Assembly (NCBI GenBank): GCA_001709035.1
Contig: LVKA01000015.1
Location: 1 to 64,000 of the forward strand
Length of the DNA stretch: 64,000 nucleotides
Direction of reading: 5' to 3'
From: Candidatus Thiodiazotropha endoloripes
Lineage (GTDB): Bacteria; Pseudomonadota; Gammaproteobacteria; Chromatiales; Chromatiaceae
The position numbers were made by a program, and so were the translations under genes. This document shows, piece by piece, positions 1-64,000 of the stretch; position 1 is the stretch's first letter, and the number at the start of each line of letters is the position of its first letter. The notes under the pieces were generated by a model. It was not told the DNA's origin and did not search any database. It saw nothing but the letters and a program-made list of their open reading frames with translations.

Positions 1-45
1 AGGAGCTGCTTTCTTTGCCATACCCCATTATATCAATTTCAATAA

Positions 46-270
46 TTAGTTTGTGAACTTTCCGCATGACCCACTAGGGCCTGTTAACAGTAATCCAATA
101 CGTCCTGTTGTGTCTGGCTGAGGTTCAGTTTCCCCAGCACGACAGAATGGGTGTGGTGTGGTTGTCATCGGGGAAAAAAGGATAACAGCACTGAATGAAG
201 GAACAGCCAAACCCTCCCCGCTCTTGATTGACCCTTTTTCATAAGCAACAGAGTCGATAGGAATCTTCAT
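46..270 (-). CDS. Doubtful small ORF ending across a dispersed repeat
   Basis: A 74-codon frame starts at an ATG with a weak GAGGG about seven bases upstream. The first 45 residues have ordinary codon use, but no known family, signal peptide or membrane segment is recognised. The last third runs through the first copy of the dispersed GGCCTGTTAACA palindrome, so any original 3' end has been replaced by repeat sequence. It may be the 5' remnant of an older gene or simply chance. I would not rely on it without homologues. Confidence 0.2.
   Translation of the reverse strand: MKIPIDSVAYEKGSIKSGEGLAVPSFSAVILFSPMTTTPHPFCRAGETEPQPDTTGRIGLLLTGPSGSCGKFTN
75..106 (+). repeat. Dispersed palindromic repeat, copy 1
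   Basis: Starts TAGGGCCTGTTAACA and continues AGTAATCCAATA, with a decayed right arm (CGTCCT instead of GGCCCTA). It matches the left arm and middle of the other copies in this window. Confidence 0.7.
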
Positions 271-703
271 ATCGGGCCCTCACAATAGGCATGACGTGTG
301 GTTGCTGAGCACCATCCTTCCACTCCCCGGCTTGGGTCCGCCTACAAATCGCATAGGGCTAACAGCCATGTATGACGAAATGTCAGTCATTCAAAATCTT
401 ATCCAAAGCTGAAATGTAAACTGCAAAATATCGTCTAAGCGAATGAAAAATAATATTTAAATTCTGTCTCAATCCAAATCCTTCACGATTCTGCAATTGC
501 AACATGTTTAAACCGACTCACGACAGCATGACAAATCGTCAGAGTAATAGATTCAGCCGTTATCTGAGATAGAGCTTTAAAATCGAAAAAAACCCTTAGA
601 AATCAATAGAGAAAATCTAAAACCTACTCACTGGCATAGCCCTTGCGTTGTAACTCTTGCCAACCCGTACTGATAACAAAGACGAATCGAGGAGGGTTTT
701 AGA
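271..703. other. Intergenic, no gene seen; upstream of the respiratory cluster
   Basis: No convincing reading frame. The stretch is AT-rich from about 380 to 620 and must hold the promoter of the small secreted protein at 704 and possibly of the whole cluster. I could not single out a clear -35/-10 pair or an operator. A purine-rich GAGGAGGG at 689-696 is the ribosome binding site of the next gene. Confidence 0.5.
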
Positions 704-988
704 ATGCGGCTGTTAGCTACTGCCTGCACTGGTCTGTTTGTACTACTTCCACTACAGCTCATGGCTGGGTATCCCGTAGCCGGTCTAGAGCCTTCCAAAC
801 GGCCAATGAATGCACCGGTCATGAAACAGGTATCGCGTAATAAGGCTTGGTACCAATCATCCTTGACAGGCGTTCAACAACCCTACCCCAGAAGTCTCCA
901 CTTCCTTGACAACCAAGGTAACTGGTACACACCTTTCACCCGCCCAGGCATGAGAGGTCCATATGATATTCGTCAATGGCATCAGTAG
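704..988 (+). CDS. Small secreted protein of unknown function
   Basis: A 94-residue protein with a strong GAGGAGGG ribosome binding site ten bases before the ATG. Residues 1-21 form a clear Sec signal peptide (short basic start, leucine-rich core, cleavage after LMA). The mature part is small, basic and rich in Pro, Tyr, Trp and Arg, has no cysteine and matches no family I recognise. It lies 105 bases upstream of the Met-rich repeat protein in the same direction. A phrase in the middle (HFLDNQGNWYTPF) loosely recalls the spacer segments of that repeat protein (a Q-G flanked by aromatic residues), which may be coincidence. The signal peptide and ribosome binding site make it likely to be real; its role cannot be inferred. 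Confidence 0.65.
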   Translation: MRLLATACTGLFVLLPLQLMAGYPVAGLEPSKRPMNAPVMKQVSRNKAWYQSSLTGVQQPYPRSLHFLDNQGNWYTPFTRPGMRGPYDIRQWHQ

Positions 989-1093
989 CGTTGGTATCAA
1001 ATAGAACCAAGCTCGATTGATGTGGCGACTACAAAGCAGTGAACGGTTCTTTATTTAAGGTATAAAAATTTACTACAACTAGAGGCGAAAATT

Positions 1094-2131
1094 ATGAAAA
1101 TTATTCGAATGCCAAACCTGAAAGGAGTGATCAAAGCGATGGGGATGGTCGTAGCACTTGCTGTTGCCCCACTCGCTAGCGCAGGCATGAGCGGCATGTC
1201 CGGTATGAGTGGCATGGATGGCATGTCCGGTATGGGCGGCATGGGCGGTATGTCCGGCATGGGCGGTATGAGTGGCATGGGCGGCATGTCCGGTATGAGC
1301 GGCATGGGTGGTATGTCTGGTATGAGCGGCATGGGTGGCATGTCCGGTATGAGCGGCATGGGTGGCATGTCCGGTTACTTCAAGATCACGCCACAGGGAC
1401 AGATTTTCTTCTATCCAGCTAGTGGTATGTCCGGTATGAGTGGCATGGGCGGCATGTCCGGTATGAGCGGCATGGGCGGTATGTCCGGCATGGGCGGTAT
1501 GTCCGGCATGGGCGGTATGTCCGGCATGGGCGGTATGTCCGGCATGGGCGGTATGAGCGGCATGGGCGGTATGTCCGGCATGGGCGGTATGTCCGGTATG
1601 AGCGGCATGGGCGGTATGTCCGGCATGGGCGGTATGAGCGGCATGGGCGGCATGTCCGGTATGAGCGGCATGGGCGGCCAGTGGGTTTGGGTACCTGCAG
1701 GCATGAGTGGCATGTCCGGCATGGGTGGTATGTCCGGAATGGGCGGCATGAGCGGTATGTCCGGAATGGGCGGCATGAGTGGTATGTCCGGAATGGGCGG
1801 CATGAGCGGTATGTCCGGAATGGGCGGCATGAGCGGTATGTCCGGAATGGGCGGCATGAGCGGTATGTCCGGTATGGGCGGCATGAGTGGTATGTCCGGA
1901 ATGGGCGGCATGTCCGGTTACTTCAAGATCACCCCCCAGGGACAGATCTTCTTCTACCCGGCTAGCGGCATGTCAGGCATGAGCGGTATGGGTGGCATGA
2001 GTGGTATGTCCGGTATGGGTGGCATGAGTGGTATGTCCGGTATGGGTGGCATGAGTGGCATGTCAGGTATGGGTGGCATGAGTGGCATGTCAGGTATGGA
2101 TGGCATGTCAGGCATGAGTGGCTGGCGTTAA
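1094..2131 (+). CDS. Secreted methionine/glycine/serine-rich repeat protein
   Basis: A 345-residue protein. Residues 1-31 are a signal peptide ending ASA. Nearly all the rest is built from GMSGMSGMGG and shorter GMSGMGG units, so about one residue in three is Met, with no Cys. The run is broken by two identical inserts, YFKITPQGQIFFYPAS (1375-1422 and 1919-1966), and one QWVWVPA (1679-1699). Both strands stay open across the repeats because of their composition; the + frame is chosen for its signal peptide, AGAGGCGAAAA ribosome binding site and direction. The family is unknown to me. Met-rich periplasmic proteins are known to bind copper or to soak up hypochlorite (MrpX of Azospira with MsrPQ/YedYZ). 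Here the neighbour is a DmsA-like oxidoreductase, so a methionine sulfoxide role is an inference. A structural role like the Gly-rich sulfur-globule proteins is another option. Copy number probably varies by slippage. Confidence 0.8.
   Translation: MKIIRMPNLKGVIKAMGMVVALAVAPLASAGMSGMSGMSGMDGMSGMGGMGGMSGMGGMSGMGGMSGMSGMGGMSGMSGMGGMSGMSGMGGMSGYFKITPQGQIFFYPASGMSGMSGMGGMSGMSGMGGMSGMGGMSGMGGMSGMGGMSGMGGMSGMGGMSGMGGMSGMSGMGGMSGMGGMSGMGGMSGMSGMGGQWVWVPAGMSGMSGMGGMSGMGGMSGMSGMGGMSGMSGMGGMSGMSGMGGMSGMSGMGGMSGMSGMGGMSGMSGMGGMSGYFKITPQGQIFFYPASGMSGMSGMGGMSGMSGMGGMSGMSGMGGMSGMSGMGGMSGMSGMDGMSGMSGWR
1184..2121 (+). repeat. Coding tandem repeats with 18-30-base units
   Basis: Imperfect tandem units made of GGCATGAGC, GGTATGTCC and GGCATGGGC triplet blocks. 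Synonymous changes between units (GGC/GGT, AGC/TCC) cluster in groups, suggesting block duplications: the units at 1700-1910 use TCCGGAATG repeatedly, while those at 1970-2110 use TCAGG/TCCGGTATG. Not a CRISPR: no spacers, and the frame is kept. Confidence 0.9.
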
Positions 2132-2248
2132 TCGACTGTTATTGACTGGAATACCCAGTCATAACACTCCCCAGAGCGCAGGGATGCGCTCGAATCCAAT
2201 TAATCCAATTTCATATTTTCCAATAGGGCTTCATCTGAGGAAGATCTA

Positions 2249-3040
2249 ATGATTTTACCCATCAGGACCTTGATTCCATTGTTACTGCCGATGCTGCTAT
2301 CAATTGATCCGGCTTTTGCCCGTGATATTGGTCCTGAAGATTATGAACGATCACGTTGGCATCCAATTCATTTCAAACCTAATATCGATAACGCAAAAGA
2401 TGAACAGTGTCTCAGCTGTCATCAAGAAATACTGGAGAGGAAGGTACTGAATCAGTCACCGGCAGGTATTACTTCGACAGAGGTTTTAGCCTGGTATCAA
2501 ACCCTGTCGACCTATGAAGGTGAACAGGAGACCTTTCATCGCCGCCATTTGGTGACACCGCTGGCAACCGAGCTGATGGATTTGAAATGCAATACCTGCC
2601 ACCAGGGTAACGATTTAAGAGAAGAGGCGGTGATACCGCCTGACCATAGCAACCAGGATCTAACACTTCGCAAGTCGGTCAATCCGGACATCTGCCTGAT
2701 GTGTCACGGGGCGAATGCCTACGAGTTGATGGGCCTTCCCACTCCTTGGACGGAATCGCGAAAAAACTTTCAAAACAACTGCCTTCTCTGTCACTCCTAT
2801 ATCCGCACTGAGCGGCACCAGGTCAATTATTTGAAAGCGGATGCCATTGAGGCAGCCGGTAAAGCAAATTCAGATGTCTGTTACGGCTGCCATGGTGGTC
2901 GTCAATGGTATCGCATTGCCTACCCCTACCCCCGAAATCCCTGGAAAAGCATGTCGAAAGTCACCCCAGGATGGGCCAGAGATAGACCAACCGAATCGGA
3001 GCCCAGGTTCCGGAAAGAGATCCAGCAGGCAGCAAACTAG
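2249..3040 (+). CDS. Periplasmic pentahaem cytochrome c
   Basis: A 263-residue protein with a cleavable signal peptide (residues 1-24, ending AFA) and five CXXCH haem-binding motifs: CLSCH (54-58), CNTCH, CLMCH, CLLCH and CYGCH. No membrane anchor remains after cleavage, so it is probably a soluble periplasmic electron carrier, unlike the anchored NapC/NirT type. It sits 117 bases after the Met-rich gene and 25 bases before the molybdoenzyme gene. The simplest role is electron transfer to or from that enzyme, in place of the membrane subunit DmsC, which is absent here. The direction of electron flow cannot be read from the sequence. Confidence 0.85.
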   Translation: MILPIRTLIPLLLPMLLSIDPAFARDIGPEDYERSRWHPIHFKPNIDNAKDEQCLSCHQEILERKVLNQSPAGITSTEVLAWYQTLSTYEGEQETFHRRHLVTPLATELMDLKCNTCHQGNDLREEAVIPPDHSNQDLTLRKSVNPDICLMCHGANAYELMGLPTPWTESRKNFQNNCLLCHSYIRTERHQVNYLKADAIEAAGKANSDVCYGCHGGRQWYRIAYPYPRNPWKSMSKVTPGWARDRPTESEPRFRKEIQQAAN

Positions 3041-3065
3041 CAACCGCTGACAGCGTGAGGTACGG

Positions 3066-5630
3066 ATGAGTATAGAAAAACTGACCCAGAGTCTGAAGGA
3101 GCGATTGAATCTCTCCCGGCGTTCTTTCCTGAAATCTGCCGCCGTGGGTGGCGCATCATTGACTGCCGGTGGTTTGGTGGAAATGAAGACTGCCAAAGAG
3201 GCCAAAGCATTTGCCTACGAGCCCTATCCGACAGACGATCAACTCGAGACGGTGGTAACCAGTTGCGCCCATAATTGTGGTTCAAGGCATATGTTGGTCG
3301 CCCATAAGTGGAAAGATGTAATCGTGCGTCTCTCTACAGACGATGGTCGCTACCAGCGGAATGGCCACTTCGGTAAGGACGATAACGAAGAACCGCAACT
3401 GCGTGCCTGCCTACGAGGACGCTCCTATCGACAACGGCTCTACTCGGCTGAGCGCCTGCTCTACCCAATGATGCGGGTTGGCGAGCGGGGTGAGGGTAAA
3501 TTCAAGCGCATCTCATGGGATGAGGCCCTGACGTATGTAGCCAGCAAAATGGTCGAGATCAAGGACACTTACGGTCCTACCGCTCTGGTGGATCAAAGTT
3601 ACGCGGGCGCCTCCTATGGCGTGCTGCACAAATCCGATCAGATCGAGGGCCTGCTCGGCCGCTTTCTGGGTATGTTTGGCTGTCGAACAAGCTCATGGTC
3701 GGTGCCCTCCTACCAGGGAACCACCTTCAGCTCACGTATGACCTTCGGCACCATCGAGGATGGCAATGAGGATGATACCTTCGCCCATTCGAAACTGATG
3801 ATCATGTGGGGTTGGAATCCCGCCTACACTTTCCATGGCGGCAATACCTTCATGTACATGCGCATGGCCAAGCAGCGCGGTTGTAAATTTGTCTTGATCG
3901 ATCCCCAATACACCGACTCTGCTGCTGCTTACGACGCCTGGTGGATTCCGATTCGACCCAATACGGATGCGGCGATGATGGCGGGCATGGCCCACTATAT
4001 CTTCACTAACGATCTGCATGATCAGGAGTTCATCGACAAATTCTGCCAAGGCATGGACGCTGGGACAATGCCGGACTGGGCCAAGGATAAGGAGAATTTC
4101 AAGGACTATATCCTGGGTAAATATGACAATGAACCCAAAACGCCGGAATGGGCCTCGAAAATCTGCGGTGTGTCGGCCGAAGACATTATCAAACTGGCGG
4201 ATATGTATGCCCGTACCAAACCTGCGGCACTGAAGGCATCATGGGCACCGGGAAGAAATGCCTATGGTGAGCAATACAACCGAATGGCTGCTGCCCTGCA
4301 GGCGATGACCGGTAATATCGGCATCCTTGGTGGCTGTGCTGAAGGTGTTGGCAAGGCCTGGCATGCCGAAGCAGTGGCATACCCTTACGATCAATACTCC
4401 AATATCTGGTTTCAATCCATAAAATCTGATCGCTGGGCCCACTGCGTACTCAACTATCCTAATGTAAAAAGAGAAGAGATCGGACTATGGCCCCGGCAGG
4501 ATAATACCGACGGGCAGATCCCCAATATCAAAGGCATCTTCTGGCAGGGATCCGACTGGTTCAATCAACTTACCAATATCAATAAAGAGATTGAGGCGAT
4601 CAACAAGTTGGAACTGGTGGTCTGCATGGACTCTACCATCACTCCCTCGGGCTTGTATGCCGACATCCTGCTCCCCATAGCTACGCACTTTGAGCGCCAT
4701 GATGTGGCACTGCCCTGGTATAAAGGACACTACTACATCCATCGCCCCAAGGTGATAGAGCCGATGGGTGAATCGAAAACCGATTTCCAGGTATTCACTG
4801 AACTTGCCTACCGGATTGGCGGCGATGTATTCGGCCAGGCCTTCAACCCAAAAGCTAACCGCGACTATTTTCACATCAATGACAATGTGGATGAAGCCTA
4901 TCTGAAAGAGTGGTGGGACAAGAAAGTGATAGGTCACCAGCATGTGGATATGTCATGGGATGAGTTCAAACAACGAGGCGTCTACAAATTCAAACTCGAC
5001 CAACCGCACGTTGCCTTCAGGGAGCAAATAGAGAACGGTAAAGCGTTCCAGACACCTTCCGGCAAGATTGAAATACTGGCCTCCCAATTGGCACAGATCA
5101 CCGACTGGAAAAAAACCATGTATGGTTATGAGATCCCCTACATACCTAAATGGATCGAGCCCTGGGAGTCGCTGAACAGTCCAAAGACCAGTGAATTTCC
5201 CTTTCACCTGATCTCACCCCACCCTCGATGGAGAACCCACTCCATATTCAACAACTGCAGCTGGTTACGTGAGACTTACGAACAAGAGGTAACACTGAAT
5301 GCCGCAGATGCGAAAAAACTTGGCATTAGAACCGGTGATACAGTTGAAATCTGGAACAAACGTGGCCGGGTTGTGGTACCGACCTATGTTACAGAGCGCT
5401 GCATGCCCGGGGTGGCAGTACTGCATGAGGGAGTATGGATCGATCTGGACGCTGAGGGTGTCGACCGGGCGGGTAACCCGGACATGTTGACCCTGGACGA
5501 GCCAAGTCCAGCCGGAGCATTCGCGTACAACACCGTATTGTGCAATATCAAGAAAACCGACCTGGAACATCGGCCTGGTTGGGACCAGTTGGCCACATCC
5601 CGAGCACATGTGTTTAGGCGTGACCTTTAG
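3066..5630 (+). CDS. Tat-exported DMSO-reductase-family molybdoenzyme, DmsA-like
   Basis: An 854-residue catalytic subunit of the Mo-bis-MGD oxidoreductase family. It begins with a twin-arginine signal (SRRSFLKSA, residues 17-25). Sequence typical of E. coli DmsA follows, including RACLRGRS, KRISWDEAL, the PQYTDSAAAYD segment, KTPEWASKICGV and a C-terminal molybdopterin-dinucleotide domain (about 700-850). The N-terminal cluster motif is odd: C67-x3-C71-x3-H75 ... C115, with His where DmsA has the third Cys. Ser215 aligns by eye with the Mo-ligand Ser of DmsA. The substrate is probably an S-oxide or N-oxide, but this family also holds dehydrogenases, so direction and substrate are open. It forms an operon with the cytochrome before it and the DmsB-like and TorD-like genes after it. 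Ribosome binding site GTGAGG. Confidence 0.85.
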   Translation: MSIEKLTQSLKERLNLSRRSFLKSAAVGGASLTAGGLVEMKTAKEAKAFAYEPYPTDDQLETVVTSCAHNCGSRHMLVAHKWKDVIVRLSTDDGRYQRNGHFGKDDNEEPQLRACLRGRSYRQRLYSAERLLYPMMRVGERGEGKFKRISWDEALTYVASKMVEIKDTYGPTALVDQSYAGASYGVLHKSDQIEGLLGRFLGMFGCRTSSWSVPSYQGTTFSSRMTFGTIEDGNEDDTFAHSKLMIMWGWNPAYTFHGGNTFMYMRMAKQRGCKFVLIDPQYTDSAAAYDAWWIPIRPNTDAAMMAGMAHYIFTNDLHDQEFIDKFCQGMDAGTMPDWAKDKENFKDYILGKYDNEPKTPEWASKICGVSAEDIIKLADMYARTKPAALKASWAPGRNAYGEQYNRMAAALQAMTGNIGILGGCAEGVGKAWHAEAVAYPYDQYSNIWFQSIKSDRWAHCVLNYPNVKREEIGLWPRQDNTDGQIPNIKGIFWQGSDWFNQLTNINKEIEAINKLELVVCMDSTITPSGLYADILLPIATHFERHDVALPWYKGHYYIHRPKVIEPMGESKTDFQVFTELAYRIGGDVFGQAFNPKANRDYFHINDNVDEAYLKEWWDKKVIGHQHVDMSWDEFKQRGVYKFKLDQPHVAFREQIENGKAFQTPSGKIEILASQLAQITDWKKTMYGYEIPYIPKWIEPWESLNSPKTSEFPFHLISPHPRWRTHSIFNNCSWLRETYEQEVTLNAADAKKLGIRTGDTVEIWNKRGRVVVPTYVTERCMPGVAVLHEGVWIDLDAEGVDRAGNPDMLTLDEPSPAGAFAYNTVLCNIKKTDLEHRPGWDQLATSRAHVFRRDL

Positions 5631-5647
5631 TCCTGGAGGAGAGATCG

Positions 5648-6313
5648 ATGACAAGCAAAAAAGACAAGGCCAGGATTAAAGCTGCAGTAAAGCGTCGTAA
5701 ACGTGAGACCTATACACCGGTTGTACCCGATAAACAGCTTGGATTTGTACACAACAATGTCGACTGTATCGGCTGCCGGGCCTGTGAAATCGCCTGTAAA
5801 GACAAAAATGGACTGGCGGCCGGACCAAGATTCAGACGGGTTCAATATATCGAAGGTGGCACCTATCCGGACGTCTATGCCTATAAGGTCAATATGTCCT
5901 GTAACCATTGTGAATCACCAGCCTGTCTGCCCACCTGCCCCACAGGGGCGATATTCAAACGTCAGGAGGATGGCATCGTCGATATCGATTCCACGCTATG
6001 TATCGGTTGTCGACGTTGCGAGGCGGCCTGTCCTTTTGGTGCGCCACAGTTTGATCCAAACGATAACATCGTCAAGAAGTGTAATATGTGCGTGGATGAG
6101 ATTGAGGCGGGGCGTAAGCCATATTGTGTCATGGCCTGTATGATGCGGGTGTTGGATATCGGGTCCATCGATGAAATCTGGAGGGGTAGCTTAGACACCG
6201 TAGCAGTTGGTCCTACAGATAAAGTCTCGAAACAAGTCAAAAACATGGCAAACATAGAGCTGACCAAACCATCGATCGGTTTTGTGGCGCATAGCAAAGG
6301 AAAGGTCAAATAA
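5648..6313 (+). CDS. DmsB-like four-cluster ferredoxin subunit
   Basis: A 221-residue iron-sulfur protein with four [4Fe-4S] cysteine groups in the order of the DmsB/NrfC/PsrB family: CIGCRACEIAC, CNHCESPACLPTC, CIGCRRCEAAC and CNMC...CVMAC. It should relay electrons between the DmsA-like active site and the outside donor or acceptor. It has no Tat signal of its own, so it is probably carried out in a complex with the catalytic subunit, as DmsB is. The start has a perfect GGAGG eight bases upstream. It overlaps the chaperone gene by one base (TAATG), implying translational coupling. The membrane partner DmsC is missing from the cluster. Confidence 0.88.
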   Translation: MTSKKDKARIKAAVKRRKRETYTPVVPDKQLGFVHNNVDCIGCRACEIACKDKNGLAAGPRFRRVQYIEGGTYPDVYAYKVNMSCNHCESPACLPTCPTGAIFKRQEDGIVDIDSTLCIGCRRCEAACPFGAPQFDPNDNIVKKCNMCVDEIEAGRKPYCVMACMMRVLDIGSIDEIWRGSLDTVAVGPTDKVSKQVKNMANIELTKPSIGFVAHSKGKVK

Positions 6314-7086
6314 TGAAGCTGGTTACTGACCCGAACGACAACTCGAATAATGCGCAGATCAAAAGCTTTTTGCGTGTAATCTCGGATGACTTTCTAATGC
6401 TGACTCGCTTACACGCCAAGGAACCGGATGCGGATTTTCTAGAGTTATTGGTGGAATATGAATTCCCCAGCACTATGGCGCTAAATCTGGTCAGTGAAGA
6501 GGGTAAAAAGGCTAACCAGTTTATGCAGCGTGTTATTGAAATGATGCCTGAACAGTTTGATGATGAGTATCTCGATACGTTAGCAGCAGACTTCGCGGAT
6601 ATCTATCTGAATCATAGCCTACAGGCTTCACCACTGGAGTCTGTATGGATCGACGAAGAGAAGCTGACCTGTCAAGAGAGCATGTTTCAGGTTCGAGCCT
6701 GGTATGAGAGCTATGGTCTGAAAGCGGAAAACTGGCGTATCCGACCAGATGATGACTTGGTGCTGCAACTTCAGTTCATTTCTCACCTATTCTCGCTTTC
6801 TGAATCGATAAAAGAGCTAGAGGATATTGCCCGATTCATGGATGAACATCTATTGCGCTGGCTTGGCCAATTTACATCACGAGTGGTCCATCGTTCAGCG
6901 ACACCCTACTATTCAGGAATCGCTCTATTAACAGGGGCTTATTGTGAGGAGTTAAGGGATCTCATTGCCACAATCACCAACCTCCCCCGACCATCTGCGG
7001 AGGAGATAGAAGAGAGAATGAAGTGTGATTCGGTGAGTCAAGAAGTAACAATGAGCTATATGCCAGGTATTGGACCTGCTGTTTAG
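6313..7086 (+). CDS. TorD/DmsD-type molybdoenzyme chaperone
   Basis: A 257-residue, largely helical, acidic cytoplasmic protein. It has the pattern of TorD/DmsD redox-enzyme maturation proteins: a long helical bundle with the PDDDLVLQLQFISHLF segment (about residues 143-158), which resembles the conserved E/D-P-D-D-h--ELeF motif. Such proteins bind the Tat signal of the molybdoenzyme and guide cofactor insertion before export. Its position right after the DmsB-like gene, overlapping it by one base, supports that role. It is somewhat longer than a typical TorD (about 200 residues). Confidence 0.75.
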   Translation: MKLVTDPNDNSNNAQIKSFLRVISDDFLMLTRLHAKEPDADFLELLVEYEFPSTMALNLVSEEGKKANQFMQRVIEMMPEQFDDEYLDTLAADFADIYLNHSLQASPLESVWIDEEKLTCQESMFQVRAWYESYGLKAENWRIRPDDDLVLQLQFISHLFSLSESIKELEDIARFMDEHLLRWLGQFTSRVVHRSATPYYSGIALLTGAYCEELRDLIATITNLPRPSAEEIEERMKCDSVSQEVTMSYMPGIGPAV

Positions 7087-7096
7087 TGTTCCCCTT

Positions 7097-8161
7097 ATGC
7101 CATTTCTCAAGGATTTGTTCAATCGGATACAAGAGGAAGAGAGATTACCTGTTGTAGACCCGGATCGGTGTGTACATAGTCTGATTGAGATTGCCAGCTG
7201 TTCTGCTTGTGTGGATGTCTGCCCCACACAGGCCTGGGCCCTGGATGACGAAGCTTTGCTGTTCGATGCATCTGTTTGTGATGGCTGTGGACTCTGTCTA
7301 CCCGTCTGTCCTGAAAGTGCTGTCTCAATCCAATATGAAATATTGACCGGTGACCTGGTACAGGGAAAGTTCGCACTCTGTGCCTGTGAACAGACTGGAA
7401 TGAAGCACAACCAAGGCGTTTTACCTTGCGTTCACCTGATCAGTCTCAACGATATACTCAATCTCTATAATCAGGGCTATATACAATGGGTGTGTGCAAC
7501 CGGTAACTGCTCAGAGTGCCAACGAGGCTCTAGTACTGCCCTTTGTGAGCGAATTCAACAGATTAATTATGCATTGATTGAGGAAGGACTCCCTCTCATC
7601 GACTATCACGAAACTGATTTCGCACAATGGCAACGTATCCAGTCAAGGGCAGAGGATACCCACCCGTCAGAAAATCTCAGTCGGCGAGCTTTTTTAAGAG
7701 GAGCACTGGAGAACAGTGTCAATGGTCCATCCACTCATTTTAAACAAAAACAACCAGCAACGACTGCCATTCCACCAGGTAAGCTAATGCCGAACCAGAA
7801 TAGAACAACAATCTGGCCCTATGTACCACAGATTAACAGTAACCTGTGTGATGGCTGTGACGCATGTGTAAATACCTGCCCACATAATGCGATCAGGCTT
7901 ATCACCGAAAGTGAGAATAAATTTTATAAAATCCGGCCTGAAGCCTGTACTGAATGTGGGATTTGTCGGGATGTATGTGAGAGAGAGGCGATCACTATCA
8001 TGAAGTGGACAAATCTGCCACAACAGACACTGGCTCTGAATACCTTTACATGTTTGAGCTGTGGCAACCCGGCACACTCACCGTCAGATAATCACCAATC
8101 ACTATGCAGAATTTGTGTTCAAGTCAATCATCAGAGTAACCTTTATCAGGTAATGGATTAA
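7097..8161 (+). CDS. Iron-sulfur protein with two ferredoxin pairs (NapF/HdrA-like)
   Basis: A 354-residue protein with two 2x[4Fe-4S] domains: CSACVDVCPTQ / CDGCGLCLPVCPES (about 35-75) and CDGCDACVNTCPHN / CTECGICRDVCERE (about 250-295). A middle region contains CACEQTG, CATGNCSEC and a C-terminal CLSCG...CRIC pair, which may hold further metal. An internal SRRAFLRGAL at about 195-204 looks like a twin-arginine motif but lies mid-protein. The frame also allows a TTG start at 7070 inside the chaperone gene; the ATG at 7097 is preferred because the ferredoxin domain begins soon after it. As last gene of the cluster it may feed electrons to the molybdoenzyme or help its maturation, as NapF does for NapA. 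Exact role unknown. Confidence 0.7.
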   Translation: MPFLKDLFNRIQEEERLPVVDPDRCVHSLIEIASCSACVDVCPTQAWALDDEALLFDASVCDGCGLCLPVCPESAVSIQYEILTGDLVQGKFALCACEQTGMKHNQGVLPCVHLISLNDILNLYNQGYIQWVCATGNCSECQRGSSTALCERIQQINYALIEEGLPLIDYHETDFAQWQRIQSRAEDTHPSENLSRRAFLRGALENSVNGPSTHFKQKQPATTAIPPGKLMPNQNRTTIWPYVPQINSNLCDGCDACVNTCPHNAIRLITESENKFYKIRPEACTECGICRDVCEREAITIMKWTNLPQQTLALNTFTCLSCGNPAHSPSDNHQSLCRICVQVNHQSNLYQVMD

Positions 8162-8198
8162 CAGTCCGAAGAGTTGTTGGGTTCATGTGAAGGGGACC

Positions 8199-8232
8199 TA
8201 GGGTCTGTTAACACTAATCCAATAAGCCCTAG
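8199..8232 (+). repeat. Dispersed palindromic repeat, copy 2
   Basis: Nearly full-length 33-34-base copy: left arm TAGGGTCTGTTAACA, middle CTAATCCAATA, right arm AGCCCTA. It lies just past the end of the respiratory cluster and could serve as a transcript-end hairpin. Confidence 0.8.
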
Positions 8233-8339
8233 ATTAGATAAATATAACAAGTTCATAACATTTCTCCTACGCTACAGACTTATCTGCTTTCCTATGCTCT
8301 ACTTCAATTCAAGGTTCAGAAGATCGGAAACATAAGACT

Positions 8340-9935
8340 ATGATTAACTTGCGTAAATCTGCTTGTTTTGTCCTCTACTTTGAACTTTCCATTCTCGTAA
8401 TGGTGGCGATCTTTGCTACCAGCTGCTCATCTGAATCTCCGGAACCTGAACAACGAATCGTTAATCAGAGTAAACCCGTCAACAAGCAAATCGATTTTGC
8501 TCCCAGCTTACCATGGTTAAATGTTGAACGCCCGCTGACCACTGACGACATGTTGGGCAAAGTTGTTATCCTGGATTTCTGGACATATGGCTGTATCAAC
8601 TGTATCCATGTACTGGCGGACCTAAAAAAACTGGAAGAGAAGTATGGCCATCAATTACTGGTCATCGGTGTTCATACCCCAAAATTCGATAATGAGAAAA
8701 ACCTGCAAACCTTGAGAAAAATCGTGATCCGATACGGCGTCGACCACCCTGTAATCAATGACGTAAATGGTTTACTCGCCAGCTACTATGGAATGCGGGC
8801 CTGGCCCACTCGAGTACTAATCGACCCCAAGGGTGAGGTTCTCGGAAAAGTGGTCGGAGAAGGTCGGTATAGTCAGATCGATGATAAGATATCCGAGCTT
8901 CTAGCTCAGCACGAGGCAGACCTTAATCCTTCACCCATACCTGTAAAACTGGAGCGCGAAGAAGATGACACAACACTCCTGTCAGCACCGGGAAAAGTCG
9001 CTGTAAACAGTAACTCTATTGCGATTAGCGACTCCCTCAATAATCGGATTATTGTTACCAATCACAGTGGCAAGATTAAACATATCGTTGGTTCGGGCAC
9101 TCCCGGCAAACAAGATGGCAGCTTCACCGATGCCAGTTTCAGCTCACCACAAGGGCTGCTATTCAACAACAATCATATCTATGTAGCGGATACTGGCAAC
9201 CATCTGCTTAGATTAATAGACCTCGATAATGACAGCGTTACTACCATAGCTGGAAACGGCTCTTTAGAGCGGAAACAGCGTGGTCAATTCCAGGCCAAGT
9301 CAATCGGTATGGCCTCACCTTGGGCACTCGCTTTATTGGATGACAGGTTATTTATCGCTATGGCTGGTAGCCATCAGATTTGGGTCTACAGCATCAGCAG
9401 AAAGCAGCTCAGTCGTTTCGCCGGATCAGGGCGGGAGGGCATCCTGGACGGTGATGTAGAGCAGGCAACCTTCAGTCAACCGAGCGGGTTGAACATTGAC
9501 AATGACTGGTTGTATATTGCTGATTCCGAAGCTTCAGCAGTACGACGGGTTGACCTGAAAAATAATCTGGTAGAAACACTGTTGGGTACAGGATTATTCG
9601 ATTTTGGAGACAGAGATGGTGATCTCCAGAGTGCTAAGTTACAACATGTACTCGGTATATCAGTGAAAGACCAAACCTCGATTTACCTCGCTGACACTTA
9701 CAATCATAAACTCAAAAGGATCGACCTTGAGTCATCCTCAGTGGAATCGCTGATTGGTGATGGCAAACCAGGATTTCTTAGTACTGTAGATGGTCAGTTG
9801 CAACTAAACGAACCGGGAGGGTTGGCACTTTATGAGGACAGACTCTATATCACAGATACCAATAACGATCGTATTGTTGTATACGACATAGACAGTGGAG
9901 AACCGAGGCTGCTGAATATTCAACCTATTCAGTAA
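8340..9935 (+). CDS. Lipoprotein with thioredoxin-like and NHL-repeat domains
   Basis: A 531-residue protein. A signal peptide ends in a lipobox-like ATSC (Cys29), predicting an outer- or inner-membrane lipoprotein. Residues about 55-190 form a TlpA/redoxin domain with a WTYGCINCIH active site (Cys85, Cys88). Residues about 210-525 form a beta-propeller of NHL-type repeats, seen as repeated LY(I/V)ADT.N and GSG.PG..DG phrases. Similar thioredoxin-NHL fusions are widespread in bacteria; their substrates are mostly unknown, though a periplasmic thiol-disulfide role is expected. It is separated from the respiratory cluster by 178 bases with a repeat, so it is probably its own transcription unit. 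Link to sulfur redox chemistry is plausible by context only. Confidence 0.8.
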   Translation: MINLRKSACFVLYFELSILVMVAIFATSCSSESPEPEQRIVNQSKPVNKQIDFAPSLPWLNVERPLTTDDMLGKVVILDFWTYGCINCIHVLADLKKLEEKYGHQLLVIGVHTPKFDNEKNLQTLRKIVIRYGVDHPVINDVNGLLASYYGMRAWPTRVLIDPKGEVLGKVVGEGRYSQIDDKISELLAQHEADLNPSPIPVKLEREEDDTTLLSAPGKVAVNSNSIAISDSLNNRIIVTNHSGKIKHIVGSGTPGKQDGSFTDASFSSPQGLLFNNNHIYVADTGNHLLRLIDLDNDSVTTIAGNGSLERKQRGQFQAKSIGMASPWALALLDDRLFIAMAGSHQIWVYSISRKQLSRFAGSGREGILDGDVEQATFSQPSGLNIDNDWLYIADSEASAVRRVDLKNNLVETLLGTGLFDFGDRDGDLQSAKLQHVLGISVKDQTSIYLADTYNHKLKRIDLESSSVESLIGDGKPGFLSTVDGQLQLNEPGGLALYEDRLYITDTNNDRIVVYDIDSGEPRLLNIQPIQ

Positions 9936-10090
9936 TTATGACTTCACACAAATCTGAATATATCTAAGATATGAAGCCTAGCAATTCTAGATAGAACCAT
10001 ACAATGGCGCATTTTAAACAGCCTGTTTCACCTGAGAATATGAGTACTGAAACCGACACTCCTTGACATTACCTTCACGACCAATCCTAT

Positions 10091-10116
10091 TAGGGCCTGT
10101 TAATACCAACTAAAAT
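10091..10116 (+). repeat. Dispersed palindromic repeat, copy 3 (left arm only)
   Basis: TAGGGCCTGTTAA matches the left arm; the rest (TACCAACTAAAAT) is diverged and the right arm is lost. It lies between two convergent genes. Confidence 0.5.
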
Positions 10117-10177
10117 TAACCTGATTTAATAGTCAAAGATATGCCTGATAATTTGTCAGTTGGTTAGCTTTGAACAT

Positions 10178-11332
10178 CTATTGCATTATCACTTGATCCC
10201 GACCATTTTGTTTTGCTTGATAGAGATAGGTATCTGCTCTCTGTATTGCTTTTTCAAACGATTCCTCGCCGGGCATGAATACCGCAATACCAATACTTAT
10301 TGTCATGTTGAAGCTATTCTTGGCAACAACGAATTGATAGTCGGAAACCACATCACGTATACGTTCAGCATAACTTAAGATTGCATCCTCGTTATCAAAC
10401 TGCCCCACGACGACGAACTCTTCACCACCATAGCGGATCAGTAGATCACTGGGTCTTGAGCGTTGTCTAAGTAAACCAGCCATCGTGGTAAGCACTTCAT
10501 CTCCAGCCGCATGTCCATGAGTATCGTTAACCTTTTTAAAATGATCGATATCCATAAACAGAATTGCCATCAAACTGCTGGATTCTCTTCGCTGAAGCTT
10601 AATAAGGGATGGAATACTCTCAATCAAGTAGCGCCTTCTGTAAAGACCGGTAAGAGAGTCCCTGACTGCCAGCTGACTCAATCTATCGATCAATTGAGAG
10701 CCGAAGAAGACTGAAAATCCGATGAAGATCAGCAGCAGTATGGTCGCCAGGGTTGATCCTCTGATAATGATATCCTCTGTCTCCTGTGCGATATCATCAA
10801 GATACTTACCTATTCCCAACACCCAATCCCAGGGTTCAAAATAGTCAACATAGGAAACCTTATGGTACTCCATACTGTTATGTGGCTTTTTCCAGTAGTA
10901 CTCTACCCAGCCACCACCTCGCTTGGCGACATCGATGAACTCTTCAAAAATCCGTTTGCCTTTGATATCAGTCCAGTCCATTTGATTGATACCTACCCGC
11001 TCCGGAGTGTGAGGCTGCATATAGAGGGTTCCGTTACCCAGGTTAATCCAGTAGTAACCATTTTTCTTATAAGTAGCATTCTCCAGTGCATTGGCTGCGA
11101 GTCTTTTTGCCTCAGACATTGACAGCTCCCCGGCCACTTCCAGCTTATAGAAATAACGTATCACACCCATGCCGATTTGTGATACTTCACGGGCATCGTC
11201 TTTGTGCTTTTGTAGAAGACTATCTGACAGATTCCCATAGAAATAAGAGAGCAACAGAAGCATACCAAAAAGAAACAGAGCTGAGAGCAGAACAAATTGA
11301 TTGAGGATTGCGGTTCTTTCTTGGGGCTGCAT
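10178..11332 (-). CDS. Membrane diguanylate cyclase with periplasmic Cache domain
   Basis: A 384-residue protein: a membrane helix at about 10-30, a periplasmic sCache_2-type sensor (about 35-170, with the typical NGYYWINLGNGTLYMQPHTP stretch), a second helix at about 183-205, and a C-terminal GGDEF domain with an intact RYGGEEF active site. It should make cyclic di-GMP in response to a small periplasmic ligand; sCache_2 domains often bind short organic acids. It stands alone between two intergenic regions that each carry a dispersed repeat. No I-site RXXD pattern was checked rigorously. Confidence 0.87.
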   Translation of the reverse strand: MQPQERTAILNQFVLLSALFLFGMLLLLSYFYGNLSDSLLQKHKDDAREVSQIGMGVIRYFYKLEVAGELSMSEAKRLAANALENATYKKNGYYWINLGNGTLYMQPHTPERVGINQMDWTDIKGKRIFEEFIDVAKRGGGWVEYYWKKPHNSMEYHKVSYVDYFEPWDWVLGIGKYLDDIAQETEDIIIRGSTLATILLLIFIGFSVFFGSQLIDRLSQLAVRDSLTGLYRRRYLIESIPSLIKLQRRESSSLMAILFMDIDHFKKVNDTHGHAAGDEVLTTMAGLLRQRSRPSDLLIRYGGEEFVVVGQFDNEDAILSYAERIRDVVSDYQFVVAKNSFNMTISIGIAVFMPGEESFEKAIQRADTYLYQAKQNGRDQVIMQ

Positions 11333-11931
11333 GATACAGATAAATCAATAGATCTGGTTTCGCTTAGAAGACCTCTGATCTTCCACTGGCGGAATTTTCA
11401 TAAATCCAGTATATGACATAATTTCACCAGAGAAACCTACGATCGCAGAGTGATAATTGGAATTTCCGGTTTAATTGATCTGTCTCATACCACTTTTGAT
11501 TTAATTGTCATAATTCATTACAAACTGACATGTGACAATGCAATTCTTGTGGCCTGCCACACATTACCGTAGACAACACACATACCATCTAATCGTAACT
11601 TAATGCAGACAACCTCATGTTGTGTTGCTAAGTGCCTGAATATAATTTTATCTTATACCCAAGCTCATCGAATTGGGGCCTGTTAACACTAATCCAATAG
11701 GCCTTAGTAAAATTAACAGTATAGTCAATCATGGAAAACCTCTTACGAACCAGCATCAATAAATAAAGTTTTTTATGGTGATCAGGACTACTAATTAAGG
11801 AAAACCATAATTTACCTTTGGTAGACATGCTCTATGATCGTCTCAATATTTAATTAACTCGATCAGGATTTTCGAGCCATTTTATCGACCCGGGGGCTTG
11901 GTTAAGGGTCTTTCTACCCTGAGGTGCATCG
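11333..11931. other. 600-base intergenic region with a repeat, no gene
   Basis: AT-rich spacer between the divergent cyclase gene and the PstS-like gene. It carries the fourth dispersed repeat (11673-11707). A short frame on the - strand (11628-11828) runs through the repeat and is not credible. No further structure was recognised. Confidence 0.5.
11673..11707 (+). repeat. Dispersed palindromic repeat, copy 4
   Basis: Full-length copy: TTGGGGCCTGTTAACA, CTAATCCAATA, GGCCTTAG. Differs from the consensus only at the outer arm bases. Confidence 0.8.
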
Positions 11932-12813
11932 GTGAGTGTCAAGATATCGATAAAACAGCTGAGCTTTCTACTCATGCTTAGCTTTTCACTTTCAAGTTAT
12001 GGACTTGAGCTAAAATGGGCTGGATGTGGCATTACCAAAAAGGCTTTCATGGCCGAACTGGCTTCTGCTTATGAGCGAAAAACCGGCGTCAAGATAGAGT
12101 TGGAAGGCGGTGGGGCCACCAAGGGGATTCAGAAAGTCATTTCAAAGTCCGTCGATGTAGGCGGATCATGCCGCTTCCGTGTGACTGATGACGATGCATC
12201 CCGTGCCTCGATCAAGTTCAACCCAGTGGCCTGGGATGCCTTGACAGTTGTAGTCAACCAAGCCAATCAGATCGATTCCATCTCCCTGGAATCACTGCGT
12301 GACATCTATACCGGTAAAATCACCAACTGGTCTCAATTGGGCGGTTCTGACCAACCGCTGGATCTCTATGTGCGTGAAGGAAAGATATCCGGTGTCGGGC
12401 ACACGATTCGACAGTTATTGTTCAACGATCCACAAATGAGCTTTGAGGGCCGTGCGTTTTTCCCCTCTTCAGGGCCACTGGAAAAAGCGATAGAGAAAAA
12501 TCCCAATGCAATCGGTATGACCGGAATCAGCAGTGCTCGTAAGCGTAACTTCAAAATCCTCAAACTGGATGGTAAAGAACCCAGTTTTGAGAATATCAAA
12601 AATGGCTCCTATACCCTGTATCGCCCCCTCTATATCATAAGCAACAGAGAGAGCGCCAACTACGCCGAGGTCAAACGCTTTCTTAGTTTTACACACAGCC
12701 GGGAAGGTCGAGATATTATGCGTGATAATGGTGTTGTACCCTATCTCGAAGCGGTCTGGTTAAGCAGTAATCTACAGCGTCAATGGTCTGACTCAAGGAA
12801 GATTAGAAATTGA
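11932..12813 (+). CDS. Orphan PstS-like periplasmic binding protein
   Basis: A 293-residue protein with a signal peptide (residues 1-24), starting at GTG preceded by CTGAGGTG. The mature part follows the PBP-like/PstS fold: KWAGCGITKKAFMAELASAYERKTGVKIELEGGGATKGI and DIYTGKITNWSQLGG are typical phrases, the latter being the phosphate-binding-family signature. No ABC permease or ATPase genes lie nearby, so this may be an orphan binding protein for an oxyanion (phosphate, molybdate or a sulfur oxyanion), or act in sensing rather than uptake. It precedes the sox-dsr genes by 430 bases. Confidence 0.75.
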   Translation: MSVKISIKQLSFLLMLSFSLSSYGLELKWAGCGITKKAFMAELASAYERKTGVKIELEGGGATKGIQKVISKSVDVGGSCRFRVTDDDASRASIKFNPVAWDALTVVVNQANQIDSISLESLRDIYTGKITNWSQLGGSDQPLDLYVREGKISGVGHTIRQLLFNDPQMSFEGRAFFPSSGPLEKAIEKNPNAIGMTGISSARKRNFKILKLDGKEPSFENIKNGSYTLYRPLYIISNRESANYAEVKRFLSFTHSREGRDIMRDNGVVPYLEAVWLSSNLQRQWSDSRKIRN

Positions 12814-13247
12814 GTTGAGCCAATCGGTAGTGAGATTTTCTCCTGCCACACCACTCATTTCTGAACAAAAGCCTGACAGTTCCCTTTTATCTACCAATAT
12901 AATGAGTAGATTCATTACCTTAGAGTTGATTTAAACGCCCCCTCCTCTGCATATAAGAAGCTGTAATATCAAACCAAGGTCTGTTGACCCTCTATTTATA
13001 ACGTTATTTAAATATGGTTAATCGTCTGCAACTCCAAAAGTGAATTTTTGTACCTCTTTTTTAGTCAAAACAATAGACAAACTTATGCAGGGAGTATTTG
13101 AAAAAAACTAAAACAACATGGATCTAAGTTGAGAAATACTATCCTGGTTTATACGACAGCGTAAACACACAGGCCTGAACCAATACAATTTCACAATCAG
13201 TGAATACAGACAGATGATCATCTATGGACCATGTCAGGGTGAATATC
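12814..13247. other. Intergenic, upstream of soxY; no gene seen
   Basis: AT-rich region that must contain the promoter of the soxYZ-yeeE(-dsrAB) genes. No reading frame, strong hairpin or recognisable operator was found. The frame leading into soxY could be extended to an ATG at 13224, but the ATG at 13248 begins the Tat-type signal and has AGGGTG at six bases, so it is preferred. Confidence 0.4.
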
Positions 13248-13715
13248 ATGAAGCGAAGAGAACTCTTAAAGTCAGGGATCATGCTAAGTTTAAACACCTT
13301 TGCCCTATCTGGTTTCGGATTCTACTCATCCAAAATCAGTGCGAGCTGGCCAAATTATATCTTCCATACAGACACGATTGATCGTGCAATTAAAGAGATT
13401 ACCGGGCAACCCTTACACAAGTTACAAACCAGTGATCGAGTGAAACTCAAAGTGGATAAAATCGTTGAGGATGGAAGTACCGTTCCGGTCACAATTACTA
13501 GTGAACTTGAAGCAACAAAGACAATCACTGTTTTATCTGACAAAAACCCCAATCCAGTCATTGCCAGATATCAAATGACATCGAATATTGCTCCAACAAT
13601 CAGTACAAGAATCAAGATGGGGGGATCCGGGTCCGTCATAGCAGTAGTCGAGACTGACAACGGCTATTTCAGCGCGAGCAAAAAGATCAAAGTAACCGCA
13701 GGAGGATGTGCCTGA
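13248..13715 (+). CDS. soxY: Sulfur-carrier subunit SoxY
   Basis: A 155-residue protein with an N-terminal KRRELLKSG twin-arginine-like signal. Its C-terminus is KVTAGGCA, where the penultimate Cys154 is the expected sulfur-binding residue on the swinging arm. SoxY with SoxZ carries sulfur intermediates covalently in the periplasm during thiosulfate oxidation. Most SoxY proteins end GGCGG; here the last two Gly are replaced by a single Ala. A SoxZ gene follows within 35 bases. No soxXA or soxB is in the window, which is common in dsr-containing sulfur oxidisers that keep sox genes in several places. Confidence 0.85.
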   Translation: MKRRELLKSGIMLSLNTFALSGFGFYSSKISASWPNYIFHTDTIDRAIKEITGQPLHKLQTSDRVKLKVDKIVEDGSTVPVTITSELEATKTITVLSDKNPNPVIARYQMTSNIAPTISTRIKMGGSGSVIAVVETDNGYFSASKKIKVTAGGCA

Positions 13716-13746
13716 GTCTCCCACAATTGGATTTGAGGTTATTGTT

Positions 13747-14064
13747 ATGTCCACACAAAAGCATAAGCTTCTGGCGAGAAAAAAAACGGGTTATGTACAA
13801 GTACGCATGCTCCTCAGACACCCTATGGAAACAGGCAATCGTAGAGACAAAGTAACCGGAGTGAAAATTCCACGTTTTTTTATCAGAGAGGTGACATGTG
13901 AACATAGAGGAGTTGTCGTACTTTCATGTCATTGGGGTTGGGGAGTATCGAGAAATCCCTATCTATCATTCAGACTGCTTTCAGGAGAGGCAGGAGAAGT
14001 GATAACTATCACCTGGGCAGACAACTTGGGCAAGTCAAACAGGATAACTACGACGATTAAATAA
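13747..14064 (+). CDS. soxZ: Sulfur-carrier partner SoxZ
   Basis: A 105-residue protein from the ATG at 13747. It has the SoxZ hallmarks LLRHPMETG, KIPRFFIREVTCEH and SRNPYLSFRL, and an Ig-like beta-sandwich pattern, with no signal peptide; it is exported bound to SoxY. An in-frame upstream start at 13708 would overlap soxY, but the homologous part begins near 13780, so the shorter form is chosen. It ends seven bases before the yeeE gene, indicating one operon. Confidence 0.87.
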   Translation: MSTQKHKLLARKKTGYVQVRMLLRHPMETGNRRDKVTGVKIPRFFIREVTCEHRGVVVLSCHWGWGVSRNPYLSFRLLSGEAGEVITITWADNLGKSNRITTTIK

Positions 14065-14070
14065 AATATT

Positions 14071-15099
14071 ATGGATGAATTATCCAAAGCATGGCTAATC
14101 GGCGGAGGGTTGGTCATAGGCACATTCTTCGGTCTTTTGGCACAAAGATCAGGATTTTGTGCAGTCTCTGCGATCAGTAACTCTAAATTGATGGGGGACT
14201 ACCGGCATTTGGATGGCTACATTGCCGCTATCATTGTTGCACTATCCGGAACGCTTATTCTCGAATTGATCGGTTTGGTCGATATTGGCACATCTCCCTA
14301 CAGACGTCCGACCTTTAACTGGGCTGGTGCACTGTTTGGCGGACTCATATTCGGTATCGGTGCTATGTTGTCCGGTGGATGCGCGTCAAGAACTTTGGTT
14401 CGGTCTGCAGAAGGCAATATCGGTGCAATTGTCACCCTATTGGCATTCGCACTCTCCGGTATGGCCACATTGATTGGTATATTGGACCCAGCCAGGGCGT
14501 GGGTTGCCTCATCAGCCATTGATCTTGAACCAGGTGATGCCTCACTCTCCAAATTGATAGGCCAACCTCACTATCTGCTGCCAGTTATGGTAGTAGTGAC
14601 AGGCATAATCTTTCTTTACATTCACTTAAGAGAACAAAACAACTGGTCCTATATCTTTTATGGTAGCGGTATCGGCCTATGTGTCGTTATCAGTTGGTGG
14701 ATAACCGGCGTACTGGGCCAGGATGATTTTTTTGAATTGCCTCCCACCTCCATCGCGGTCGCTGGCCCCCTTTCTCGTGGTGCGGTTTATTTATCGACAG
14801 GTGAGGTTACAGGCAACCATTTCGCCTTTTATCTACTACCGGGAATGATCTTAGGCGCTTTCGTCAGCGCACTCATATCCGGCAGATTTCATTGGGTACC
14901 CCCTGCAGGTTCAATGGTAGGCAGCTATCTGTTGGGCGGCATCCTGATGGGTGTTGGGGCGGTATTTGCCGGTGGCTGTAATATTGGACAGGGACTCTCC
15001 GGCCTCTCCACGTTTTCGATCACATCACTCATAGCGGTTGGCGCTATTTTGTCCGGAATGTCATTGACGTTGACATGGATAAATAAAAGAACCAAATAG
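14071..15099 (+). CDS. YeeE/YedE-family sulfur transporter
   Basis: A 342-residue integral membrane protein with about nine or ten hydrophobic segments. It has the three conserved cysteines of the YeeE/TsuA thiosulfate transporter family: SGFC (Cys30), SGGCASR (Cys104) and AGGCNIGQG (Cys303). In TsuA these lie along the thiosulfate path and are needed for uptake. Its place between soxYZ and dsrAB suggests it moves sulfur (thiosulfate or a sulfane-sulfur carrier product) from the periplasmic Sox carrier to the cytoplasmic Dsr machinery. That transfer is an inference. Family membership is well supported; the exact substrate is not. Confidence 0.85.
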   Translation: MDELSKAWLIGGGLVIGTFFGLLAQRSGFCAVSAISNSKLMGDYRHLDGYIAAIIVALSGTLILELIGLVDIGTSPYRRPTFNWAGALFGGLIFGIGAMLSGGCASRTLVRSAEGNIGAIVTLLAFALSGMATLIGILDPARAWVASSAIDLEPGDASLSKLIGQPHYLLPVMVVVTGIIFLYIHLREQNNWSYIFYGSGIGLCVVISWWITGVLGQDDFFELPPTSIAVAGPLSRGAVYLSTGEVTGNHFAFYLLPGMILGAFVSALISGRFHWVPPAGSMVGSYLLGGILMGVGAVFAGGCNIGQGLSGLSTFSITSLIAVGAILSGMSLTLTWINKRTK

Positions 15100-15285
15100 A
15101 CCGGATGGGAGTTCACAGCCTATTTTTCGCTACAGAGATTGAGTCTGTCTATTCCAAAGGTGATATTAACCTACCATTTTTATCAACTATTATTGGAGGA
15201 TACAGACGACAATCATGTTCGGTTCATATGGCACAGCATCAGCCGGGATTGATGGGTTGAGCAGCCAGGAACAGGAGGCATTTTG

Positions 15286-16548
15286 ATGAAGTCTCACCCG
15301 ACACCTATGCTCGATCAGCTGGAAAGTGGCGAATGGCCTAGCTTTGTCACAGGCATCAAAAGACTGCGTGACACTCATCCCGATCGCCGTATTAGAGAAA
15401 CAACCAATGACCTGCTGGGTCAATTGGAGCACTCCTATGAGACCCGAAAGGGGTACTGGAAAGGGGGTACGGTCAGTGTTTTTGGTTATGGGGGCGGGAT
15501 CATTCCCCGCTTCTCAAGCGTTGGCGATCTGTTTCCACAATCGAAGGAGTTTCATACACTGCGCGTGCAACCCCCTGCGGGAAACTACTACACCACAGAT
15601 ATCCTGCGGCAGCTGGCAAACAGCTGGGAGAAGTGGGGCTCCGGCCTGGTCACCTTTCACGGTCAGACGGGCAACATCATGTTCATCGGAGCGAACACAA
15701 AAAACACCCAACACTTCTTCAATGAGATCAATGAATACGGTTTTGACTTAGGCGGCGCCGGACCCTGTGTGCGTACTGCTCAGTCCTGTGTGGGATCCGG
15801 TCGTTGTGAGCAATCCTGTACCAACGAACATGAGATCCATCGTCGCCTGGTCAACAACTTCCTCGACGAGATGCACCGGCCGGCGCTACCGTATAAATTC
15901 AAGTTCAAGGTTTCCGGCTGCCCAAACGACTGTATGAATGCCATCGAGCGTGCCGATTTTGCAGTAATCGGTACCTGGCGAGACGATATGCAGGTGGATC
16001 AGACCGAAGTGAAACAGTATCTCTCTGATAAAGGTCGACAATACATCATCGACCACGTCATCAGCCGCTGCCCCACCCACGCACTCTCACTGACCGATGA
16101 GGATAGGCTGGAGGTGGAGAATGCCGACTGTGTTCGCTGTATGCACTGTCTCAATGTGATGCCCAAGGCGCTCTCCCCCGGTAAGGATAGAGGTGTCAGC
16201 CTGCTGATCGGTGGTAAACGAACCCTGAAGATCGGGGATCGTTTCGGCACCATGATGATTCCGTTCATGAAGCTGGAGAATGAGGCGGATTATGAAAAAC
16301 TGGTGGCGCTGGCAGAGGAGACCATCGATTTCTTTGCTGAAAATGCCCTCGAGCATGAGCGCATCGGAGAGATGATCGAACGTATCGGTCTGGTGAACTT
16401 CATCGAAGCACTGAATATTGATGTGGATCCCAATATGATCGTGCACCCACGGGAGAACTCCTATGTGCGCACCGATCAGTGGGAGGAAGAGGCCCAGAAG
16501 TGGTTTGAACACCATCCCCATGACGACCCGTCAGCGGATGTTGCTTGA
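15286..16548 (+). CDS. dsrA: Dissimilatory sulfite reductase alpha subunit (oxidative type)
   Basis: A 420-residue DsrA. Start is the ATG at 15286, with AGGAGG seven bases upstream. It shows the DsrA siroheme/[4Fe-4S] motifs (CVRTAQSCVGSGRCEQSC and KVSGCPNDC) and a ferredoxin domain (SRCPTHAL, CVRCMHCLN, about 265-295). With DsrB it forms the siroheme enzyme that in sulfur oxidisers runs in reverse, turning reduced sulfur bound to DsrC into sulfite. The opening HPTPMLDQLESG and overall sequence resemble gammaproteobacterial (Allochromatium-like) oxidative DsrA. The spacing to dsrB is 11 bases. Unusually, dsrEFHCMK do not follow. Confidence 0.93.
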   Translation: MKSHPTPMLDQLESGEWPSFVTGIKRLRDTHPDRRIRETTNDLLGQLEHSYETRKGYWKGGTVSVFGYGGGIIPRFSSVGDLFPQSKEFHTLRVQPPAGNYYTTDILRQLANSWEKWGSGLVTFHGQTGNIMFIGANTKNTQHFFNEINEYGFDLGGAGPCVRTAQSCVGSGRCEQSCTNEHEIHRRLVNNFLDEMHRPALPYKFKFKVSGCPNDCMNAIERADFAVIGTWRDDMQVDQTEVKQYLSDKGRQYIIDHVISRCPTHALSLTDEDRLEVENADCVRCMHCLNVMPKALSPGKDRGVSLLIGGKRTLKIGDRFGTMMIPFMKLENEADYEKLVALAEETIDFFAENALEHERIGEMIERIGLVNFIEALNIDVDPNMIVHPRENSYVRTDQWEEEAQKWFEHHPHDDPSADVA

Positions 16549-16559
16549 GGAGAGACCTG

Positions 16560-17636
16560 ATGGCGAATGCAGAGCGTAGAGTCCCGATTGAAAGCGGCTG
16601 TCCCGACGGTATTCAGTATATGCATCCTGTGATGCGCGAAAATTTTGGTCACTGGCGATACCACGAAGATCCCAGGCCGGGGGTCCTTCGTCATGTGGCT
16701 GACAGTGGCGATGATATCTGGACCGTGAGAGCGGGTACCCAACGTATTCTGGATCTCTTTACATTGCGTAAACTGTGTGAAATCGGTGATCAGTTCGCGG
16801 ATGGTTACGTACGTTTCACAATACGCAGCAATATCGAGTTTATGCTCTCCGACGGTGATCGTGTGGCCGCATTGGTCGAAGCCTTGGAGTCGAACGGATT
16901 TTTGGTTGGTGGTACGCGAAATTCTGTCGCCGCCATTTCCCATACCCAGGGTTGGCTGCACTGCGATATACCCGCCACGGATGCCTCAGGTGTGGTCAAA
17001 TCGATGATGGACCAATTGGTGGATGAATTTCGCCAATGGAACATGCCCAACCGGGTGCACATCACCACCTCCTGCTGCCAAATCAACTGCGGCGGCCAAG
17101 GGGATATCGCGATCAATATTCAACACACCAAACCCCCAAAAATCGACCATACCCAGGTGGCAAACGTTTGTGAGCGGCCATCAGTGGTGGCGCGCTGCCC
17201 GGTAGCGGCGATACGACCTGCGATGGTCAATGGCAAACCCTCCCTGGAGGTCGATGAGAGGAAATGTGTCTGTTGCGGCGCCTGCTATCCACCCTGCCCG
17301 CCGATGCAGATCAACGATCCGGAACACTCAAAGCTGGCGGTATGGGTTGGCGGCAATCACTCGAATGCCCGGACTCGGCCCACATTCCAAAAACTGGTGG
17401 CGGCCGGTATCCCCAACAATCCACCACGCTGGCCGGAGGCTACAGCCATTGTCAAACGGATTCTCAAGGCTTATCAGACCCATGCCAAAGACTGGGAGCG
17501 GATCAATGATTGGGTGGAGCGTATCGGTTGGCCCCGATTCTTCGAATTGACCGGGCTGCCATTCACCAAATTCCATATCGATAACTGGAGAGGGCAACAA
17601 AAGAGTCTGAATGCTTCCACACATCTTAGGTTCTGA
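16560..17636 (+). CDS. dsrB: Dissimilatory sulfite reductase beta subunit
   Basis: A 358-residue DsrB. The ATG at 16560 follows GAGGAGAG and gives the family's usual beginning (ESGCPDGIQYMHPVM), so it is preferred to an in-frame TTG at 16545. It contains the siroheme-cluster cysteines (GWLHC and TTSCCQINCGG) and a ferredoxin domain (CVCCGACYPPCPP). It pairs with DsrA as an alpha2beta2 enzyme of cytoplasmic sulfur oxidation. The gene is followed at once by a copy of the dispersed palindrome rather than by dsrE, so the pair is either a second copy or a split part of the dsr locus. Confidence 0.93.
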   Translation: MANAERRVPIESGCPDGIQYMHPVMRENFGHWRYHEDPRPGVLRHVADSGDDIWTVRAGTQRILDLFTLRKLCEIGDQFADGYVRFTIRSNIEFMLSDGDRVAALVEALESNGFLVGGTRNSVAAISHTQGWLHCDIPATDASGVVKSMMDQLVDEFRQWNMPNRVHITTSCCQINCGGQGDIAINIQHTKPPKIDHTQVANVCERPSVVARCPVAAIRPAMVNGKPSLEVDERKCVCCGACYPPCPPMQINDPEHSKLAVWVGGNHSNARTRPTFQKLVAAGIPNNPPRWPEATAIVKRILKAYQTHAKDWERINDWVERIGWPRFFELTGLPFTKFHIDNWRGQQKSLNASTHLRF

Positions 17637-17646
17637 ACGTAAGACT

Positions 17647-17668
17647 TAGGGCCTGTTAACAGGCCCTA
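17647..17668. repeat. Dispersed palindromic repeat, copy 5 (perfect 22-base palindrome)
   Basis: TAGGGCCTGTT followed by its exact reverse complement, ten bases after the dsrB stop. This is the compact form of the repeat, with left and right arms joined directly. It may act as a terminator-like hairpin for the dsr genes, although no T-run follows. Confidence 0.8.
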
Positions 17669-17817
17669 GGGAGTTATACCGTTTCAAATCCCAGGCATCA
17701 GCCCTCAAAATTGTGAAGCCCCTATCAGAATTAAACGCCCATCATATATAATTAGTTTATTAGTATATTATTATATGCTATAGTCTGCTCATATTTAAGC
17801 TATATAGGTAAAACAGG

Positions 17818-18018
17818 ATGAATAAACTGCTGATTGCTACTCTACTTCTTGCAACAACCGGTCTGGTCTCTGCCAGCACAAGCGAAACCCTTCAACCCAA
17901 GGCTCCTACCGGCTTCGACGCATTTTACAGCATCGAAGATTACAATGACGCCTTCTATGGGGATGTATACAAGCAGAAGACCGCTGACCAGACTCCTGTT
18001 GTCCGCTTCGGTAAGTAA
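17818..18018 (+). CDS. Small secreted protein of unknown function
   Basis: A 66-residue protein with a signal peptide (residues 1-19, ending VSA) and a short mature part rich in Tyr, Asp and Phe (FDAFYSIEDYNDAFYGDVY). No cysteine and no family recognised. An AT-rich stretch with a possible -10 (TATAGT, about 17779) and an AGG shortly before the ATG precede it, and a strong terminator follows, so it looks like a small monocistronic gene. Confidence 0.6.
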   Translation: MNKLLIATLLLATTGLVSASTSETLQPKAPTGFDAFYSIEDYNDAFYGDVYKQKTADQTPVVRFGK

Positions 18019-18039
18019 TCGTCGCACTTTTCATACGAC

Positions 18040-18068
18040 AAACGCCGGGCCCTATGGGTCCGGTGTTT
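18040..18068 (+). terminator. Rho-independent terminator
   Basis: Stem AACGCCGGGCCC / GGTCCGGTGTT around loop TATG, followed by TTATTAT, 20 bases after the small secreted protein gene. Confidence 0.75.
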
Positions 18069-18245
18069 TATTATCTCTATCCTTTCTATTCCACCAGATC
18101 CCGTTAAGCATACCAGGTTGCATAGCTAGCGACCGAAAAAAAGAATGGCCAAAATGACGAGTGTTGAAGTTTCAGAAGTAGAATAAATGCAACAGATGGC
18201 GACAAGACAGGTCGGAAATAACCGCCTGTTCAGGTTCACTCGGCT

Positions 18246-18273
18246 TAGGGCCTGTTAACACTCAATCTTAATC
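18246..18273 (+). repeat. Dispersed palindromic repeat, copy 6
   Basis: TAGGGCCTGTTAACACT, then a diverged CAATCTTAAT; the right arm is lost. Confidence 0.6.
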
Positions 18274-18321
18274 GATATCGAACTGGATCATTTTTGTTAA
18301 ATGCATGCCAAGTATTACAAC

Positions 18322-18990
18322 AGGGCATGGTAGTCAACGGGACTGGTCCATTTGAACTTGCCAGTAACATCCATGCTACCGATACATCTGTCCATAGCTC
18401 GATGGCCGCGACTAGGTTTGCAGACCCTCATATACGATATGGACATGTTTACTAGTTGAATTCGATGGAAGAAAACGCAACAGCTCACATCGACATTAAC
18501 GGTTGAAGCCACCAAATCAGTCTTCCCCAGGGACAACCTGTTGAGTTTAATGCCGGTGCCGATCAGGGCGTTTCCACTGTAATTTCGAGTGGTCTGACCA
18601 TCCTGGTTGCTCATCGCGGTCATCCGGAATGTGCCTCGTGGTCTGCAGATGCCTCTCCCATGCCTACAGTTGCTACAGAACTTTGGGGGATTCGCACAAT
18701 CAGTGCGTATGTAGGTGCGATGAAAGTAACACCCATCTGGCTGCCTATGCGAGTGACGGCTCAAGTATCAGTATGATATTAAATTCTGGAGACAGGAGAT
18801 GGCTTGGGGGTAGGAGCTTCCAATTTAACGATACAAAGCTGGGTGGAGATTCAGCGATATACTTTACTGCAGACAAACCATCAGTGCCGTGCAATTTGCT
18901 GCCAACGACGGTGCCGCTCAAACAGCCTTTTATCCGACCTCACTACTCAACAAACGGGCTGGTATACCACGGGACACCCATCCTTTAGGT
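18322..18990 (+). pseudogene. Decayed secreted or surface protein gene
   Basis: Reading across several stops and frame changes gives a continuous protein-like text: MVVNGTGPFELASNIHATD, PVEFNAGADQGVSTVISSG, then GGDSAIYFTADKP, VQFAANDGAAQTAFYPTSLL. This style is that of extracellular IgGFc-binding-like or adhesin-type beta-rich proteins, where TADKPI-A-Q phrases are common. At least two in-frame stops and two frameshifts are present, so it cannot be made as one protein. The assignment to a surface protein is tentative. Confidence 0.4.
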
Positions 18991-19031
18991 GTCTTATTTG
19001 TTTTCTTATTTTAGTTGTTTATTTGGGAGGC

Positions 19032-20267
19032 TCAGACAGATTGGTCTTCAGTCTGATTTTGCTTCGATCTGAATAGGCGTTTGTATAATTTGCGCAAGAT
19101 CCTGAAAGACTTCTCGTGTATTGCAAGTAGACGATTGTTGTAAAAATAGACAACCTCAACGTCTTTATAGATTTTCGTATATTTAGTTTTGTAGCTGTTG
19201 AAATCGCTGTCCGGTAAAAAGTCGTACTCTGTAAACTCGGAATCGATGGCATCTTCGATGCAGTAGGCATGCATGATATATCCGAGGGCAACGTTCCGGT
19301 TCGCTTCCGAAATTCCGGATTGATAGTAGTAGATCTTACCTTCGTATTTGATTAAATAGATAGCCGCCAGACTCTCACCGTCATTCTCGATAAAGCTTAG
19401 ATCCAGGTGATCATTATCGAGCATCGTGCGGGTCATAATCTTGTGAAAATCATGAAAATTTCTGTCTGAAAATGAGCCTACGACACCCCTTGAGCCCCAC
19501 CAGGACTGGTGTAGATTGACCAGTGTCGCGTAATCAGAACTCAACCCGTTATGATCTGCTGTTTTTCTGAAACTGATGTTTTTGAAATTTCTTTCAAACT
19601 TGCGTTGCTCGCGCCTGATTTTATAGCGCATTGACGCGGAAATGCTCTGCATATAAGCATCCCAGTTATCGGGAAGATTGATGTAAGGGCTGAATAGTAC
19701 TTGTTTAGTATATCTTTCTAATCCTCTGTCATTGAAAGTATTTAGTAAATATTCGATGCTGGCCGAGTTGACGTCGACTCGTGAAAAATAGAACTTGTCA
19801 CAATCAATGCGGTTAACTACTTGCTCTAAAACCAAGCCAAACAGTTTATCCTTATCCAAATTGTCTGTTCGATAGATTAAGTCTGAGTAGACAGAACAGA
19901 CATCACCCTGACTGGTATCCTGTGTGCCGAGGAACATGAGTACTTTGAAGGGGTAAAACTTGAATAAATATTTTTTACGGGTGAAAAAAGGAGCTATACA
20001 TACGATAGTGTCGTTATCCCTGACTACAATGATATTTAACTCGTCGGATGATTGAGCGTAGATATCCCACCAGTTGGATATCCATTCCCAACGCATGAAG
20101 TATGTATCTGTAGGGGAATCTGAAAGCAGCTCATTCCAAATACATTCCAGTTGCTTAAAGTCGTTATAGGTTTTAATTACTTCAACTGAGTAATTTGATG
20201 GGGATTTGTTGACCTCTTCATCATCAGACTTGTTGGTTGAGGATATCGGCGGAGGGTTGTATAGCAT
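19032..20267 (-). CDS. GNAT/FemAB-type (CelD/BcsL-like) acyltransferase
   Basis: A 411-residue cytoplasmic protein without signal or membrane segments. Layout matches the GNAT acetyltransferase-6 (PF13480-type) family: an N-terminal half with MRWEWISNWWDIY and a C-terminal GNAT domain with SMRYKIRREQRKFER, LHQSWWGSRGV, LAAIYLIKYEGKIYYYQSGI and LGYIMHAYCIEDAI. Members are found in capsule, cellulose and peptidoglycan-related pathways and transfer acyl or aminoacyl groups. No polysaccharide genes are nearby, so the substrate is unknown. It appears to be a single-gene unit. Confidence 0.75.
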   Translation of the reverse strand: MLYNPPPISSTNKSDDEEVNKSPSNYSVEVIKTYNDFKQLECIWNELLSDSPTDTYFMRWEWISNWWDIYAQSSDELNIIVVRDNDTIVCIAPFFTRKKYLFKFYPFKVLMFLGTQDTSQGDVCSVYSDLIYRTDNLDKDKLFGLVLEQVVNRIDCDKFYFSRVDVNSASIEYLLNTFNDRGLERYTKQVLFSPYINLPDNWDAYMQSISASMRYKIRREQRKFERNFKNISFRKTADHNGLSSDYATLVNLHQSWWGSRGVVGSFSDRNFHDFHKIMTRTMLDNDHLDLSFIENDGESLAAIYLIKYEGKIYYYQSGISEANRNVALGYIMHAYCIEDAIDSEFTEYDFLPDSDFNSYKTKYTKIYKDVEVVYFYNNRLLAIHEKSFRILRKLYKRLFRSKQNQTEDQSV

Positions 20268-20606
20268 AGGGCTCTATTATGATTGCTTGTTTAGTATTGA
20301 GATAAGGGTCAGCACAAATCCGTGTAGCTGTATCTATCTCTCAAGGCTTAAGCCATTAGAATGAAATATCCAATCGCCAATAAACCCCATACACCTTAGA
20401 TAGCCGAAATATGATCTGTAACTGCCTGTACAACGTGATATTGTAGTACAAGAAGCCTAATTGTTTCATCATAGTAATATAATTCTTCTGTCACAAAAAT
20501 AACAGTACAAACAGTGACCTAAGCATCAGCATTTCGGTAATGTGCACTTTAAATTGGGAATTATCTTCCCATATTCCGAATTGTAAGTATTGATACAAGA
20601 TGTGTT
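20268..20606. other. Intergenic, nothing recognised
   Basis: AT-rich spacer between the acyltransferase gene and a dead transposase. No frame, repeat or strong hairpin was seen. Confidence 0.4.
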
Positions 20607-20992
20607 GTGGCTGCTGACCCGGGTTTATTGACGGATAGATTGAACCGGGCGGCTAGGAGCATCAGCAAAGGTTTCGAGTCTGCACTTTTTAAAGCTGGTA
20701 ATAAGGTAAATCCTGGTTCTGTTGGAAGTCCCCCTACTACCTATGTGTCTCCCGCTGCATCCGGCGTGCTTTTCTCTTTGGTTTCGATACGCTTTCTGGC
20801 AAAAGCTATGAACATCAACGGTAGCGGATCGTTGATCGCATGAAACTATTGGCGGAGCTTTTCGCCATTGATATCTGTGCACGCCGTGATATCCAATCCC
20901 GACCACACTATCCTTCATGTTGATACGCAGACTGCTCACGATTGGACTGAGCAAGAGCTCGAGGCCTTAGTTCAAATCTACAGAGTTAATTA
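20607..20992 (+). pseudogene. Remnant of a Y1 (IS200/REP-associated type) transposase
   Basis: Read across lesions the + strand gives GKSYEHQR, a stop, RIVDRMKLLAELFAIDICA, a frameshift, then ISNPDHTILHVDTQTAHDWTEQE. This matches the long Y1 transposase pattern (FAIDVCAYAVMSNHYHVVLHVD-A--W), with the His-hydrophobic-His motif already decayed (NPDHT for NHYH). The gene is truncated at both ends and stops at TTAATTAG. Non-functional. Confidence 0.6.
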
Positions 20993-21118
20993 GAAATTCC
21001 GTCTATTCTATGATCTTGGAGTAGGCCAACTCACCATAAAATATTTTTTCAAATTTCTGCTCATGTTGAAAACTGATATTTAATAAAGCCTACTCCACTC
21101 TGTCTGCCTACAGCCACA

Positions 21119-21649
21119 TTACTCACCAAGTGGCACAACTAGAACAGGTATCCTACATCGGCGAACTATGCGCCGAGTGGTATCGCCAATCACGGCATCC
21201 TTCACCGATACTCGGTTCCCATGTTTGCTAACCACCAGTAAATCGTATGCCCCTGTATGGGCCTCCTCAAGGATTTTTTCCAGTGCCCCACCTACTTCGA
21301 CCTTCACTTCATAGCTCAACACAGGCTGTTCAGGTTGATTAGAGATGCACTCCTCGCAAAACTGCTCAACATTCTTGATGGCAACATCGTCTCTTTTCCG
21401 TGTGACCAGTATCTTTCTGGCTTCATCCAGGCTTCTGCTCACCAGTTCCTTCCACAGGTCATCGCCCATATAACTCGCTAAACTTTGCAGGTCGCGGTCA
21501 TCCACCACGTGAAAAACAGTCAGTCCGGAATCATTGTAACGGGCAATGGTTGCCGCATGCAGAAATCCCTGCCGTCCAGACTCGGACAAGTCGGTAACAT
21601 AGAGGATTTTTTTATATTCGATCTGTTTTAAAAGGTTTGATTTCGACAT
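21119..21649 (-). CDS. Universal stress protein, UspA family
   Basis: A 176-residue protein with the UspA fold. It begins KKILYVTDLSESGRQGFLHAATIA, includes YDLLVVSKHGNR and ends DTTRRIVRRCRIPVLVV, the nucleotide-binding end of the domain (usually G-x2-G-x9-G-S/T). Here the usual G-S/T is replaced by DTT, so ATP binding is uncertain. It starts 10 bases after the TRAP permease gene stop in the same direction, and UspA proteins are known partners of TRAP transporters (for example TeaD with TeaABC), where they adjust uptake. Confidence 0.85.
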   Translation of the reverse strand: MSKSNLLKQIEYKKILYVTDLSESGRQGFLHAATIARYNDSGLTVFHVVDDRDLQSLASYMGDDLWKELVSRSLDEARKILVTRKRDDVAIKNVEQFCEECISNQPEQPVLSYEVKVEVGGALEKILEEAHTGAYDLLVVSKHGNRVSVKDAVIGDTTRRIVRRCRIPVLVVPLGE

Positions 21650-21659
21650 GATTTCATCC

Positions 21660-23393
21660 TCAGATGGTGGCCGGCTTACTGCGCTTGAGCCAGATTCCGC
21701 TTAGAAACCAGCTATACGCCCAGGTACCAAAAAACACCAGTACAAAGGTCACCGCGATATCTGTTGCACTTCCATCCAGGGAGAACGCAGGCACGTATCC
21801 GAAAATAAACGGCGCCAGATAAAGGAACTTGGCGAACTTGAATGCGATCCATGCAGTTGCCCACATATTCGCCTTGGCGATTGTCGCACCGGCAAAGGCT
21901 GCAATGCAGACCGGAGGTGTGATATTTGAGTCCTGCGACAGCCAGTAAACAATCATATGGGCAGCAAGGGGGTTAATTCCCAGTTCAGTTAACGCCGGCA
22001 CCGCAACCACCGCAGTGATCAGATAAGCAGCGGTGACAGGCACCCCCATACCGAGAATCAACGAAGCCAGGGCAATAAACAATATCGTGAGCCACAGCTT
22101 TCCGTCTGCGAGTTCGATAACGATATCTGCAAAGGTCAATATCAGGCCGCTATAGGTCAGTACACCAATGATGATGCCGATCACGCCAACCGTTGCACCA
22201 ATTTTTAGGCTGGACTCTGCGCCGGCTCGGGAGGCATGCACGAATCCTTTAAGATCAATACGGGTTTTTTTGCGAAACCAGCTGACAACAATACAGGTAA
22301 CAATGCCGAGAATTGCCGAGTAGCCCGGTGAATAGCCTGCCAGCATGAAAATGGTAATCATGACCAGCGGTAGCACATAGAACCACTCCTTTTTCAGGAT
22401 ATCCATTGCTTTTTCCTTACTGGGCTCACCGACAATGTTTTCTTTTTTAGCCTCGTAATGCACCATCATAAAAACGCTAAAGAAATACATCAGCGCAGGG
22501 AATATCGCCACCAGCATGATCTGCGAATAGGGCAAACCGGTCAGTTCCGCCATGATGAACCCGCCCGCACCCATAATCGGTGGCATGAACATTCCACCCA
22601 GGGATGCAGCCGGTTCTATGCCACCTGCCACATGTGGGCGAAACCCTGCTTTTTTCATCATCGGAATGGTAAATGCACCGGTGGAAACTGTATTGGCAAT
22701 GGCACTACCCGAAATCGATCCGAACAAACCGGATGCAATCACCGATACCTTGCCAGGGCCACCAATCTTGTGACCTACCGCTGCCAGCGGGAAGTCAATA
22801 AAAAATCTCTGCGCACCACTTTTCTCCAGGAATGCGCCAAAAATCACAAACAGGATGATATAGGTCGCCAGCACGTTGGCCATGATGCCGAAGACACCAT
22901 CGCTCTTGTAGAAAATGCTGACACAGAGCAGTGGAAAGGTGTCTCCCGCATGCTGAATCACTTCCGGTATCCATTCGGAATCGCCATAGACCCCGAACAG
23001 CAACATAATGGTACCTATTACCACAAACACCGTGCCTACCACACGACGGGCAACTTCGATACCAACCAGCACACCCGCTACTGCAATCCATGTATCCAGT
23101 TCGTTCTCTGCACCAGCACGATAGTTGATGGCCTCAAAATTCAGTATCCAATAGCCTAGTGTAACTATGGCTACCACCATCAGTAAGTAGTCCCAAATGC
23201 GCCCATAGATACCGCCCCAATTGGAGCGGTAAAGCAGAAAAACCAGGATGTAGGTGATAATAACGTAAACACCACGATGAAACTGTGTGGCTGCTGGCTC
23301 CAGTACTGCGGAATAGGAATAAAACAGCACCAGACCGATGGCCATGGCATCGAATGCCCATTGCTCAAACTTGTTCAGTTTACTAAACAGCAT
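21660..23393 (-). CDS. TRAP transporter, fused small and large permease (TAXI type)
   Basis: A 577-residue membrane protein with many hydrophobic segments. An N-terminal part of about four helices (DctQ-like) is fused to a DctM-like domain with the typical GGMFMPPIMGAGGFIMAELTG and ASLILGMGVPVTAAYLI segments. Such fusions go with TAXI-type binding proteins, and one is encoded upstream in the same direction. The transporter uses a sodium or proton gradient to import organic acids or amino acids. The substrate cannot be read from sequence. Gene order SBP, permease, uspA is consistent with one operon. Confidence 0.87.
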   Translation of the reverse strand: MLFSKLNKFEQWAFDAMAIGLVLFYSYSAVLEPAATQFHRGVYVIITYILVFLLYRSNWGGIYGRIWDYLLMVVAIVTLGYWILNFEAINYRAGAENELDTWIAVAGVLVGIEVARRVVGTVFVVIGTIMLLFGVYGDSEWIPEVIQHAGDTFPLLCVSIFYKSDGVFGIMANVLATYIILFVIFGAFLEKSGAQRFFIDFPLAAVGHKIGGPGKVSVIASGLFGSISGSAIANTVSTGAFTIPMMKKAGFRPHVAGGIEPAASLGGMFMPPIMGAGGFIMAELTGLPYSQIMLVAIFPALMYFFSVFMMVHYEAKKENIVGEPSKEKAMDILKKEWFYVLPLVMITIFMLAGYSPGYSAILGIVTCIVVSWFRKKTRIDLKGFVHASRAGAESSLKIGATVGVIGIIIGVLTYSGLILTFADIVIELADGKLWLTILFIALASLILGMGVPVTAAYLITAVVAVPALTELGINPLAAHMIVYWLSQDSNITPPVCIAAFAGATIAKANMWATAWIAFKFAKFLYLAPFIFGYVPAFSLDGSATDIAVTFVLVFFGTWAYSWFLSGIWLKRSKPATI

Positions 23394-23443
23394 GCCCCAC
23401 CCTCATTCTTTGTGATTATTTTGTTTTGAAACCTGCCCCTGTT

Positions 23444-23473
23444 AAAAAAGGGCGGGAGTAATTCCCGCCCTTT
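23444..23473 (-). terminator. Hairpin between binding-protein and permease genes
   Basis: On the - strand: AAAGGGCGGGA, loop ATTAC, TCCCGCCCTTT, then TTT. It lies 19 bases after the TAXI protein stop and before the permease start, so it probably acts as a partial terminator or mRNA stabiliser that keeps the binding protein in excess. Confidence 0.8.
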
Positions 23474-23491
23474 GGCTAGGTCGAGTATGGC

Positions 23492-24460
23492 TTACATCAT
23501 GCCTTTTTCTTTCCAGAACTTGATCGCACCCGGATGCCAAGGAGTCACCACACCCTGAGTACCTGTCTCCAGACTCATGTTTTTGAAGGTTTTTTTCTGC
23601 TGCTTCATGTGCGCCAGACCTTCATCAGTATAGATGGCCGAAAGCATCTTATAAACCGTATCTTCTGAAACGTCTTTGTTCGCCACCCACAGTGCAGAGT
23701 CCTGGAATGATGGGGAGTCGTAATCAACGCCACGATAAGTACCGGCAGGCACTGAGAGTTGGGAGAAGTAGGGGTACTGGTCAAAGAAACCACTCTCCTT
23801 GGCATCCTTACCCAGGTCGATCAACTCAATGTCATTGGTCTGCGCCGCCATGATCACAGCACCACTTGGGAATGCGGTAAACAGCCAGAACGCATCCAGC
23901 TGGTTGTTACCGAATGCCGATGCGGCATCGTTGTAACCCATTGCATTACGCTCAACCTTATCCCAAACACCCATATGGGTGAAGAACAGCTCACAGTTGG
24001 CGAAAGCACCAGAACCTGCATTACCGACACCGACCTTCTTTCCAGCCAGGTCCTTGGTACTCTTGATACCGGAGCCCTTGCGAACAACCAACTGTGCAGG
24101 TGCACCATACAACCAGGCTACCGCCATGACATTTTCGTACTTCTTGGTATCGTTCTTCATCTGGCCGTTACGCCCCAGATAGACATGACCGGAATAGACC
24201 GTTCCCATCTGCGCTTTGCCGGAATTCACCTTACGCAGGTTTTCCACTGAACCGGCAGATGACTGAGCGCGAACACGAAAATCCTTCGAACTCTTGATAG
24301 GCTTGTAGACCTGAATAGCGTTGGCCACAACCTGGAAGGTACCGCCTGCCGGGCCGCCACTGAAGACGACGCGCTCTTTGGCCGCCTGCGCTGACATCGG
24401 TATTGATAAAGCAGCTGTCAGTAAGGCTACACTACTGGTTAAAAAGACTCTTCTTTTCAT
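23492..24460 (-). CDS. TAXI-family TRAP solute-binding protein
   Basis: A 322-residue periplasmic protein with a signal peptide ending SAQA (about residue 26). It shows TAXI-family features: VVFSGGPAGGTFQVVANAI near the start, LVVRKGSGIKSTKDLAGKKVGVGNAGSGAFANCELFF (about 125-160) and GVVTPWHPGAIKFWKEKG at the end. It captures the solute for the fused permease. A GGTGG ribosome binding site precedes the ATG. Confidence 0.88.
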   Translation of the reverse strand: MKRRVFLTSSVALLTAALSIPMSAQAAKERVVFSGGPAGGTFQVVANAIQVYKPIKSSKDFRVRAQSSAGSVENLRKVNSGKAQMGTVYSGHVYLGRNGQMKNDTKKYENVMAVAWLYGAPAQLVVRKGSGIKSTKDLAGKKVGVGNAGSGAFANCELFFTHMGVWDKVERNAMGYNDAASAFGNNQLDAFWLFTAFPSGAVIMAAQTNDIELIDLGKDAKESGFFDQYPYFSQLSVPAGTYRGVDYDSPSFQDSALWVANKDVSEDTVYKMLSAIYTDEGLAHMKQQKKTFKNMSLETGTQGVVTPWHPGAIKFWKEKGMM

Positions 24461-24964
24461 TGATCCACCTATTTATTTTCTATAGATTGAGAAATTGACT
24501 CGATAAACTCGAGCAATGAAGAAAGGATAGCCGCAAATGTCACGCCAGTTCATGATACAAACATCATAATTTTGTAAGTCACTGATTTAATTGAGAAAAA
24601 AAATATCGAAAAAATACAGGTTTTCAAACAGATTGGCGGAATTCCACCCATCTGCAGCACAATCCCTGGCGGGAACCCGAAAAAAGCGTTACCTAGCATG
24701 ATAACCGGTATCGTTGGTTAACCAGACCGTTTTTATGCATCTTGTCATACAGCGTCTTTCTTGGTAACTAGAGCAACACCATCCGGCCCTTAACCACGCC
24801 ACCCGATTATGATAGCGCTTGTTCAGTCAAGGCAGGTTCAAACGCTTTGACGTTCAGGATTTAGGAATGGATGTCTTGCTTTAATGTTTTATCGCACCCC
24901 CTGCTGAACATTATAGTGATTGTGTGAACCCAAAAACAATCCAGTCACAGAACCCTGTTGATGA
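24461..24964. other. Intergenic, promoter region of the TRAP operon
   Basis: About 500 bases between a - strand gene start and the end of the next - strand gene. It should hold the TRAP promoter. No gene, repeat-family copy or clear terminator was recognised. Confidence 0.4.
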
Positions 24965-26287
24965 TCAGTCGATTAACTGCTGTGCAAGGAGTTGTACCGG
25001 GTGCATCACCTGGCCTTTAAAACCGGCATCGCGAGCCCCGCTCGCAAGGTGCAGTGCGCAAGTGAGGTTGGTTGTAACCAGTATATCCGCGCCACCCAAT
25101 GTCAGAGCGGCGACCTTCTCATCTCTCATGGGATTGGCCAGTTCAGGCTGAGTAACCATCTTTGTGCCCCCGGCACCGCAACAGATCTGATTGTCGGTAA
25201 GGGATGTGATCTTAAGACCGGGGATCTTTGCCAATAATCGATAAGCCAGAGTTTGGTTTTTTAGGGCGTTGCGTTGACTGCAAGGTTCATGCACGACAAC
25301 CTGCGTCTGCAGTGGATTGAATTGTAGTTCATGGAAAAGATCACTCTGATCTAAATAGTCCAGAACATCGAGGAATGATGGTATTTCATCCGGAATTTTT
25401 TCCCAACACCCCATGAGTGCGGGATAATCATTCAGAAAGGCACCACAACCGCTTGAGTTGTAGATGACAGTACTGGAGTTGGTAAAGGCGGTCAGATTCT
25501 GTTCCAAACAGACTTTTGCCTGACTCATCTCTCCATTATGGGCATAGGCAGCACCACAACAAGTCTGATTTTCAACCACAGTCACGTCACAGCCAATCCG
25601 GGACAGTAATGTAGTGGTCGCATTGTGAGTGCGTGTATCGAATAGACTGGCTATACAACCGGTGAACAGGATTACTTCCCTCAAGGGCGGATCCACCCGA
25701 GTTTGTGCAAAACCGACAATCGGCTGTGGGTCGTGAGGCGTCGGGAGTAACACCAATAATGGCTGAATGCTTTTCAGAAACGGTAGCTTCGCCAACAGCG
25801 CAAAGAGTCGTGGTAATCCACTGCGTTGATAGATGCGGATCGAATGATTCAATCGTCGCCGGGTTGTCTCGCCTCCCATGGCCAATGCAAGTATCCATGA
25901 AACCAGCAAGCTCTTGCTAGGCTTGAAATGATCACCCTCAAGCGCCTGCCGGTAGAGCTCAGCAAAAGCCATTTTTGACGGGCATAAGGTTTCACAGGCT
26001 TGACACAGCGTACAGGAAGCCAAAGCGGCCTGCTCATTCATATCAAGTGCCTCGCCTTTTCGTACTGCTTTCTCCAACAAGCGGATTCGGCCACGAGGGC
26101 CATAGTTTTCTTCTGGCCTGATGCGATATGTTGGGCAACTGCCAACGCAGACGCCGCAACTTAAGCACTCTTGAGTATCAGGGATATAAGGGCCGAGAGA
26201 TTGGTTATTATCGAGCGATAAACCGTCAAAACCATAATCGGTCGAAAAAGATTCGAATCTAAAATCATTCAAATGACTGCACCTCAA
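24965..26287 (-). CDS. GlcF-like iron-sulfur protein (glycolate/lactate oxidase type)
   Basis: A 440-residue cytoplasmic protein. An N-terminal 2x[4Fe-4S] domain (CLSCGVCVGSCPTYR and CTLCQACETLCPS, about 40-105) is followed by two CCG domains (FTGCIAS...QTCCGAAYAHNG and HEPCSQR...QICCGAGG). That layout is GlcF or a related (Fe-S) subunit of FAD-linked glycolate/lactate dehydrogenases. No FAD-binding partner (GlcD/GlcE) is in the window. The frame opens at TTG 26287; a nearby TTG at 26272 has GAGG at better spacing, so the exact start is uncertain. Confidence 0.8.
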   Translation of the reverse strand: MRCSHLNDFRFESFSTDYGFDGLSLDNNQSLGPYIPDTQECLSCGVCVGSCPTYRIRPEENYGPRGRIRLLEKAVRKGEALDMNEQAALASCTLCQACETLCPSKMAFAELYRQALEGDHFKPSKSLLVSWILALAMGGETTRRRLNHSIRIYQRSGLPRLFALLAKLPFLKSIQPLLVLLPTPHDPQPIVGFAQTRVDPPLREVILFTGCIASLFDTRTHNATTTLLSRIGCDVTVVENQTCCGAAYAHNGEMSQAKVCLEQNLTAFTNSSTVIYNSSGCGAFLNDYPALMGCWEKIPDEIPSFLDVLDYLDQSDLFHELQFNPLQTQVVVHEPCSQRNALKNQTLAYRLLAKIPGLKITSLTDNQICCGAGGTKMVTQPELANPMRDEKVAALTLGGADILVTTNLTCALHLASGARDAGFKGQVMHPVQLLAQQLID

Positions 26288-26431
26288 GTAATCTCATAGA
26301 CGACATAAAGCAAGAACCACACCATCAACTTAATCTATTGTTTTTATTTTATTTTTTTATTTAGATAGCACGTGATTCCGATGAGTTACAACAGCTTGAG
26401 TAGCACGATGTGTCGTAATTCAGACAACGCC

Positions 26432-26606
26432 TCAATGTCGGATTTAAGGTGAGTGCCGTTAATTTTGAGTGATCTGATCAACCGCTGCATGTGCAGAAGT
26501 GGTGGTGAGATGGTTTGCCGTCTTCCGTCAGTATCAGTTAAAACACTACTCCGAAAACCGTGGTGCCGTAAGGCAAAGAAGAATGGCGTTTGGGATACCC
26601 GTAGGC
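26432..26606 (+). repeat. Diverged 175-base repeat, copy A (with 34703-34875)
   Basis: Shares with 34703-34875 the order of phrases GATTTAAGGTG, TGATCAA, AGAAGTGG, GGTTTGCCGTC, TCAGTAT, AAACAC, CCGTGG and GCCGTAAGGC. Translated, both give a similar text (F--F-QY--KH-S-NRGAVR-R), perhaps the tail of an old transposase. The family is not identified. Confidence 0.45.
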
Positions 26607-26616
26607 CTGTTAACGG
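26601..26616 (+). repeat. Possible partial dispersed repeat, copy 7
   Basis: GTAGGCCTGTTAACGG contains ten bases of the GGCCTGTTAACA core but none of the flanking arms. It may be a relic or chance. Confidence 0.25.
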
Positions 26617-26718
26617 CTTTTTTAGTATGTCATGTTTTTATTCTGTCCGGGGTCGTCTCACGTGTAGATTCAGAATCTCGCTTTTCGCTCCGGTGAACTC
26701 CTCGGCGTACTGGTATAC

Positions 26719-26747
26719 AAAAAAAGCCCCGTGATAACCACGGGGCT
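26719..26747 (-). terminator. Rho-independent terminator of the rhodanese-yeeE operon
   Basis: On the - strand: AGCCCCGTG, loop GTTAT, CACGGGGCT, then seven T. It lies 43 bases after the YeeE gene stop. A textbook terminator. Confidence 0.9.
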
Positions 26748-26789
26748 AAGGGCAACTATGTTAGCGCCATATACCAAGGAAAGTGAATA

Positions 26790-28157
26790 TCAGGAACCGC
26801 CGGGCGCATAGACCAGTTGATCGGTATTGCGAACCAGTAATTCGCGGGCTCTGAGGCGCAAGAAGCGCCGTGCGGCTGCAAAGGTCCATAGCAGAATGGC
26901 GATCATCAATCCCGAGTATACGAAGGCCCAGGTCTGCTCTGAGGCGCCAAATGTATCGGATGCCCACTCCGCGAAGGTGATGTACTCCGTCAGGCCTTCG
27001 CCGAATACCACCTCGTCGATGGTTTCTTGATACAGGGTGTAAGGCAGGTAGCCCAGGTAGAAGCCCGGCAGAGCTGCCAGCGCGGTCGAGTAACCCAGTC
27101 CCAAGCGGGCATAGGTTCGTACCTCACAGCCGATCATCAGCACCGCACCCATTGCGAGCAACGGGCCACCCAGGATATGCCCCCAGTACAGGCCTTCATC
27201 GCCAGAGGCGTTGGGTATCGTGCCCTCGCCCCAGATCCAGGAGTAAACAATAAACAGGTTCAGGGTGACGATGGATACCATCAAACCCTGTAACGGTAAC
27301 ATGCCGCGGAACATGCGATAGGTACAATCAGGCACTCCATTCTTGCGATAAAAATCGTGGCTGGTGAAGGCGGATTCGGGCGCCATGGCTGAACACTCAG
27401 TGCCAAAACCGGTCTTCGCAATGCCGAATCCCAGCAACAGGCCAGGCGCAGCCAGCCAGGCCAACTCACCCCAACCGATCTGGGATATGGAGCCTGCGAT
27501 ATCACTTGTCAGGCCGTAATAGAGCGGAACCAGAAGGAATCCCAGCAAGAGACAGGTCAGACCAAGATGGAGAGGATTTTTCCAGGGTTTATAGCCCGGT
27601 TTGTAACCCGGATTGTGATTATGCTCTGCGCCATCCTGCTCGCAGGATACACACCAGGTTTCCTGGTGCCTGAGATAGCCCCCCTTACCCAATCCGGTGA
27701 CAAGCTTGAAGGCAAGGAAAGCAAATGGAATTCCGCTCAGCAGGACAACCCAGGAGGCTATGCTCATGGATGGGATTCCACCGAGAAAATGGTGGGTGGT
27801 GCAGCCGCCAGCGATGCGAGTGCCAAACGAGAAGAGGAATCCGCCGATAAACGCCAACGCCAACATCCCTCCATCGTAATGCACCCAGTCGCGGTGGTCC
27901 TTCTCTGCGATACCTGCCATGCGTGCGCCGACAATCGCAAACACGATGAACCAATAGATACCTGGTTCGTAGACACGAGCCACCCAGTCGACGCCAAACA
28001 GATTGACCTCAGCAACCGCAAACATCTGCGCCAGACCGGTTGTGACTACGATGAACATGTCGTAGTGGTAGTAGAAGATAATCTCGGCCAGGCCGACGAA
28101 CAGGCCACCGAGCCAGAACGGCCACTGTTTTTGCCAGAGTGTTTTTAGTAACTGCAT
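26790..28157 (-). CDS. YeeE/YedE-family transporter, long form
   Basis: A 455-residue membrane protein with about ten hydrophobic segments and the family cysteines in RIAGGCTTHHFLGG, GFGTECSAMAP and MIGCEVRTYARLG. A soluble loop at about 165-200 holds CVSCEQDGAEHNHN, a possible extra metal or sulfur-binding patch. Related long YeeE proteins are often encoded next to rhodanese or TusA-like carriers and are thought to move sulfur in some form. It follows the rhodanese gene by 81 bases and shares its sigma-54 promoter. It is clearly distinct from the shorter YeeE protein next to soxYZ. Confidence 0.83.
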   Translation of the reverse strand: MQLLKTLWQKQWPFWLGGLFVGLAEIIFYYHYDMFIVVTTGLAQMFAVAEVNLFGVDWVARVYEPGIYWFIVFAIVGARMAGIAEKDHRDWVHYDGGMLALAFIGGFLFSFGTRIAGGCTTHHFLGGIPSMSIASWVVLLSGIPFAFLAFKLVTGLGKGGYLRHQETWCVSCEQDGAEHNHNPGYKPGYKPWKNPLHLGLTCLLLGFLLVPLYYGLTSDIAGSISQIGWGELAWLAAPGLLLGFGIAKTGFGTECSAMAPESAFTSHDFYRKNGVPDCTYRMFRGMLPLQGLMVSIVTLNLFIVYSWIWGEGTIPNASGDEGLYWGHILGGPLLAMGAVLMIGCEVRTYARLGLGYSTALAALPGFYLGYLPYTLYQETIDEVVFGEGLTEYITFAEWASDTFGASEQTWAFVYSGLMIAILLWTFAAARRFLRLRARELLVRNTDQLVYAPGGS

Positions 28158-28238
28158 GAATGCCTCTTGTTTCGCGGGTTATCTGGGCTTGTACGCAAAC
28201 CTGTGGGCCACACAAGGTGGCCCGTAGCTTTGATTGGA

Positions 28239-29228
28239 TTAAATCGTGTCGACGTTCTTCTTCAGCTTGGTCCACTCATGCATCGAGCCGTCATATTGCT
28301 TGACGTTCTTGTTACCCAACAGTTCGTGCATGATGAACCAGTGGCCGGTACTGAGATGACCGGAATCACAGTAAGTGATGGTCTGGGCATTGGCATCCAT
28401 GCCCTTGGCTTTCATCAATGCAGCGATTTTCTTCGCCGGCAGGAAAGTCGCGGCTTTTTCACCGTTCACCAACAGTTCATGTGGAAAAACCTTTGAGCTA
28501 GGGATGTGGCCCGGGGCATAGACGTACTTCTTCTTGTAGGTAGTGCCGAGAAAGAAGTCCTCGGTACGGCCATCCATGATTTGAGTACCATTACCAATAG
28601 CGTGTTCGACTTCTGCAGTAGTGGCCATAATTGAAGTGTTGGGCGAGCCGGCAGTCCAGTTACCCATTGAGGGCTTAGATTTGTCCCGACTCAACGCATG
28701 ACCGGCAGCATCCCAGGCTGCTGTGCCACCATCCAGTACCGCGACATTCTCATGCCCCCAATATTTCATCTGCCAGTACAGACGAGTGGCGAAGGTGACA
28801 TCCTTGGACTGTGCACCTTTCATGGTGATGACTACAGCGGAGTTTTTGTTAACGCCGTGCTTTTGCATCAGTGACTCCATTTCTGATTGAGTCGGCACCA
28901 GTTTGATTAGCGGTATCCCATCCACGGTGCGTTTGGCACGCACTTCTTTCCAGGGTACCAGTGCCGCGCCCGGTATATGGCCGGAGACCTTAATGCCAGC
29001 GCCTTTCTTGGCGCCGCAGCCTTGCATGCCGGCGATACTTGCTTTCTTTTTGGCCTTGGCGGTAAAACTCTTTTTGTCTTTGCGCACATCGAGTATGACC
29101 ACTTCGCTCTTGTGCTTGACCAGCCAGTCGACATCGACCAACGGGCCGGGTACTTGCAACGCTTGTACCGGCAAGGCAAGCAGTGACAGGGCGAGGCCCG
29201 CGCAGGTCAGCCATTGAATTGGCTTCAT
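28239..29228 (-). CDS. Periplasmic two-domain rhodanese (sulfurtransferase)
   Basis: A 329-residue protein. The start at 29228 has GGAGG six bases upstream and opens a signal peptide (residues 1-24, ending VQA), so the longer frame to 29291 is rejected. The first rhodanese domain (about 30-180) lacks a catalytic Cys at the active-site loop (ITMKGAQSKD). The second (about 205-325) has TYCDSGHLSTGHW with Cys287. This inactive/active arrangement is normal for thiosulfate sulfurtransferases. It probably transfers sulfane sulfur in the periplasm, and with the YeeE partner may feed sulfur into the cell. An extra stretch KKKASIAGMQGCGAKKG (about 60-76) adds another Cys. Confidence 0.87.
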   Translation of the reverse strand: MKPIQWLTCAGLALSLLALPVQALQVPGPLVDVDWLVKHKSEVVILDVRKDKKSFTAKAKKKASIAGMQGCGAKKGAGIKVSGHIPGAALVPWKEVRAKRTVDGIPLIKLVPTQSEMESLMQKHGVNKNSAVVITMKGAQSKDVTFATRLYWQMKYWGHENVAVLDGGTAAWDAAGHALSRDKSKPSMGNWTAGSPNTSIMATTAEVEHAIGNGTQIMDGRTEDFFLGTTYKKKYVYAPGHIPSSKVFPHELLVNGEKAATFLPAKKIAALMKAKGMDANAQTITYCDSGHLSTGHWFIMHELLGNKNVKQYDGSMHEWTKLKKNVDTI

Positions 29229-29293
29229 AATGATCCTCCAACATTGGTGTAGTGATTTGTTATGTGCAACTTGCATGCACTGGAAATCCACAG

Positions 29294-29309
29294 TGCAAGC
29301 AGAGTGCCA
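29294..29309 (-). promoter_or_regulatory. Sigma-54 (RpoN) promoter of the rhodanese-yeeE operon
   Basis: On the - strand the sequence reads TGGCACTCTGCTTGCA. It matches the sigma-54 consensus TGGCAC-N5-TTGCA at every position, with the essential GG and GC ten bases apart. It lies 66 bases upstream of the rhodanese start and just after the gene of an NtrC-type activator. An enhancer site is expected between about 29320 and 29410 but could not be assigned. Confidence 0.88.
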
Positions 29310-29412
29310 ACGTGAAGTATCAATGACTTAGGGTGGTTGTGGCGAGGTCAGGTCGTGGCGAATTGCAACGGTGGGGCATTTTGCCATGGTGCTTCTGACC
29401 ACCGGACTCTGT

Positions 29413-30771
29413 TCAGCTACGTAACTTGCGGTGCAGGGTCGAAACATCGATCCCAAGCCGCCGCGCAGCCTCGCTTTTGTTGCCGTTGCAACGTTCAATC
29501 ATGTGCTGTATCCAGCGAGCCTCCACCTGTTGTAGGCTGGCATCGGCATCCCAGTTATGGCTTGGGGCGGATGCCGGGTTTGTACCCTCCAGGCATTCCG
29601 GTGGTAAATGCTGTTTTTCGATCAGACTGTCATCGGCGAGCACCACGGCACGATGCATGACATTTTCCAGTTGTCGTACGTTGCCCGGCCAGCTATAGCG
29701 TTGCAACAGTGCTTCGCATTCATCGCTGAAGCTTGGCGCTGCGCAGCCAAGTTGACGTGCGGTTGTCAGTACAAATCGCTCGGCGAGCGGGATGATGTCG
29801 TCACGCCGCTCCCGCAATGGAGGCAGTTGCAGTGGAAATACATTGAGCCGATACCAAAGATCTTCACGGAAACGTCCCTGCTTGACCAAGTCACCCAGCT
29901 CCTGATTGCTGGCAATGACCAAGCGCACATCAACCTGAATCGACTGGCTGCCGCCCACACGCCTCAGGCTGCGCTCCTGTACGAACTCCAACAGACGAGT
30001 CTGTACCGCGGCACTGGCACTGTTGATTTCGTCAAGGAACAGAGTGCCGGTGTGGGCCAATTCGAGTATGCCGCGCTTACGCGAATCGGCACCGGTGAAG
30101 GCGCCTCGTTCATGGCCGAACAGTTCGCTTTCGATCACTGATTCCGCCAGTGCGCCGCAGTTGACACTGAACCAGGGGCCGTTTCTTCTGGCGCTGGTGC
30201 TATGGATGGCCTGTGCCAAGACACCTTTGCCGGTACCGGTTTCGCCGCTGAGAAGTACCGGTGTATCCAGATCAGCGATCTTGTCGATCAGCGACATCAC
30301 ATCCTGCATGGCGCGGCTGTTGACCACAGGAGTAGCCTTACCATGTTCGAGCATGGCAAGACGTTGACTGAGGGACTCCATGCGCCGCTCTCTGGCAAGC
30401 TGACGCACAATACGCTTCAACGCCAGGCGGACATCTTCGTTGTCGAAAGGTTTGGTAATCAGATCCATGGCGCCGGCACGAAATGCGCGTTGCACATCAG
30501 GCACGGTGGCGAAACCGGTAATGATGACAACCGGCAACCCAGGACATATTTCCGCGCTCTTTTCAATCAACTCCAGTCCATTCATGCCTGGCATCTGGAT
30601 ATCAGCAAGCAGTGCATCTGGTGGTTCCCGGGTCAGCGCAGACAGTGCGGTGTGACCATCGGCGAAATGATCAACCACAAAACCACATTTTCTTGCCAGT
30701 TCAGCTAACAGACCAGCCATTGCTGCATCGTCTTCAGCGATATATAGGTGGTGAGGGCTGGGTGTGGTCAT
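29413..30771 (-). CDS. Sigma-54-dependent response regulator, NtrC/AioR type
   Basis: A 452-residue protein. Receiver domain 7-120 with phosphoacceptor Asp57 (LLADIQMPG) and KPF switch Lys; AAA+ domain about 145-380 with Walker A GETGTGKG (176-183), GAFTGA (223-228, the sigma-54 contact) and Walker B GTLFLDEI; Fis-type helix-turn-helix at the end (NKSEAARRLGIDVSTLHRKL). It overlaps the kinase gene by four bases. Its closest known architecture is the AioR/ArrR/NtrC group. Because a consensus sigma-54 promoter lies immediately downstream, the likely target is the rhodanese-yeeE operon. Confidence 0.92.
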   Translation of the reverse strand: MTTPSPHHLYIAEDDAAMAGLLAELARKCGFVVDHFADGHTALSALTREPPDALLADIQMPGMNGLELIEKSAEICPGLPVVIITGFATVPDVQRAFRAGAMDLITKPFDNEDVRLALKRIVRQLARERRMESLSQRLAMLEHGKATPVVNSRAMQDVMSLIDKIADLDTPVLLSGETGTGKGVLAQAIHSTSARRNGPWFSVNCGALAESVIESELFGHERGAFTGADSRKRGILELAHTGTLFLDEINSASAAVQTRLLEFVQERSLRRVGGSQSIQVDVRLVIASNQELGDLVKQGRFREDLWYRLNVFPLQLPPLRERRDDIIPLAERFVLTTARQLGCAAPSFSDECEALLQRYSWPGNVRQLENVMHRAVVLADDSLIEKQHLPPECLEGTNPASAPSHNWDADASLQQVEARWIQHMIERCNGNKSEAARRLGIDVSTLHRKLRS

Positions 30772-32171
30772 GTAGTCTCTTCGCCTTGGCTTGCGTAATG
30801 GTCCGGCAGAATCAGATTAAAACATGCACCGTTATTGAGGTCTTGTGTAACCATACTCAACTCGGCACCCATCTGAATGGCAATCTGACGGCTCATATAC
30901 AGTCCTAGGCCGGTGCCCTCTCCCGGTGGCTTGCTGGTGACAAAGGGATCGAACAGCGTCGATTGCAGGTTGCTCGGAATTCCTGGCCCATCATCTTCGA
31001 CGCGCAGATGGACGAGCCCGGATTCACTGGTGCGAATAACCGATAGGTTGACATGGATTGCGCCGGCCTGCGCAGCATTGGCCAGCAGGTTGAACAGTAT
31101 TTGTTCCAGGGCGCCGGGATCACCAGTCACAATACAACGTTCCCCTTCAGGTTCGACAGGGGGATTGATTTTCACGTCGTATCCCTTGAGTATCGGCGCA
31201 ATCAATTCTACCGCACCATTTACTTGTTGATGGAGATCGAAGGCCTGCTGCTCGATCTCTGGCAGGCGTACGGCAGTCAACAGGTTGGTCACCTTGGCTG
31301 CGCAGGATTCCGCTTGTTCGATAATCAGCCGGGCCTGATGCTGTTGGCTATCATCGCCACTCTCTTCCAGCAATTGCGCATAACCCTTAATCGACCCCAG
31401 CGGTGTATTGAGGTTGTGTGCCAGCCCGGCGGCCATCTGACCGACGACGGCCAAGCGCTGGTCACGGTTCAGGCGTTCGGTAACGCTACGCACCATGTGC
31501 TCAGCCTGGTCGCGTTTGGCGAGATGATCCTTGATCTCGCCGCACAATCGTTGGAAGGTCTGTGCCAGGCGTTGTAACTCCTCCGGCAGTCCGGTGGGCT
31601 CAGGGCATTGCTCGGCATGCAGCGGGTTGATGGACTGGGCCAGTTGTTGCACCGGCAGGATGAGTTCGCTGTTGATAAACTTACGCAGCGCAAGGAACAG
31701 AATTGCCAATACAAGCAACAGCAGGCCGAGGCCGCTTAGCCCGACGCGAAAAAGGGCCTCCACCATGCCCGCTCGGTCGACAGATAAAAAGACGCGGCCG
31801 ATCTCAGAATTACCGATCGAAAGGCCTTGTTCGACATGAATCAGCGAGGGATTGTCGAGTTCGGGCGAGACACCCGCCTCGGCCAGTAGTTCGCCATCGT
31901 TGCGTCGAATGAGAACCGAGACGATGCCGGGTTCACGGGCCAACTCGGTGGTGTAACGCTCCAGTGTCGCATAGTCATATACCAGAATGGCATCCACCGA
32001 GAACAGTGCCAGCTGCCGGGCCTGCGATACGGCGCGCTCGGTTAGGTGGGTCTCGAATAGCTTAGAGAGCGCAATATACCCACCACCAGCGAGCACCAGA
32101 CTCAGCATGACCATGGCCAGCCCGACACCTGCGGTCAGACGCTCTGTCAATGACCAGTTGCGCTTTACCAT
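30768..32171 (-). CDS. Membrane sensor histidine kinase (AioS/ArrS-like position)
   Basis: A 467-residue kinase. First membrane helix about 14-34, a small periplasmic domain of about 100 residues, second helix about 143-164, a HAMP-like linker, then the HisKA domain with H252 in GLAHNLNTPLGSI, and an HATPase domain with N-box ILFNLLANAAQA, VEDDGPGIP and GEGTGLGLYMS. All catalytic boxes are present. The gene overlaps both neighbours by a few bases. The periplasmic domain is the expected contact for the PhnD-like lipoprotein encoded just upstream, as AioX works with AioS. Confidence 0.9.
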   Translation of the reverse strand: MVKRNWSLTERLTAGVGLAMVMLSLVLAGGGYIALSKLFETHLTERAVSQARQLALFSVDAILVYDYATLERYTTELAREPGIVSVLIRRNDGELLAEAGVSPELDNPSLIHVEQGLSIGNSEIGRVFLSVDRAGMVEALFRVGLSGLGLLLLVLAILFLALRKFINSELILPVQQLAQSINPLHAEQCPEPTGLPEELQRLAQTFQRLCGEIKDHLAKRDQAEHMVRSVTERLNRDQRLAVVGQMAAGLAHNLNTPLGSIKGYAQLLEESGDDSQQHQARLIIEQAESCAAKVTNLLTAVRLPEIEQQAFDLHQQVNGAVELIAPILKGYDVKINPPVEPEGERCIVTGDPGALEQILFNLLANAAQAGAIHVNLSVIRTSESGLVHLRVEDDGPGIPSNLQSTLFDPFVTSKPPGEGTGLGLYMSRQIAIQMGAELSMVTQDLNNGACFNLILPDHYASQGEETT

Positions 32172-33112
32172 TGTGGTAGTTCAGCGGGGGTGGATTCCAC
32201 TGTGGCAATCACACGACGGGCGCGCTGAAAGCGCGACATCTCGGGTTTGGTGAATCGTGTAGCCCCGCCCAGCGCCTGCATGGCTTGGGCAAAACCAGCT
32301 GGGTCTTCCGTGGGGGATATCAGTGCACTGCGCAACGCGATGACATGCTTTTGCTCAAGTCCAGGGCGGGCGACGATCAGATGTGGTGGCAATGGTGGGG
32401 AGGTGGAGAGAACTCGCAGACCGGGGCTGCGTTCGTTGTATTGCCGTGCGACATCTTCGTTGATTCCACCAGCATCAAAGTCACCATGCAATACCGATAG
32501 CGCCACGCGTTCATGTCGTCCGAGGAACGCGTAGTCCCTTAAATCTTCAATTGATAGGCCGGCGTTGCCGAGCATCACACGTGGTACGTAATGACTGCTG
32601 AAGGAGTGTGGAGCACCAAATGCCAGTGTGCGGTTGCTCAAATCGGCTAGTTCAGCGATCGGGGCGTCCTCACGCACGACAATCACGCTGTGGTAACTGG
32701 CTCTGCCCTGCTTGACCTCGGCGGCAAGCGGAATCAGCTTGTTTTGCGAATGTTTCAGATAGTGGTCCTGAGCCCGCAGAAAAGGGGTTGGCCCCATGTA
32801 AGCCAGATCAGCCTGCCCGCTTGAGATGCGCTGAATCTGATCGATGTAGGAACGCGCAATCACCAGTTCCACCGGCAGATTCAGCTGTTCACCGAGGTAG
32901 CTTGCCAGCGGGGAGAATTTTGCCAGCAATCTACTGGGATTGTCATAGGGATGGATGATAAGTGACAGTGCTGGACGAGGCGGCTGCTGCGGTTTCGACG
33001 GGTCGGGTGACTGAGCGGTGTGTTTCTGGCAGGCCAAGAGTAACAGCGTGAGCACAAGCAGGATGAGCCGGCGCAGCACTGTTTTACTGGCAGGCGCCAT
33101 CATCCGGTCCAC
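32165..33112 (-). CDS. PhnD-like periplasmic binding lipoprotein, likely co-sensor
   Basis: A 315-residue lipoprotein: lipobox LLLLAC near residue 28, a Pro-rich linker, then a phosphate/phosphonate-type binding domain (PhnD family: LSLIIHPYDNPSRLLAKFSPLASYLGEQLNLPVELV, DLAYMGPTPFLRA, TLAFGAPHSFSSHYVPR). No transport genes are nearby; instead it overlaps a histidine kinase gene. The same X-S-R order is known from AioX-AioS-AioR and ArrX-ArrS-ArrR, where the binding protein is the sensor. After the lipobox Cys there is no other Cys, so As(III) binding through thiolates as in AioX is unlikely. The context suggests an oxyanion, perhaps of sulfur. The ATG at 33112 or one at 33103 could be used. 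Confidence 0.82.
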   Translation of the reverse strand: MDRMMAPASKTVLRRLILLVLTLLLLACQKHTAQSPDPSKPQQPPRPALSLIIHPYDNPSRLLAKFSPLASYLGEQLNLPVELVIARSYIDQIQRISSGQADLAYMGPTPFLRAQDHYLKHSQNKLIPLAAEVKQGRASYHSVIVVREDAPIAELADLSNRTLAFGAPHSFSSHYVPRVMLGNAGLSIEDLRDYAFLGRHERVALSVLHGDFDAGGINEDVARQYNERSPGLRVLSTSPPLPPHLIVARPGLEQKHVIALRSALISPTEDPAGFAQAMQALGGATRFTKPEMSRFQRARRVIATVESTPAELPQW

Positions 33113-34109
33113 AGCGAAGGGAGTAAAGCAGGTAACTTGATTGTCCTGCCACCTGCATTGCCGAGCGGATCATATCCTTTGATTCCTGAGAAACATCGGA
33201 TTCATTCATAGCTTTGAGAATAGCAGGATAGACCCGCTCGTAGTAGTCTGCATCCGGATCCACCCAAATTTCAATGTAGCCAACAGCAGTGTTGTCTGTG
33301 TTGAAATGGATGGTGCGCTGCTCGTGTGGTTGCAGACGGGAATCATGAATCTCAGTCCATCCGCGAGTTTCGTTCCAATCCATCTTACGCTGGACGGTAG
33401 TGATCGGAATTGACTGACCCCTGGCATTTTTCCACTGCACACGAATTCGTGGTGTGATGTAGGTTGGCAAGGCGTGGCCTGCGCCCTGGTTTTGCAGGGT
33501 GATCTCAATCTGCTTTTGGTTACGCAACCCGGAAACGATAAGGCCGGACCGTGTCATTTCCGGATCATGTATACCACGGATGTAATGATTACCCTCCTGC
33601 AGGTGGCAGCTGATGCAGGTGATGCCCTGCCTGGGGTAGAGGCTCTGCCTCCACTCTTCAACTGTGTTTTCCAAGGGCTTGCCGTTAACCAGAATACCAT
33701 TGTCAACAAACTGATGGCAGTAGACACAAGACTCATAAGTGACAGGACTTCTGGTGACTGGGACTTCAGATGGATGAGGACTTGTTAAATGACCATGACA
33801 GGAAAAACAGCTAACCGAACCGCTCCAATTACCCAAGGCCTCTCCGGTTTCAGTGTTAGGGAAATGGCAACTCAGGCAGTCGGCAATTGTCTCCCCATCG
33901 AACAGGGCAAATTGCCCCAGCACACCTGGACTAAGGGCTTTTGCATGCAGGGAATGACGCCATTGATCAATGACCTTTTCATGGCAATCCATGCATTGAC
34001 GGTTAGCAGGGTTAGGGTTATTCGTACTATTTGAGGAAGCCTCTGAATCATGTGCAGATACGAGCAGGATCACTAGCGCAGATGTTGTTACCGCGAGCAA
34101 GTTCAGCAT
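33084..34109 (-). CDS. Pentahaem cytochrome c, first gene of the sensor operon
   Basis: A 341-residue secreted protein with a signal peptide (residues 1-24) and five CXXCH motifs: CMDCH, CLSCH, CFSCH, CVYCH and CISCH, all in the first 175 residues. The last 160 residues form a separate, haem-free domain (about 185-325, with EITLQNQGAGHALPTYITPRIRVQW), similar to the C-terminal beta domain of some cytochrome c554-like proteins. It overlaps the PhnD-like gene by 29 bases, so the two are translated together. In this setting it may sense or carry redox change to the sensor; a plain electron-transfer role is equally possible. Confidence 0.82.
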   Translation of the reverse strand: MLNLLAVTTSALVILLVSAHDSEASSNSTNNPNPANRQCMDCHEKVIDQWRHSLHAKALSPGVLGQFALFDGETIADCLSCHFPNTETGEALGNWSGSVSCFSCHGHLTSPHPSEVPVTRSPVTYESCVYCHQFVDNGILVNGKPLENTVEEWRQSLYPRQGITCISCHLQEGNHYIRGIHDPEMTRSGLIVSGLRNQKQIEITLQNQGAGHALPTYITPRIRVQWKNARGQSIPITTVQRKMDWNETRGWTEIHDSRLQPHEQRTIHFNTDNTAVGYIEIWVDPDADYYERVYPAILKAMNESDVSQESKDMIRSAMQVAGQSSYLLYSLRCGPDDGACQ

Positions 34110-34307
34110 GTTGAAATTATCATAAATATGAGACTGAAGTTTCAGTAGAATAAACGCAACACCCCCTAGTTATCAACTCAACAGACGGAAACAGGACAGA
34201 TATAAACGAATTACCGGTTATTCAACCTCAGTCAATTCAAGGCCCTTTACTTCAGTCCGATTCTACCCTGTTCCAATGCCTTTCTGATCTTCAAAGTTAT
34301 GCCATGT

Positions 34308-34341
34308 AAAAACCGTCCAAAGTTCAACTCCGGACGTTTTT
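34308..34341 (-). terminator. Hairpin with conserved loop GGAGTTGAACTTT
   Basis: Stem AAAACGTCC / GGACGGTTTTT around the loop GGAGTTGAACTTT (- strand). The same loop, with a changed but still paired stem, occurs at 55628-55664. Confidence 0.55.
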
Positions 34342-34702
34342 ACGGCTTTAAGAATCAAGCAACCAAATGAGCCACAATCTCCTGCCCCCGCTTGACGGAT
34401 ACCACATCCTCCATCTTGACGAAGCCGAGATACTTGAATTAGCTAGAAACCTGATTTAGCTAGATACCCATCCATTATTTCTATCAAGCAGAAAAACGGA
34501 TAGCGGTATCAGTGCGTACTGAGCGTGTACTTCGCTTAATCCTGGCAAATTCATCACTACAAGCCGTGTCAATCTCAATAAGTTGACGATTATTTTCTTA
34601 TTTACACCCTATTTCACCGCTGGATCTAAATGGATCGTTGATTATTGTTACCCTGTTTCCATCAACAGGAAAGTGCTTCAGAGATGGGTATTTTGTTTAT
34701 TC

Positions 34703-34875
34703 CCAATGCTGGGTTTAAGGTGTGTACAATAATCTGGGGTTATTTGATCAAGGCCCGTATATGGAGAAGTGAAGGTGAAAAGGTTTGCTGCCTTTCATCA
34801 GTATCTGTTCAAACACCTCAGCGGGAACCGTGGAGCTGTACGGCGAAGATAAATGTTATTTAGGTCATCCGTAAT
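34703..34875 (+). repeat. Diverged 175-base repeat, copy B (with 26432-26606)
   Basis: Shares ordered phrases with copy A, including GTTTAAGGTG, TGATCAAGGC, GGTTTGCTGCC, TCAGTATCTGTT and CCGTGGAGC. The translated tail FKHLSGNRGAVRRR ends in a stop. Origin unidentified. Confidence 0.45.
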
Positions 34876-34970
34876 TCATTTATTTATCAGCAAGATAACA
34901 GGCGTATTGGAGTGGAGGTCTAGGAACTTCCATTGGCAGCGGTTTTTGAGCAAGTAGTCAGCACATCACT

Positions 34971-35879
34971 TCATGATTCGATAAGATCAGCGTTCATGTT
35001 CTCCCAAGCTATCAAGCGATTTCTACCGGTTGTTTTGGCATGATACAGCGCCTGGTCAGCACGATGAATTGACTCTTCGATAAATATTTCGTTTGATAAA
35101 GCTGTCATGCCAAATGATGCCGTAATTCGCATTTCTGCTTTGGTGATGCCTGAGATAATCAGATTTTCAATACCGCTCCTCAATCTCTCGACCGCACAAT
35201 TTGCTGTACTCAGGTCTGTACCGGGCAAACAAAGCAGAAACTCTTCTCCACCATAGCGAAACACCATATCGAAAGGACGGATACTGTCTAAGATGTATCT
35301 GATGACAGTCTTCAACACCATGTCACCTTCCTGATGACCATGATTGTCGTTGATTTGCTTAAAGTGATCAAAGTCCATCATGGCGATACTGCATGTAAAC
35401 GCACTCCTTTTAACCAGCTCATGTTGCCTTCGTAACTCTGTCAGCATGCCTGACCGTGTACGTGCGCTTGTCAGGGAATCCACATTAAACAGGGAATCCT
35501 GCAACTCACGTTGTAAGCTCATTATCTGCATGCGAAGACGCTCAACGGACTTGGAAAATTGATCGTACTTATCAATCTTTGAAACAGTGGCATCCTGACA
35601 CTCTATCAACAACTCCGTAGCAAGATTATGCATATGATGGTGCTCTTTCTCAATGGCATTGAAGCCATCGTGACGCAGAAGAATTTCATCATCCAATCGA
35701 TAATACCACTTGCCAAAATCACAGTTCCGATGCGCATCCGGTAAAAGATCCTCCGGTTTGCAAGGTACGCGACAGGCAAGAGAGCGATTTACGTTTTGAA
35801 ACCATATTTGGTGGTTTTCTATAGCACGATCCAACTGCTCAATGATGTATTTTATCTTTTCGTGACCCAGTCTAAACAT
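34971..35879 (-). CDS. Zinc-sensing-type diguanylate cyclase, DgcZ-like (CZB-GGDEF)
   Basis: A 302-residue soluble protein from the ATG at 35879 (GGAGATGGG upstream); an earlier in-frame ATG at 35927 is possible. The N-terminal half is a CZB domain: a His at about 22, H-RNCDFGKWYYRL near residues 52-64 and HHHMHNLATELL near 87-98 supply the zinc ligands. A GGDEF domain with an intact RYGGEEF follows. E. coli DgcZ (YdeH) has this same order, and zinc inhibits it allosterically. The protein probably links cytoplasmic zinc level to cyclic di-GMP and biofilm or motility. Confidence 0.88.
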   Translation of the reverse strand: MFRLGHEKIKYIIEQLDRAIENHQIWFQNVNRSLACRVPCKPEDLLPDAHRNCDFGKWYYRLDDEILLRHDGFNAIEKEHHHMHNLATELLIECQDATVSKIDKYDQFSKSVERLRMQIMSLQRELQDSLFNVDSLTSARTRSGMLTELRRQHELVKRSAFTCSIAMMDFDHFKQINDNHGHQEGDMVLKTVIRYILDSIRPFDMVFRYGGEEFLLCLPGTDLSTANCAVERLRSGIENLIISGITKAEMRITASFGMTALSNEIFIEESIHRADQALYHAKTTGRNRLIAWENMNADLIES

Positions 35880-36225
35880 AGACCCATCTCCAATACGAAA
35901 AAACTTCACTCCAATCAGTAGATTCAATTGTTATATATCATTTAGTATTATAAACAAAAAAAATAGATACAAATAATCTTTATGAATGATACACATAGAC
36001 CGATTCTGGCATTCACCGTCATGATGGCGGATTACTAAGCCGGACACAGCCGTAATATAAAACTCAGTGACTGGTCCAAAGCGAATGCTAGCACCGTACA
36101 AGGCAAGATATGAGAACACATGATTGAATTCATGCGAGCCAGGTGATTGTTTATCTGTTGAGGTAACAGACAGGAACCCCGCTTCATATTGATCTGTGAT
36201 CAACAACCGCTTTTGAGCGTAGCAG

Positions 36226-37473
36226 GTGACTGTAGATCACCATGGCCAGTCACTAAAAGACTTGGCGATCATTGCCTTACATGGTTATATAGACCGTATC
36301 TTTCCAATCACGAATCCAAAGACACTCATGAACAGAGTCTTTTCCAGTGTTCAGCTCGAAGAAAGCAGTACTGTTTCAGCGCTTCGAGACAGCTTGCAGG
36401 CAGCAATCGATCAAGGCGCGAAGGGGCTTTTACTGCTGATAGGCAGTGCCAACGAGATCGATCTCAAACAACTCCCAAGTCTGTTGCGTGAACTTTCTAT
36501 TCCCGCTGTGGGCGTGGTTGTTCCAGGTGTGTTGCTTCAGGATCAAGTTTATGAGGATGGTATCGCGGTGTGTGGCCTTACATCCACTTCAGCAGCCACT
36601 GTGGTGCCCAACATCAACAGATCGGAGCATGAGCTCAACCATGATATACAGCAGATACTGAACATGAACCCCAATCCCTCGGGGGTGTTGATCGTCATTG
36701 ATGGTCTCTCCCGGGGTGTGGATAATTTTGTCACCACGCTGCACGACTGTATCGGGCCTGATGTGCAGGTCATAGGTGCCGGTTGCGGCTATAGGGATTT
36801 CTCTATCCAGCCGAATGTGATCACCGCCGATGGTTTATTGTTGAATGCGGCGCTATTGCTATTCACCACCCTGGAACTGGTGACCAGTGTTAGTCATGGT
36901 TGGGAGCCAGTAGAAGGGCCGTTTCTCATCACGGACGCCTTGGACAACCAGATTCAGCAGATCAACTACCAACCAGCCTTTCCGTTTTACCTGAACATTC
37001 TCTCCCAACACCTAGGGCGTACGGTGGCGGTTGAGGAGTTTGCGGCGCTGGCGAATCACTACCCTTTTGGCATGGCCCAATTAGACAGTGAGTTTCTGGT
37101 GCGTGATCCGGTCAATCGTGTGAGAAACGCTATTGTTTTTGCTGGGGCGGTCCCAACCAATGCCATGGTCTATCTGTTGCACGCCAGTCCTCATGAGCTG
37201 GTGCAAGCCGCAGGCAGTGCTGTCGCCAATCTTCGTGATCGTTTCTCCTCTCGCTATGGCCAGGAGACAGGCTTGAATGTATTTTTGATCGACTGTATCT
37301 CCCGGCGCATGGTACTGGGTGAACACTACGGTGATGAATTGGCAATCATACGTCAGTGCCTGCCGAACAACGTCTCGGTACTGGGCATTCTCTCCATCGG
37401 GGAGATAGCCAACTCCCACCAGGGGGGGATTCAGTGGTTGAATAAAACGACTGTGATTGGTGGCTTGGCCTGA
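36226..37473 (+). CDS. FIST-domain sensory protein
   Basis: A 415-residue cytoplasmic protein with FIST_N and FIST_C domains. Typical segments are GVLIVIDGLSRGVDNFVTTL, VIGAGCGYRDFSIQPNVITADG and VLGILSIGEIANSHQGGIQWLNKTTVI at the end. FIST proteins are thought to bind small ligands, perhaps amino acids, and to pass signals to partner domains. The start is a GTG with weak ribosome binding (an ATG at 36328 is an alternative). The gene ends in TGATG, overlapping the start of a GGDEF-EAL gene, so the two are probably one signalling unit made as separate chains. Confidence 0.8.
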   Translation: MTVDHHGQSLKDLAIIALHGYIDRIFPITNPKTLMNRVFSSVQLEESSTVSALRDSLQAAIDQGAKGLLLLIGSANEIDLKQLPSLLRELSIPAVGVVVPGVLLQDQVYEDGIAVCGLTSTSAATVVPNINRSEHELNHDIQQILNMNPNPSGVLIVIDGLSRGVDNFVTTLHDCIGPDVQVIGAGCGYRDFSIQPNVITADGLLLNAALLLFTTLELVTSVSHGWEPVEGPFLITDALDNQIQQINYQPAFPFYLNILSQHLGRTVAVEEFAALANHYPFGMAQLDSEFLVRDPVNRVRNAIVFAGAVPTNAMVYLLHASPHELVQAAGSAVANLRDRFSSRYGQETGLNVFLIDCISRRMVLGEHYGDELAIIRQCLPNNVSVLGILSIGEIANSHQGGIQWLNKTTVIGGLA

Positions 37474-39311
37474 TGAGCGATTCACGCCAGATCGATACGC
37501 TGAATCTGATCTCCATTCAGCATGAGCTGGCGATGAATATCGGCCTTGATCCTCAACTGGTACCGATGGTACGACATCTGATGAAGGTCTGTTTGCGTCG
37601 TCTTTCCGTGCGCCGTGCTTATCTGTTTCTGCGCATAGATGAAGATGAATTGCTACCTGTCGATGCTTATCCTGGGCCTGAGAAGAGTGTCTTTTTTGCC
37701 TTGCCGGCTGACCATCAGGCTGAAATTCTCGAAACACCGCAAGTGGGTGAGTGGATTGTAGACTTCTTCCGCGGAGCTTTGACTTCAGCGGAAGTGACTG
37801 TGTTTCAGTTTGGACGACAGTTTGTCTATGCCTATCCACTTGCTGACAACGGTGTGCTGCTACTCGACCGTAGAAATACCCCACTGCCGGATATTCTGGT
37901 GGGTGCACTGACTCCGGTTTTCGAGCGCTTGCGTCAGGGTTGTGAAGCTGCCATCAAACACGAGCAGATCATCCATGAGATGGAGCGCAGGAGGGTCGCT
38001 GAAAGGCGGATCGAGCACCTTGCCTTTCATGATGATCTGACCGGATTGCCAAATCGAAGACACTTGCTCAAACAGCTGAATCAACTTTGCAAAGGGCATG
38101 GAGCGGGTCAGGGTTTTTGTGCACTCATCTATTTAGGCTTGGATAACTTCAGTGACATCAATGAGTCTCTCGGTTATCAGATTGGGGATGCCGTGTTGGG
38201 CGCCATCTCGAAGCGGTTTGTTTTTGCCGATGAGAAACTGGCGGCAATCGCTCGCCTGGATGGGGATGAGTTTGGTCTTCTGATCACCGACTTGTCCGCA
38301 GAAGAATCAGCCGCAAATGAACGCGTCGTGGCATTAACCCGCTGGCTTCTACTGCAGATTGAGCAACCCTGTGAACTCGATGAGCGTACGGTCAGTGTTG
38401 CGGCCAGTGCAGGTATCGCCATTTTCAAGGCTGATGACGATCGGCCTCAGGCGGTGCTTAGTCATGGCCGTTCGGCACTTCGCCGTGCCAAATCGCTGGG
38501 CCGGAACACCATTCATCTGCATGATACCTCGTTGGATGAGGAGACCAGCCACCGTCTGAGTCTGGATTACGATATGCGCTCGGCACTCAAATCCGGTGAA
38601 TTTCAACTCTGGTTACAACCCCAGGTTGATCAACAAGGCCGGATAATCGGGGCTGAAACCCTGATTCGTTGGAACCATCCGGACAAAGGACTGCTGTTAC
38701 CCAACAGTTTCATACCTATGGCCGAGAAATCCGGTTTCATTGTGCCGCTGAGCGAATGGGTTTTGATTGAAGCCTGTCGACTGGTCAAGTTGCTGAATAC
38801 ACAAGGTGCCTGGCCTGCCGGGGCGAAACTCGGGGTCAATCTCAGCGCAAAACAGTTTCATCAACCCGATTTTGTCAATCGTGTCCTAACTACGATCAGA
38901 GAACGGAATGTCTCCGCAGAACAGATTGAACTGGAACTGACAGAGCGAACCTTACTTGATAATGTTGAGGAGGCGATCGAAAAAATGCAACGACTGAGAG
39001 AGGCGGGTTTACAGATATCCATCGATGATTTCGGTACCGGTTACTCTTCACTTGCTTATCTGCGCAGATTGCCCATCAATCGAGTCAAGATTGATCGCGC
39101 TTTTGTCGCCAATATCGATTCCAGTACGGATGATCAGGCCATAGTCGAAGTGATTATCTCAATCGCGCAACATTTCAACATGCAGGTAATTGCCGAAGGA
39201 ATCGATCGGCCGGAGGCTCTGCAGACCTTGGTTGCGATGGGTTGCCATCAGTTTCAGGGTTACCTATTCCATCGACCAATGCCTCTGGTGTCGTTTCTGG
39301 CATTGAGCTAG
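37473..39311 (+). CDS. GGDEF-EAL cyclic-di-GMP protein coupled to FIST
   Basis: A 612-residue cytoplasmic protein. N-terminal about 170 residues form an uncertain GAF-like input region, then GGDEF (about 185-345) and EAL (about 365-605). The cyclase signature is RLDGDEF, with Asp at the first Gly, which usually lowers or abolishes activity. The EAL domain keeps ETLIRWNHP, the IDDFGTGYSSL loop and IAEGI, so phosphodiesterase activity is likely. Overlap with the FIST gene (TGATG) implies translational coupling; the FIST protein is the probable upstream sensor. Confidence 0.88.
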   Translation: MSDSRQIDTLNLISIQHELAMNIGLDPQLVPMVRHLMKVCLRRLSVRRAYLFLRIDEDELLPVDAYPGPEKSVFFALPADHQAEILETPQVGEWIVDFFRGALTSAEVTVFQFGRQFVYAYPLADNGVLLLDRRNTPLPDILVGALTPVFERLRQGCEAAIKHEQIIHEMERRRVAERRIEHLAFHDDLTGLPNRRHLLKQLNQLCKGHGAGQGFCALIYLGLDNFSDINESLGYQIGDAVLGAISKRFVFADEKLAAIARLDGDEFGLLITDLSAEESAANERVVALTRWLLLQIEQPCELDERTVSVAASAGIAIFKADDDRPQAVLSHGRSALRRAKSLGRNTIHLHDTSLDEETSHRLSLDYDMRSALKSGEFQLWLQPQVDQQGRIIGAETLIRWNHPDKGLLLPNSFIPMAEKSGFIVPLSEWVLIEACRLVKLLNTQGAWPAGAKLGVNLSAKQFHQPDFVNRVLTTIRERNVSAEQIELELTERTLLDNVEEAIEKMQRLREAGLQISIDDFGTGYSSLAYLRRLPINRVKIDRAFVANIDSSTDDQAIVEVIISIAQHFNMQVIAEGIDRPEALQTLVAMGCHQFQGYLFHRPMPLVSFLALS

Positions 39312-39669
39312 GGTTTATCAGCACACGTAAATGTGTTGACTTGGCGACCCTGATCAGCTGCACAATTTTTGGTAATTAATTCGATGAGGTTGGCCTGCTT
39401 CAACACCCAGACGGCGTTTTCAATCGACTTCATAATCGGATCACTTGCCTTCAAACCAGACCACGTCGAAGTAGAAAAAGGGATTTGCTCCCTTTAATCG
39501 TTATTCAGAATCCCTGCCCTCTACAACGGTCAGATATCCAATGACCAAGTTCGAATTAGTCAGTTTGATTGACGTTTTTTAATGCTCATGAATGCGAAAT
39601 CATGTATAAACTTCTGTATAAGAGCCGAAAAGACTATAAATACAGGTATTGCGGTATAGAGGAGGGAGC
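39312..39669. other. Intergenic, nothing recognised apart from a small hairpin
   Basis: Contains AAAAAGGGATTTGCTCCCTTT (39475-39495), one of several short hairpins of this form in the window, and otherwise AT-rich sequence. It includes the promoter of the small Cys-rich protein. Confidence 0.4.
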
Positions 39670-39921
39670 ATGGAAAGTTATCCGCTTTTCGAAATTAGTG
39701 AAACCGCTCGAAATCAGGCAGTTGAATGCTATGATTGCCATGCCTGCCTTGAAGATCCAGAGTTCGAAATATGTAGAGTTGAATTCCATATCGAAGATGC
39801 CTCGGTAATTCTTTCAAACAGCGACCGATGTAGACTGTGTGGATACGGTCAACCCTTTGCGGGTTGGCATATATGCGCATGTCCTGTTCGCCAGGAACTT
39901 TACATTCGGCATGGTGTTTAA
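39670..39921 (+). CDS. Small cysteine-rich protein of unknown function
   Basis: An 83-residue protein starting at ATG 39670 after a strong GAGGAGGG. It has nine cysteines in pairs or triplets: ECYDCHAC (near 20-27), EIC, RCRLCGYG (near 56-63) and ICACP, which suggests a zinc-ribbon-like or iron-sulfur-binding fold. No signal peptide. It is followed by a small CTCCGCT-GA-AGCGGAG hairpin (39928-39943). No family recognised. A chromosomal regulator, a small redox protein or a decayed larger protein are all possible. Confidence 0.55.
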   Translation: MESYPLFEISETARNQAVECYDCHACLEDPEFEICRVEFHIEDASVILSNSDRCRLCGYGQPFAGWHICACPVRQELYIRHGV

Positions 39922-40081
39922 TCTTAACTCCGCTGAAGCGGAGCTAGGGCTCACGTACAGGTGGTAACTCCAAGCCCGTATAGTAATTATGTATGTGACA
40001 ATTAATGGATTCAATGCTCTTTTTTAAGCTTCTACTGGGTGTGATAGAGTGTACTTTCTAATCGATTTAAAGGAAGAAACG

Positions 40082-40180
40082 ATGGCAAGAAATCCAGTGT
40101 TTTATTTACCCGGAGTGCGGCTTCTACTTGTACAATGAGGTCTCTCCCGAGCCCCAGTATTTTTTGGTTCACAGAAATAT
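40082..40180 (+). pseudogene. N-terminal remnant of a REP-associated (RAYT) transposase
   Basis: Reads MARNPVFYLPGVRLLLVQ, stop, GLSRAPVFFGSQKY, which matches the usual RAYT opening M-R--RFYLPG-P-HVIQRGN-R-PVFF. An in-frame stop replaces the Arg of QRG, and the rest of the gene is gone. Confidence 0.6.
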
Positions 40181-40453
40181 CCGACCTACCCCCAGTTGGT
40201 AAGAGAGAGAAAACGGGCTTTGCCCTGTTGAATCCACTGGGATTGGTGTCTCAACCAAGATCAGGATTGGTATTTTTTCTCGTCAGCAACGCTTAAATTA
40301 ACGAAAGTCGACGAGAATACCAGAATCACCAGGCACGATCGGTGTAGCCCTGAATGCATGGTTATCACCCTCAAAATAAACCGAGCTTCAACTACATCCC
40401 GAATTTGCCCCGTTATAGATTATTTTCTATGAGACAGTCCAGCAGAAGACGAC

Positions 40454-40530
40454 TCAACTAACTTCAACTCTGTTTCCGCCCTTTTCCTTGGCCTGATAAA
40501 GTGCCTCATCCGCGCTTTAAATCAATTCGG
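40454..40530 (-). pseudogene. C-terminal tail of a lost GGDEF gene
   Basis: On the - strand ADEALYQAKEKGGNRVEVS followed by TGA, the standard end of a GGDEF domain. Upstream sequence is not homologous, so only the tail survives. Confidence 0.6.
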
Positions 40531-40623
40531 TCAATTGGAGGATGGCCTCATGGACCACAAGTCACCACCCGGAGGAACCGGTGCATACAGACTTGCCGGG
40601 AACCTCCATTTTTTTGCTGCCGT

Positions 40624-42505
40624 CTAGGGACTGTTAACAGGCCCTAGTTTAAATTGGGCAATATCGGTTTGCAGTTGTTCTGTCAGGCCGGCCAATTCCG
40701 AACTAGTCTCGGTCATTTGTTCAGCACCAGCAGCACTCTGTTGTGCTATTTGCGCAATACGTACGATACTCTGATTAATTTCCTCGGCGACGGCAGATTG
40801 TTCCTCAGATGCGGTAGCGATCTGTGTATTCATATCACGTATATGTGAAACAGAGCCTGATATACTCTGCAGAGAAGCTCCCCCCTGAGTGGATTGCTCA
40901 ACAGATATATGGACTTGCCCACGTCCCGCGTCCATAGCACTAACCGCTTGTTGTGATTTATTCTGAAGCCTTTCAATAATTGTCTTGATTTCCTCGGTTG
41001 CGCTCTGACTTCTCTTTGCTAATGTGCGCACCTCATCTGCTACCACAGCAAATCCGCGCCCTTGTTCACCTGCACGAGCAGCCTCTATAGCTGCATTTAA
41101 TGCCAGAAGATTAGTTTGTTCAGCAATGCCGTTGATCACGCTCAGCACCGTGCCTATGTTTCCACTTTCAACTTCCAAGTCTTTAATGGTTACTGCAACG
41201 CTCTCTATCTTGTCTGCCAGGCTCTGAACGCCATTTACCGATTGCGCGACGACAGCCGCACCGGAACCAGCTTCCTGGTCTGCCTCAGTTGAGGTTTCTG
41301 CCGCTTGCATAGCGTTTCGGGCTACCTCTTGTACTGTCGCCGCCATTTCGTTCATGGCAGTAGAAACTTGATCACTCTCTATCTGTTGTTGCTGCACACC
41401 TTTGGCTGTTGCGGAAGTTACTTGCTTAACTTGACTAGACGCTGTTGCTACCGCCTGGGTTGAATCATTTACTTTCTGCAAAAGAGTTTGAAATTCATCC
41501 ATCATTCGATTGAAGGATTTGGCCATATTGCCGATCTCACTCTCTCCGCCTATGTCGGTACGTAAGGTTAAATCATGCTCTTGTGCCGCCTGGGTAAAGA
41601 CCGAAGAAAACTGCTGAATGGGGCGCCTGATGTACCCAGACAGCCAGAACATTACACCAATCAGCACGACCAATAGTAATGTGCTTGCACCAAGAGTAAC
41701 AATATTACCCTGTTTGATTCTCGAAGAAACTGTCGCATTGATTTCCCCATCGAGTTGCGCAATCAATTCATCCGTTTGATGAACAATGGAGCGCATCTCT
41801 CCGCGTAGCCCCTCTTTTGGGCTTAGCCCCCTGCGATTGTAGCCTTCCACAAGGGTAAAAAAAGTCTTTCTGGTATGTGCTCAAGGCTTTGGTTATCTCA
41901 GCTCTCACATCACTGGGAATCGAAGTGACTGCCAGCGTCTGCTCAAACTTAGTAATATTCTTTTTATATTTTTCCGTGTACTTAAGGTCGTCTCGCAACA
42001 TAAAGTCTTTTTCATTGCGGCGGAGCATCAACATATCGCTCAACAGATGGTATTCCTGCTGCTCCTTGACAATTTTCTCTACGTCATGGACTGCTTTGCG
42101 CAAGCTTCCATAAAGACCATCCTTGTGGTGCAGGCCAATCTCCTGTTGCACTGATACCAAAGCACGAAATTTATCTGCATACTCGGTCAGGATTTGACCG
42201 ATTTTCCGTGCATGTTCGTTGTCGATGTCAGACGCTAGCAACATATCATTTAATTGCTGTATTCTTGTTAGAAGTACTTGATGATTCTTTTCAAACTTCT
42301 CAACGTACTTCAGATCTTTACGCATCAAAAAATCCTTTTCATTGCGTCGCAATATAAGCATACCCGTCTCCACCTGAGCCAAGAGAACACTGTCTTGTTC
42401 CAGCTGGATGAGCGCCGTGGAGTGATATCGATTGAGACCAATCTGCGTCATCATCGCTAGCGTTACGATAGCGATCAGAATAAAAAACTGCTGTTTAATA
42501 GTCAC
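40624..42505 (-). pseudogene. Methyl-accepting chemotaxis protein with a one-base frameshift
   Basis: Two overlapping frames (42505-41768 and 41850-40624) form one chemoreceptor: membrane helix about 8-25, a long helical HBM-type periplasmic sensor with two VETGMLILRRNEKDF-like repeats (about 45-60 and 150-165), a second membrane helix, HAMP, and a signalling domain with the conserved hairpin ([41 protein letters not shown]). The frames meet at a seven-A run, 41857-41863; removing one base restores [15 protein letters not shown]. This is either a true mutation, a switchable tract or a sequencing error. HBM receptors (such as McpS) bind small organic acids. The last codons (LGPVNSP, stop) come from the dispersed palindrome, so the original 3' end has been replaced. 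Confidence 0.85.
40625..40646. repeat. Dispersed palindromic repeat, copy 8, forming a gene end
   Basis: TAGGGACTGTT then AACAGGCCCTA, the 22-base form with one mismatch. It supplies the last seven codons and the stop of the chemoreceptor gene on the - strand. Confidence 0.8.
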
Positions 42506-42798
42506 AGGCTCCTCCCTGAGATATGAATGATGAAATGTATCTCCCTGGAGAAGTTATCGGATGTAATTATTTTTTCTTGAGGCAGATCAAATTTGGCGAC
42601 AGGCAATCACCAAATCACATGTCCCCTTCGGCACTACAGAGGACAACACTGGGCCTTAACGCTTTTTTTTTACAGTAGAATAGCCGCCCTCTGCCTATCA
42701 AGGCAGACAATTGAACGCAGGATACACCGGCAACATTCATCTGCCCGGCCCTTCATCGGCTCAATACTCTGGATTCCCGGCTAAATCCGTCCGATTCT

Positions 42799-43085
42799 AC
42801 TGCCCTACCGGCTTTACGGCTTTACGGCTTAATTCGGGCAACAGGCCACCAGACAACCTCTCCTTCTGACGCTGTACCGTGTAGAGATGGGTATAAAGCC
42901 CGTTGCTAAGCAAACCAGTCCGATTGCGGCGAAGCCCGTACTGCCGGGAACCACTCAGAGGGTTGCGGTAAAATGCCCTCTGACTGTAAGTACTTAAGAA
43001 TATTATCGATCACCGCCTGACCCTCTAACCAGCCCTTCCCCTTTCTTTACCGTCTGAAACGGAAATTCGGTCCGGCACCTTTTCT
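42799..43085 (-). mobile_element. IS91-like transposase 3' remnant upstream of bufA
   Basis: On the - strand, after decay, reads GQAVIDNILKYLQSEGILPQPSEWFPAVRASPQSD, which matches the end of the better-preserved IS91 fragment at 63218-63556 (DQAVIDKSLYHLQAKGILEHPSELLPAARISPDSD). A stop at 42906-42908 ends the frame; a noncoding 3' flank follows. The same remnant occurs at 45930-46207. Confidence 0.65.
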
Positions 43086-43106
43086 GATCGAAGGATAGCC
43101 CCTGAT

Positions 43107-43238
43107 GTAATGAATTGTTATCTCGCCGTGATAAATATGTGAGACTTTTTCACCAGAATTCTTTACTCACACCTGAGCCAGGGCTCGCCGTCGTAGCACC
43201 CCCTGCTTAGACACCAATAGTCATTTAGGAGAAAACAG
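43107..43238 (+). promoter_or_regulatory. Shared leader/promoter of the bufferin operon
   Basis: 132 bases that match 46306-46437 without gaps; I count about 17 differences over the 135 positions through the ATG. A conserved GTAAT (43107), 15 bases, then CGTGA (43127) resembles an ECF-sigma type promoter; bufferin operons elsewhere are ECF-controlled (SigF in Caulobacter). The leader ends TTAGGAGAAAACAG before the ATG. Promoter type is an inference. Confidence 0.6.
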
Positions 43239-43523
43239 ATGAAAAAATTCACTATCCCTTCCAGCTTTGCCACCGCAGTCCTCGCAGTAGCAATGAGCGC
43301 ACCCGTCGGTGCCGCAGAATCACCCGCAGGCAGCCACGGCGCTGCTATCGGCGCCGGTGACAAGGTGCATTGCTACGGAGTGCACTCTTGCAAAGGAAAC
43401 TCAGACTGTAAGACCGCCGAGCATGCCTGTAAAGGTCAGAATAAATGCGGCGGCCATGGCTTCAAGGGCATGAAAGCAAAAGACTGCCTGGCAGCCGATG
43501 GCGTCATCGCCGACATCAAATAG
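43239..43523 (+). CDS. bufA2: Bufferin-type precursor peptide, BufA2-like
   Basis: A 94-residue secreted precursor. Signal peptide 1-25 (ending VGA-A), then a core with six cysteines at 45, 51, 57, 64, 70 and 83 in the pattern CYGVHSCKGNSDCKTAEHAC, CKGQNKCGGHGFKGM, KDC. This is the pattern of BufA2-type bufferins, which are modified at Cys by the MNIO enzyme BufB with its partner BufC and bind copper in the periplasm. The two following genes encode exactly those partners. Known bufferins carry thiooxazole groups made from Cys; the same modification is likely here, not shown. No sign of a copper-responsive operator beyond the shared leader. Confidence 0.88.
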   Translation: MKKFTIPSSFATAVLAVAMSAPVGAAESPAGSHGAAIGAGDKVHCYGVHSCKGNSDCKTAEHACKGQNKCGGHGFKGMKAKDCLAADGVIADIK

Positions 43524-43550
43524 TAAATCATAACTAATAAGGATGCAGAA

Positions 43551-44378
43551 ATGACTTCTGGTTTTGGACTCGGGCTACGCACCCAACACTACAATGATTT
43601 TCTAGCCGGACCCCAACCGGTGGAATGGCTGGAAGTCATTTCTGATAACTACATGGTCGAAGGTGGAAAGCCGCTGGCCATGCTTGACAAAATTCGCGCC
43701 GATTACCCGATGGTGATGCACGGCGTTTCCATGTCGATCGGTGCAATCGACAGCTTGGATAAAAACTATTTACGCAAACTCAAGGTTCTCGAGCAACGCA
43801 TCGAGCCCATGTGGGTATCGGATCACTTGTGCTGGGCCGGCGTTCATGGACGTATCCTTCACGATTTGCTACCTCTTCCCTATACCAATGAGGCGCTGCA
43901 AATCATCAAGCGCAACGTCAATGAGGCACAGGAAGTGCTGCAACGCCCTCTGGTCTTGGAGAATGTATCCAGCTACGTAGAATACAAAGCATCCGAAATG
44001 ACCGAATGGGAATTTCTGACAGAGATCAGCCAGGCGACTGGCTGCCAGATATTGCTCGACATCAACAACATCTACGTTAGCGCCTTTAATCATGGCTTTG
44101 ATCCCTTGCGGTTCATCGAAGGCGTGCCGGCCGACCGTGTCGTCCAGTTCCATCTGGCCGGCCACCTGAACAATGGCGACCATTTGATCGATACCCATGA
44201 CCACCCGGTCTGTGACGGTGTTTGGGATCTGTACCGACAAGCGCTGATGCATTTCGGTTACATACCCACAATGATTGAGCGCGACGCCAATATCCCACCA
44301 CTGGCAGAGCTCCTGTCTGAACTGGATATAGCCCGGTCAATTGCCAATGACGTTCTAAATCAGGAAATCGCCGTATGA
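43551..44378 (+). CDS. bufB: MNIO-family (DUF692) peptide-modifying enzyme BufB
   Basis: A 275-residue cytoplasmic TIM-barrel protein of the DUF692/MbnB family (multinuclear non-haem iron oxidases). Candidate iron ligands are seen in [47 protein letters not shown] and IERDANIPP. These enzymes oxidatively rearrange Cys residues in precursor peptides. It starts 28 bases after bufA (AAGGATG upstream) and overlaps bufC by four bases (ATGA). Confidence 0.92.
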
Positions 44379-45142
44379 ACCTAGAAGAATTGCAAACCCG
44401 GTTTCAACGCAACCTACTCGCTGCAGAGTGCTCCGAAGCAGACTGGATTCGAGAGTCCGCCGCAGGATTGCCCAGTCAAGAGCGCCTGGGTATTTATCAC
44501 AACGCCTACCGTATTCGGCTGATCGACGTATTGCTGGACACCTTTGAACATACCGCCATCTACCTGGGTGATGAGTGGTTCCAACAGCTCGCTTCGACTT
44601 ACGTTCAGGCACACCTGTCGACGAACACCAACATCGGGTTTTACGGTCAGGATTTCCCCCGTTTCCTGGCTGAGCAATTTCCCGGTGACATGGAGATATC
44701 GGAACTGGCACTGATGGACTGGAAGCTGCGCAGGGCGTTTGATGGCGCCGACAGCAACCTGTTGACCCACGACGACCTGCAACGCCTTGCCGCCACGGAA
44801 ATCAGCAACATCCGTTTACAGCCTGTGCCTACGCTGAGCACCACCACACAACACTTCAATACCCTCGATATCTGGCATGCCATCGACCAGGATGGGCAGC
44901 CGCCGGTCGTTGAGCAGTCGGCGCAACCCATCGAAGTATTGATTTGGCGCAAGGGTCATTCACCCCATTTTCGGAGTATCTCAAAGATTGAATCCGCGGC
45001 TTTGGCCCGTGTCTGCTCCGGAGACACGCTGGAGGCCGTTGGCGCGTATCTGGCGCAGGATTTCCCCGATGTCGATGTCGTGACTGAATTCGGATTGATG
45101 CTGCATCGCTGGCTTGACGATGAGCTGCTGTCAAAAGGATAA
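44375..45142 (+). CDS. bufC: DUF2063 partner protein BufC
   Basis: A 255-residue protein. The N-terminal DUF2063 domain has [32 protein letters not shown] and [15 protein letters not shown], the typical signature, and an alpha/beta C-terminal half follows (residues about 140-250). Members recognise the precursor and present it to the MNIO enzyme. The four-base overlap with bufB and the precursor gene before them complete a bufA-bufB-bufC operon. Confidence 0.9.
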
Positions 45143-45156
45143 ATACCGACGAACCG

Positions 45157-45225
45157 GAGTCATGCCAATCGACGCTATCGCCATGTTCTCCCGGCGTGTC
45201 GCGGCTTGACTCCGACCCCGAGAAC
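45157..45225 (+). repeat. Hairpin-forming repeat shared with 46211-46285
   Basis: Begins GGAGTCATGCC and ends GGCTTGACTCC, so its ends are inverted. A diverged copy starts at 46211, just upstream of the EF-hand gene leader. Probably part of the same duplication history as the IS91 debris. Confidence 0.5.
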
Positions 45226-45235
45226 ATCGGCGTAA

Positions 45236-45267
45236 AAAAACCGGCTGTCTCAGTGAATCCGGTTTTC
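45236..45267 (+). terminator. Probable terminator after the buf operon
   Basis: AAAACCGG, 14-base loop, CCGGTTTT, about 95 bases after bufC. The T-run is short, so strength is uncertain. Confidence 0.5.
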
Positions 45268-45290
45268 TCCGAAATCAATTAGCAAATGCT

Positions 45291-45470
45291 CTACAAGTTA
45301 CAGTATTTTCTCCGCCTCACTGAATCGCTATTTGCTAATTTTAGAACTTCCGCGTGTGGAGTATGCCCATTGACAGCCTTGTTCAGTGCATGGCATTGAT
45401 AACTCGACCAGAGATAGTCAGCCGGATCAGATACCATCCCCGCCCTTACCGAATTCAATAGTTCTTTGAC
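45291..45470 (-). pseudogene. RAYT transposase C-terminal remnant
   Basis: On the - strand ELLNSVRAGMVSDPADYLWSSY, then HALNKAVNGHTPHAEVLKLANSDSVRRRKYCNL and stop. This follows the RAYT tail (ELNPVRAGMV--P-DY-WSSY). The N-terminal half is missing. Confidence 0.65.
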
Positions 45471-45783
45471 AATGTATGAGTCAACTCACTGAACTGATCA
45501 ATCGGTTTAAAATAAACCATACGTGATACCACATCTATCAGGATCGCTAAGGCTTGGTTCACTCTCAACGCAAGTAACCAGTTTCTCGAAGCATCGTTCG
45601 CCTGTAACGGTCTCTCAGCTTGAGAACGAAGCAAGAGATATGGGTGAGCTAGGACAGCGGCCGAAGACGAGCTTCTCAAATATCTGTACTCCGAGAAAAA
45701 GCGCCACTCGGCGTTGCTCGTCGCTTATTTGGAATAACCAAACTACACTCCTCGCGCCTTGATTGGGCTTTTTCAGGCACAAC

Positions 45784-45816
45784 AGGGCCCATTTGAATTA
45801 GTGTTAACAGGCCCTA
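45784..45816 (-). repeat. Dispersed palindromic repeat, copy 9
   Basis: On the - strand TAGGGCCTGTTAACACTAAT, then TCAAATGGGCCCT. Full-length copy in the opposite direction to most others. Confidence 0.8.
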
Positions 45817-45929
45817 GTACAACAGGGTGCGACATAATGAAAAAAATAACTAATTTTTTGGACAAGAAAAAGGGCTTTGCCCCCTTTAATCATTCAACCC
45901 CCTGGATTGACGACTGATTCCGCCCTCTT

Positions 45930-46207
45930 CTACTGCCTTCATGGCCTTTCTGCTTAGTTCAGGTAACAGGCCACCAAGCAGCCTATCCTTCTGTTGCTGA
46001 ACCGAGTAGAGATGAGTAAAAAAGCCCGCAGCTTAGCAAGCCAGTCACATTCCGGCGAAACCAATACTACTCGTAACAACTGAGGTGGTTGCAGCAAAAT
46101 GCTCATTGACTGGCTATATTGTAGAGTCATGTCGATCTCCACCTGATCCTCTATACAGCCCTTCCCCCTTCTTTACCATCTGAATCAAAAATTCAGCCCC
46201 GCACCCA
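45930..46207 (-). mobile_element. IS91-like transposase 3' remnant upstream of the EF-hand gene
   Basis: A second copy of the decayed IS91 3' end found at 42799-43085, sharing phrases such as GGCAACAGGCCACCA, TACCATCTGA- and CCAGTC with it. It lies directly before the shared leader, exactly as at the buf operon. A shorter third piece is at about 46966-47020. Confidence 0.6.
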
Positions 46208-46210
46208 TTT

Positions 46211-46285
46211 TCAATCGAGGGATCGGAGTCAAGCCGACCGACGATATCGCCAGTTTCTCACTGCGTATTGTGGCTTGCCTCCAAC
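46211..46285 (+). repeat. Hairpin-forming repeat, second copy
   Basis: GGAGTCAAGCC ... GGCTTGCCTCC, diverged copy of 45157-45225. Confidence 0.5.
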
Positions 46286-46305
46286 CCCTGATGCATCGCC
46301 CTAAT

Positions 46306-46437
46306 GTAATGAATTGTTATTCCGCCGTGATAAATAAGTGAGCCTATTTCAGCAGAATTATCTACTCACACCTGTGCTGGGGCTCGCCGTCTTAGCGGTC
46401 CCTGCTCAGACACCAATAGTCAGTTAGGAGAAAACAG
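46306..46437 (+). promoter_or_regulatory. Shared leader/promoter of the EF-hand gene
   Basis: Gap-free copy of the bufA leader, including GTAAT (46306), 15 bases, CGTGA (46326) and the TTAGGAGAAAACAG ribosome binding site. It implies that this gene and the bufferin operon respond to the same signal. Confidence 0.6.
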
Positions 46438-46773
46438 ATGAAGAAAATTGCTGCAACTACTGCACTCGTTTTGACATTAGCATTACCTAGTGTTGCTGTA
46501 CACGCACAGGACAATCCGTTCGCCGGAAATCCCGACCTTTACGGTCATTTTCTTGCAATGGAAAAAATGAAAATGACACAAGGTATGATGGACAAGAATA
46601 AGGATGGAATGATCAGCAAGGATGAGTACATGGACTATGCTGAGAAGTCTGCTAGCAAGGGTTTCATGATGACCGACATGAATGATGATGGAATGATTTC
46701 CAAAGACGAGTTCATGTTCAGCAACCCTGATCTATATGGTGGCGACAGGTTTATCTACGGTGGATTCTTGTAA
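46438..46773 (+). CDS. Secreted EF-hand protein, Met-rich
   Basis: A 111-residue protein with a signal peptide (residues 1-23, ending VHA) and two canonical EF-hands, DKNKDGMISKDEY (about 52-64) and DMNDDGMISKDEF (about 80-92), so it should bind calcium outside the cytoplasm. The rest is rich in Met (MEKMKMTQGMMDK, GFMMTDM), which could bind copper or be oxidised. Its leader is almost the same as that of the bufferin operon, suggesting a shared metal- or oxidative-stress response. Small secreted EF-hand proteins next to buf-like genes are not something I can name as a known family. Confidence 0.8.
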   Translation: MKKIAATTALVLTLALPSVAVHAQDNPFAGNPDLYGHFLAMEKMKMTQGMMDKNKDGMISKDEYMDYAEKSASKGFMMTDMNDDGMISKDEFMFSNPDLYGGDRFIYGGFL

Positions 46774-46781
46774 GAGTCCTT

Positions 46782-46809
46782 GTATCGGGGGCTGAACTGC
46801 CCCCGGTAT
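46782..46809 (+). terminator. Hairpin after the EF-hand gene
   Basis: TATCGGGGGC, loop TGAACT, GCCCCCGGTA, ten bases after the stop. No T-run follows, so it may stabilise the mRNA rather than terminate. Confidence 0.5.
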
Positions 46810-47167
46810 CAGGTTCCAATTCGATCCATTCGCAACGAGAAGTATCGGTAATATAAAAGCACCCCCTCATATCAGGTCGGAAAGCTGACAGCAGTAACAC
46901 TCTATAATATCTTTGCCCGGTCAACCTTTTGCTAAACCTCCAAGAATCCTTAGTAAAATTGACCTCTCCTACTGCCTTCATGGCCTTCTGACTGAATCCG
47001 GGCAACAAGCCGCTAGGCAAACACCCTTAGAAAAAGGGCTTTGACCCCTTTAATCGGTGAGGCATGGCCCCACCCTTCCTGAAAATACCGGGACAGCAGA
47101 AGGAGTCCCTTTCATCCTTGCCACCGCTCACTGACCCGGCTTCAACAACTTCCCTCTTTGTCGTCGC

Positions 47168-47638
47168 TCAGTGGTGTCGAGTCACATCAACCAGTTCTGC
47201 TTCACCCAATAGATGGGCGAACTCCTCACCGGAGACCTTGATCAGATGCTCATGGTCCCCCGACTCGAAATAGACTTCGTTTTGATTCAGCAGATTGCTA
47301 TCGACCAGGGTGATCAGTCGATAGGCCGTGCCGAGTGGTGGTATGGCGCCACGTTCACAGTCGGGAAAAAGCTGCATCAGCTCGTTCTCGGTCGCCAGGC
47401 CAACATCTCTGCCCAGCAGTTTGTGTAGCTTGCCCAAGTGAATATGGTAGTCCGAAGGGACGACTACCATCATGAACTCATCACCCTCCTTGACGATAAC
47501 CGCCTTGGCCAGGTGGTCACTCTCAACATGTGCTGCGCCAGCGCTCTCCATACTTGATTGAGTGTGTCGGTGAGTAATGACTTCAAAGGTTATGGATTGA
47601 CCCTCTATATAGGATCGGACGGTATTGGAAATACTCAT
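47168..47638 (-). CDS. YbaK/ProX-type aminoacyl-tRNA deacylase domain protein
   Basis: A 156-residue single-domain protein of the YbaK/EbsC family (the tRNA-editing fold). Typical parts are AKAVIVKEGDEFMMVVVPSDYHIHLGKLHKLLG, CERGAIPPLG and HEHLIKVSGEEF. Such proteins clear mischarged aminoacyl-tRNAs; the exact tRNA cannot be told. This one has an N-terminal about 35-residue start with THRHTQSSMESAGAA, common in standalone YbaK-like proteins. Single-gene unit. Confidence 0.82.
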   Translation of the reverse strand: MSISNTVRSYIEGQSITFEVITHRHTQSSMESAGAAHVESDHLAKAVIVKEGDEFMMVVVPSDYHIHLGKLHKLLGRDVGLATENELMQLFPDCERGAIPPLGTAYRLITLVDSNLLNQNEVYFESGDHEHLIKVSGEEFAHLLGEAELVDVTRHH

Positions 47639-48043
47639 GGCTCGCCTCCCAATGGATTTTCAGGTGATTGGCCATTCTGTACAGGATGCTGCTCTGTATA
47701 GAGATTACCTATGATTAACGGCAACTCCAGGTGCCTACATGACCTCAGCTTCCAGGTCACTCCCATTCCGGACATTTGAATGCCCAAGGATCAATCGATT
47801 ATATAAAATATATCGGGACAGACCAGGGCACGTTGGACTACCTGGTAAGAATTGATCAGGGGCTGATTTAAAGTCTAGTCAATCTATATGGGTAGAAAGA
47901 GAAGGAAGACACTATGGCATGTGTGGTTTTCCCTGAGATTACACTATCTTTAAGCTGTTATTATGAAGTTTTATCGAGAGCACTGGTACCATGGCAGCCT
48001 AAACGGCTATTAACGTAACTGACTCTGGTTGAAGATTAACAGC
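47639..48043. other. Intergenic, nothing recognised
   Basis: AT-rich spacer; no frame, repeat-family copy or clear promoter identified. Confidence 0.35.
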
Positions 48044-48594
48044 ATGAAAAAGTCACTCAGTCTGCTCTGCCTCCTCATCACCAGTTCGGCCATGAGCGCC
48101 TAATTCCATAGAATCGATACAGAGACAGGGATAGAAACCTGGCAGACAACAACAGATGGCGCCACCGTTTCTCTGACGCAAATCCTGCCGGTTCAAGTTC
48201 GCGCCTTCTATGTGAATCGTGGCTTTTCCATTGACTCGATTGAATCCTATGCAAGCTCATGCATATATATGACTGTTCTACGCAATGATGCCGCCAAGGG
48301 TATTCCCATTTTCAAGTGGCGGATTGGCGCATCATTACGGAACCTGAAGAGTGCCCCCCTGTCAACAAGCGTCTGAAACCGGCCAATCAAGGCAAGGCGG
48401 CGATGATTGCTTTTCACTGGGCGCAGTTTCCTACTCAGCACGCCTATCAGCCCGGAGGTGACTGGAACCAGGGAATGTTGTCCATAGCTTTGAATGCTGG
48501 AGAGAGCTTCAAATTAATTGCACGCTGGACTGTTGACGACAGTGCTTTTGAAGGAGAACTAGTCAATGTTCGCTGTGCCCACGAAAATCAGTAG
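48044..48594 (+). pseudogene. Decayed secreted protein gene
   Basis: An ATG at 48044 opens a signal peptide (MKKSLSLLCLLITSSAMSA) that is followed immediately by TAA. The same frame then continues with FHRIDTETGIETWQTTTDG and on to ILPVQVRAFYVNRGFSIDSIESY. Near 48300 the frame shifts and goes on as VADWRIITEPEECPPVNKRLKPANQGKAAMIAFHWAQFP to HENQ and stop. The whole would be a secreted protein of about 180 residues with conserved-looking Cys and Trp. Two lesions make it a pseudogene unless there is sequence error. Family unknown. Confidence 0.6.
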
Positions 48595-48640
48595 CATCTT
48601 GATACTCTCATTGTTTTGTATCCTCCCCTCTAGCGCGTAG
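48566..48640 (+). pseudogene. Signal-peptide fragment cut by a stop
   Basis: MFAVPTKISSILILSLFCILPSSA then TAG. It overlaps the end of the previous decayed gene and looks like the start of a following secreted protein of the same operon, lost after its signal peptide. Confidence 0.35.
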
Positions 48641-48791
48641 AGTAAGTTACCTCCCCTCACCCACGGATTGACGGTTATACCGATAGGGCTTTGCCCCCTT
48701 ATATCCGGGCACGACGCTCCAGCTGGATCGTTCTTTTATTGTTAATCCTATTTCCATCAGCAGGAAGAGGATTATGGGATTAGGTGCTATT

Positions 48792-49544
48792 TCACTTGTT
48801 AATTCTCGGCCGGTTTCTCTTGTCCGGCCTTGGGGGCTTTGTTCTTGTTGTTGGCGGTGTGGGTTGCACCTTATCGCGTTTCCAGCCTGTTGGCATTTTA
48901 TACCAGGGCCCTTCAAATTCCAGGCCCGTTACAAGTTCATACGATTCCGGAATTGCGCTCCTTTGCTTATGCTTTACATACTTAATCCAGTCCAATTTAA
49001 TCCCGGTTAGGAATGCGTATTCTGCACCCGCATTTCCGTAAAGATCGAGGGCGACGACCTGTCCGGAGCCATCGGTCATAAGCTTGGCAAATCTCCCCTG
49101 CCTGTTACCTATGGAAATGCCTTTGTGCTTAAAGCCTGGGCTGACAACTCTCAATTCAGGCAGTTCAATCCAGTATACGTAGTTGCCGGCATATCCGCCG
49201 CAGGCAGGTGTTGGATCTGTGGAGATCCAAAATGTGTCATTCCGCTTTTCCTTCTTCACAAGTACTCTGAGATCATTGAGGTTGGGGCAGAACGCCTCTC
49301 TTCGCCGCTGGTAATCTTGCTCGCCCTCTGTCGATCGTCGAATGAGTGCAAGATCTAATTGCCTTTTCAGCATGTTGGAAACTAATGCATTGTTCACATT
49401 TGGAGGATTGTATCTGCCTTTCAAACAATATGAGGCAATCACATTCAGTGCTGCATTTCTATCCAAAGACTGCCATGCCTTGAACCCATGACGTTTGATC
49501 AACTTTTCTGGTGTGGTGGTAACACCTCGAAATACTCTAGTCAT
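48792..49544 (-). CDS. Possible ADP-ribosyltransferase-like toxin domain protein
   Basis: A 250-residue soluble protein without a signal peptide. Order of motifs recalls pierisin/scabin-type ADP-ribosyltransferases: an Arg in VFRGVTTTPEKLIKRHGF (residues 4-21), an STS-like segment FWISTDPTPACGGYAGNYVYWIEL (about 105-128) and a late Glu region AEYAFLTGIKLDWIKYV (about 180-196), where these enzymes hold the catalytic Glu. The tail is basic and Pro-rich. The match is by pattern only and has not been aligned. No immunity or secretion gene is adjacent. If the call is wrong, it is an unknown conserved hypothetical. Confidence 0.45.
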   Translation of the reverse strand: MTRVFRGVTTTPEKLIKRHGFKAWQSLDRNAALNVIASYCLKGRYNPPNVNNALVSNMLKRQLDLALIRRSTEGEQDYQRRREAFCPNLNDLRVLVKKEKRNDTFWISTDPTPACGGYAGNYVYWIELPELRVVSPGFKHKGISIGNRQGRFAKLMTDGSGQVVALDLYGNAGAEYAFLTGIKLDWIKYVKHKQRSAIPESYELVTGLEFEGPWYKMPTGWKRDKVQPTPPTTRTKPPRPDKRNRPRINK

Positions 49545-49794
49545 GTCACTTCACTCCATGTTAATTGTTTATCCGCTAGATCCCGTGCTCGTTTGAGTGT
49601 GAATCGTGAATCTCAATGCGCCTTGTCGGCCCTTGGCTTATAGGTGTTTTTCACCGATGCTCTATCCGTAAGTACACTTGGATTCAGTGAAGGCACTCTG
49701 TAAATCCGTATGCCAGGCAATAAGGGCTGGCCGACGAGCACTCTTCATGAATGGTTAAATGAGTTCCCCTTTACTGTTGAGTGTAGCAGTGAAT

Positions 49795-49863
49795 GATGGC
49801 GTTGATACTGATCACGTGGAGTCAGAGTCGATGTATCATTCGCACTTTAAAGCGACATCCCTT
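49795..49863 (-). pseudogene. Second copy of the dbpA 3' end
   Basis: About 69 bases nearly the same as 54518-54586, which is the end of the dbpA remnant plus its downstream flank. Read on the - strand it gives GCRFKVRMIHRL and stop, the DbpA C-terminus. Confidence 0.65.
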
Positions 49864-49945
49864 CAGCAGAAAAGGGATCAGTACCCTTAAGCCCATATAG
49901 TTAGTTCAATCATTCTTCAATAGCCATCTGAACAAGGATGTTAAA

Positions 49946-50641
49946 ATGCCAAGAAAACGCCGTTTCTATTTACCAGGTATCCCTGTCCACGTGATACAGC
50001 GTGGCAATAGTCGCCAACCCGTATTCTTTGAATCTGATGACTATCAGGCCTATTTGGGATGCTTGAAAGAGGGTGCGAACAAACACGGTTGCGCCATCCA
50101 CGCCTATAGCTTAATGACTAATCATCTCCATTTACTTCTAACACCCGAATCGTCTGAGGCGATCAGTAAAATCATGCAGTTCATAGGCCGCCATTATGTC
50201 CCCCATATCAATAATGCCTACAGTAGGTCTGGTACATTGCGGTAAGGACGCCACAAAGGATACGTGATTGACAATGACACGTATCTATTGTCTTGTATGC
50301 GTTACAGAGAACTCAATCCAGTTCGGGCGGGTATGGTAAAAAACCAATCAATTATCGTTGGTCCAGTTATCGGGCAACGCCACCCAGTACACTGACAAAT
50401 TGACTACTCCTCATGCTGTATATCGACAATTTGCCCAAGGTTACCAAGAAGGCATTTTTTTATCTTAAATGATTCTGCAATGCACTAGCAGCTGATCGGG
50501 TTCACGATATCCGTACGACTGTTTAAACCGGCACGCCTTGGCAGTGCTCGCTTTTGCGAGCAGATTGAAAAGCAACTAGAGTGTAAAGTAGGTCAGGCAA
50601 GAAGAGGACGCCCAAATAAAAATAAAACAGTAATTAAATAA
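49946..50641 (+). pseudogene. RAYT (REP-associated tyrosine) transposase, multiply broken
   Basis: Starts MPRKRRFYLPGIPVHVIQRGNSRQPVFF and keeps the catalytic NHLHLLL motif. A TAA replaces the Glu codon of the usual TLWEGR (at 50242-50245). After it, the frame still reads GRHKGYVIDNDTYLLSCMRYRELNPVRAGMV. A second stop and a frameshift come before the tail LGSARFCEQIEKQLECKVGQARRGRPNKNKTVIK and stop. Non-functional, but the most complete of four transposase fossils of this type here. Confidence 0.85.
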
Positions 50642-50694
50642 GTGAAATAAGGGTACTGACACCTTTTCCCCGATCGAGATTGGATCAGCTCACA

Positions 50695-53091
50695 CTACTT
50701 GAACAATGCCTCCAATGTATCAGCCGATTGAGGCCGGTGAAAATAATAGCCTTGGAAACAACTGCAGCCGCATTCTCTCAGGAAACGGCACTGTTCTTCA
50801 GTCTCCACTCCTTCAGCAACCACTTGGAGGCACAGTTTATCTGCGAGCGTGATAATGGTCTCGACCAGGCTGGCATCCTCGGGATCGTTGCTGATATCAC
50901 GAATGAAGGAACGATCGATCTTGATTTCGTCCACAGGTAATCTGCGCAGGTATGCCAGAGATGAATATCCGGTGCCGAAATCGTCAATACTGAAACGAAC
51001 GCCCAACTTCTTCAATGTCAGCATCTTGTCCCGTGCCATATCCAGCTTATTCAGAAGTACGCCTTCGGTGATTTCAAGGGTCAGGCAGGCAGGATCAACA
51101 TCACTTTCTGCGAGGAGGCGCTCAACCTTTATGACGAAATCCGGATTGAGGAATTGCCGTGGACTGATGTTGACCGACATTCGGCTAGGCAGCGGGAATC
51201 CTGGGAAATGTGTCCAGGTTTTGTATTGTTGGAGCGCGTTTGCCAGAACCCACTCGCCAATCTTCAGAATCTGTCCTGTGTCCTCGGCCACAGGAATGAA
51301 TTGATCGGGTTGAATCAGCCCCCGTTTCGGGTGTCGCCAACGTATCAATGACTCCAATCCCAGTAGATTATTAGCATGATCGACCAGGGGCTGATAGTGC
51401 AATTGGAACTCCCGTCTCTCCAGCGCCTGCTGTATATTATTCTTCAGGTGCAGCAGTTCTTCTGCCGCATGCTGCATACTTGGCAGAAAGAAACGCACTG
51501 TATTGCGCCCTGCCTCTTTAGCCCTGTACATGGCGGTATCTGCATGACGTAGAATGTCGTCTGCATTCTCATCTTCCATTGGGAACAGTGCAATACCGAT
51601 ACTTGGGGTTACATGTAATTCGTGGTCCTGGATCTTATAGGGTTTTGACAACAAATCACGAATTTTTTCCGCATACATCTGAGTATATTCCGCGACCTTC
51701 TCGGTATCATCCCCAACTTCGCTGAACAGCAGTACAAATTCATCACCACCCAGGCGGGCGGGAGAGTCCTCATCGCGAAGATTTTTCTTGAGCCGTTCTG
51801 CGACAGCTTTCAACACAGCATCACCGACAGGATGGCCCAGTGAATCGTTGATGTGCTTGAATTGGTCAAGATCGAGGAACAGCAGGGCACCCTTTTTCCC
51901 ATGGCGTCGACAACGGGTCAGGGTTTGACTCAGCCGATCCATTAACAGTCGACGGTTTGGAAGATCCGTAAGCGCATCATAAGTAGCTTGGTGCTGTATG
52001 AAATCGGCGTAGTGTTTGCTTTCGGAGATATCTGTCAAAGCGCCGACAATGCCAATAGTCCTGCCTTCTTGTACTACCGGAGCTTCATTGACCTGCACCC
52101 AAATTTTGCGACCTTTTGTGCCGACAAGCTCTAATTCATAAGATGGCTGTTGTTCACCGGTATCAATGGCGCGCTGGGTAATCTCAAATCCCTTTTTGTT
52201 AACCGGATGGTCGCTTACAAACTCCGTCCAGCGCCGTTTCGCCTCTTCCGGTCCGCAGTCTAGAAATCGATGGGTCTGGGGGCTGAGATATGTGAGCACA
52301 TGTTGATCTGTGTGAAAGTAATGTAAGTTGCTGCTGTACTCCACGATATTGCGTAGCTTCTCTTCGCTGGCACGTAGCGACTGCAGGGCTGAGCGCGTAG
52401 TGGCTGACAACCGATAGGCGACAAGCCAACTGAAGATCAGGACTGCGAGAATGACCGCGAATGATATCGGCAGGGAGGTGAGTAGTAGATAGCGTTCCCG
52501 AGTCTGGATATTACTGTTCTCGATGTCGATACCCAGCACGCCGGCCCGCTTGCCGTCGCTGCTGTAGAAAGGGGCGTATGCCGTGAGCCAGGTGCCCCAT
52601 TTATCTGTGTAGAAGTCTTGTTCCACAAGAGGTTTGTCTAGCGAAGCAAAGTTTGTTTTAAGTGTTTCGCTGGCATCGTCGTATAGATCACCGAGGTGGG
52701 CAATCTCCTCAGGATTCGTTTCTGCGTCGAGCACAAACATGATCTGTCCATCCGCGCTCGGCACCATTGTGTATACGTAGCGGATTCCGGTGGCAGAGTC
52801 GCGGATGCGCTGCAGATCACGGCGTAGCCTGAGGTAGGTCGGACCAGACTCTTGTTCGGGTAACCTTAGGGTATTGTGGGCTTCGGCGTCGATCTGCAGA
52901 GCCGCAACCGCCACGATATCGTGTAGTTTCTCCCGCATTTCCTGGCGCAGCCGATCCTGGTACTGCCAATAGTAGACCCCGGTCATGGCCGATGAAATGA
53001 TGAGGACGAGTAATGTAAGACTGACAAAGATACGCTTACCCAAGGCTACCGGGGAGTAATCAATCTGCTGTGAGGCAATCCTATCGGTCAT
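50695..53091 (-). CDS. Membrane GGDEF-EAL protein with periplasmic sensor and PAS
   Basis: A 798-residue protein: membrane helix about 17-38, periplasmic region of about 180 residues (with IRDSATGIRYVYTMVPSADGQIMFVLDAETNP), second helix about 210-230, PAS domain about 250-375, GGDEF about 380-545 with intact RLGGDEF, and EAL about 555-795 with ESLIRWRHP, DDFGTGYSSL and AEGVE. Both enzymatic halves look intact, so it may make or break cyclic di-GMP depending on signal. Single-gene unit following a dead transposase. Confidence 0.9.
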   Translation of the reverse strand: MTDRIASQQIDYSPVALGKRIFVSLTLLVLIISSAMTGVYYWQYQDRLRQEMREKLHDIVAVAALQIDAEAHNTLRLPEQESGPTYLRLRRDLQRIRDSATGIRYVYTMVPSADGQIMFVLDAETNPEEIAHLGDLYDDASETLKTNFASLDKPLVEQDFYTDKWGTWLTAYAPFYSSDGKRAGVLGIDIENSNIQTRERYLLLTSLPISFAVILAVLIFSWLVAYRLSATTRSALQSLRASEEKLRNIVEYSSNLHYFHTDQHVLTYLSPQTHRFLDCGPEEAKRRWTEFVSDHPVNKKGFEITQRAIDTGEQQPSYELELVGTKGRKIWVQVNEAPVVQEGRTIGIVGALTDISESKHYADFIQHQATYDALTDLPNRRLLMDRLSQTLTRCRRHGKKGALLFLDLDQFKHINDSLGHPVGDAVLKAVAERLKKNLRDEDSPARLGGDEFVLLFSEVGDDTEKVAEYTQMYAEKIRDLLSKPYKIQDHELHVTPSIGIALFPMEDENADDILRHADTAMYRAKEAGRNTVRFFLPSMQHAAEELLHLKNNIQQALERREFQLHYQPLVDHANNLLGLESLIRWRHPKRGLIQPDQFIPVAEDTGQILKIGEWVLANALQQYKTWTHFPGFPLPSRMSVNISPRQFLNPDFVIKVERLLAESDVDPACLTLEITEGVLLNKLDMARDKMLTLKKLGVRFSIDDFGTGYSSLAYLRRLPVDEIKIDRSFIRDISNDPEDASLVETIITLADKLCLQVVAEGVETEEQCRFLRECGCSCFQGYYFHRPQSADTLEALFK

Positions 53092-53149
53092 TGGTGGTGT
53101 TTTTGAATTGGTTTAATATTGAATAAGTAACGGGAGATATTCAAGCAAA

Positions 53150-54184
53150 CTATAGCGGTCCTGCCACTCGATTGCGCCCTCTCCGTTTTGCTTCGTAGAG
53201 AAATCGATCGGCATCTCTGATCATTGTATCTGTGTTGACGGCTTCCGTAATCGATTGTACACCCAGACTCAGGGTTATCTGATATTTATTTTCATCAGAG
53301 AAAACCGCTGATTCCACAGACAATCGCAACTTTTCCGCAACCTCCATAGCCTCGCGCCTATCAGTCTGGGAAAGCATAATCAGGAACTCCTCTCCCCCCC
53401 ACCTGGAAACCAGATCCTGTCGCCTTACAACAGAGGATAGAAGCTTGCCAAGCCCGATTAGAAGCTGATCACCAACGACGTGCCCATATGTGTCATTTAT
53501 TCGTTTAAAATTATCCAAATCGGCCATGATGATCGAAAAAGGTGCGCCATGGCGGTTATAGGTACCGTAGGCTGCATCCAGTCGCGCCAACATTTCCCGT
53601 CGATTTGCCAATCCTGTCAACATGTCAGTGTGGGAAGCGTGTTCCAATTCGTTGCTGATCTCGATGTATCTTTTGTGCGTCCTTTCCCTCAGGAACTCGT
53701 AAATTGTCACCATAATGGACAAAGCAAAAAAGGAGGCAATAAACCTGACTTTAAAACTTTGTGGATAGTCTGCAGAGACAAAAAACACAGACGGGATATA
53801 CATCACAACGATTACGATTATCAGTAGCACAAATAATGCGATGACTCCTCTTCGCAACCCCTGGAGCAACATTATTATCAGAGTCAATGGATAACACCAC
53901 AGGGGGCCGGTATTATCGATTCCCCCTGTTGAGATGATATAGGTAAAAGCAATAACAACCGCAATTGAGATTCCATTGATTCCGAACGACGGATTTGTCG
54001 TCAGCCACATCAGGAACATTGACACCAATACCAGTAGGGTAATGGCAAGAAGCGTCAGCCCTAGGATTTGTCTGTCATTAACAATCGCAATGATCCCAAA
54101 GACGATCAAGAACGTCGACCCAGAAGCCCCAACCAACATGCTGAGCTGGTAACCACGTCTAAAGTCTGTATCTTTGATACTCAT
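53150..54184 (-). CDS. Membrane diguanylate cyclase with multi-helix sensor
   Basis: A 344-residue protein with about six N-terminal membrane helices (residues 15-165, MASE/7TM-like) and a GGDEF domain (about 180-340) with intact RWGGEEF. It should make cyclic di-GMP in response to a membrane or small-molecule signal. It begins 1.1 kb downstream of the dbpA debris and is a single gene. Confidence 0.87.
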   Translation of the reverse strand: MSIKDTDFRRGYQLSMLVGASGSTFLIVFGIIAIVNDRQILGLTLLAITLLVLVSMFLMWLTTNPSFGINGISIAVVIAFTYIISTGGIDNTGPLWCYPLTLIIMLLQGLRRGVIALFVLLIIVIVVMYIPSVFFVSADYPQSFKVRFIASFFALSIMVTIYEFLRERTHKRYIEISNELEHASHTDMLTGLANRREMLARLDAAYGTYNRHGAPFSIIMADLDNFKRINDTYGHVVGDQLLIGLGKLLSSVVRRQDLVSRWGGEEFLIMLSQTDRREAMEVAEKLRLSVESAVFSDENKYQITLSLGVQSITEAVNTDTMIRDADRFLYEAKRRGRNRVAGPL

Positions 54185-54517
54185 ACCCGATTCATAGCTA
54201 ACAGCAAATCAAAAACCGTTGAATTCATTCTGGCGGGTTACGATGGGATTTAGTTAGGATTATACATCAGTTCCGGCAGTCTTGATGGGAATTTCACTTC
54301 CGTTCGATATCCGGTTTCTCTTATCTGATAAAGACCTGTTTGTGATATCAGGAAAAACGCCGCCAATCACACATCTGTCAAATTGAAGATAAATGCATCA
54401 AAATGTCTATGTAGCGTTGAAACCTTTATAGCGGCCTAGATAGGGCATTAAAAAACCGGACGGTTTGATCTATTCTGGTCAAATGTTCACAGGTAAACTG
54501 AAGCAACAAGTGAAAAC
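54185..54517. other. Intergenic, nothing recognised
   Basis: Upstream region of the cyclase gene. AT-rich; no frame or strong signal was seen. Confidence 0.35.
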
Positions 54518-54544
54518 GATGGCGTTCATACTGACTACATGGAG

Positions 54545-55354
54545 TCAGAGTCGATGTAGTATTCGCACTTTAAAGCGACGTCCCTTTATCTTGTTATCGG
54601 ACAAAACACGGATTGCTATTTTCCGCACACTGCGATCAACGGCGACATAGGCAACATGGTCGAAAATATCGATCTTTCCAACCAGTCCACCTTGTATTGC
54701 TTTATCTGCAGTGAGTGCGCCGAGAATGTCGCCGGGACGAACTTTTTCTTTGCGGCCGCCATCGATACAGAGCGTGACATTCGGTGCGGTGAGACTGAAA
54801 CCCTCAGGTATGTCTAGCCCTGCCGGTTGCTCCAGGCGCACTTCGTTCTTGAGATAGGCCTCAATGGCGTTGACGTGATTGGCCTCTGAGGCGATAAACA
54901 GATTAAGCGCCAGACCATTTCTCCCTGCCTGTCCTGTACGACCGATTCGGTGGACATAGATCTCTGGAACCCGGGGCAGCTCGTAGTTAATCACCGCGCC
55001 AAGTTCCTTGATGTCGAGGCCGCGAACTGCCACATCTGTAGCCACCAGTACCGGAACACTACCATTTGCGAAGCACACCAGTACCAGATCACGATCCTTT
55101 TGCTCCAGGTCGCCGTACAGTGCCAGGGCTTGATTTCGCTTGCCTTTTTGGACTTCATAGAAGTGCTGCCTGATCTTCAAATCGCTGTGATGTGAGTCGA
55201 CGGTCACTTCAATCGGATCGCTTTGAAAAGCGGCACTCATTTCTCGAATGGTCTCGGGATAGGTGGCTGAGAAGAGCAGGGTTTGTCGTTGAGATGGGGT
55301 GGCTGAAAGGATCTCTGCCATATCGTCATGAAAGCCCATAAGGTTAGCCAACAA
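54545..55354 (-). pseudogene. dbpA: Truncated DEAD-box RNA helicase, dbpA remnant
   Basis: 269 residues of a DbpA-like helicase. Present: motif III LLFSAT, the C-terminal helicase half (VLVATDVAVRGLD, YVHRIGRTGQAGR) and the DbpA RNA-binding domain (ending KIKGRRFKVRILHRL). Missing: the whole N-terminal half with Q motif, Walker A and DEAD box, and about 35 residues between KGKRN and QALALYGDLEQKDRD. The frame is open, so a protein could be made, but it cannot hydrolyse ATP. It is therefore called a pseudogene. Confidence 0.85.
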
Positions 55355-55627
55355 TGCTGAGGCGAGTTTTAATGAGGAAACTGGGTTGTCGTAGAGTGCA
55401 TTTCAGACCGATGAATAAACCGATGAGGATCGAACTAGGCAGTAATAATAACAGCTTGCTTCGGTAATTGATGCACTCTGTAGAATTCATAACACTCAGG
55501 AGATGACCTAACCAATATACGACACTGGTGATGAGCGTACGACTGGTAGAAAAGGGCTTTGACCCCTGTTGCCCCCTTTAATCCAATACTGAGATCCCGG
55601 ACTCAGATAAGAAAAAAGGGGTCAGAA

Positions 55628-55664
55628 AAAAGCCGCCCAAAGTCCAACTCCGGGCAGCTTTTTA
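55628..55664. terminator. Strong two-way hairpin with loop GGAGTTGGACTTT
   Basis: AAAAAAGCCGCCC, loop AAAGTCCAACTCC, GGGCAGCTTTTT. A/T runs on both sides make it a possible terminator for either strand. The loop recurs at 34308-34341 with a compensating stem. Confidence 0.7.
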
Positions 55665-55668
55665 TAGC

Positions 55669-56022
55669 TCAGAGTACGAAATAAGGGTACTGCCCCCTCT
55701 TCTGCCTCTTCTGCCCTGCCCTCTTCTGCCCCTTTTCTGCCTTGCGTCCCTGTTGGGGTCCGATGGCAACGCGGTAACTCATCGAGCAACCCAATACCTG
55801 TTGCATCGGATCCTCGTCTTGATCTTCCAGATTCAGGTAGCTGTTTTCCACATCGCGTTCCAGGATTCCCTCGCGCTCCAGAAATCCGGCAACCCGATGG
55901 CTGATCCTATGCACCAACTCCGTCAATTCCTGCTGAGCGGGTGTATGGGCACGATGAAATCGGCTTTTACCCCAGGGCGTGGTGGTGTAAACACCGTCCA
56001 GAAACAGCATGTGGAAACACAC
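55669..56022 (-). mobile_element. IS91-family transposase internal fragment
   Basis: Reads CFHMLFLDGVYTTT, HTPAQQELTELVHRISHRVAGFLEREGILERD, YRVAIGP, a well-known stretch of IS91-type rolling-circle transposases. It is cut at both ends and lies beside other debris, so it is not active. Confidence 0.75.
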
Positions 56023-56023
56023 G

Positions 56024-56275
56024 GTATGAGTATCAGAATCCCGATCGACTGCGCGAGTATGTGAAGAAGAAGGGCATTACGCATCCGGTGGGGATAGATC
56101 TGCATCTGCCGGGGGAGGAGATCCCTGAGACCATGCGGGCGTATCAAACCCGAGGCACTCCGGAGATGGCCATCATCGATCGTAGCGGTATGGTGCGCTT
56201 GCAAAGATTCGGGGATTTGACCCTGCACTGGGTGAAAAGCTGATCGATAGATTGCTGGAAGAGCCCGGTATCTGA
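56024..56275 (+). pseudogene. C-terminal fragment of a thioredoxin-like (redoxin) protein
   Basis: Gives EYQNPDRLREYVKKKGITHPVGIDLHLPGEEIPETMRAYQTRGTPEMAIIDRSGMVRLQRFG, the C-terminal part of a TlpA/redoxin fold (GTP-cis-Pro loop). A one-base shift near 56214 is needed to reach DPALGEKLIDRLLEEPGI and stop. The N-terminal catalytic part was replaced by IS91 sequence. Confidence 0.7.
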
Positions 56276-56299
56276 GACAGGCGGATCAATTCTCTTCTG

Positions 56300-59200
56300 C
56301 TACTTCATGGTCTGAGCCATCCACTCTTCAAACTGTTCAGGTTTTAATGGCCGGCTGTAGAGATAGCCTTGAGCTTCCTGACAGCCCTTGCCGTAGAGGA
56401 AAGCGGCCTGCTCCTGCTTTTCCACCCCTTCAGCTATCACCTTCAGATTCAGCGCCCGGCCCATACTGATGACGGCTTCAGCGATGGCCATGTCGTTGGG
56501 ATCGACAGGTATATCGCGGACAAAAGACTGGTCAATCTTCAACTTGTGCACAGGCAATTGCTTCAGATAGCTCAGTGAGGAGTAGCCAGTGCCAAAGTCG
56601 TCAATCGCCAGTTCTATGCCCATATCCCGCAGACTCGAGAGCACCTCGAAGGCGTGCTCGGAGGCGCGCATGGCGAAACTCTCAGTGACCTCCAGGCCCA
56701 GTCGTTCAGGCGGAAGGCCACTTTCGGTCAGGCAGCTTTTCACTAACTCGGGAAACCCCGCATCGTGAAGTTGCGGGCCTGCCACATTAACGTAAACACG
56801 GCCAAATTCATGACCTTCGTCGAGCCAGGCTCTTGCCTGGGTTGTGGCTGTACGCAGTATCCAGGCACCAAGCTGTCTGATCAAGCCGCTCTGTTCGGCA
56901 ACAGGGATAAACATGTTGGGTGGGATAAGCCCGCGTGTCGGGTGTTGCCAGCGGGACAATACCTCGAGGCCAACCAGGTTATTGGTATTGAGGTCTATCT
57001 GCGGTTGGTAGACCAGATAGAACTGGGACTGATCCTGGGCCTCGCGCAGGGCGCTCTGCACGAAGCTGTGCTCTTGCGCCTGTTCGGTCATCTCTCGGGT
57101 ATAAAAGCAGTAAGTGTTCCTGCCCGCCTCCTTGGCCTCGTACATGGCTGCGTCGGCAAAGCTCAGCAGGGCGTCGGCATCCTTGCTGTTATCCGGATAC
57201 AAGGCGATGCCGATGCTGGATGAGACCCGCAGGATATGGCTTTCCACATCGAACGGATCAGCGAAAATCTGTAGTACCTTTTCCACCACAGGAATGACTT
57301 CGATTGAGAGATGAAGATCTTCCAGCACCAGGCAGAATTCGTCGCCACTGATGCGGCCAACGGTGTCGCCAGCACGGGTGATTCGGGTAATACGTTCTGA
57401 AACCTCAACCAGCAGTTGGTCACCAACACCATGGCCAAGTGTATCGTTGATGTTTTTGAAGCGGTCCAGATCAAGAAACACGACTGCTACTTTGGTGCCT
57501 TTTCGCTCGGAACTGGCCAGGCTGTGAATGAGTCGGTCCCTGAACAGTAACCTGTTGGGCAGGCCGGTGAGAGAGTCATGGTGTGCCAGATGATCGAGGC
57601 GGGCTTCGGTGGCCTTGAGTGAAGAGATATCAGCGAACACGCCGACATATTTCTTTGGTCCGCCGTCATCCGGGTCTACTGAGCTGATGGTGAGTATTTC
57701 AGGATAGACGGTGCCGTTTTTTGAGCGATTCCAAATTTCACCGTGCCATTGGCCATTCTCCAGTAACTGATGCCACATGTCTTCATAGAAATGCTTGTCG
57801 TGTCGACCGGATTGGAGAACACGGGGGTTCCGGCCTATCACTTCATCCCGCGAGTAACCCGTTATTCGGGTAAAAGCGTCGTTGACATCGAGAATGTTAC
57901 CTTCATGATCGGTAATGGTGACCCCTTCTCCGGTACTGCGGAAAACCGCTGCTGCCTCTATGAGCTTTTCAGCGTTCTTTTTCCGTTGGTCGATGTCCTC
58001 GATTACGGAGATAAAGTAGAGCGGTTCTCCATCATCATCACGAACCAGAGAAACGGTAAGCCGGATCCAGACTAACGCTCCCGATGACTTGATGTAACGT
58101 TTGTCCATCGAGTAGGTTTTGCGTTTGCCTGACAATACCTCTTTGACAAGGGCAAGATCCGCATCCAGGTCGTCTGGGTAGGTGATGTCCTGAAAGGTCT
58201 TTTCAAGCAGTTCCTCACGTGAATAGCCGACGATCTCTGAGAGCTTCTCGTTGACTTCAAGCCAATGGCCATCTGGAGCGACGCGGGCAATACCAACAGC
58301 AGCCTGGTCGAAGGTGGCGCGAAAGCGGCGTTCACTTTCGGTAAGGTCGCTCTCTGCTCTCTTACGTTCTGTAATGTCGCGACCTATACCCAGCACGCCG
58401 ACAAGCGATCCATCGGGGGCATGCACTGGTGTCTTGGTGGTCTCCATTTGAGTGATATGACCGTCCGCATAAATCGCATCCTCTTCATTCATGTGGACTT
58501 TACCGCTGTCTAGCACTATCTTGTCGTTCTTGTGATAAGCATCGGCTATGGAAGGATCGAAGAGGTCATGATCTGTTTTTCCAATGATCCTCTCTTCGGA
58601 TAGATCGAGGAACTGTTGGAAATGGGAGTTACATGATAGATATACCCCTTCCGGATCTTTCAGCCAGATCAGGTCGGGTATGGTATCGAGCAGGGTTCTC
58701 AGGCTCTTTTCACTCTCAATGAGTTTGGCTTCAGCCAGTTTCCGCTCAGTAATGTCCTGCACGATACCGGACATGCGTTTAATCTCTCCCGTCTTGACGA
58801 GTTCATGACCGCCCGCTCCCCGGATCCACCGTATTTCATTATCTCTCCGACGAATACGGCATTCGAAATTCCAGTCGGATTTAGTGTCTACAGAGTTGTT
58901 GAAATTGTTGTCAACGTCTGACCTGTCTACAGGAATGACGTGATCAAGAAACATTTCATAGGTCCACTCAGGCAGCAGTGAGTCATAACCGAATATTTGA
59001 TCATGCTTCAACGTTCGGTGTACCGTGTGATCCACAAGATTAAGATCCCAGCCGCCAGTATGACTGCGATCCAGGGCAAACCTCAGCCGTTGTTCACTTT
59101 CATGAAGCAGACTCTCTATGCGTTTCTGTTCTGTGATGTCCCTGACTATTCCTTCTACGGCCTGCACAGTTCCATTCTCATCTTTCACGTAATGGACGTT

Positions 59201-60754
59201 TGCCGATGCCCACCAGGTAGTGCCATCTTTTCGCTTTAACTCGGCTTCAAACCCCTTCACGGATCCATTTTCATTCAATAATTGTAAAAGAATATTGCGC
59301 TCTTCAGGCCGGACATAGAGTAATTCGGCTGCATCGATTCCGATTATCTCGTCTGGTGTAAAGCCGGTCATGTGTTCGATGGATGGTGATACAAATATAA
59401 CTTTTTCGTCTAGACCGACCTGGTACATCATGTCCGGGCTGTGCGTAATAAGATTTTTATATTGCTTTTCGCTCTCGCGTAAGGCGTGTTCTGCTTCCTT
59501 GCGATCAGATACGTCTATCAGGCAGCCGTGAATAAATGTTGCCCTGTCGGTAGAGTCCCGATCATTGACCTCGCCAAGTGCTGATAACCAATGCATGCTT
59601 TCATCAGGCCAAATAACACGAAAATCAAAACTGTATTGATCAGATCCTCCTGCTGATAGACACTCTTGGATAATCCCGTGGACCGAGTCGCGGTCTTCTT
59701 CGTAGATGGAATCAAAAACCTGCTCAAATGAAAGCCCCTTAACGGCCAGATCTTCTGGTATCCCGCTAAGTTTCGCAAAGTGACTGTCCGCTACAATCAT
59801 GTCACTGCCGATATCCCAGGACCATGTTCCAATACCCCCGGCAGAGAGGGCCAGCTTGAGTCGACGCTCGCTGTCTTTCAGCGCCTCTTCCGTGTTGCGA
59901 AGCCGTTTCTCAAGCTGAAGCTGGCTTTTTAAACTTTCAAGCTCCTGTTCCCGGTCATTCAGTGCCTGACGCAGGTGTTCTATGTGAGTGTCATAGAGTT
60001 GTCGAACGATATTGTTCCGGGTCACCAATCCTACGATGGAGCCACTCTCTCCAATCACAACCAGGCGTCGAATATGTGCCTGATCCATGATTTTGATGGC
60101 GTCCGATACGGGCATGTCGATAGGTATGGATCGAACAGGGTGGGCCATTACGCTGGAGAGGCTAATAGATTCCCCTTTGTTAATGGAAGAGGAGAGCCTA
60201 ACCAGGTCTCGTTCGGTGAAGATGCCAACGGCAGCGCCCGCATCTTCCACGACTACGCACGAGATGCGGTCACGCGCCATGAGCCTGATTGCGTCATCAA
60301 CAAGTGCATCGTATGGAAGGGTGATGACGCTACGGGTCATCAGCGCACCGACTTCCTTGAACCGCACCAGAAATTCGGTCCCCAGATGCTGCATGAAGCT
60401 GCTCTCGGATGCGATACCCGCTAAATGCCCCTGATCGTTGACAATGATCAGATGGCGAACGTGATGATCAGCGATCAATCGATAGGCCTCGCGATAATCC
60501 ATATCCAATGGAGCAGTCAGAGGTGGCGTACCCATTACGTCCTGTACTGCGAGATGTTCGGAGTCTTGATGTCGATAGCTGATAATGACAGCGTCGCGCT
60601 CGGTAAAAATCCCAACCGGTACCTGTCCTTCGGTGATCACAATGGAGCTGATGCGCTGTTTGCGCATGAGTGCCAACGCATTATCCACAGTACAATTGGG
60701 TGGCACCGTGGTTACCGGGGCGGTAAGTATGTCGGCAAGTTCTAGCTTAATCAT
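56300..60754 (-). CDS. Giant CBS-PAS-GGDEF-EAL signalling protein
   Basis: A 1,484-residue cytoplasmic protein. N-terminal 265 residues hold four CBS motifs (two Bateman modules), followed by a coiled-coil linker. Six PAS/PAC domains follow between about 300 and 1045 (for example SPDMMYQVG, TIPDLIWLKDPEG, QAAVGIARVAPDG, GEGVTITDHEGN). Then GGDEF about 1055-1215 with RISGDEF and EAL about 1225-1475 with EVLSRWQHP, DDFGTGYSSL and AEGVE. The SGDEF variant may still be active or may only bind GTP. CBS pairs commonly bind adenine nucleotides, so it may link energy state and redox or small-molecule signals to cyclic di-GMP. No membrane segment. The EAL end is intact. Confidence 0.9.
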   Translation of the reverse strand: MIKLELADILTAPVTTVPPNCTVDNALALMRKQRISSIVITEGQVPVGIFTERDAVIISYRHQDSEHLAVQDVMGTPPLTAPLDMDYREAYRLIADHHVRHLIIVNDQGHLAGIASESSFMQHLGTEFLVRFKEVGALMTRSVITLPYDALVDDAIRLMARDRISCVVVEDAGAAVGIFTERDLVRLSSSINKGESISLSSVMAHPVRSIPIDMPVSDAIKIMDQAHIRRLVVIGESGSIVGLVTRNNIVRQLYDTHIEHLRQALNDREQELESLKSQLQLEKRLRNTEEALKDSERRLKLALSAGGIGTWSWDIGSDMIVADSHFAKLSGIPEDLAVKGLSFEQVFDSIYEEDRDSVHGIIQECLSAGGSDQYSFDFRVIWPDESMHWLSALGEVNDRDSTDRATFIHGCLIDVSDRKEAEHALRESEKQYKNLITHSPDMMYQVGLDEKVIFVSPSIEHMTGFTPDEIIGIDAAELLYVRPEERNILLQLLNENGSVKGFEAELKRKDGTTWWASANVHYVKDENGTVQAVEGIVRDITEQKRIESLLHESEQRLRFALDRSHTGGWDLNLVDHTVHRTLKHDQIFGYDSLLPEWTYEMFLDHVIPVDRSDVDNNFNNSVDTKSDWNFECRIRRRDNEIRWIRGAGGHELVKTGEIKRMSGIVQDITERKLAEAKLIESEKSLRTLLDTIPDLIWLKDPEGVYLSCNSHFQQFLDLSEERIIGKTDHDLFDPSIADAYHKNDKIVLDSGKVHMNEEDAIYADGHITQMETTKTPVHAPDGSLVGVLGIGRDITERKRAESDLTESERRFRATFDQAAVGIARVAPDGHWLEVNEKLSEIVGYSREELLEKTFQDITYPDDLDADLALVKEVLSGKRKTYSMDKRYIKSSGALVWIRLTVSLVRDDDGEPLYFISVIEDIDQRKKNAEKLIEAAAVFRSTGEGVTITDHEGNILDVNDAFTRITGYSRDEVIGRNPRVLQSGRHDKHFYEDMWHQLLENGQWHGEIWNRSKNGTVYPEILTISSVDPDDGGPKKYVGVFADISSLKATEARLDHLAHHDSLTGLPNRLLFRDRLIHSLASSERKGTKVAVVFLDLDRFKNINDTLGHGVGDQLLVEVSERITRITRAGDTVGRISGDEFCLVLEDLHLSIEVIPVVEKVLQIFADPFDVESHILRVSSSIGIALYPDNSKDADALLSFADAAMYEAKEAGRNTYCFYTREMTEQAQEHSFVQSALREAQDQSQFYLVYQPQIDLNTNNLVGLEVLSRWQHPTRGLIPPNMFIPVAEQSGLIRQLGAWILRTATTQARAWLDEGHEFGRVYVNVAGPQLHDAGFPELVKSCLTESGLPPERLGLEVTESFAMRASEHAFEVLSSLRDMGIELAIDDFGTGYSSLSYLKQLPVHKLKIDQSFVRDIPVDPNDMAIAEAVISMGRALNLKVIAEGVEKQEQAAFLYGKGCQEAQGYLYSRPLKPEQFEEWMAQTMK

Positions 60755-60969
60755 TGAGATGATATCTGTTATTAGAATTCAGGTTGATGCGTAAGTGACA
60801 TATCTGAAAGCTATTCCGTTAAGTGTAGCATCGGGCGGCGCTGACAATATGGCTGACAGGCAGCAAGAATTTAGATCATATGGGGTGATAATATCACCCA
60901 TATTCAGGTGGCCAAAACAACTATGCCACTACACTCCCTGCTCTCAGTCATCTATCAATATCCGCGTCT

Positions 60970-62865
60970 TCATTCCTTTATGCAATGAAACTTATGCCCA
61001 CCCTTCTCATCAGCAAAGCCCTTCAAACTGCGATCAAGACTTTTTAAACTACCCCATTCAATCCTGTCTTTACCCCTATCCTTTGCCAAGTAAAGTGCAT
61101 CATCGGCACATCTAAATAGAGCCTCCACATCCATAGAAACACCATGTTCGTATGCCATCATTCCAGCACTGACTGTGATTCGCTCACCCCCGGTGTTGTT
61201 AAGCACCAAATCTGAAACAGATAGTCTCAATCTATCAATGAGATCAGAGGCATCATCAGTAGATGTCTGTGGCAAAATCAGTAAAAACTCTTCCCCGCCA
61301 TATCGTCCAGCAATATCATATGTTCTTAGACTACTACTCAGGGTATTGGCGATCGCAACCAACACCTCATCCCCTACCTGATGGCCAAACTGATCATTAA
61401 TCTGCTTGAAGTTATCCACATCAACAATGGCAATGCAGAACGATTGCCCATGCCTCTCAGATGCATTGATAACACCCTCCAACGCACGCAGCACTGCATG
61501 ATGATTCAGCAAAAGCGTCAAACTGTCATGGGTGGCTAGCTCCTCTAGACGTTGATTACTCGCCTCTAGCTCTGATGTACGTTCTCTCACCAAAGATTCA
61601 AGCTTTTCGTTCAACAGGGTCAAATAGCCCCTTGCCTGCTGATCGGCTTGCTCTTTCTCTCTGTTTAATGACGCCACCCGCTCAGCCAGTGCCATACCCA
61701 ACATCGTAACTTCGAAAACTGAGCCTAATTGTAGTGCGTAGGCAGTCACAAAATTATGCGGTAAAACTCCCCAATAGTAGAGGCCGGAGATAAAAACAAA
61801 AATCAGGAATACGCCCCAGGCAATCAGAAAGTAGCGCGCAGCGAGATTACCACCACGATAGGCGATGACAGCTGCCAACATGACAATAGGAACAAGCACC
61901 AGACCTGAGAATGAGCTGACCCGCTTCGCAAATCCAGTGTAACCTGTGAGAGATAAGAAAATACCAATAGCCGCCAACACAGCGGTTAACCAAAAAAGAT
62001 GATAGAAAGTGCGACTATATTGTGCAATATCGAGCAGCTTGCTCGAGAAAATCATGGCGGTTATCACCACAACACCAACAAAGAAACTGGGTGCCATGTC
62101 CTGCCACAAGGGAAACCCCGGCCAGATGAACTGAAAACCCAACCCTGTCAATGTGAAATTGAGTAATCCATAGAAGGTTAAGTACAGGGCATACCAGAAA
62201 AAAAGCGGTGATTTAAGAAATAGCAAACCACCTATTGCTGATGCCACCAATAACACGATAGCACCAAAATAGAGCCCAAACCAAAGCTGTGACTGTGCAA
62301 CATATTCGGCAAACGCAATCTGATTCCAGAGTCGAACTGGCAATTGAATTGAACCATTCGTCGTCAACCGCATATAGAGAGTCTTGATCTCACCCGGCAC
62401 AAGATCAATGGTGAAGACATTCGTGCGAACCTGTACGTCACGTGCAGAGAATAAAAATGCATCTCCCCCAAGGCGCTTACTGAAACTTGTCTGACCATCG
62501 GGCTCGTAGAGCTCGATTCGATCCATGAGTGGATAGTCAAGCTCGAGTAAAAAGGTCTGTGCGGAAGACAGATGGGAAGCCAGTGTGAAGCGCGTCCATA
62601 CAGCAGCGTCGGTAAAACCGATTTTTCCGCCGTTAGACACATCCTGATATTGTGAATCTAGTGTTGCTGCACTGGCGCTATCGATATCCAGCTGGCGCTC
62701 AGGATCGAGCAGAACCTGCATCACCCCAGTCAATGTGGCAAAACGGAAATCATCACCGACATCGGTCAAGTCAAGGTGTGTTTGTCCAAATACTGGAGGG
62801 CTTAGAATAATCAAAAGCAGGAAGATCGCTGGAAAAACTCGCGGTACCCAGTGACTGAACATCAC
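60970..62865 (-). CDS. 7TMR-DISM diguanylate cyclase
   Basis: A 631-residue membrane protein: signal peptide/helix 10-27, a periplasmic 7TMR-DISM extracellular domain (about 35-185, with VWTRFTLASHL and TFLLELDYPLMDRIELYEPDG), seven membrane helices (about 195-400), a short coiled coil, and a GGDEF domain (about 455-615) with intact RYGGEEF. DISM sensors are thought to bind carbohydrates or similar ligands outside. Cyclic-di-GMP synthesis is likely. Single gene, ending just after a GGDEF core. Confidence 0.9.
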   Translation of the reverse strand: MMFSHWVPRVFPAIFLLLIILSPPVFGQTHLDLTDVGDDFRFATLTGVMQVLLDPERQLDIDSASAATLDSQYQDVSNGGKIGFTDAAVWTRFTLASHLSSAQTFLLELDYPLMDRIELYEPDGQTSFSKRLGGDAFLFSARDVQVRTNVFTIDLVPGEIKTLYMRLTTNGSIQLPVRLWNQIAFAEYVAQSQLWFGLYFGAIVLLVASAIGGLLFLKSPLFFWYALYLTFYGLLNFTLTGLGFQFIWPGFPLWQDMAPSFFVGVVVITAMIFSSKLLDIAQYSRTFYHLFWLTAVLAAIGIFLSLTGYTGFAKRVSSFSGLVLVPIVMLAAVIAYRGGNLAARYFLIAWGVFLIFVFISGLYYWGVLPHNFVTAYALQLGSVFEVTMLGMALAERVASLNREKEQADQQARGYLTLLNEKLESLVRERTSELEASNQRLEELATHDSLTLLLNHHAVLRALEGVINASERHGQSFCIAIVDVDNFKQINDQFGHQVGDEVLVAIANTLSSSLRTYDIAGRYGGEEFLLILPQTSTDDASDLIDRLRLSVSDLVLNNTGGERITVSAGMMAYEHGVSMDVEALFRCADDALYLAKDRGKDRIEWGSLKSLDRSLKGFADEKGGHKFHCIKE

Positions 62866-63217
62866 CCACCCCAGGGTAAATCTGTGTAAATAGAATTCCT
62901 GTCTCTCTAAATTGCCTCCCTTCGCTAAGCCGAGCCACTACAAATTAGTGCACACAGGCATATTATGTGCCTGTATCAGGATTTTTACTATGTCCATACA
63001 AGAATACACTTCTGCAACACTGTATATGAAACCCTCTGATCAACACTCCACGAGATTCACCAGTCTCTGGGACACTCATTAAATATTTCCGATATTTCAA
63101 AGAGTTAATCTCAAATATTCCCTTTAATCACTATTAAGTAGTAATAAGTCGGTAATTATTCAGTGCTGATCGCTGTCCTCTGTGCCAGATTTTTTTCTGG
63201 AGCTGGGCATATGCTAA
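62866..63217. other. Intergenic, nothing recognised
   Basis: Upstream region of the 7TMR cyclase gene on the - strand; AT-rich, no gene or repeat-family copy seen. Confidence 0.35.
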
Positions 63218-63585
63218 CTAGTCTGAATCGGGTGAGATCCGTGCTGCCGGCAGCAACTCGGAGGGGTGTTCTAAAATACCCTTGGCCTGTAAGTGATAAA
63301 GGCTCTTGTCGATGACCGCCTGATCCTCGATACTGGCGATTATCTTGGCTTCACCTCCGCACTTCTCGCAGATAGAGACGTCAATATTGAACACACGCTT
63401 CAGGCGTTGCGCCCAGGTCATCGCCTTGTACCGCTGTTGCGGAGTCTTATCATCACTCTCATGAGGCTTTGATCCTTTGCCACGTTTGGCGGACATTACA
63501 TCGACTCGGTATTTGCTGTTGGGCGCAAACACGCCATGAAACCGGGTCAGGTTCACCGTAGGCTTGGGTACCAGCGCCGCCAGCT
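63218..63585 (-). mobile_element. IS91-family transposase C-terminal fragment
   Basis: 112 residues: LTRFHGVFAPNSKYR at the start, MTWAQRLKRVFNIDVSICEKCGGEAKIIASIEDQAVIDK in the middle, ending at a natural-looking stop. This is the C-terminal part of an IS91-type transposase. It is fused to an EAL fragment on the other side of the junction near 63586. Confidence 0.8.
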
Positions 63586-63589
63586 TGGC

Positions 63590-63808
63590 GATAAATTTGT
63601 GTCTGATATCCTACAGGATGAAAATGATGTAGCCATTGCCAAAGCCATAATCAGTATGGCTACAAACTTGTCACTGGATGTATTGGCGGAGGGTATCGAG
63701 ACCGAAGATCAGCTTAAGTTTCTGCTTCAGCAGGGTTGCAAATGTGGGCAGGGATTCTACTTTGCGCGACCGATGCCGGCCCCTGAGTTAGAAGCATTCA
63801 TGTCGTAG
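63590..63808 (+). pseudogene. C-terminal fragment of an EAL phosphodiesterase
   Basis: [69 protein letters not shown] is the last third of an EAL domain. It lacks the catalytic ExLxR and DDFGTG parts, having been cut by the IS91 element on its left. Not functional. Confidence 0.85.
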
Positions 63809-64000
63809 CGTACCTTAAAAGTCGAGTAATGCCGAAATCGGCAAGCAAACCAGCTCAGGCTTGCCTATCCATCGAACTACTGACCAGGTTGCTGTGATAC
63901 AGGAAGCCTTTCGATTCTTGACATTTCAAGCTGAAAATATCTTTAAAAATCTGGTATTTAACTGCAAAGCATCACGTGAGAAAAAGCCAACTAAAGATAT

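Follow-up and report, generated by a model that had tools for sequence, protein, structure and literature searches.

Bacterial sensing of external sulfur compounds, and sulfur import with it, has been called poorly understood (PMC11582611). The closest described regulatory layout is found in the arsenic systems AioXSR, ArxXSR and ArrXSR. As published, a separate PhnD-fold binding protein, a kinase and a regulator are encoded there in that order, a regulator site and an RpoN promoter lie between regulator and target, the Aio and Arx regulators are of the AtoC/NtrC type, and the target is a molybdoenzyme; a Cys and an Asp are given as the marks of the arsenic sensors (PMC5908839).

Four further groups of systems come close in single traits. 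In ThsS and TtrS, whose two-component systems lie beside sulfur genes, thiosulfate and tetrathionate are presumably sensed by a PhnD-like domain; as published, this domain lies within the kinase itself, ThsR belongs to the FixJ-like regulators and reductases are the targets (PMC5408782). In Acidithiobacillus, the sigma-54-dependent two-component system TspS-TspR controls the sulfur operon next to it, the sox-II cluster, with the palindromic UAS TGTCCCAAATGGGACA, and its description makes no mention of a binding protein (PMC6335251). On the side of the target genes, TsuA and SoxT are sulfur importers of family PF04143, SoxT having a further role in signal transduction, and the SoxR encoded beside soxT is described as a repressor (PMC11582611). 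The Geobacter cluster extHIJKL combines a rhodanese with a periplasmic pentahaem cytochrome; its accounts name the porin ExtI, no YeeE, and an adjacent regulator mostly of LysR type (PMC5877670, PMC6148476).

Layout of the sensor and target operons

The features of the locus are collected in Table 1, where positions refer to the window, that is, the whole stretch of 64,000 nucleotides analysed. All four genes of the sensor operon reported in the initial annotation were present on the minus strand and overlapping in series, by 29 bp (cytochrome and lipoprotein), 7 bp (lipoprotein and kinase) and 4 bp (kinase and regulator). The promoter and the operon-ending terminator reported with them were likewise recovered.

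Table 1. Features of the sensor and target operons in the window
Feature	Position	Strand	Basis
Intrinsic terminator of the rhodanese-YeeE operon	26725..26747	-	10-pair stem, 7 G-C, then TTTTTT tail
YeeE/YedE-family (Sulf_transp) membrane transporter	26790..28157	-	PF04143 68.5 bits, cut-off 27
Two-domain rhodanese	28239..29228	-	PF00581 in two stretches; signal-like N-terminus
Sigma-54 -24/-12 promoter TGGCACTCTGCTTGCA	29294..29309	-	full consensus
Imperfect 31-bp palindrome, putative regulator-binding site (UAS), TGGCAAAATGCCCCACCGTTGCAATTCGCCA on the minus strand	29356..29386	.	10/14 positions paired
NtrC-type response regulator, sigma-54 activator	29413..30771	-	receiver, sigma-54 activation domain, Fis-type HTH, GAFTGA
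Membrane histidine kinase	30768..32171	-	HisKA and HATPase_c; H-box LAHNLNTP
PhnD/PtxB-type periplasmic oxyanion-binding lipoprotein, presumed sensor	32165..33112	-	Phosphonate-bd, E 6.5e-60
Pentahaem c-type cytochrome, ExtKL / c552-like, C-terminal beta-sandwich	33084..34109	-	five CxxCH

The order of binding protein, kinase and regulator with an adjacent target is the same as in the NT-26 AioXSR locus, and in both an RpoN promoter stands between regulator and target (TGGCACAACGATTGCA in the aio locus). The regulator is of the NtrC type, as in the Aio and Arx systems and unlike SoxR or ThsR, and its Fis-type HTH ends in STLHRKL; this motif and GAFTGA were common to all eight module regulators. 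The N-terminal region of the kinase looks periplasmic. In contrast to the arsenic systems, the locus has a cytochrome gene in front, a different palindrome and a rhodanese-YeeE target. It differs from ThsSR and TtrSR in that the PhnD-like protein is encoded by a separate lipoprotein gene and the targets are other than reductases. With TspS-TspR it shares a sigma-54 NtrC-type regulator beside sulfur genes and a palindromic putative UAS, while the palindrome itself, the target and the separate binding protein set it apart.

The start of the rhodanese was taken as the ATG behind GGAGG, whereas the ORF list places it at a GTG at 29291. From its signal-like N-terminus the protein is probably periplasmic. 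The alignment showed a C-terminal active-site Cys (YCDSGHLST) and a Cys-containing insert, GMQGCGAKKG, in domain 1. Against the ExtH model (NF040901) it reached 114.2 bits, below the equivalog cut-off of 200, and the cytochrome matched the ExtKL model (NF040886) weakly, at 33.4 bits with a cut-off of 250, so that both proteins stay under the NCBIfam thresholds. Membership of the transporter in the YeeE/YedE family was established by its Sulf_transp domain, which exceeds the curated cut-off, and Cys119, Cys255 and Cys344 were invariant across seven aligned sequences. Its match to the TsuA thiosulfate transporter model (NF052577) was weak, 39.8 bits, far below the equivalog cut-off of 400; the solved TsuA is 6leo, and pairing with a periplasmic-looking rhodanese is a further difference from it.

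For the cytochrome, the only PDB match to the predicted structure at E <= 0.001 was 5ze8, a pentahaem c552. The mean pLDDT of this model was 61 and its haem part was poor, so the fold match counts as weak evidence.

Sigma-54 promoter and palindrome

The sequence TGGCACTCTGCTTGCA occurred exactly once in the window, compared with a mean of 0.15 in shuffles, and when the 128 bp from palindrome to rhodanese were composition-shuffled 2000 times, the promoter score was never reached; for the window, a chance match was thereby rejected. Between palindrome and target, sigma-54 sites with GG and GC were also present in L025, L010 and L026 (in both directions there), and weaker ones in L024 and L028.

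The palindrome, which does not appear in the initial annotation, sits between the regulator gene and the promoter, its centre 63 bp upstream of the -24 element. Palindromy by itself is no rarity: among the 63,969 31-mers in the window, 34 have at least 10 of their 14 positions paired. A matrix was trained on L024, L025 and L010 only (the loci of G280, G333 and JALSUJ010000419.1). Its top match fell at the predicted place in four of the five module loci outside the training set, namely the window, L026, L027 and L028, the window and L028 stretches having been inspected by eye before the matrix was built. The sequence of L027 stops 92 bp past the regulator, so that its target would lie outside it. 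The fifth locus, L032, was missed, as the plain scan placed its best match elsewhere (16.9 at 15396); when a spacer of 4 was allowed post hoc, the expected place before a porin gene ranked first (20.0 at 9117).

In the 64 kb of the window the site was the best match, with a score of 19.8 against 10.0 for the next. When the full 64 kb was shuffled 20 times, scores rose to 18.2, close below this value. When the individual stretches of the window, L026, L027 and L028 were dinucleotide-shuffled, the score was reached by 0, 0, 1 and 0 of 2000 shuffles, respectively. Eleven non-module loci had peak scores of 4.3 to 11.5, compared with 18.2 to 32.3 for the matches at the predicted place. A pattern of the palindrome had a single match in the 4.87-Mb genome and none in the reversed control; as it was composed after the window site was known, its uniqueness supports a single target and not discovery.

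Binding-protein pocket and recurrence of the module

At the seven AioX ligand positions, the window protein carries Y-G-Y-S-S-H-N. The position of Cys106 was occupied by Gly in all seven readable module proteins (window, L024-L028 and L032; L010 is truncated there), as it is in PtxB and in six of six non-module PhnD proteins. Asp210 was replaced in all eight, by Asn in the window and L028, Arg in L010 and L024-L027, and Thr in L032. The other five residues, Tyr88, Tyr131, Ser161, Ser163 and His192, were all kept in the window protein and also in PtxB; deviations were seen in L027 (Tyr131 and Ser163) and L028 (His192). In a midpoint-rooted tree with flagged long branches, in which the arsenic sensors were represented by one AioX and a piece of one ArrX, these two grouped together (100/99) and the window protein fell into a separate clade of eight rows (99/98).

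Membership in the arsenic AioX family was rejected on these pocket residues and the tree. The description of the module as AioXSR-like stands for layout and promoter logic and falls for membership. The ligand cannot be read from the pocket residues, because AioX and ArrX have the same ones but different specificities.

The six-gene order from cytochrome through binding protein, kinase, regulator and rhodanese to YeeE recurs in G280 and G333, which represent two other families of the class, and the order from binding protein to rhodanese was found in a third lineage (JALSUJ010000419.1). In G159, one palindrome lies between divergent sigma-54 sites, one facing a rhodanese gene and the other a YeeE-family gene, and in G123 palindrome, sigma-54 site, porin and rhodanese follow in order.

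A close YeeE was found in six other searched genomes (G003, G280, G333, G150, G265 and G363), and the module in only two of them. Rhodanese, YeeE and cytochrome occur in this order without sensor or palindrome in G003 (locus L029); in G150, G265 and G363, YeeE is accompanied by a P460-like gene, with neither sensor nor palindrome. A scan of genome contigs with the binding protein gave one locus. A search of plasmid proteins with it returned 675 records, none of which reached 60% identity or covered 80% of the query, and the same search with YeeE gave no match at E 1e-60. With the binding protein of G280 at E 1e-50, a phylum-wide draw of 398 genomes returned only the genome of the window, and family and order searches around G280 (five genomes each) and G333 (three genomes) returned only those genomes themselves. 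The genome of the window also carries sulfur-oxidation genes, with soxB and two dsrA.

A proposed sulfur switch and its alternatives

The best explanation of the locus, with a probability of roughly 0.6, is a three-component sigma-54 switch dedicated to the transfer of sulfur in the periplasm and its import. The missing arsenic-type Cys and Asp, soxB and dsrA in the genome, and the PhnD-like domains of ThsS and TtrS count in its favour. Wiring of the regulator module to the rhodanese-YeeE operon through a DNA site of its own is well supported, and the earlier proposal that the module controls this operon gains strong support from conserved synteny, the conserved palindrome and the sigma-54 sites of related loci. 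The ligand is suggested less firmly; it is most likely thiosulfate, with sulfite or tetrathionate as less likely candidates. The lipoprotein would bind a small periplasmic oxyanion and present it to the membrane kinase, which, judging from its domains, would phosphorylate the regulator. The regulator would then bind the one 31-bp palindrome, a site defined by sequence and conservation, and drive RpoN-dependent transcription of rhodanese and yeeE. As their gene families suggest, the rhodanese may take up periplasmic sulfane sulfur and pass it to YeeE for import, and the pentahaem cytochrome, from its family and its place behind yeeE in the congener G003, may serve as electron partner of this chemistry.

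The main rival, which is unlikely, keeps the same switch and takes the signal to be a metalloid oxyanion (arsenite/arsenate, thioarsenate, selenite or tellurite) that rhodanese, YeeE and cytochrome handle or detoxify. The AioXSR layout is consistent with it, as are an ACR3 gene that immediately follows the regulator gene of L032 (G087), ArsP_1/SaoE-like permeases near the modules of G333 and G159, ArsC-like genes of the LMW-phosphatase type in G159 and G123, a C-terminal CxC in the binding proteins of L026 and L027, and the resemblance of rhodanese and cytochrome to ExtH and ExtKL of a Geobacter cluster tied to selenite and tellurite reduction. Against it, CxC is absent from the window, L024 and L025, Cys106 and Asp210 are replaced, and the palindrome targets in the window, L010, L024, L025, L026 and L028 include a rhodanese, with neither a molybdoenzyme nor an ars operon among them. 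That an ordinary AioXSR/ArxXSR arsenic sensor sits beside a sulfur operon by chance is highly improbable: gene order and promoter position match aioXSR-aioBA, and the window proteins are 27, 27 and 35% identical to AioX, AioS and AioR, but the pocket Cys and Asp are missing, the clade is separate, rhodanese synteny is kept across families, and a search of the aio locus for the module palindrome found none, the matrix scoring at most 9.7 there.

Sensing of a phosphorus oxyanion such as phosphite or phosphonate is quite improbable. PtxB was the best PDB match by sequence and, together with ArrX, by fold (model pLDDT 83), and shares the Gly at the Cys106 position; however, phosphite and thiosulfate or sulfite are near-alike in shape, so that fold similarity does not discriminate, and no phosphorus gene was recognised among the neighbours annotated or read by eye. 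That the cytochrome is the true sensor partner, reporting periplasmic redox state to the kinase, is improbable too. The overlapping sensor operon begins with the cytochrome gene in the window, L024 and L025, but the G003 homologue has no such kinase within the 16 kb examined, and in L026, L027 and L028 no multihaem cytochrome gene lies beside the binding protein.

The initial annotation knew of no described sulfur system of this kind. Published TspSR control of sox and the PhnD-like kinases of ThsSR and TtrSR narrow this claim; in the literature searched for such a system, a separate binding protein, kinase and NtrC regulator driving rhodanese-YeeE was not found, which leaves that part standing. 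Returning to the sulfur switch, the evidence leans slightly towards a third branch of binding-protein/kinase/NtrC systems, apart from the arsenic branch, that would sense an inorganic sulfur oxyanion in the periplasm and switch on periplasmic rhodanese and YeeE import via its own palindrome and sigma-54, with an ExtKL-like cytochrome as redox partner, and that would be sporadic in several families of one class.

The locus offers a complete circuit that can be tested: the presumed sensor is soluble and can be purified, the operator is defined, and a sigma-54 promoter leads into a compact target operon. The binding protein could also be developed into a genetically encoded biosensor of a sulfur oxyanion. 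If this reading is right, the arsenic-type three-component plan would also serve sulfur, and a YeeE transporter would be linked to a rhodanese and a pentahaem cytochrome.

Gene layout and occurrence of the module

The layout described in the initial annotation was borne out, with four overlapping genes, a full-consensus sigma-54 promoter, rhodanese, YeeE and terminator all present (table below). Overlaps of 29, 7 and 4 bp join the cytochrome, PhnD-like lipoprotein, histidine kinase and regulator genes, in that order. By eye, domain 1 of the rhodanese is without Cys at the active-site place. It contains a Cys-bearing insert (GMQGCGAKKG in the window and in the module loci L010 and L025, GVQACGAKGG in L024, not found in L048), which may be a second sulfur-carrying site.

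Features of the sensor module and the rhodanese-YeeE operon in the window
Feature	Position	Strand
Cytochrome, five CxxCH motifs	33084-34109	minus
PhnD-like lipoprotein	32165-33112	minus
Histidine kinase	30768-32171	minus
NtrC-type regulator with GAFTGA	29413-30771	minus
Sigma-54 promoter, full-consensus	29309-29294	minus
Rhodanese, two domains, signal-like N-terminus	28239-29228	minus
YeeE-family transporter	26790-28157	minus
Terminator behind YeeE, 10-pair stem then six T		minus

At a threshold of E 1e-40, the binding protein was matched in 12 of 369 genomes sampled from the class, the window's own included. The neighbourhoods of the 11 other genomes, together with those of G026 and the congener G003, were compared with the window proteins by BLASTP. 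The six-gene order was identical in G280 (locus L024) and G333 (L025), members of two other families, with one extra small rhodanese between regulator and palindrome in G280. A MAG contig titled Gammaproteobacteria bacterium (JALSUJ010000419.1; L010) carries binding protein, kinase, regulator and rhodanese before it ends, the binding-protein gene being interrupted by an apparent insertion element. Upstream of this truncated gene, a transposase-like ORF was recognized by reading (1674-2510); kinase, regulator and rhodanese remain open. Binding protein, kinase and regulator are consecutive in G159, G113 and G123, and are present in G087 with two genes inserted among them. For five of the 11 (G272, G114, G266, G162 and G334), no regulator of the module kind was found in the neighbourhood fetched, which for G272 stops with the contig 960 bp downstream.

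A second sample comprised 56 genomes: the window's own, 21 congeners, 13 others of the family and 21 of the class. Apart from the own genome, G026 alone, a distant match, passed the E 1e-40 threshold here; the module is therefore sporadic and was probably acquired. Six other genomes were found to contain a close YeeE (G003, G280, G333, G150, G265 and G363), and two of them, G280 and G333, carry the module; that effector genes also occur without the sensor counts against the proposed switch. The congener G003 has a sensorless rhodanese-YeeE-pentahaem cytochrome operon at the extreme start of its contig, with a second rhodanese gene divergent from it (4661-5785); the whole spans 550-5785 of L029. 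In three genomes of one family (L043, L044 and L045), a cytochrome P460 gene, not a rhodanese, precedes the same YeeE subfamily, as assigned by Pfam for L043 and from similar sequence by eye for the other two.

Putative palindromic operator, promoters and targets

Between regulator and target, 31-bp palindromes were observed in L024, L025 and L010, with the consensus TTGCA-n3-TGCCAG-n3-CTGGCA-n3-TGCAA and 14, 12 and 12 of 14 positions paired, respectively. A matrix built from these three in both orientations was applied to five other module loci, and its best match fell at the predicted place in four of them. In the window, the palindrome at 29356-29386 scored 19.8 against 10.0 for the runner-up in 64 kb; the corresponding values were 32.3 and 9.7 in L026 of G159 (594-624), 27.4 and 7.7 in L028 of G123 (5381-5411), and 18.2 and 9.4 in L027 (11822-11852). 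L032 of G087 was missed, a fit being obtained there only with a spacer of 4 (score 20.0). Dinucleotide shuffles of short stretches reached the score in 0 of 2000 cases for the window, L026 and L028 each and in 1 of 2000 for L027, and when the full 64-kb sequence was shuffled 20 times, the maximum was 18.2. Across 11 module-free loci, including the NT-26 AioXSR locus and four sensorless YeeE loci, matrix peaks were 4.3-11.5. A degenerate pattern, composed after the window site was known and allowing up to two mismatches, matched one place in the 4,870,787-bp genome, and its reversed control matched none; the regulator therefore looks dedicated to the rhodanese-YeeE operon alone.

A -24/-12 site with GG and GC lies between palindrome and target in the window, L024, L025, L010, L026 (both directions) and L028, at 63 to 120 bp from palindrome centre to -24. 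Composition shuffles reached the promoter score in 0 (window), 10 (L024), 2 (L025), 1 (L010), 1 (L026, rhodanese side), 0 (L026, YeeE side) and 29 (L028) of 2000 cases, so the L028 and L024 sites are weaker taken alone. The candidate promoter of L032, TGGCACGTTATTTTCT, is missing the GC at -12. No sigma-54 site scoring above 6 was found upstream of the sensorless G003 rhodanese operon or of three YeeE-P460 operons.

In G159 (L026, L048), a single palindrome is flanked by two divergent sigma-54 sites. One points to a rhodanese with 44% identity to that of the window, and the other to a set of genes, among them one for a short YeeE-family protein (below the TsuA and YedE cut-offs) and a rhodanese-like gene, recognized by reading and with no NCBIfam match. 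In L028, the palindrome is followed by the sigma-54 site, a porin and a two-domain rhodanese, and a SoxH-like metallohydrolase (below cut-off) precedes the binding protein. L032 shows a palindrome-like site, a porin-like gene, a SoxH-like hydrolase, kinase, regulator and then an ACR3 arsenite-efflux gene. Of the six module loci other than the window with a readable downstream stretch, five (L010, L024, L025, L026 and L028; not L032) have a rhodanese as the first or second gene after the palindrome.

Binding protein and cytochrome

The solved structures closest to the binding protein were PtxB (2.4e-26), ArrX (8.1e-15) and AioX (9.9e-9), and its predicted model (pLDDT 83.3) matched the same set. 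Badilla et al. (PMC5908839) name seven ligand positions in AioX, occupied there by Y, C, Y, S, S, H, D; the window protein carries Y, G, Y, S, S, H, N at these places. Gly at the Cys position is the common state, found also in PtxB and six non-module PhnD proteins. In a tree sampled with one AioX and one ArrX piece and carrying long-branch warnings, these two grouped together (100/99), apart from the module proteins, which formed a clade of their own (8 rows, 99/98); within the latter, the window, L010, L024 and L025 cluster (98/97). The proposed likeness to AioXSR held for layout and promoter logic, whereas membership did not, the pocket Cys and Asp being replaced by Gly and Asn and the clade being separate. 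Since AioX, ArxX and ArrX are reported not to bind thiosulfate or tetrathionate (PMC5908839), the missing arsenic residues would fit another ligand, without fixing which. A CxC occurs right before the final PW of the L026 and L027 binding proteins and is absent from those of the window, L024 and L025 and from the L010 fragment.

The cytochrome gave a weak ExtKL match (1.8e-8, below cut-off), and its model, a poor one, had a sole PDB match at E <= 0.001, pentahaem c552 of Thermochromatium tepidum (6.2e-6). Structural homology to this c552 has been reported for an ExtKL-like pentahaem family of cable bacteria (PMC11976967). Since a 32%-identical homologue stands directly behind yeeE in G003, where the sensor is absent, the cytochrome is grouped with the effector genes and not with the sensor.

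Sulfur and metalloid contexts

Sulfane sulfur or thiosulfate are the substrates of rhodaneses and YeeE proteins, and TsuA is a thiosulfate transporter. A soxB gene (886 bits) is present in the genome, as are two dsrA genes that exceed the cut-off, of which one lies in the window (15283-16548). There, the stretch 14071-17636 comprises a second, TsuA-like YeeE gene and, directly behind it, dsrA and dsrB, both over cut-off at 600 and 528 bits; the other dsrA lies at C7:915751-916953 with a probable dsrB adjoining, so the genome apparently has two sets of genes for dissimilatory sulfite reductase. At 3066-7086, A and B subunits of a DMSO/selenate-family molybdoenzyme and a TorD-like chaperone were observed, all below NCBIfam cut-offs. 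In lucinid symbionts, dmsAB, YeeE/D and dsrAB are reported near a soxY variant (PMC11237559); the left part of the window, molybdoenzyme region included, resembles these islands, and the host may therefore be a Thiodiazotropha-like bacterium. A TRAP fused permease with a TAXI binding protein (21660-24460) and a GlcF-like Fe-S protein just past the terminator of the YeeE operon (24965-26287) were also noted.

Several signs of metalloids count against a sulfur reading: the ACR3 gene that follows the regulator in L032, ArsP_1/SaoE-like permeases near the modules in L025 and L026, LMW-phosphatase genes near those in L026 and L028, the C-terminal CxC in two relatives, and a Geobacter cluster with ExtH and ExtKL linked to selenite and tellurite (PMC5877670). 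On the sulfur side, ThsS and TtrS are presumed to sense thiosulfate and tetrathionate through PhnD-like domains (PMC5408782), and in Desulfurivibrio alkaliphilus the genes transcribed and/or upregulated during sulfide oxidation include those for YeeE and a rhodanese (PMC12545173). Among the open-licence full texts listed, no description was found of a separate binding protein, kinase and NtrC regulator controlling rhodanese-YeeE. The predicted wiring of the module to the sulfur operon is very probable, and the chances are about even that its signal is thiosulfate or a near relative. Taken as a whole, the proposed explanation, a dedicated three-component sigma-54 switch for periplasmic sulfur transfer and import whose most likely signal is thiosulfate, is given a probability of 0.6.
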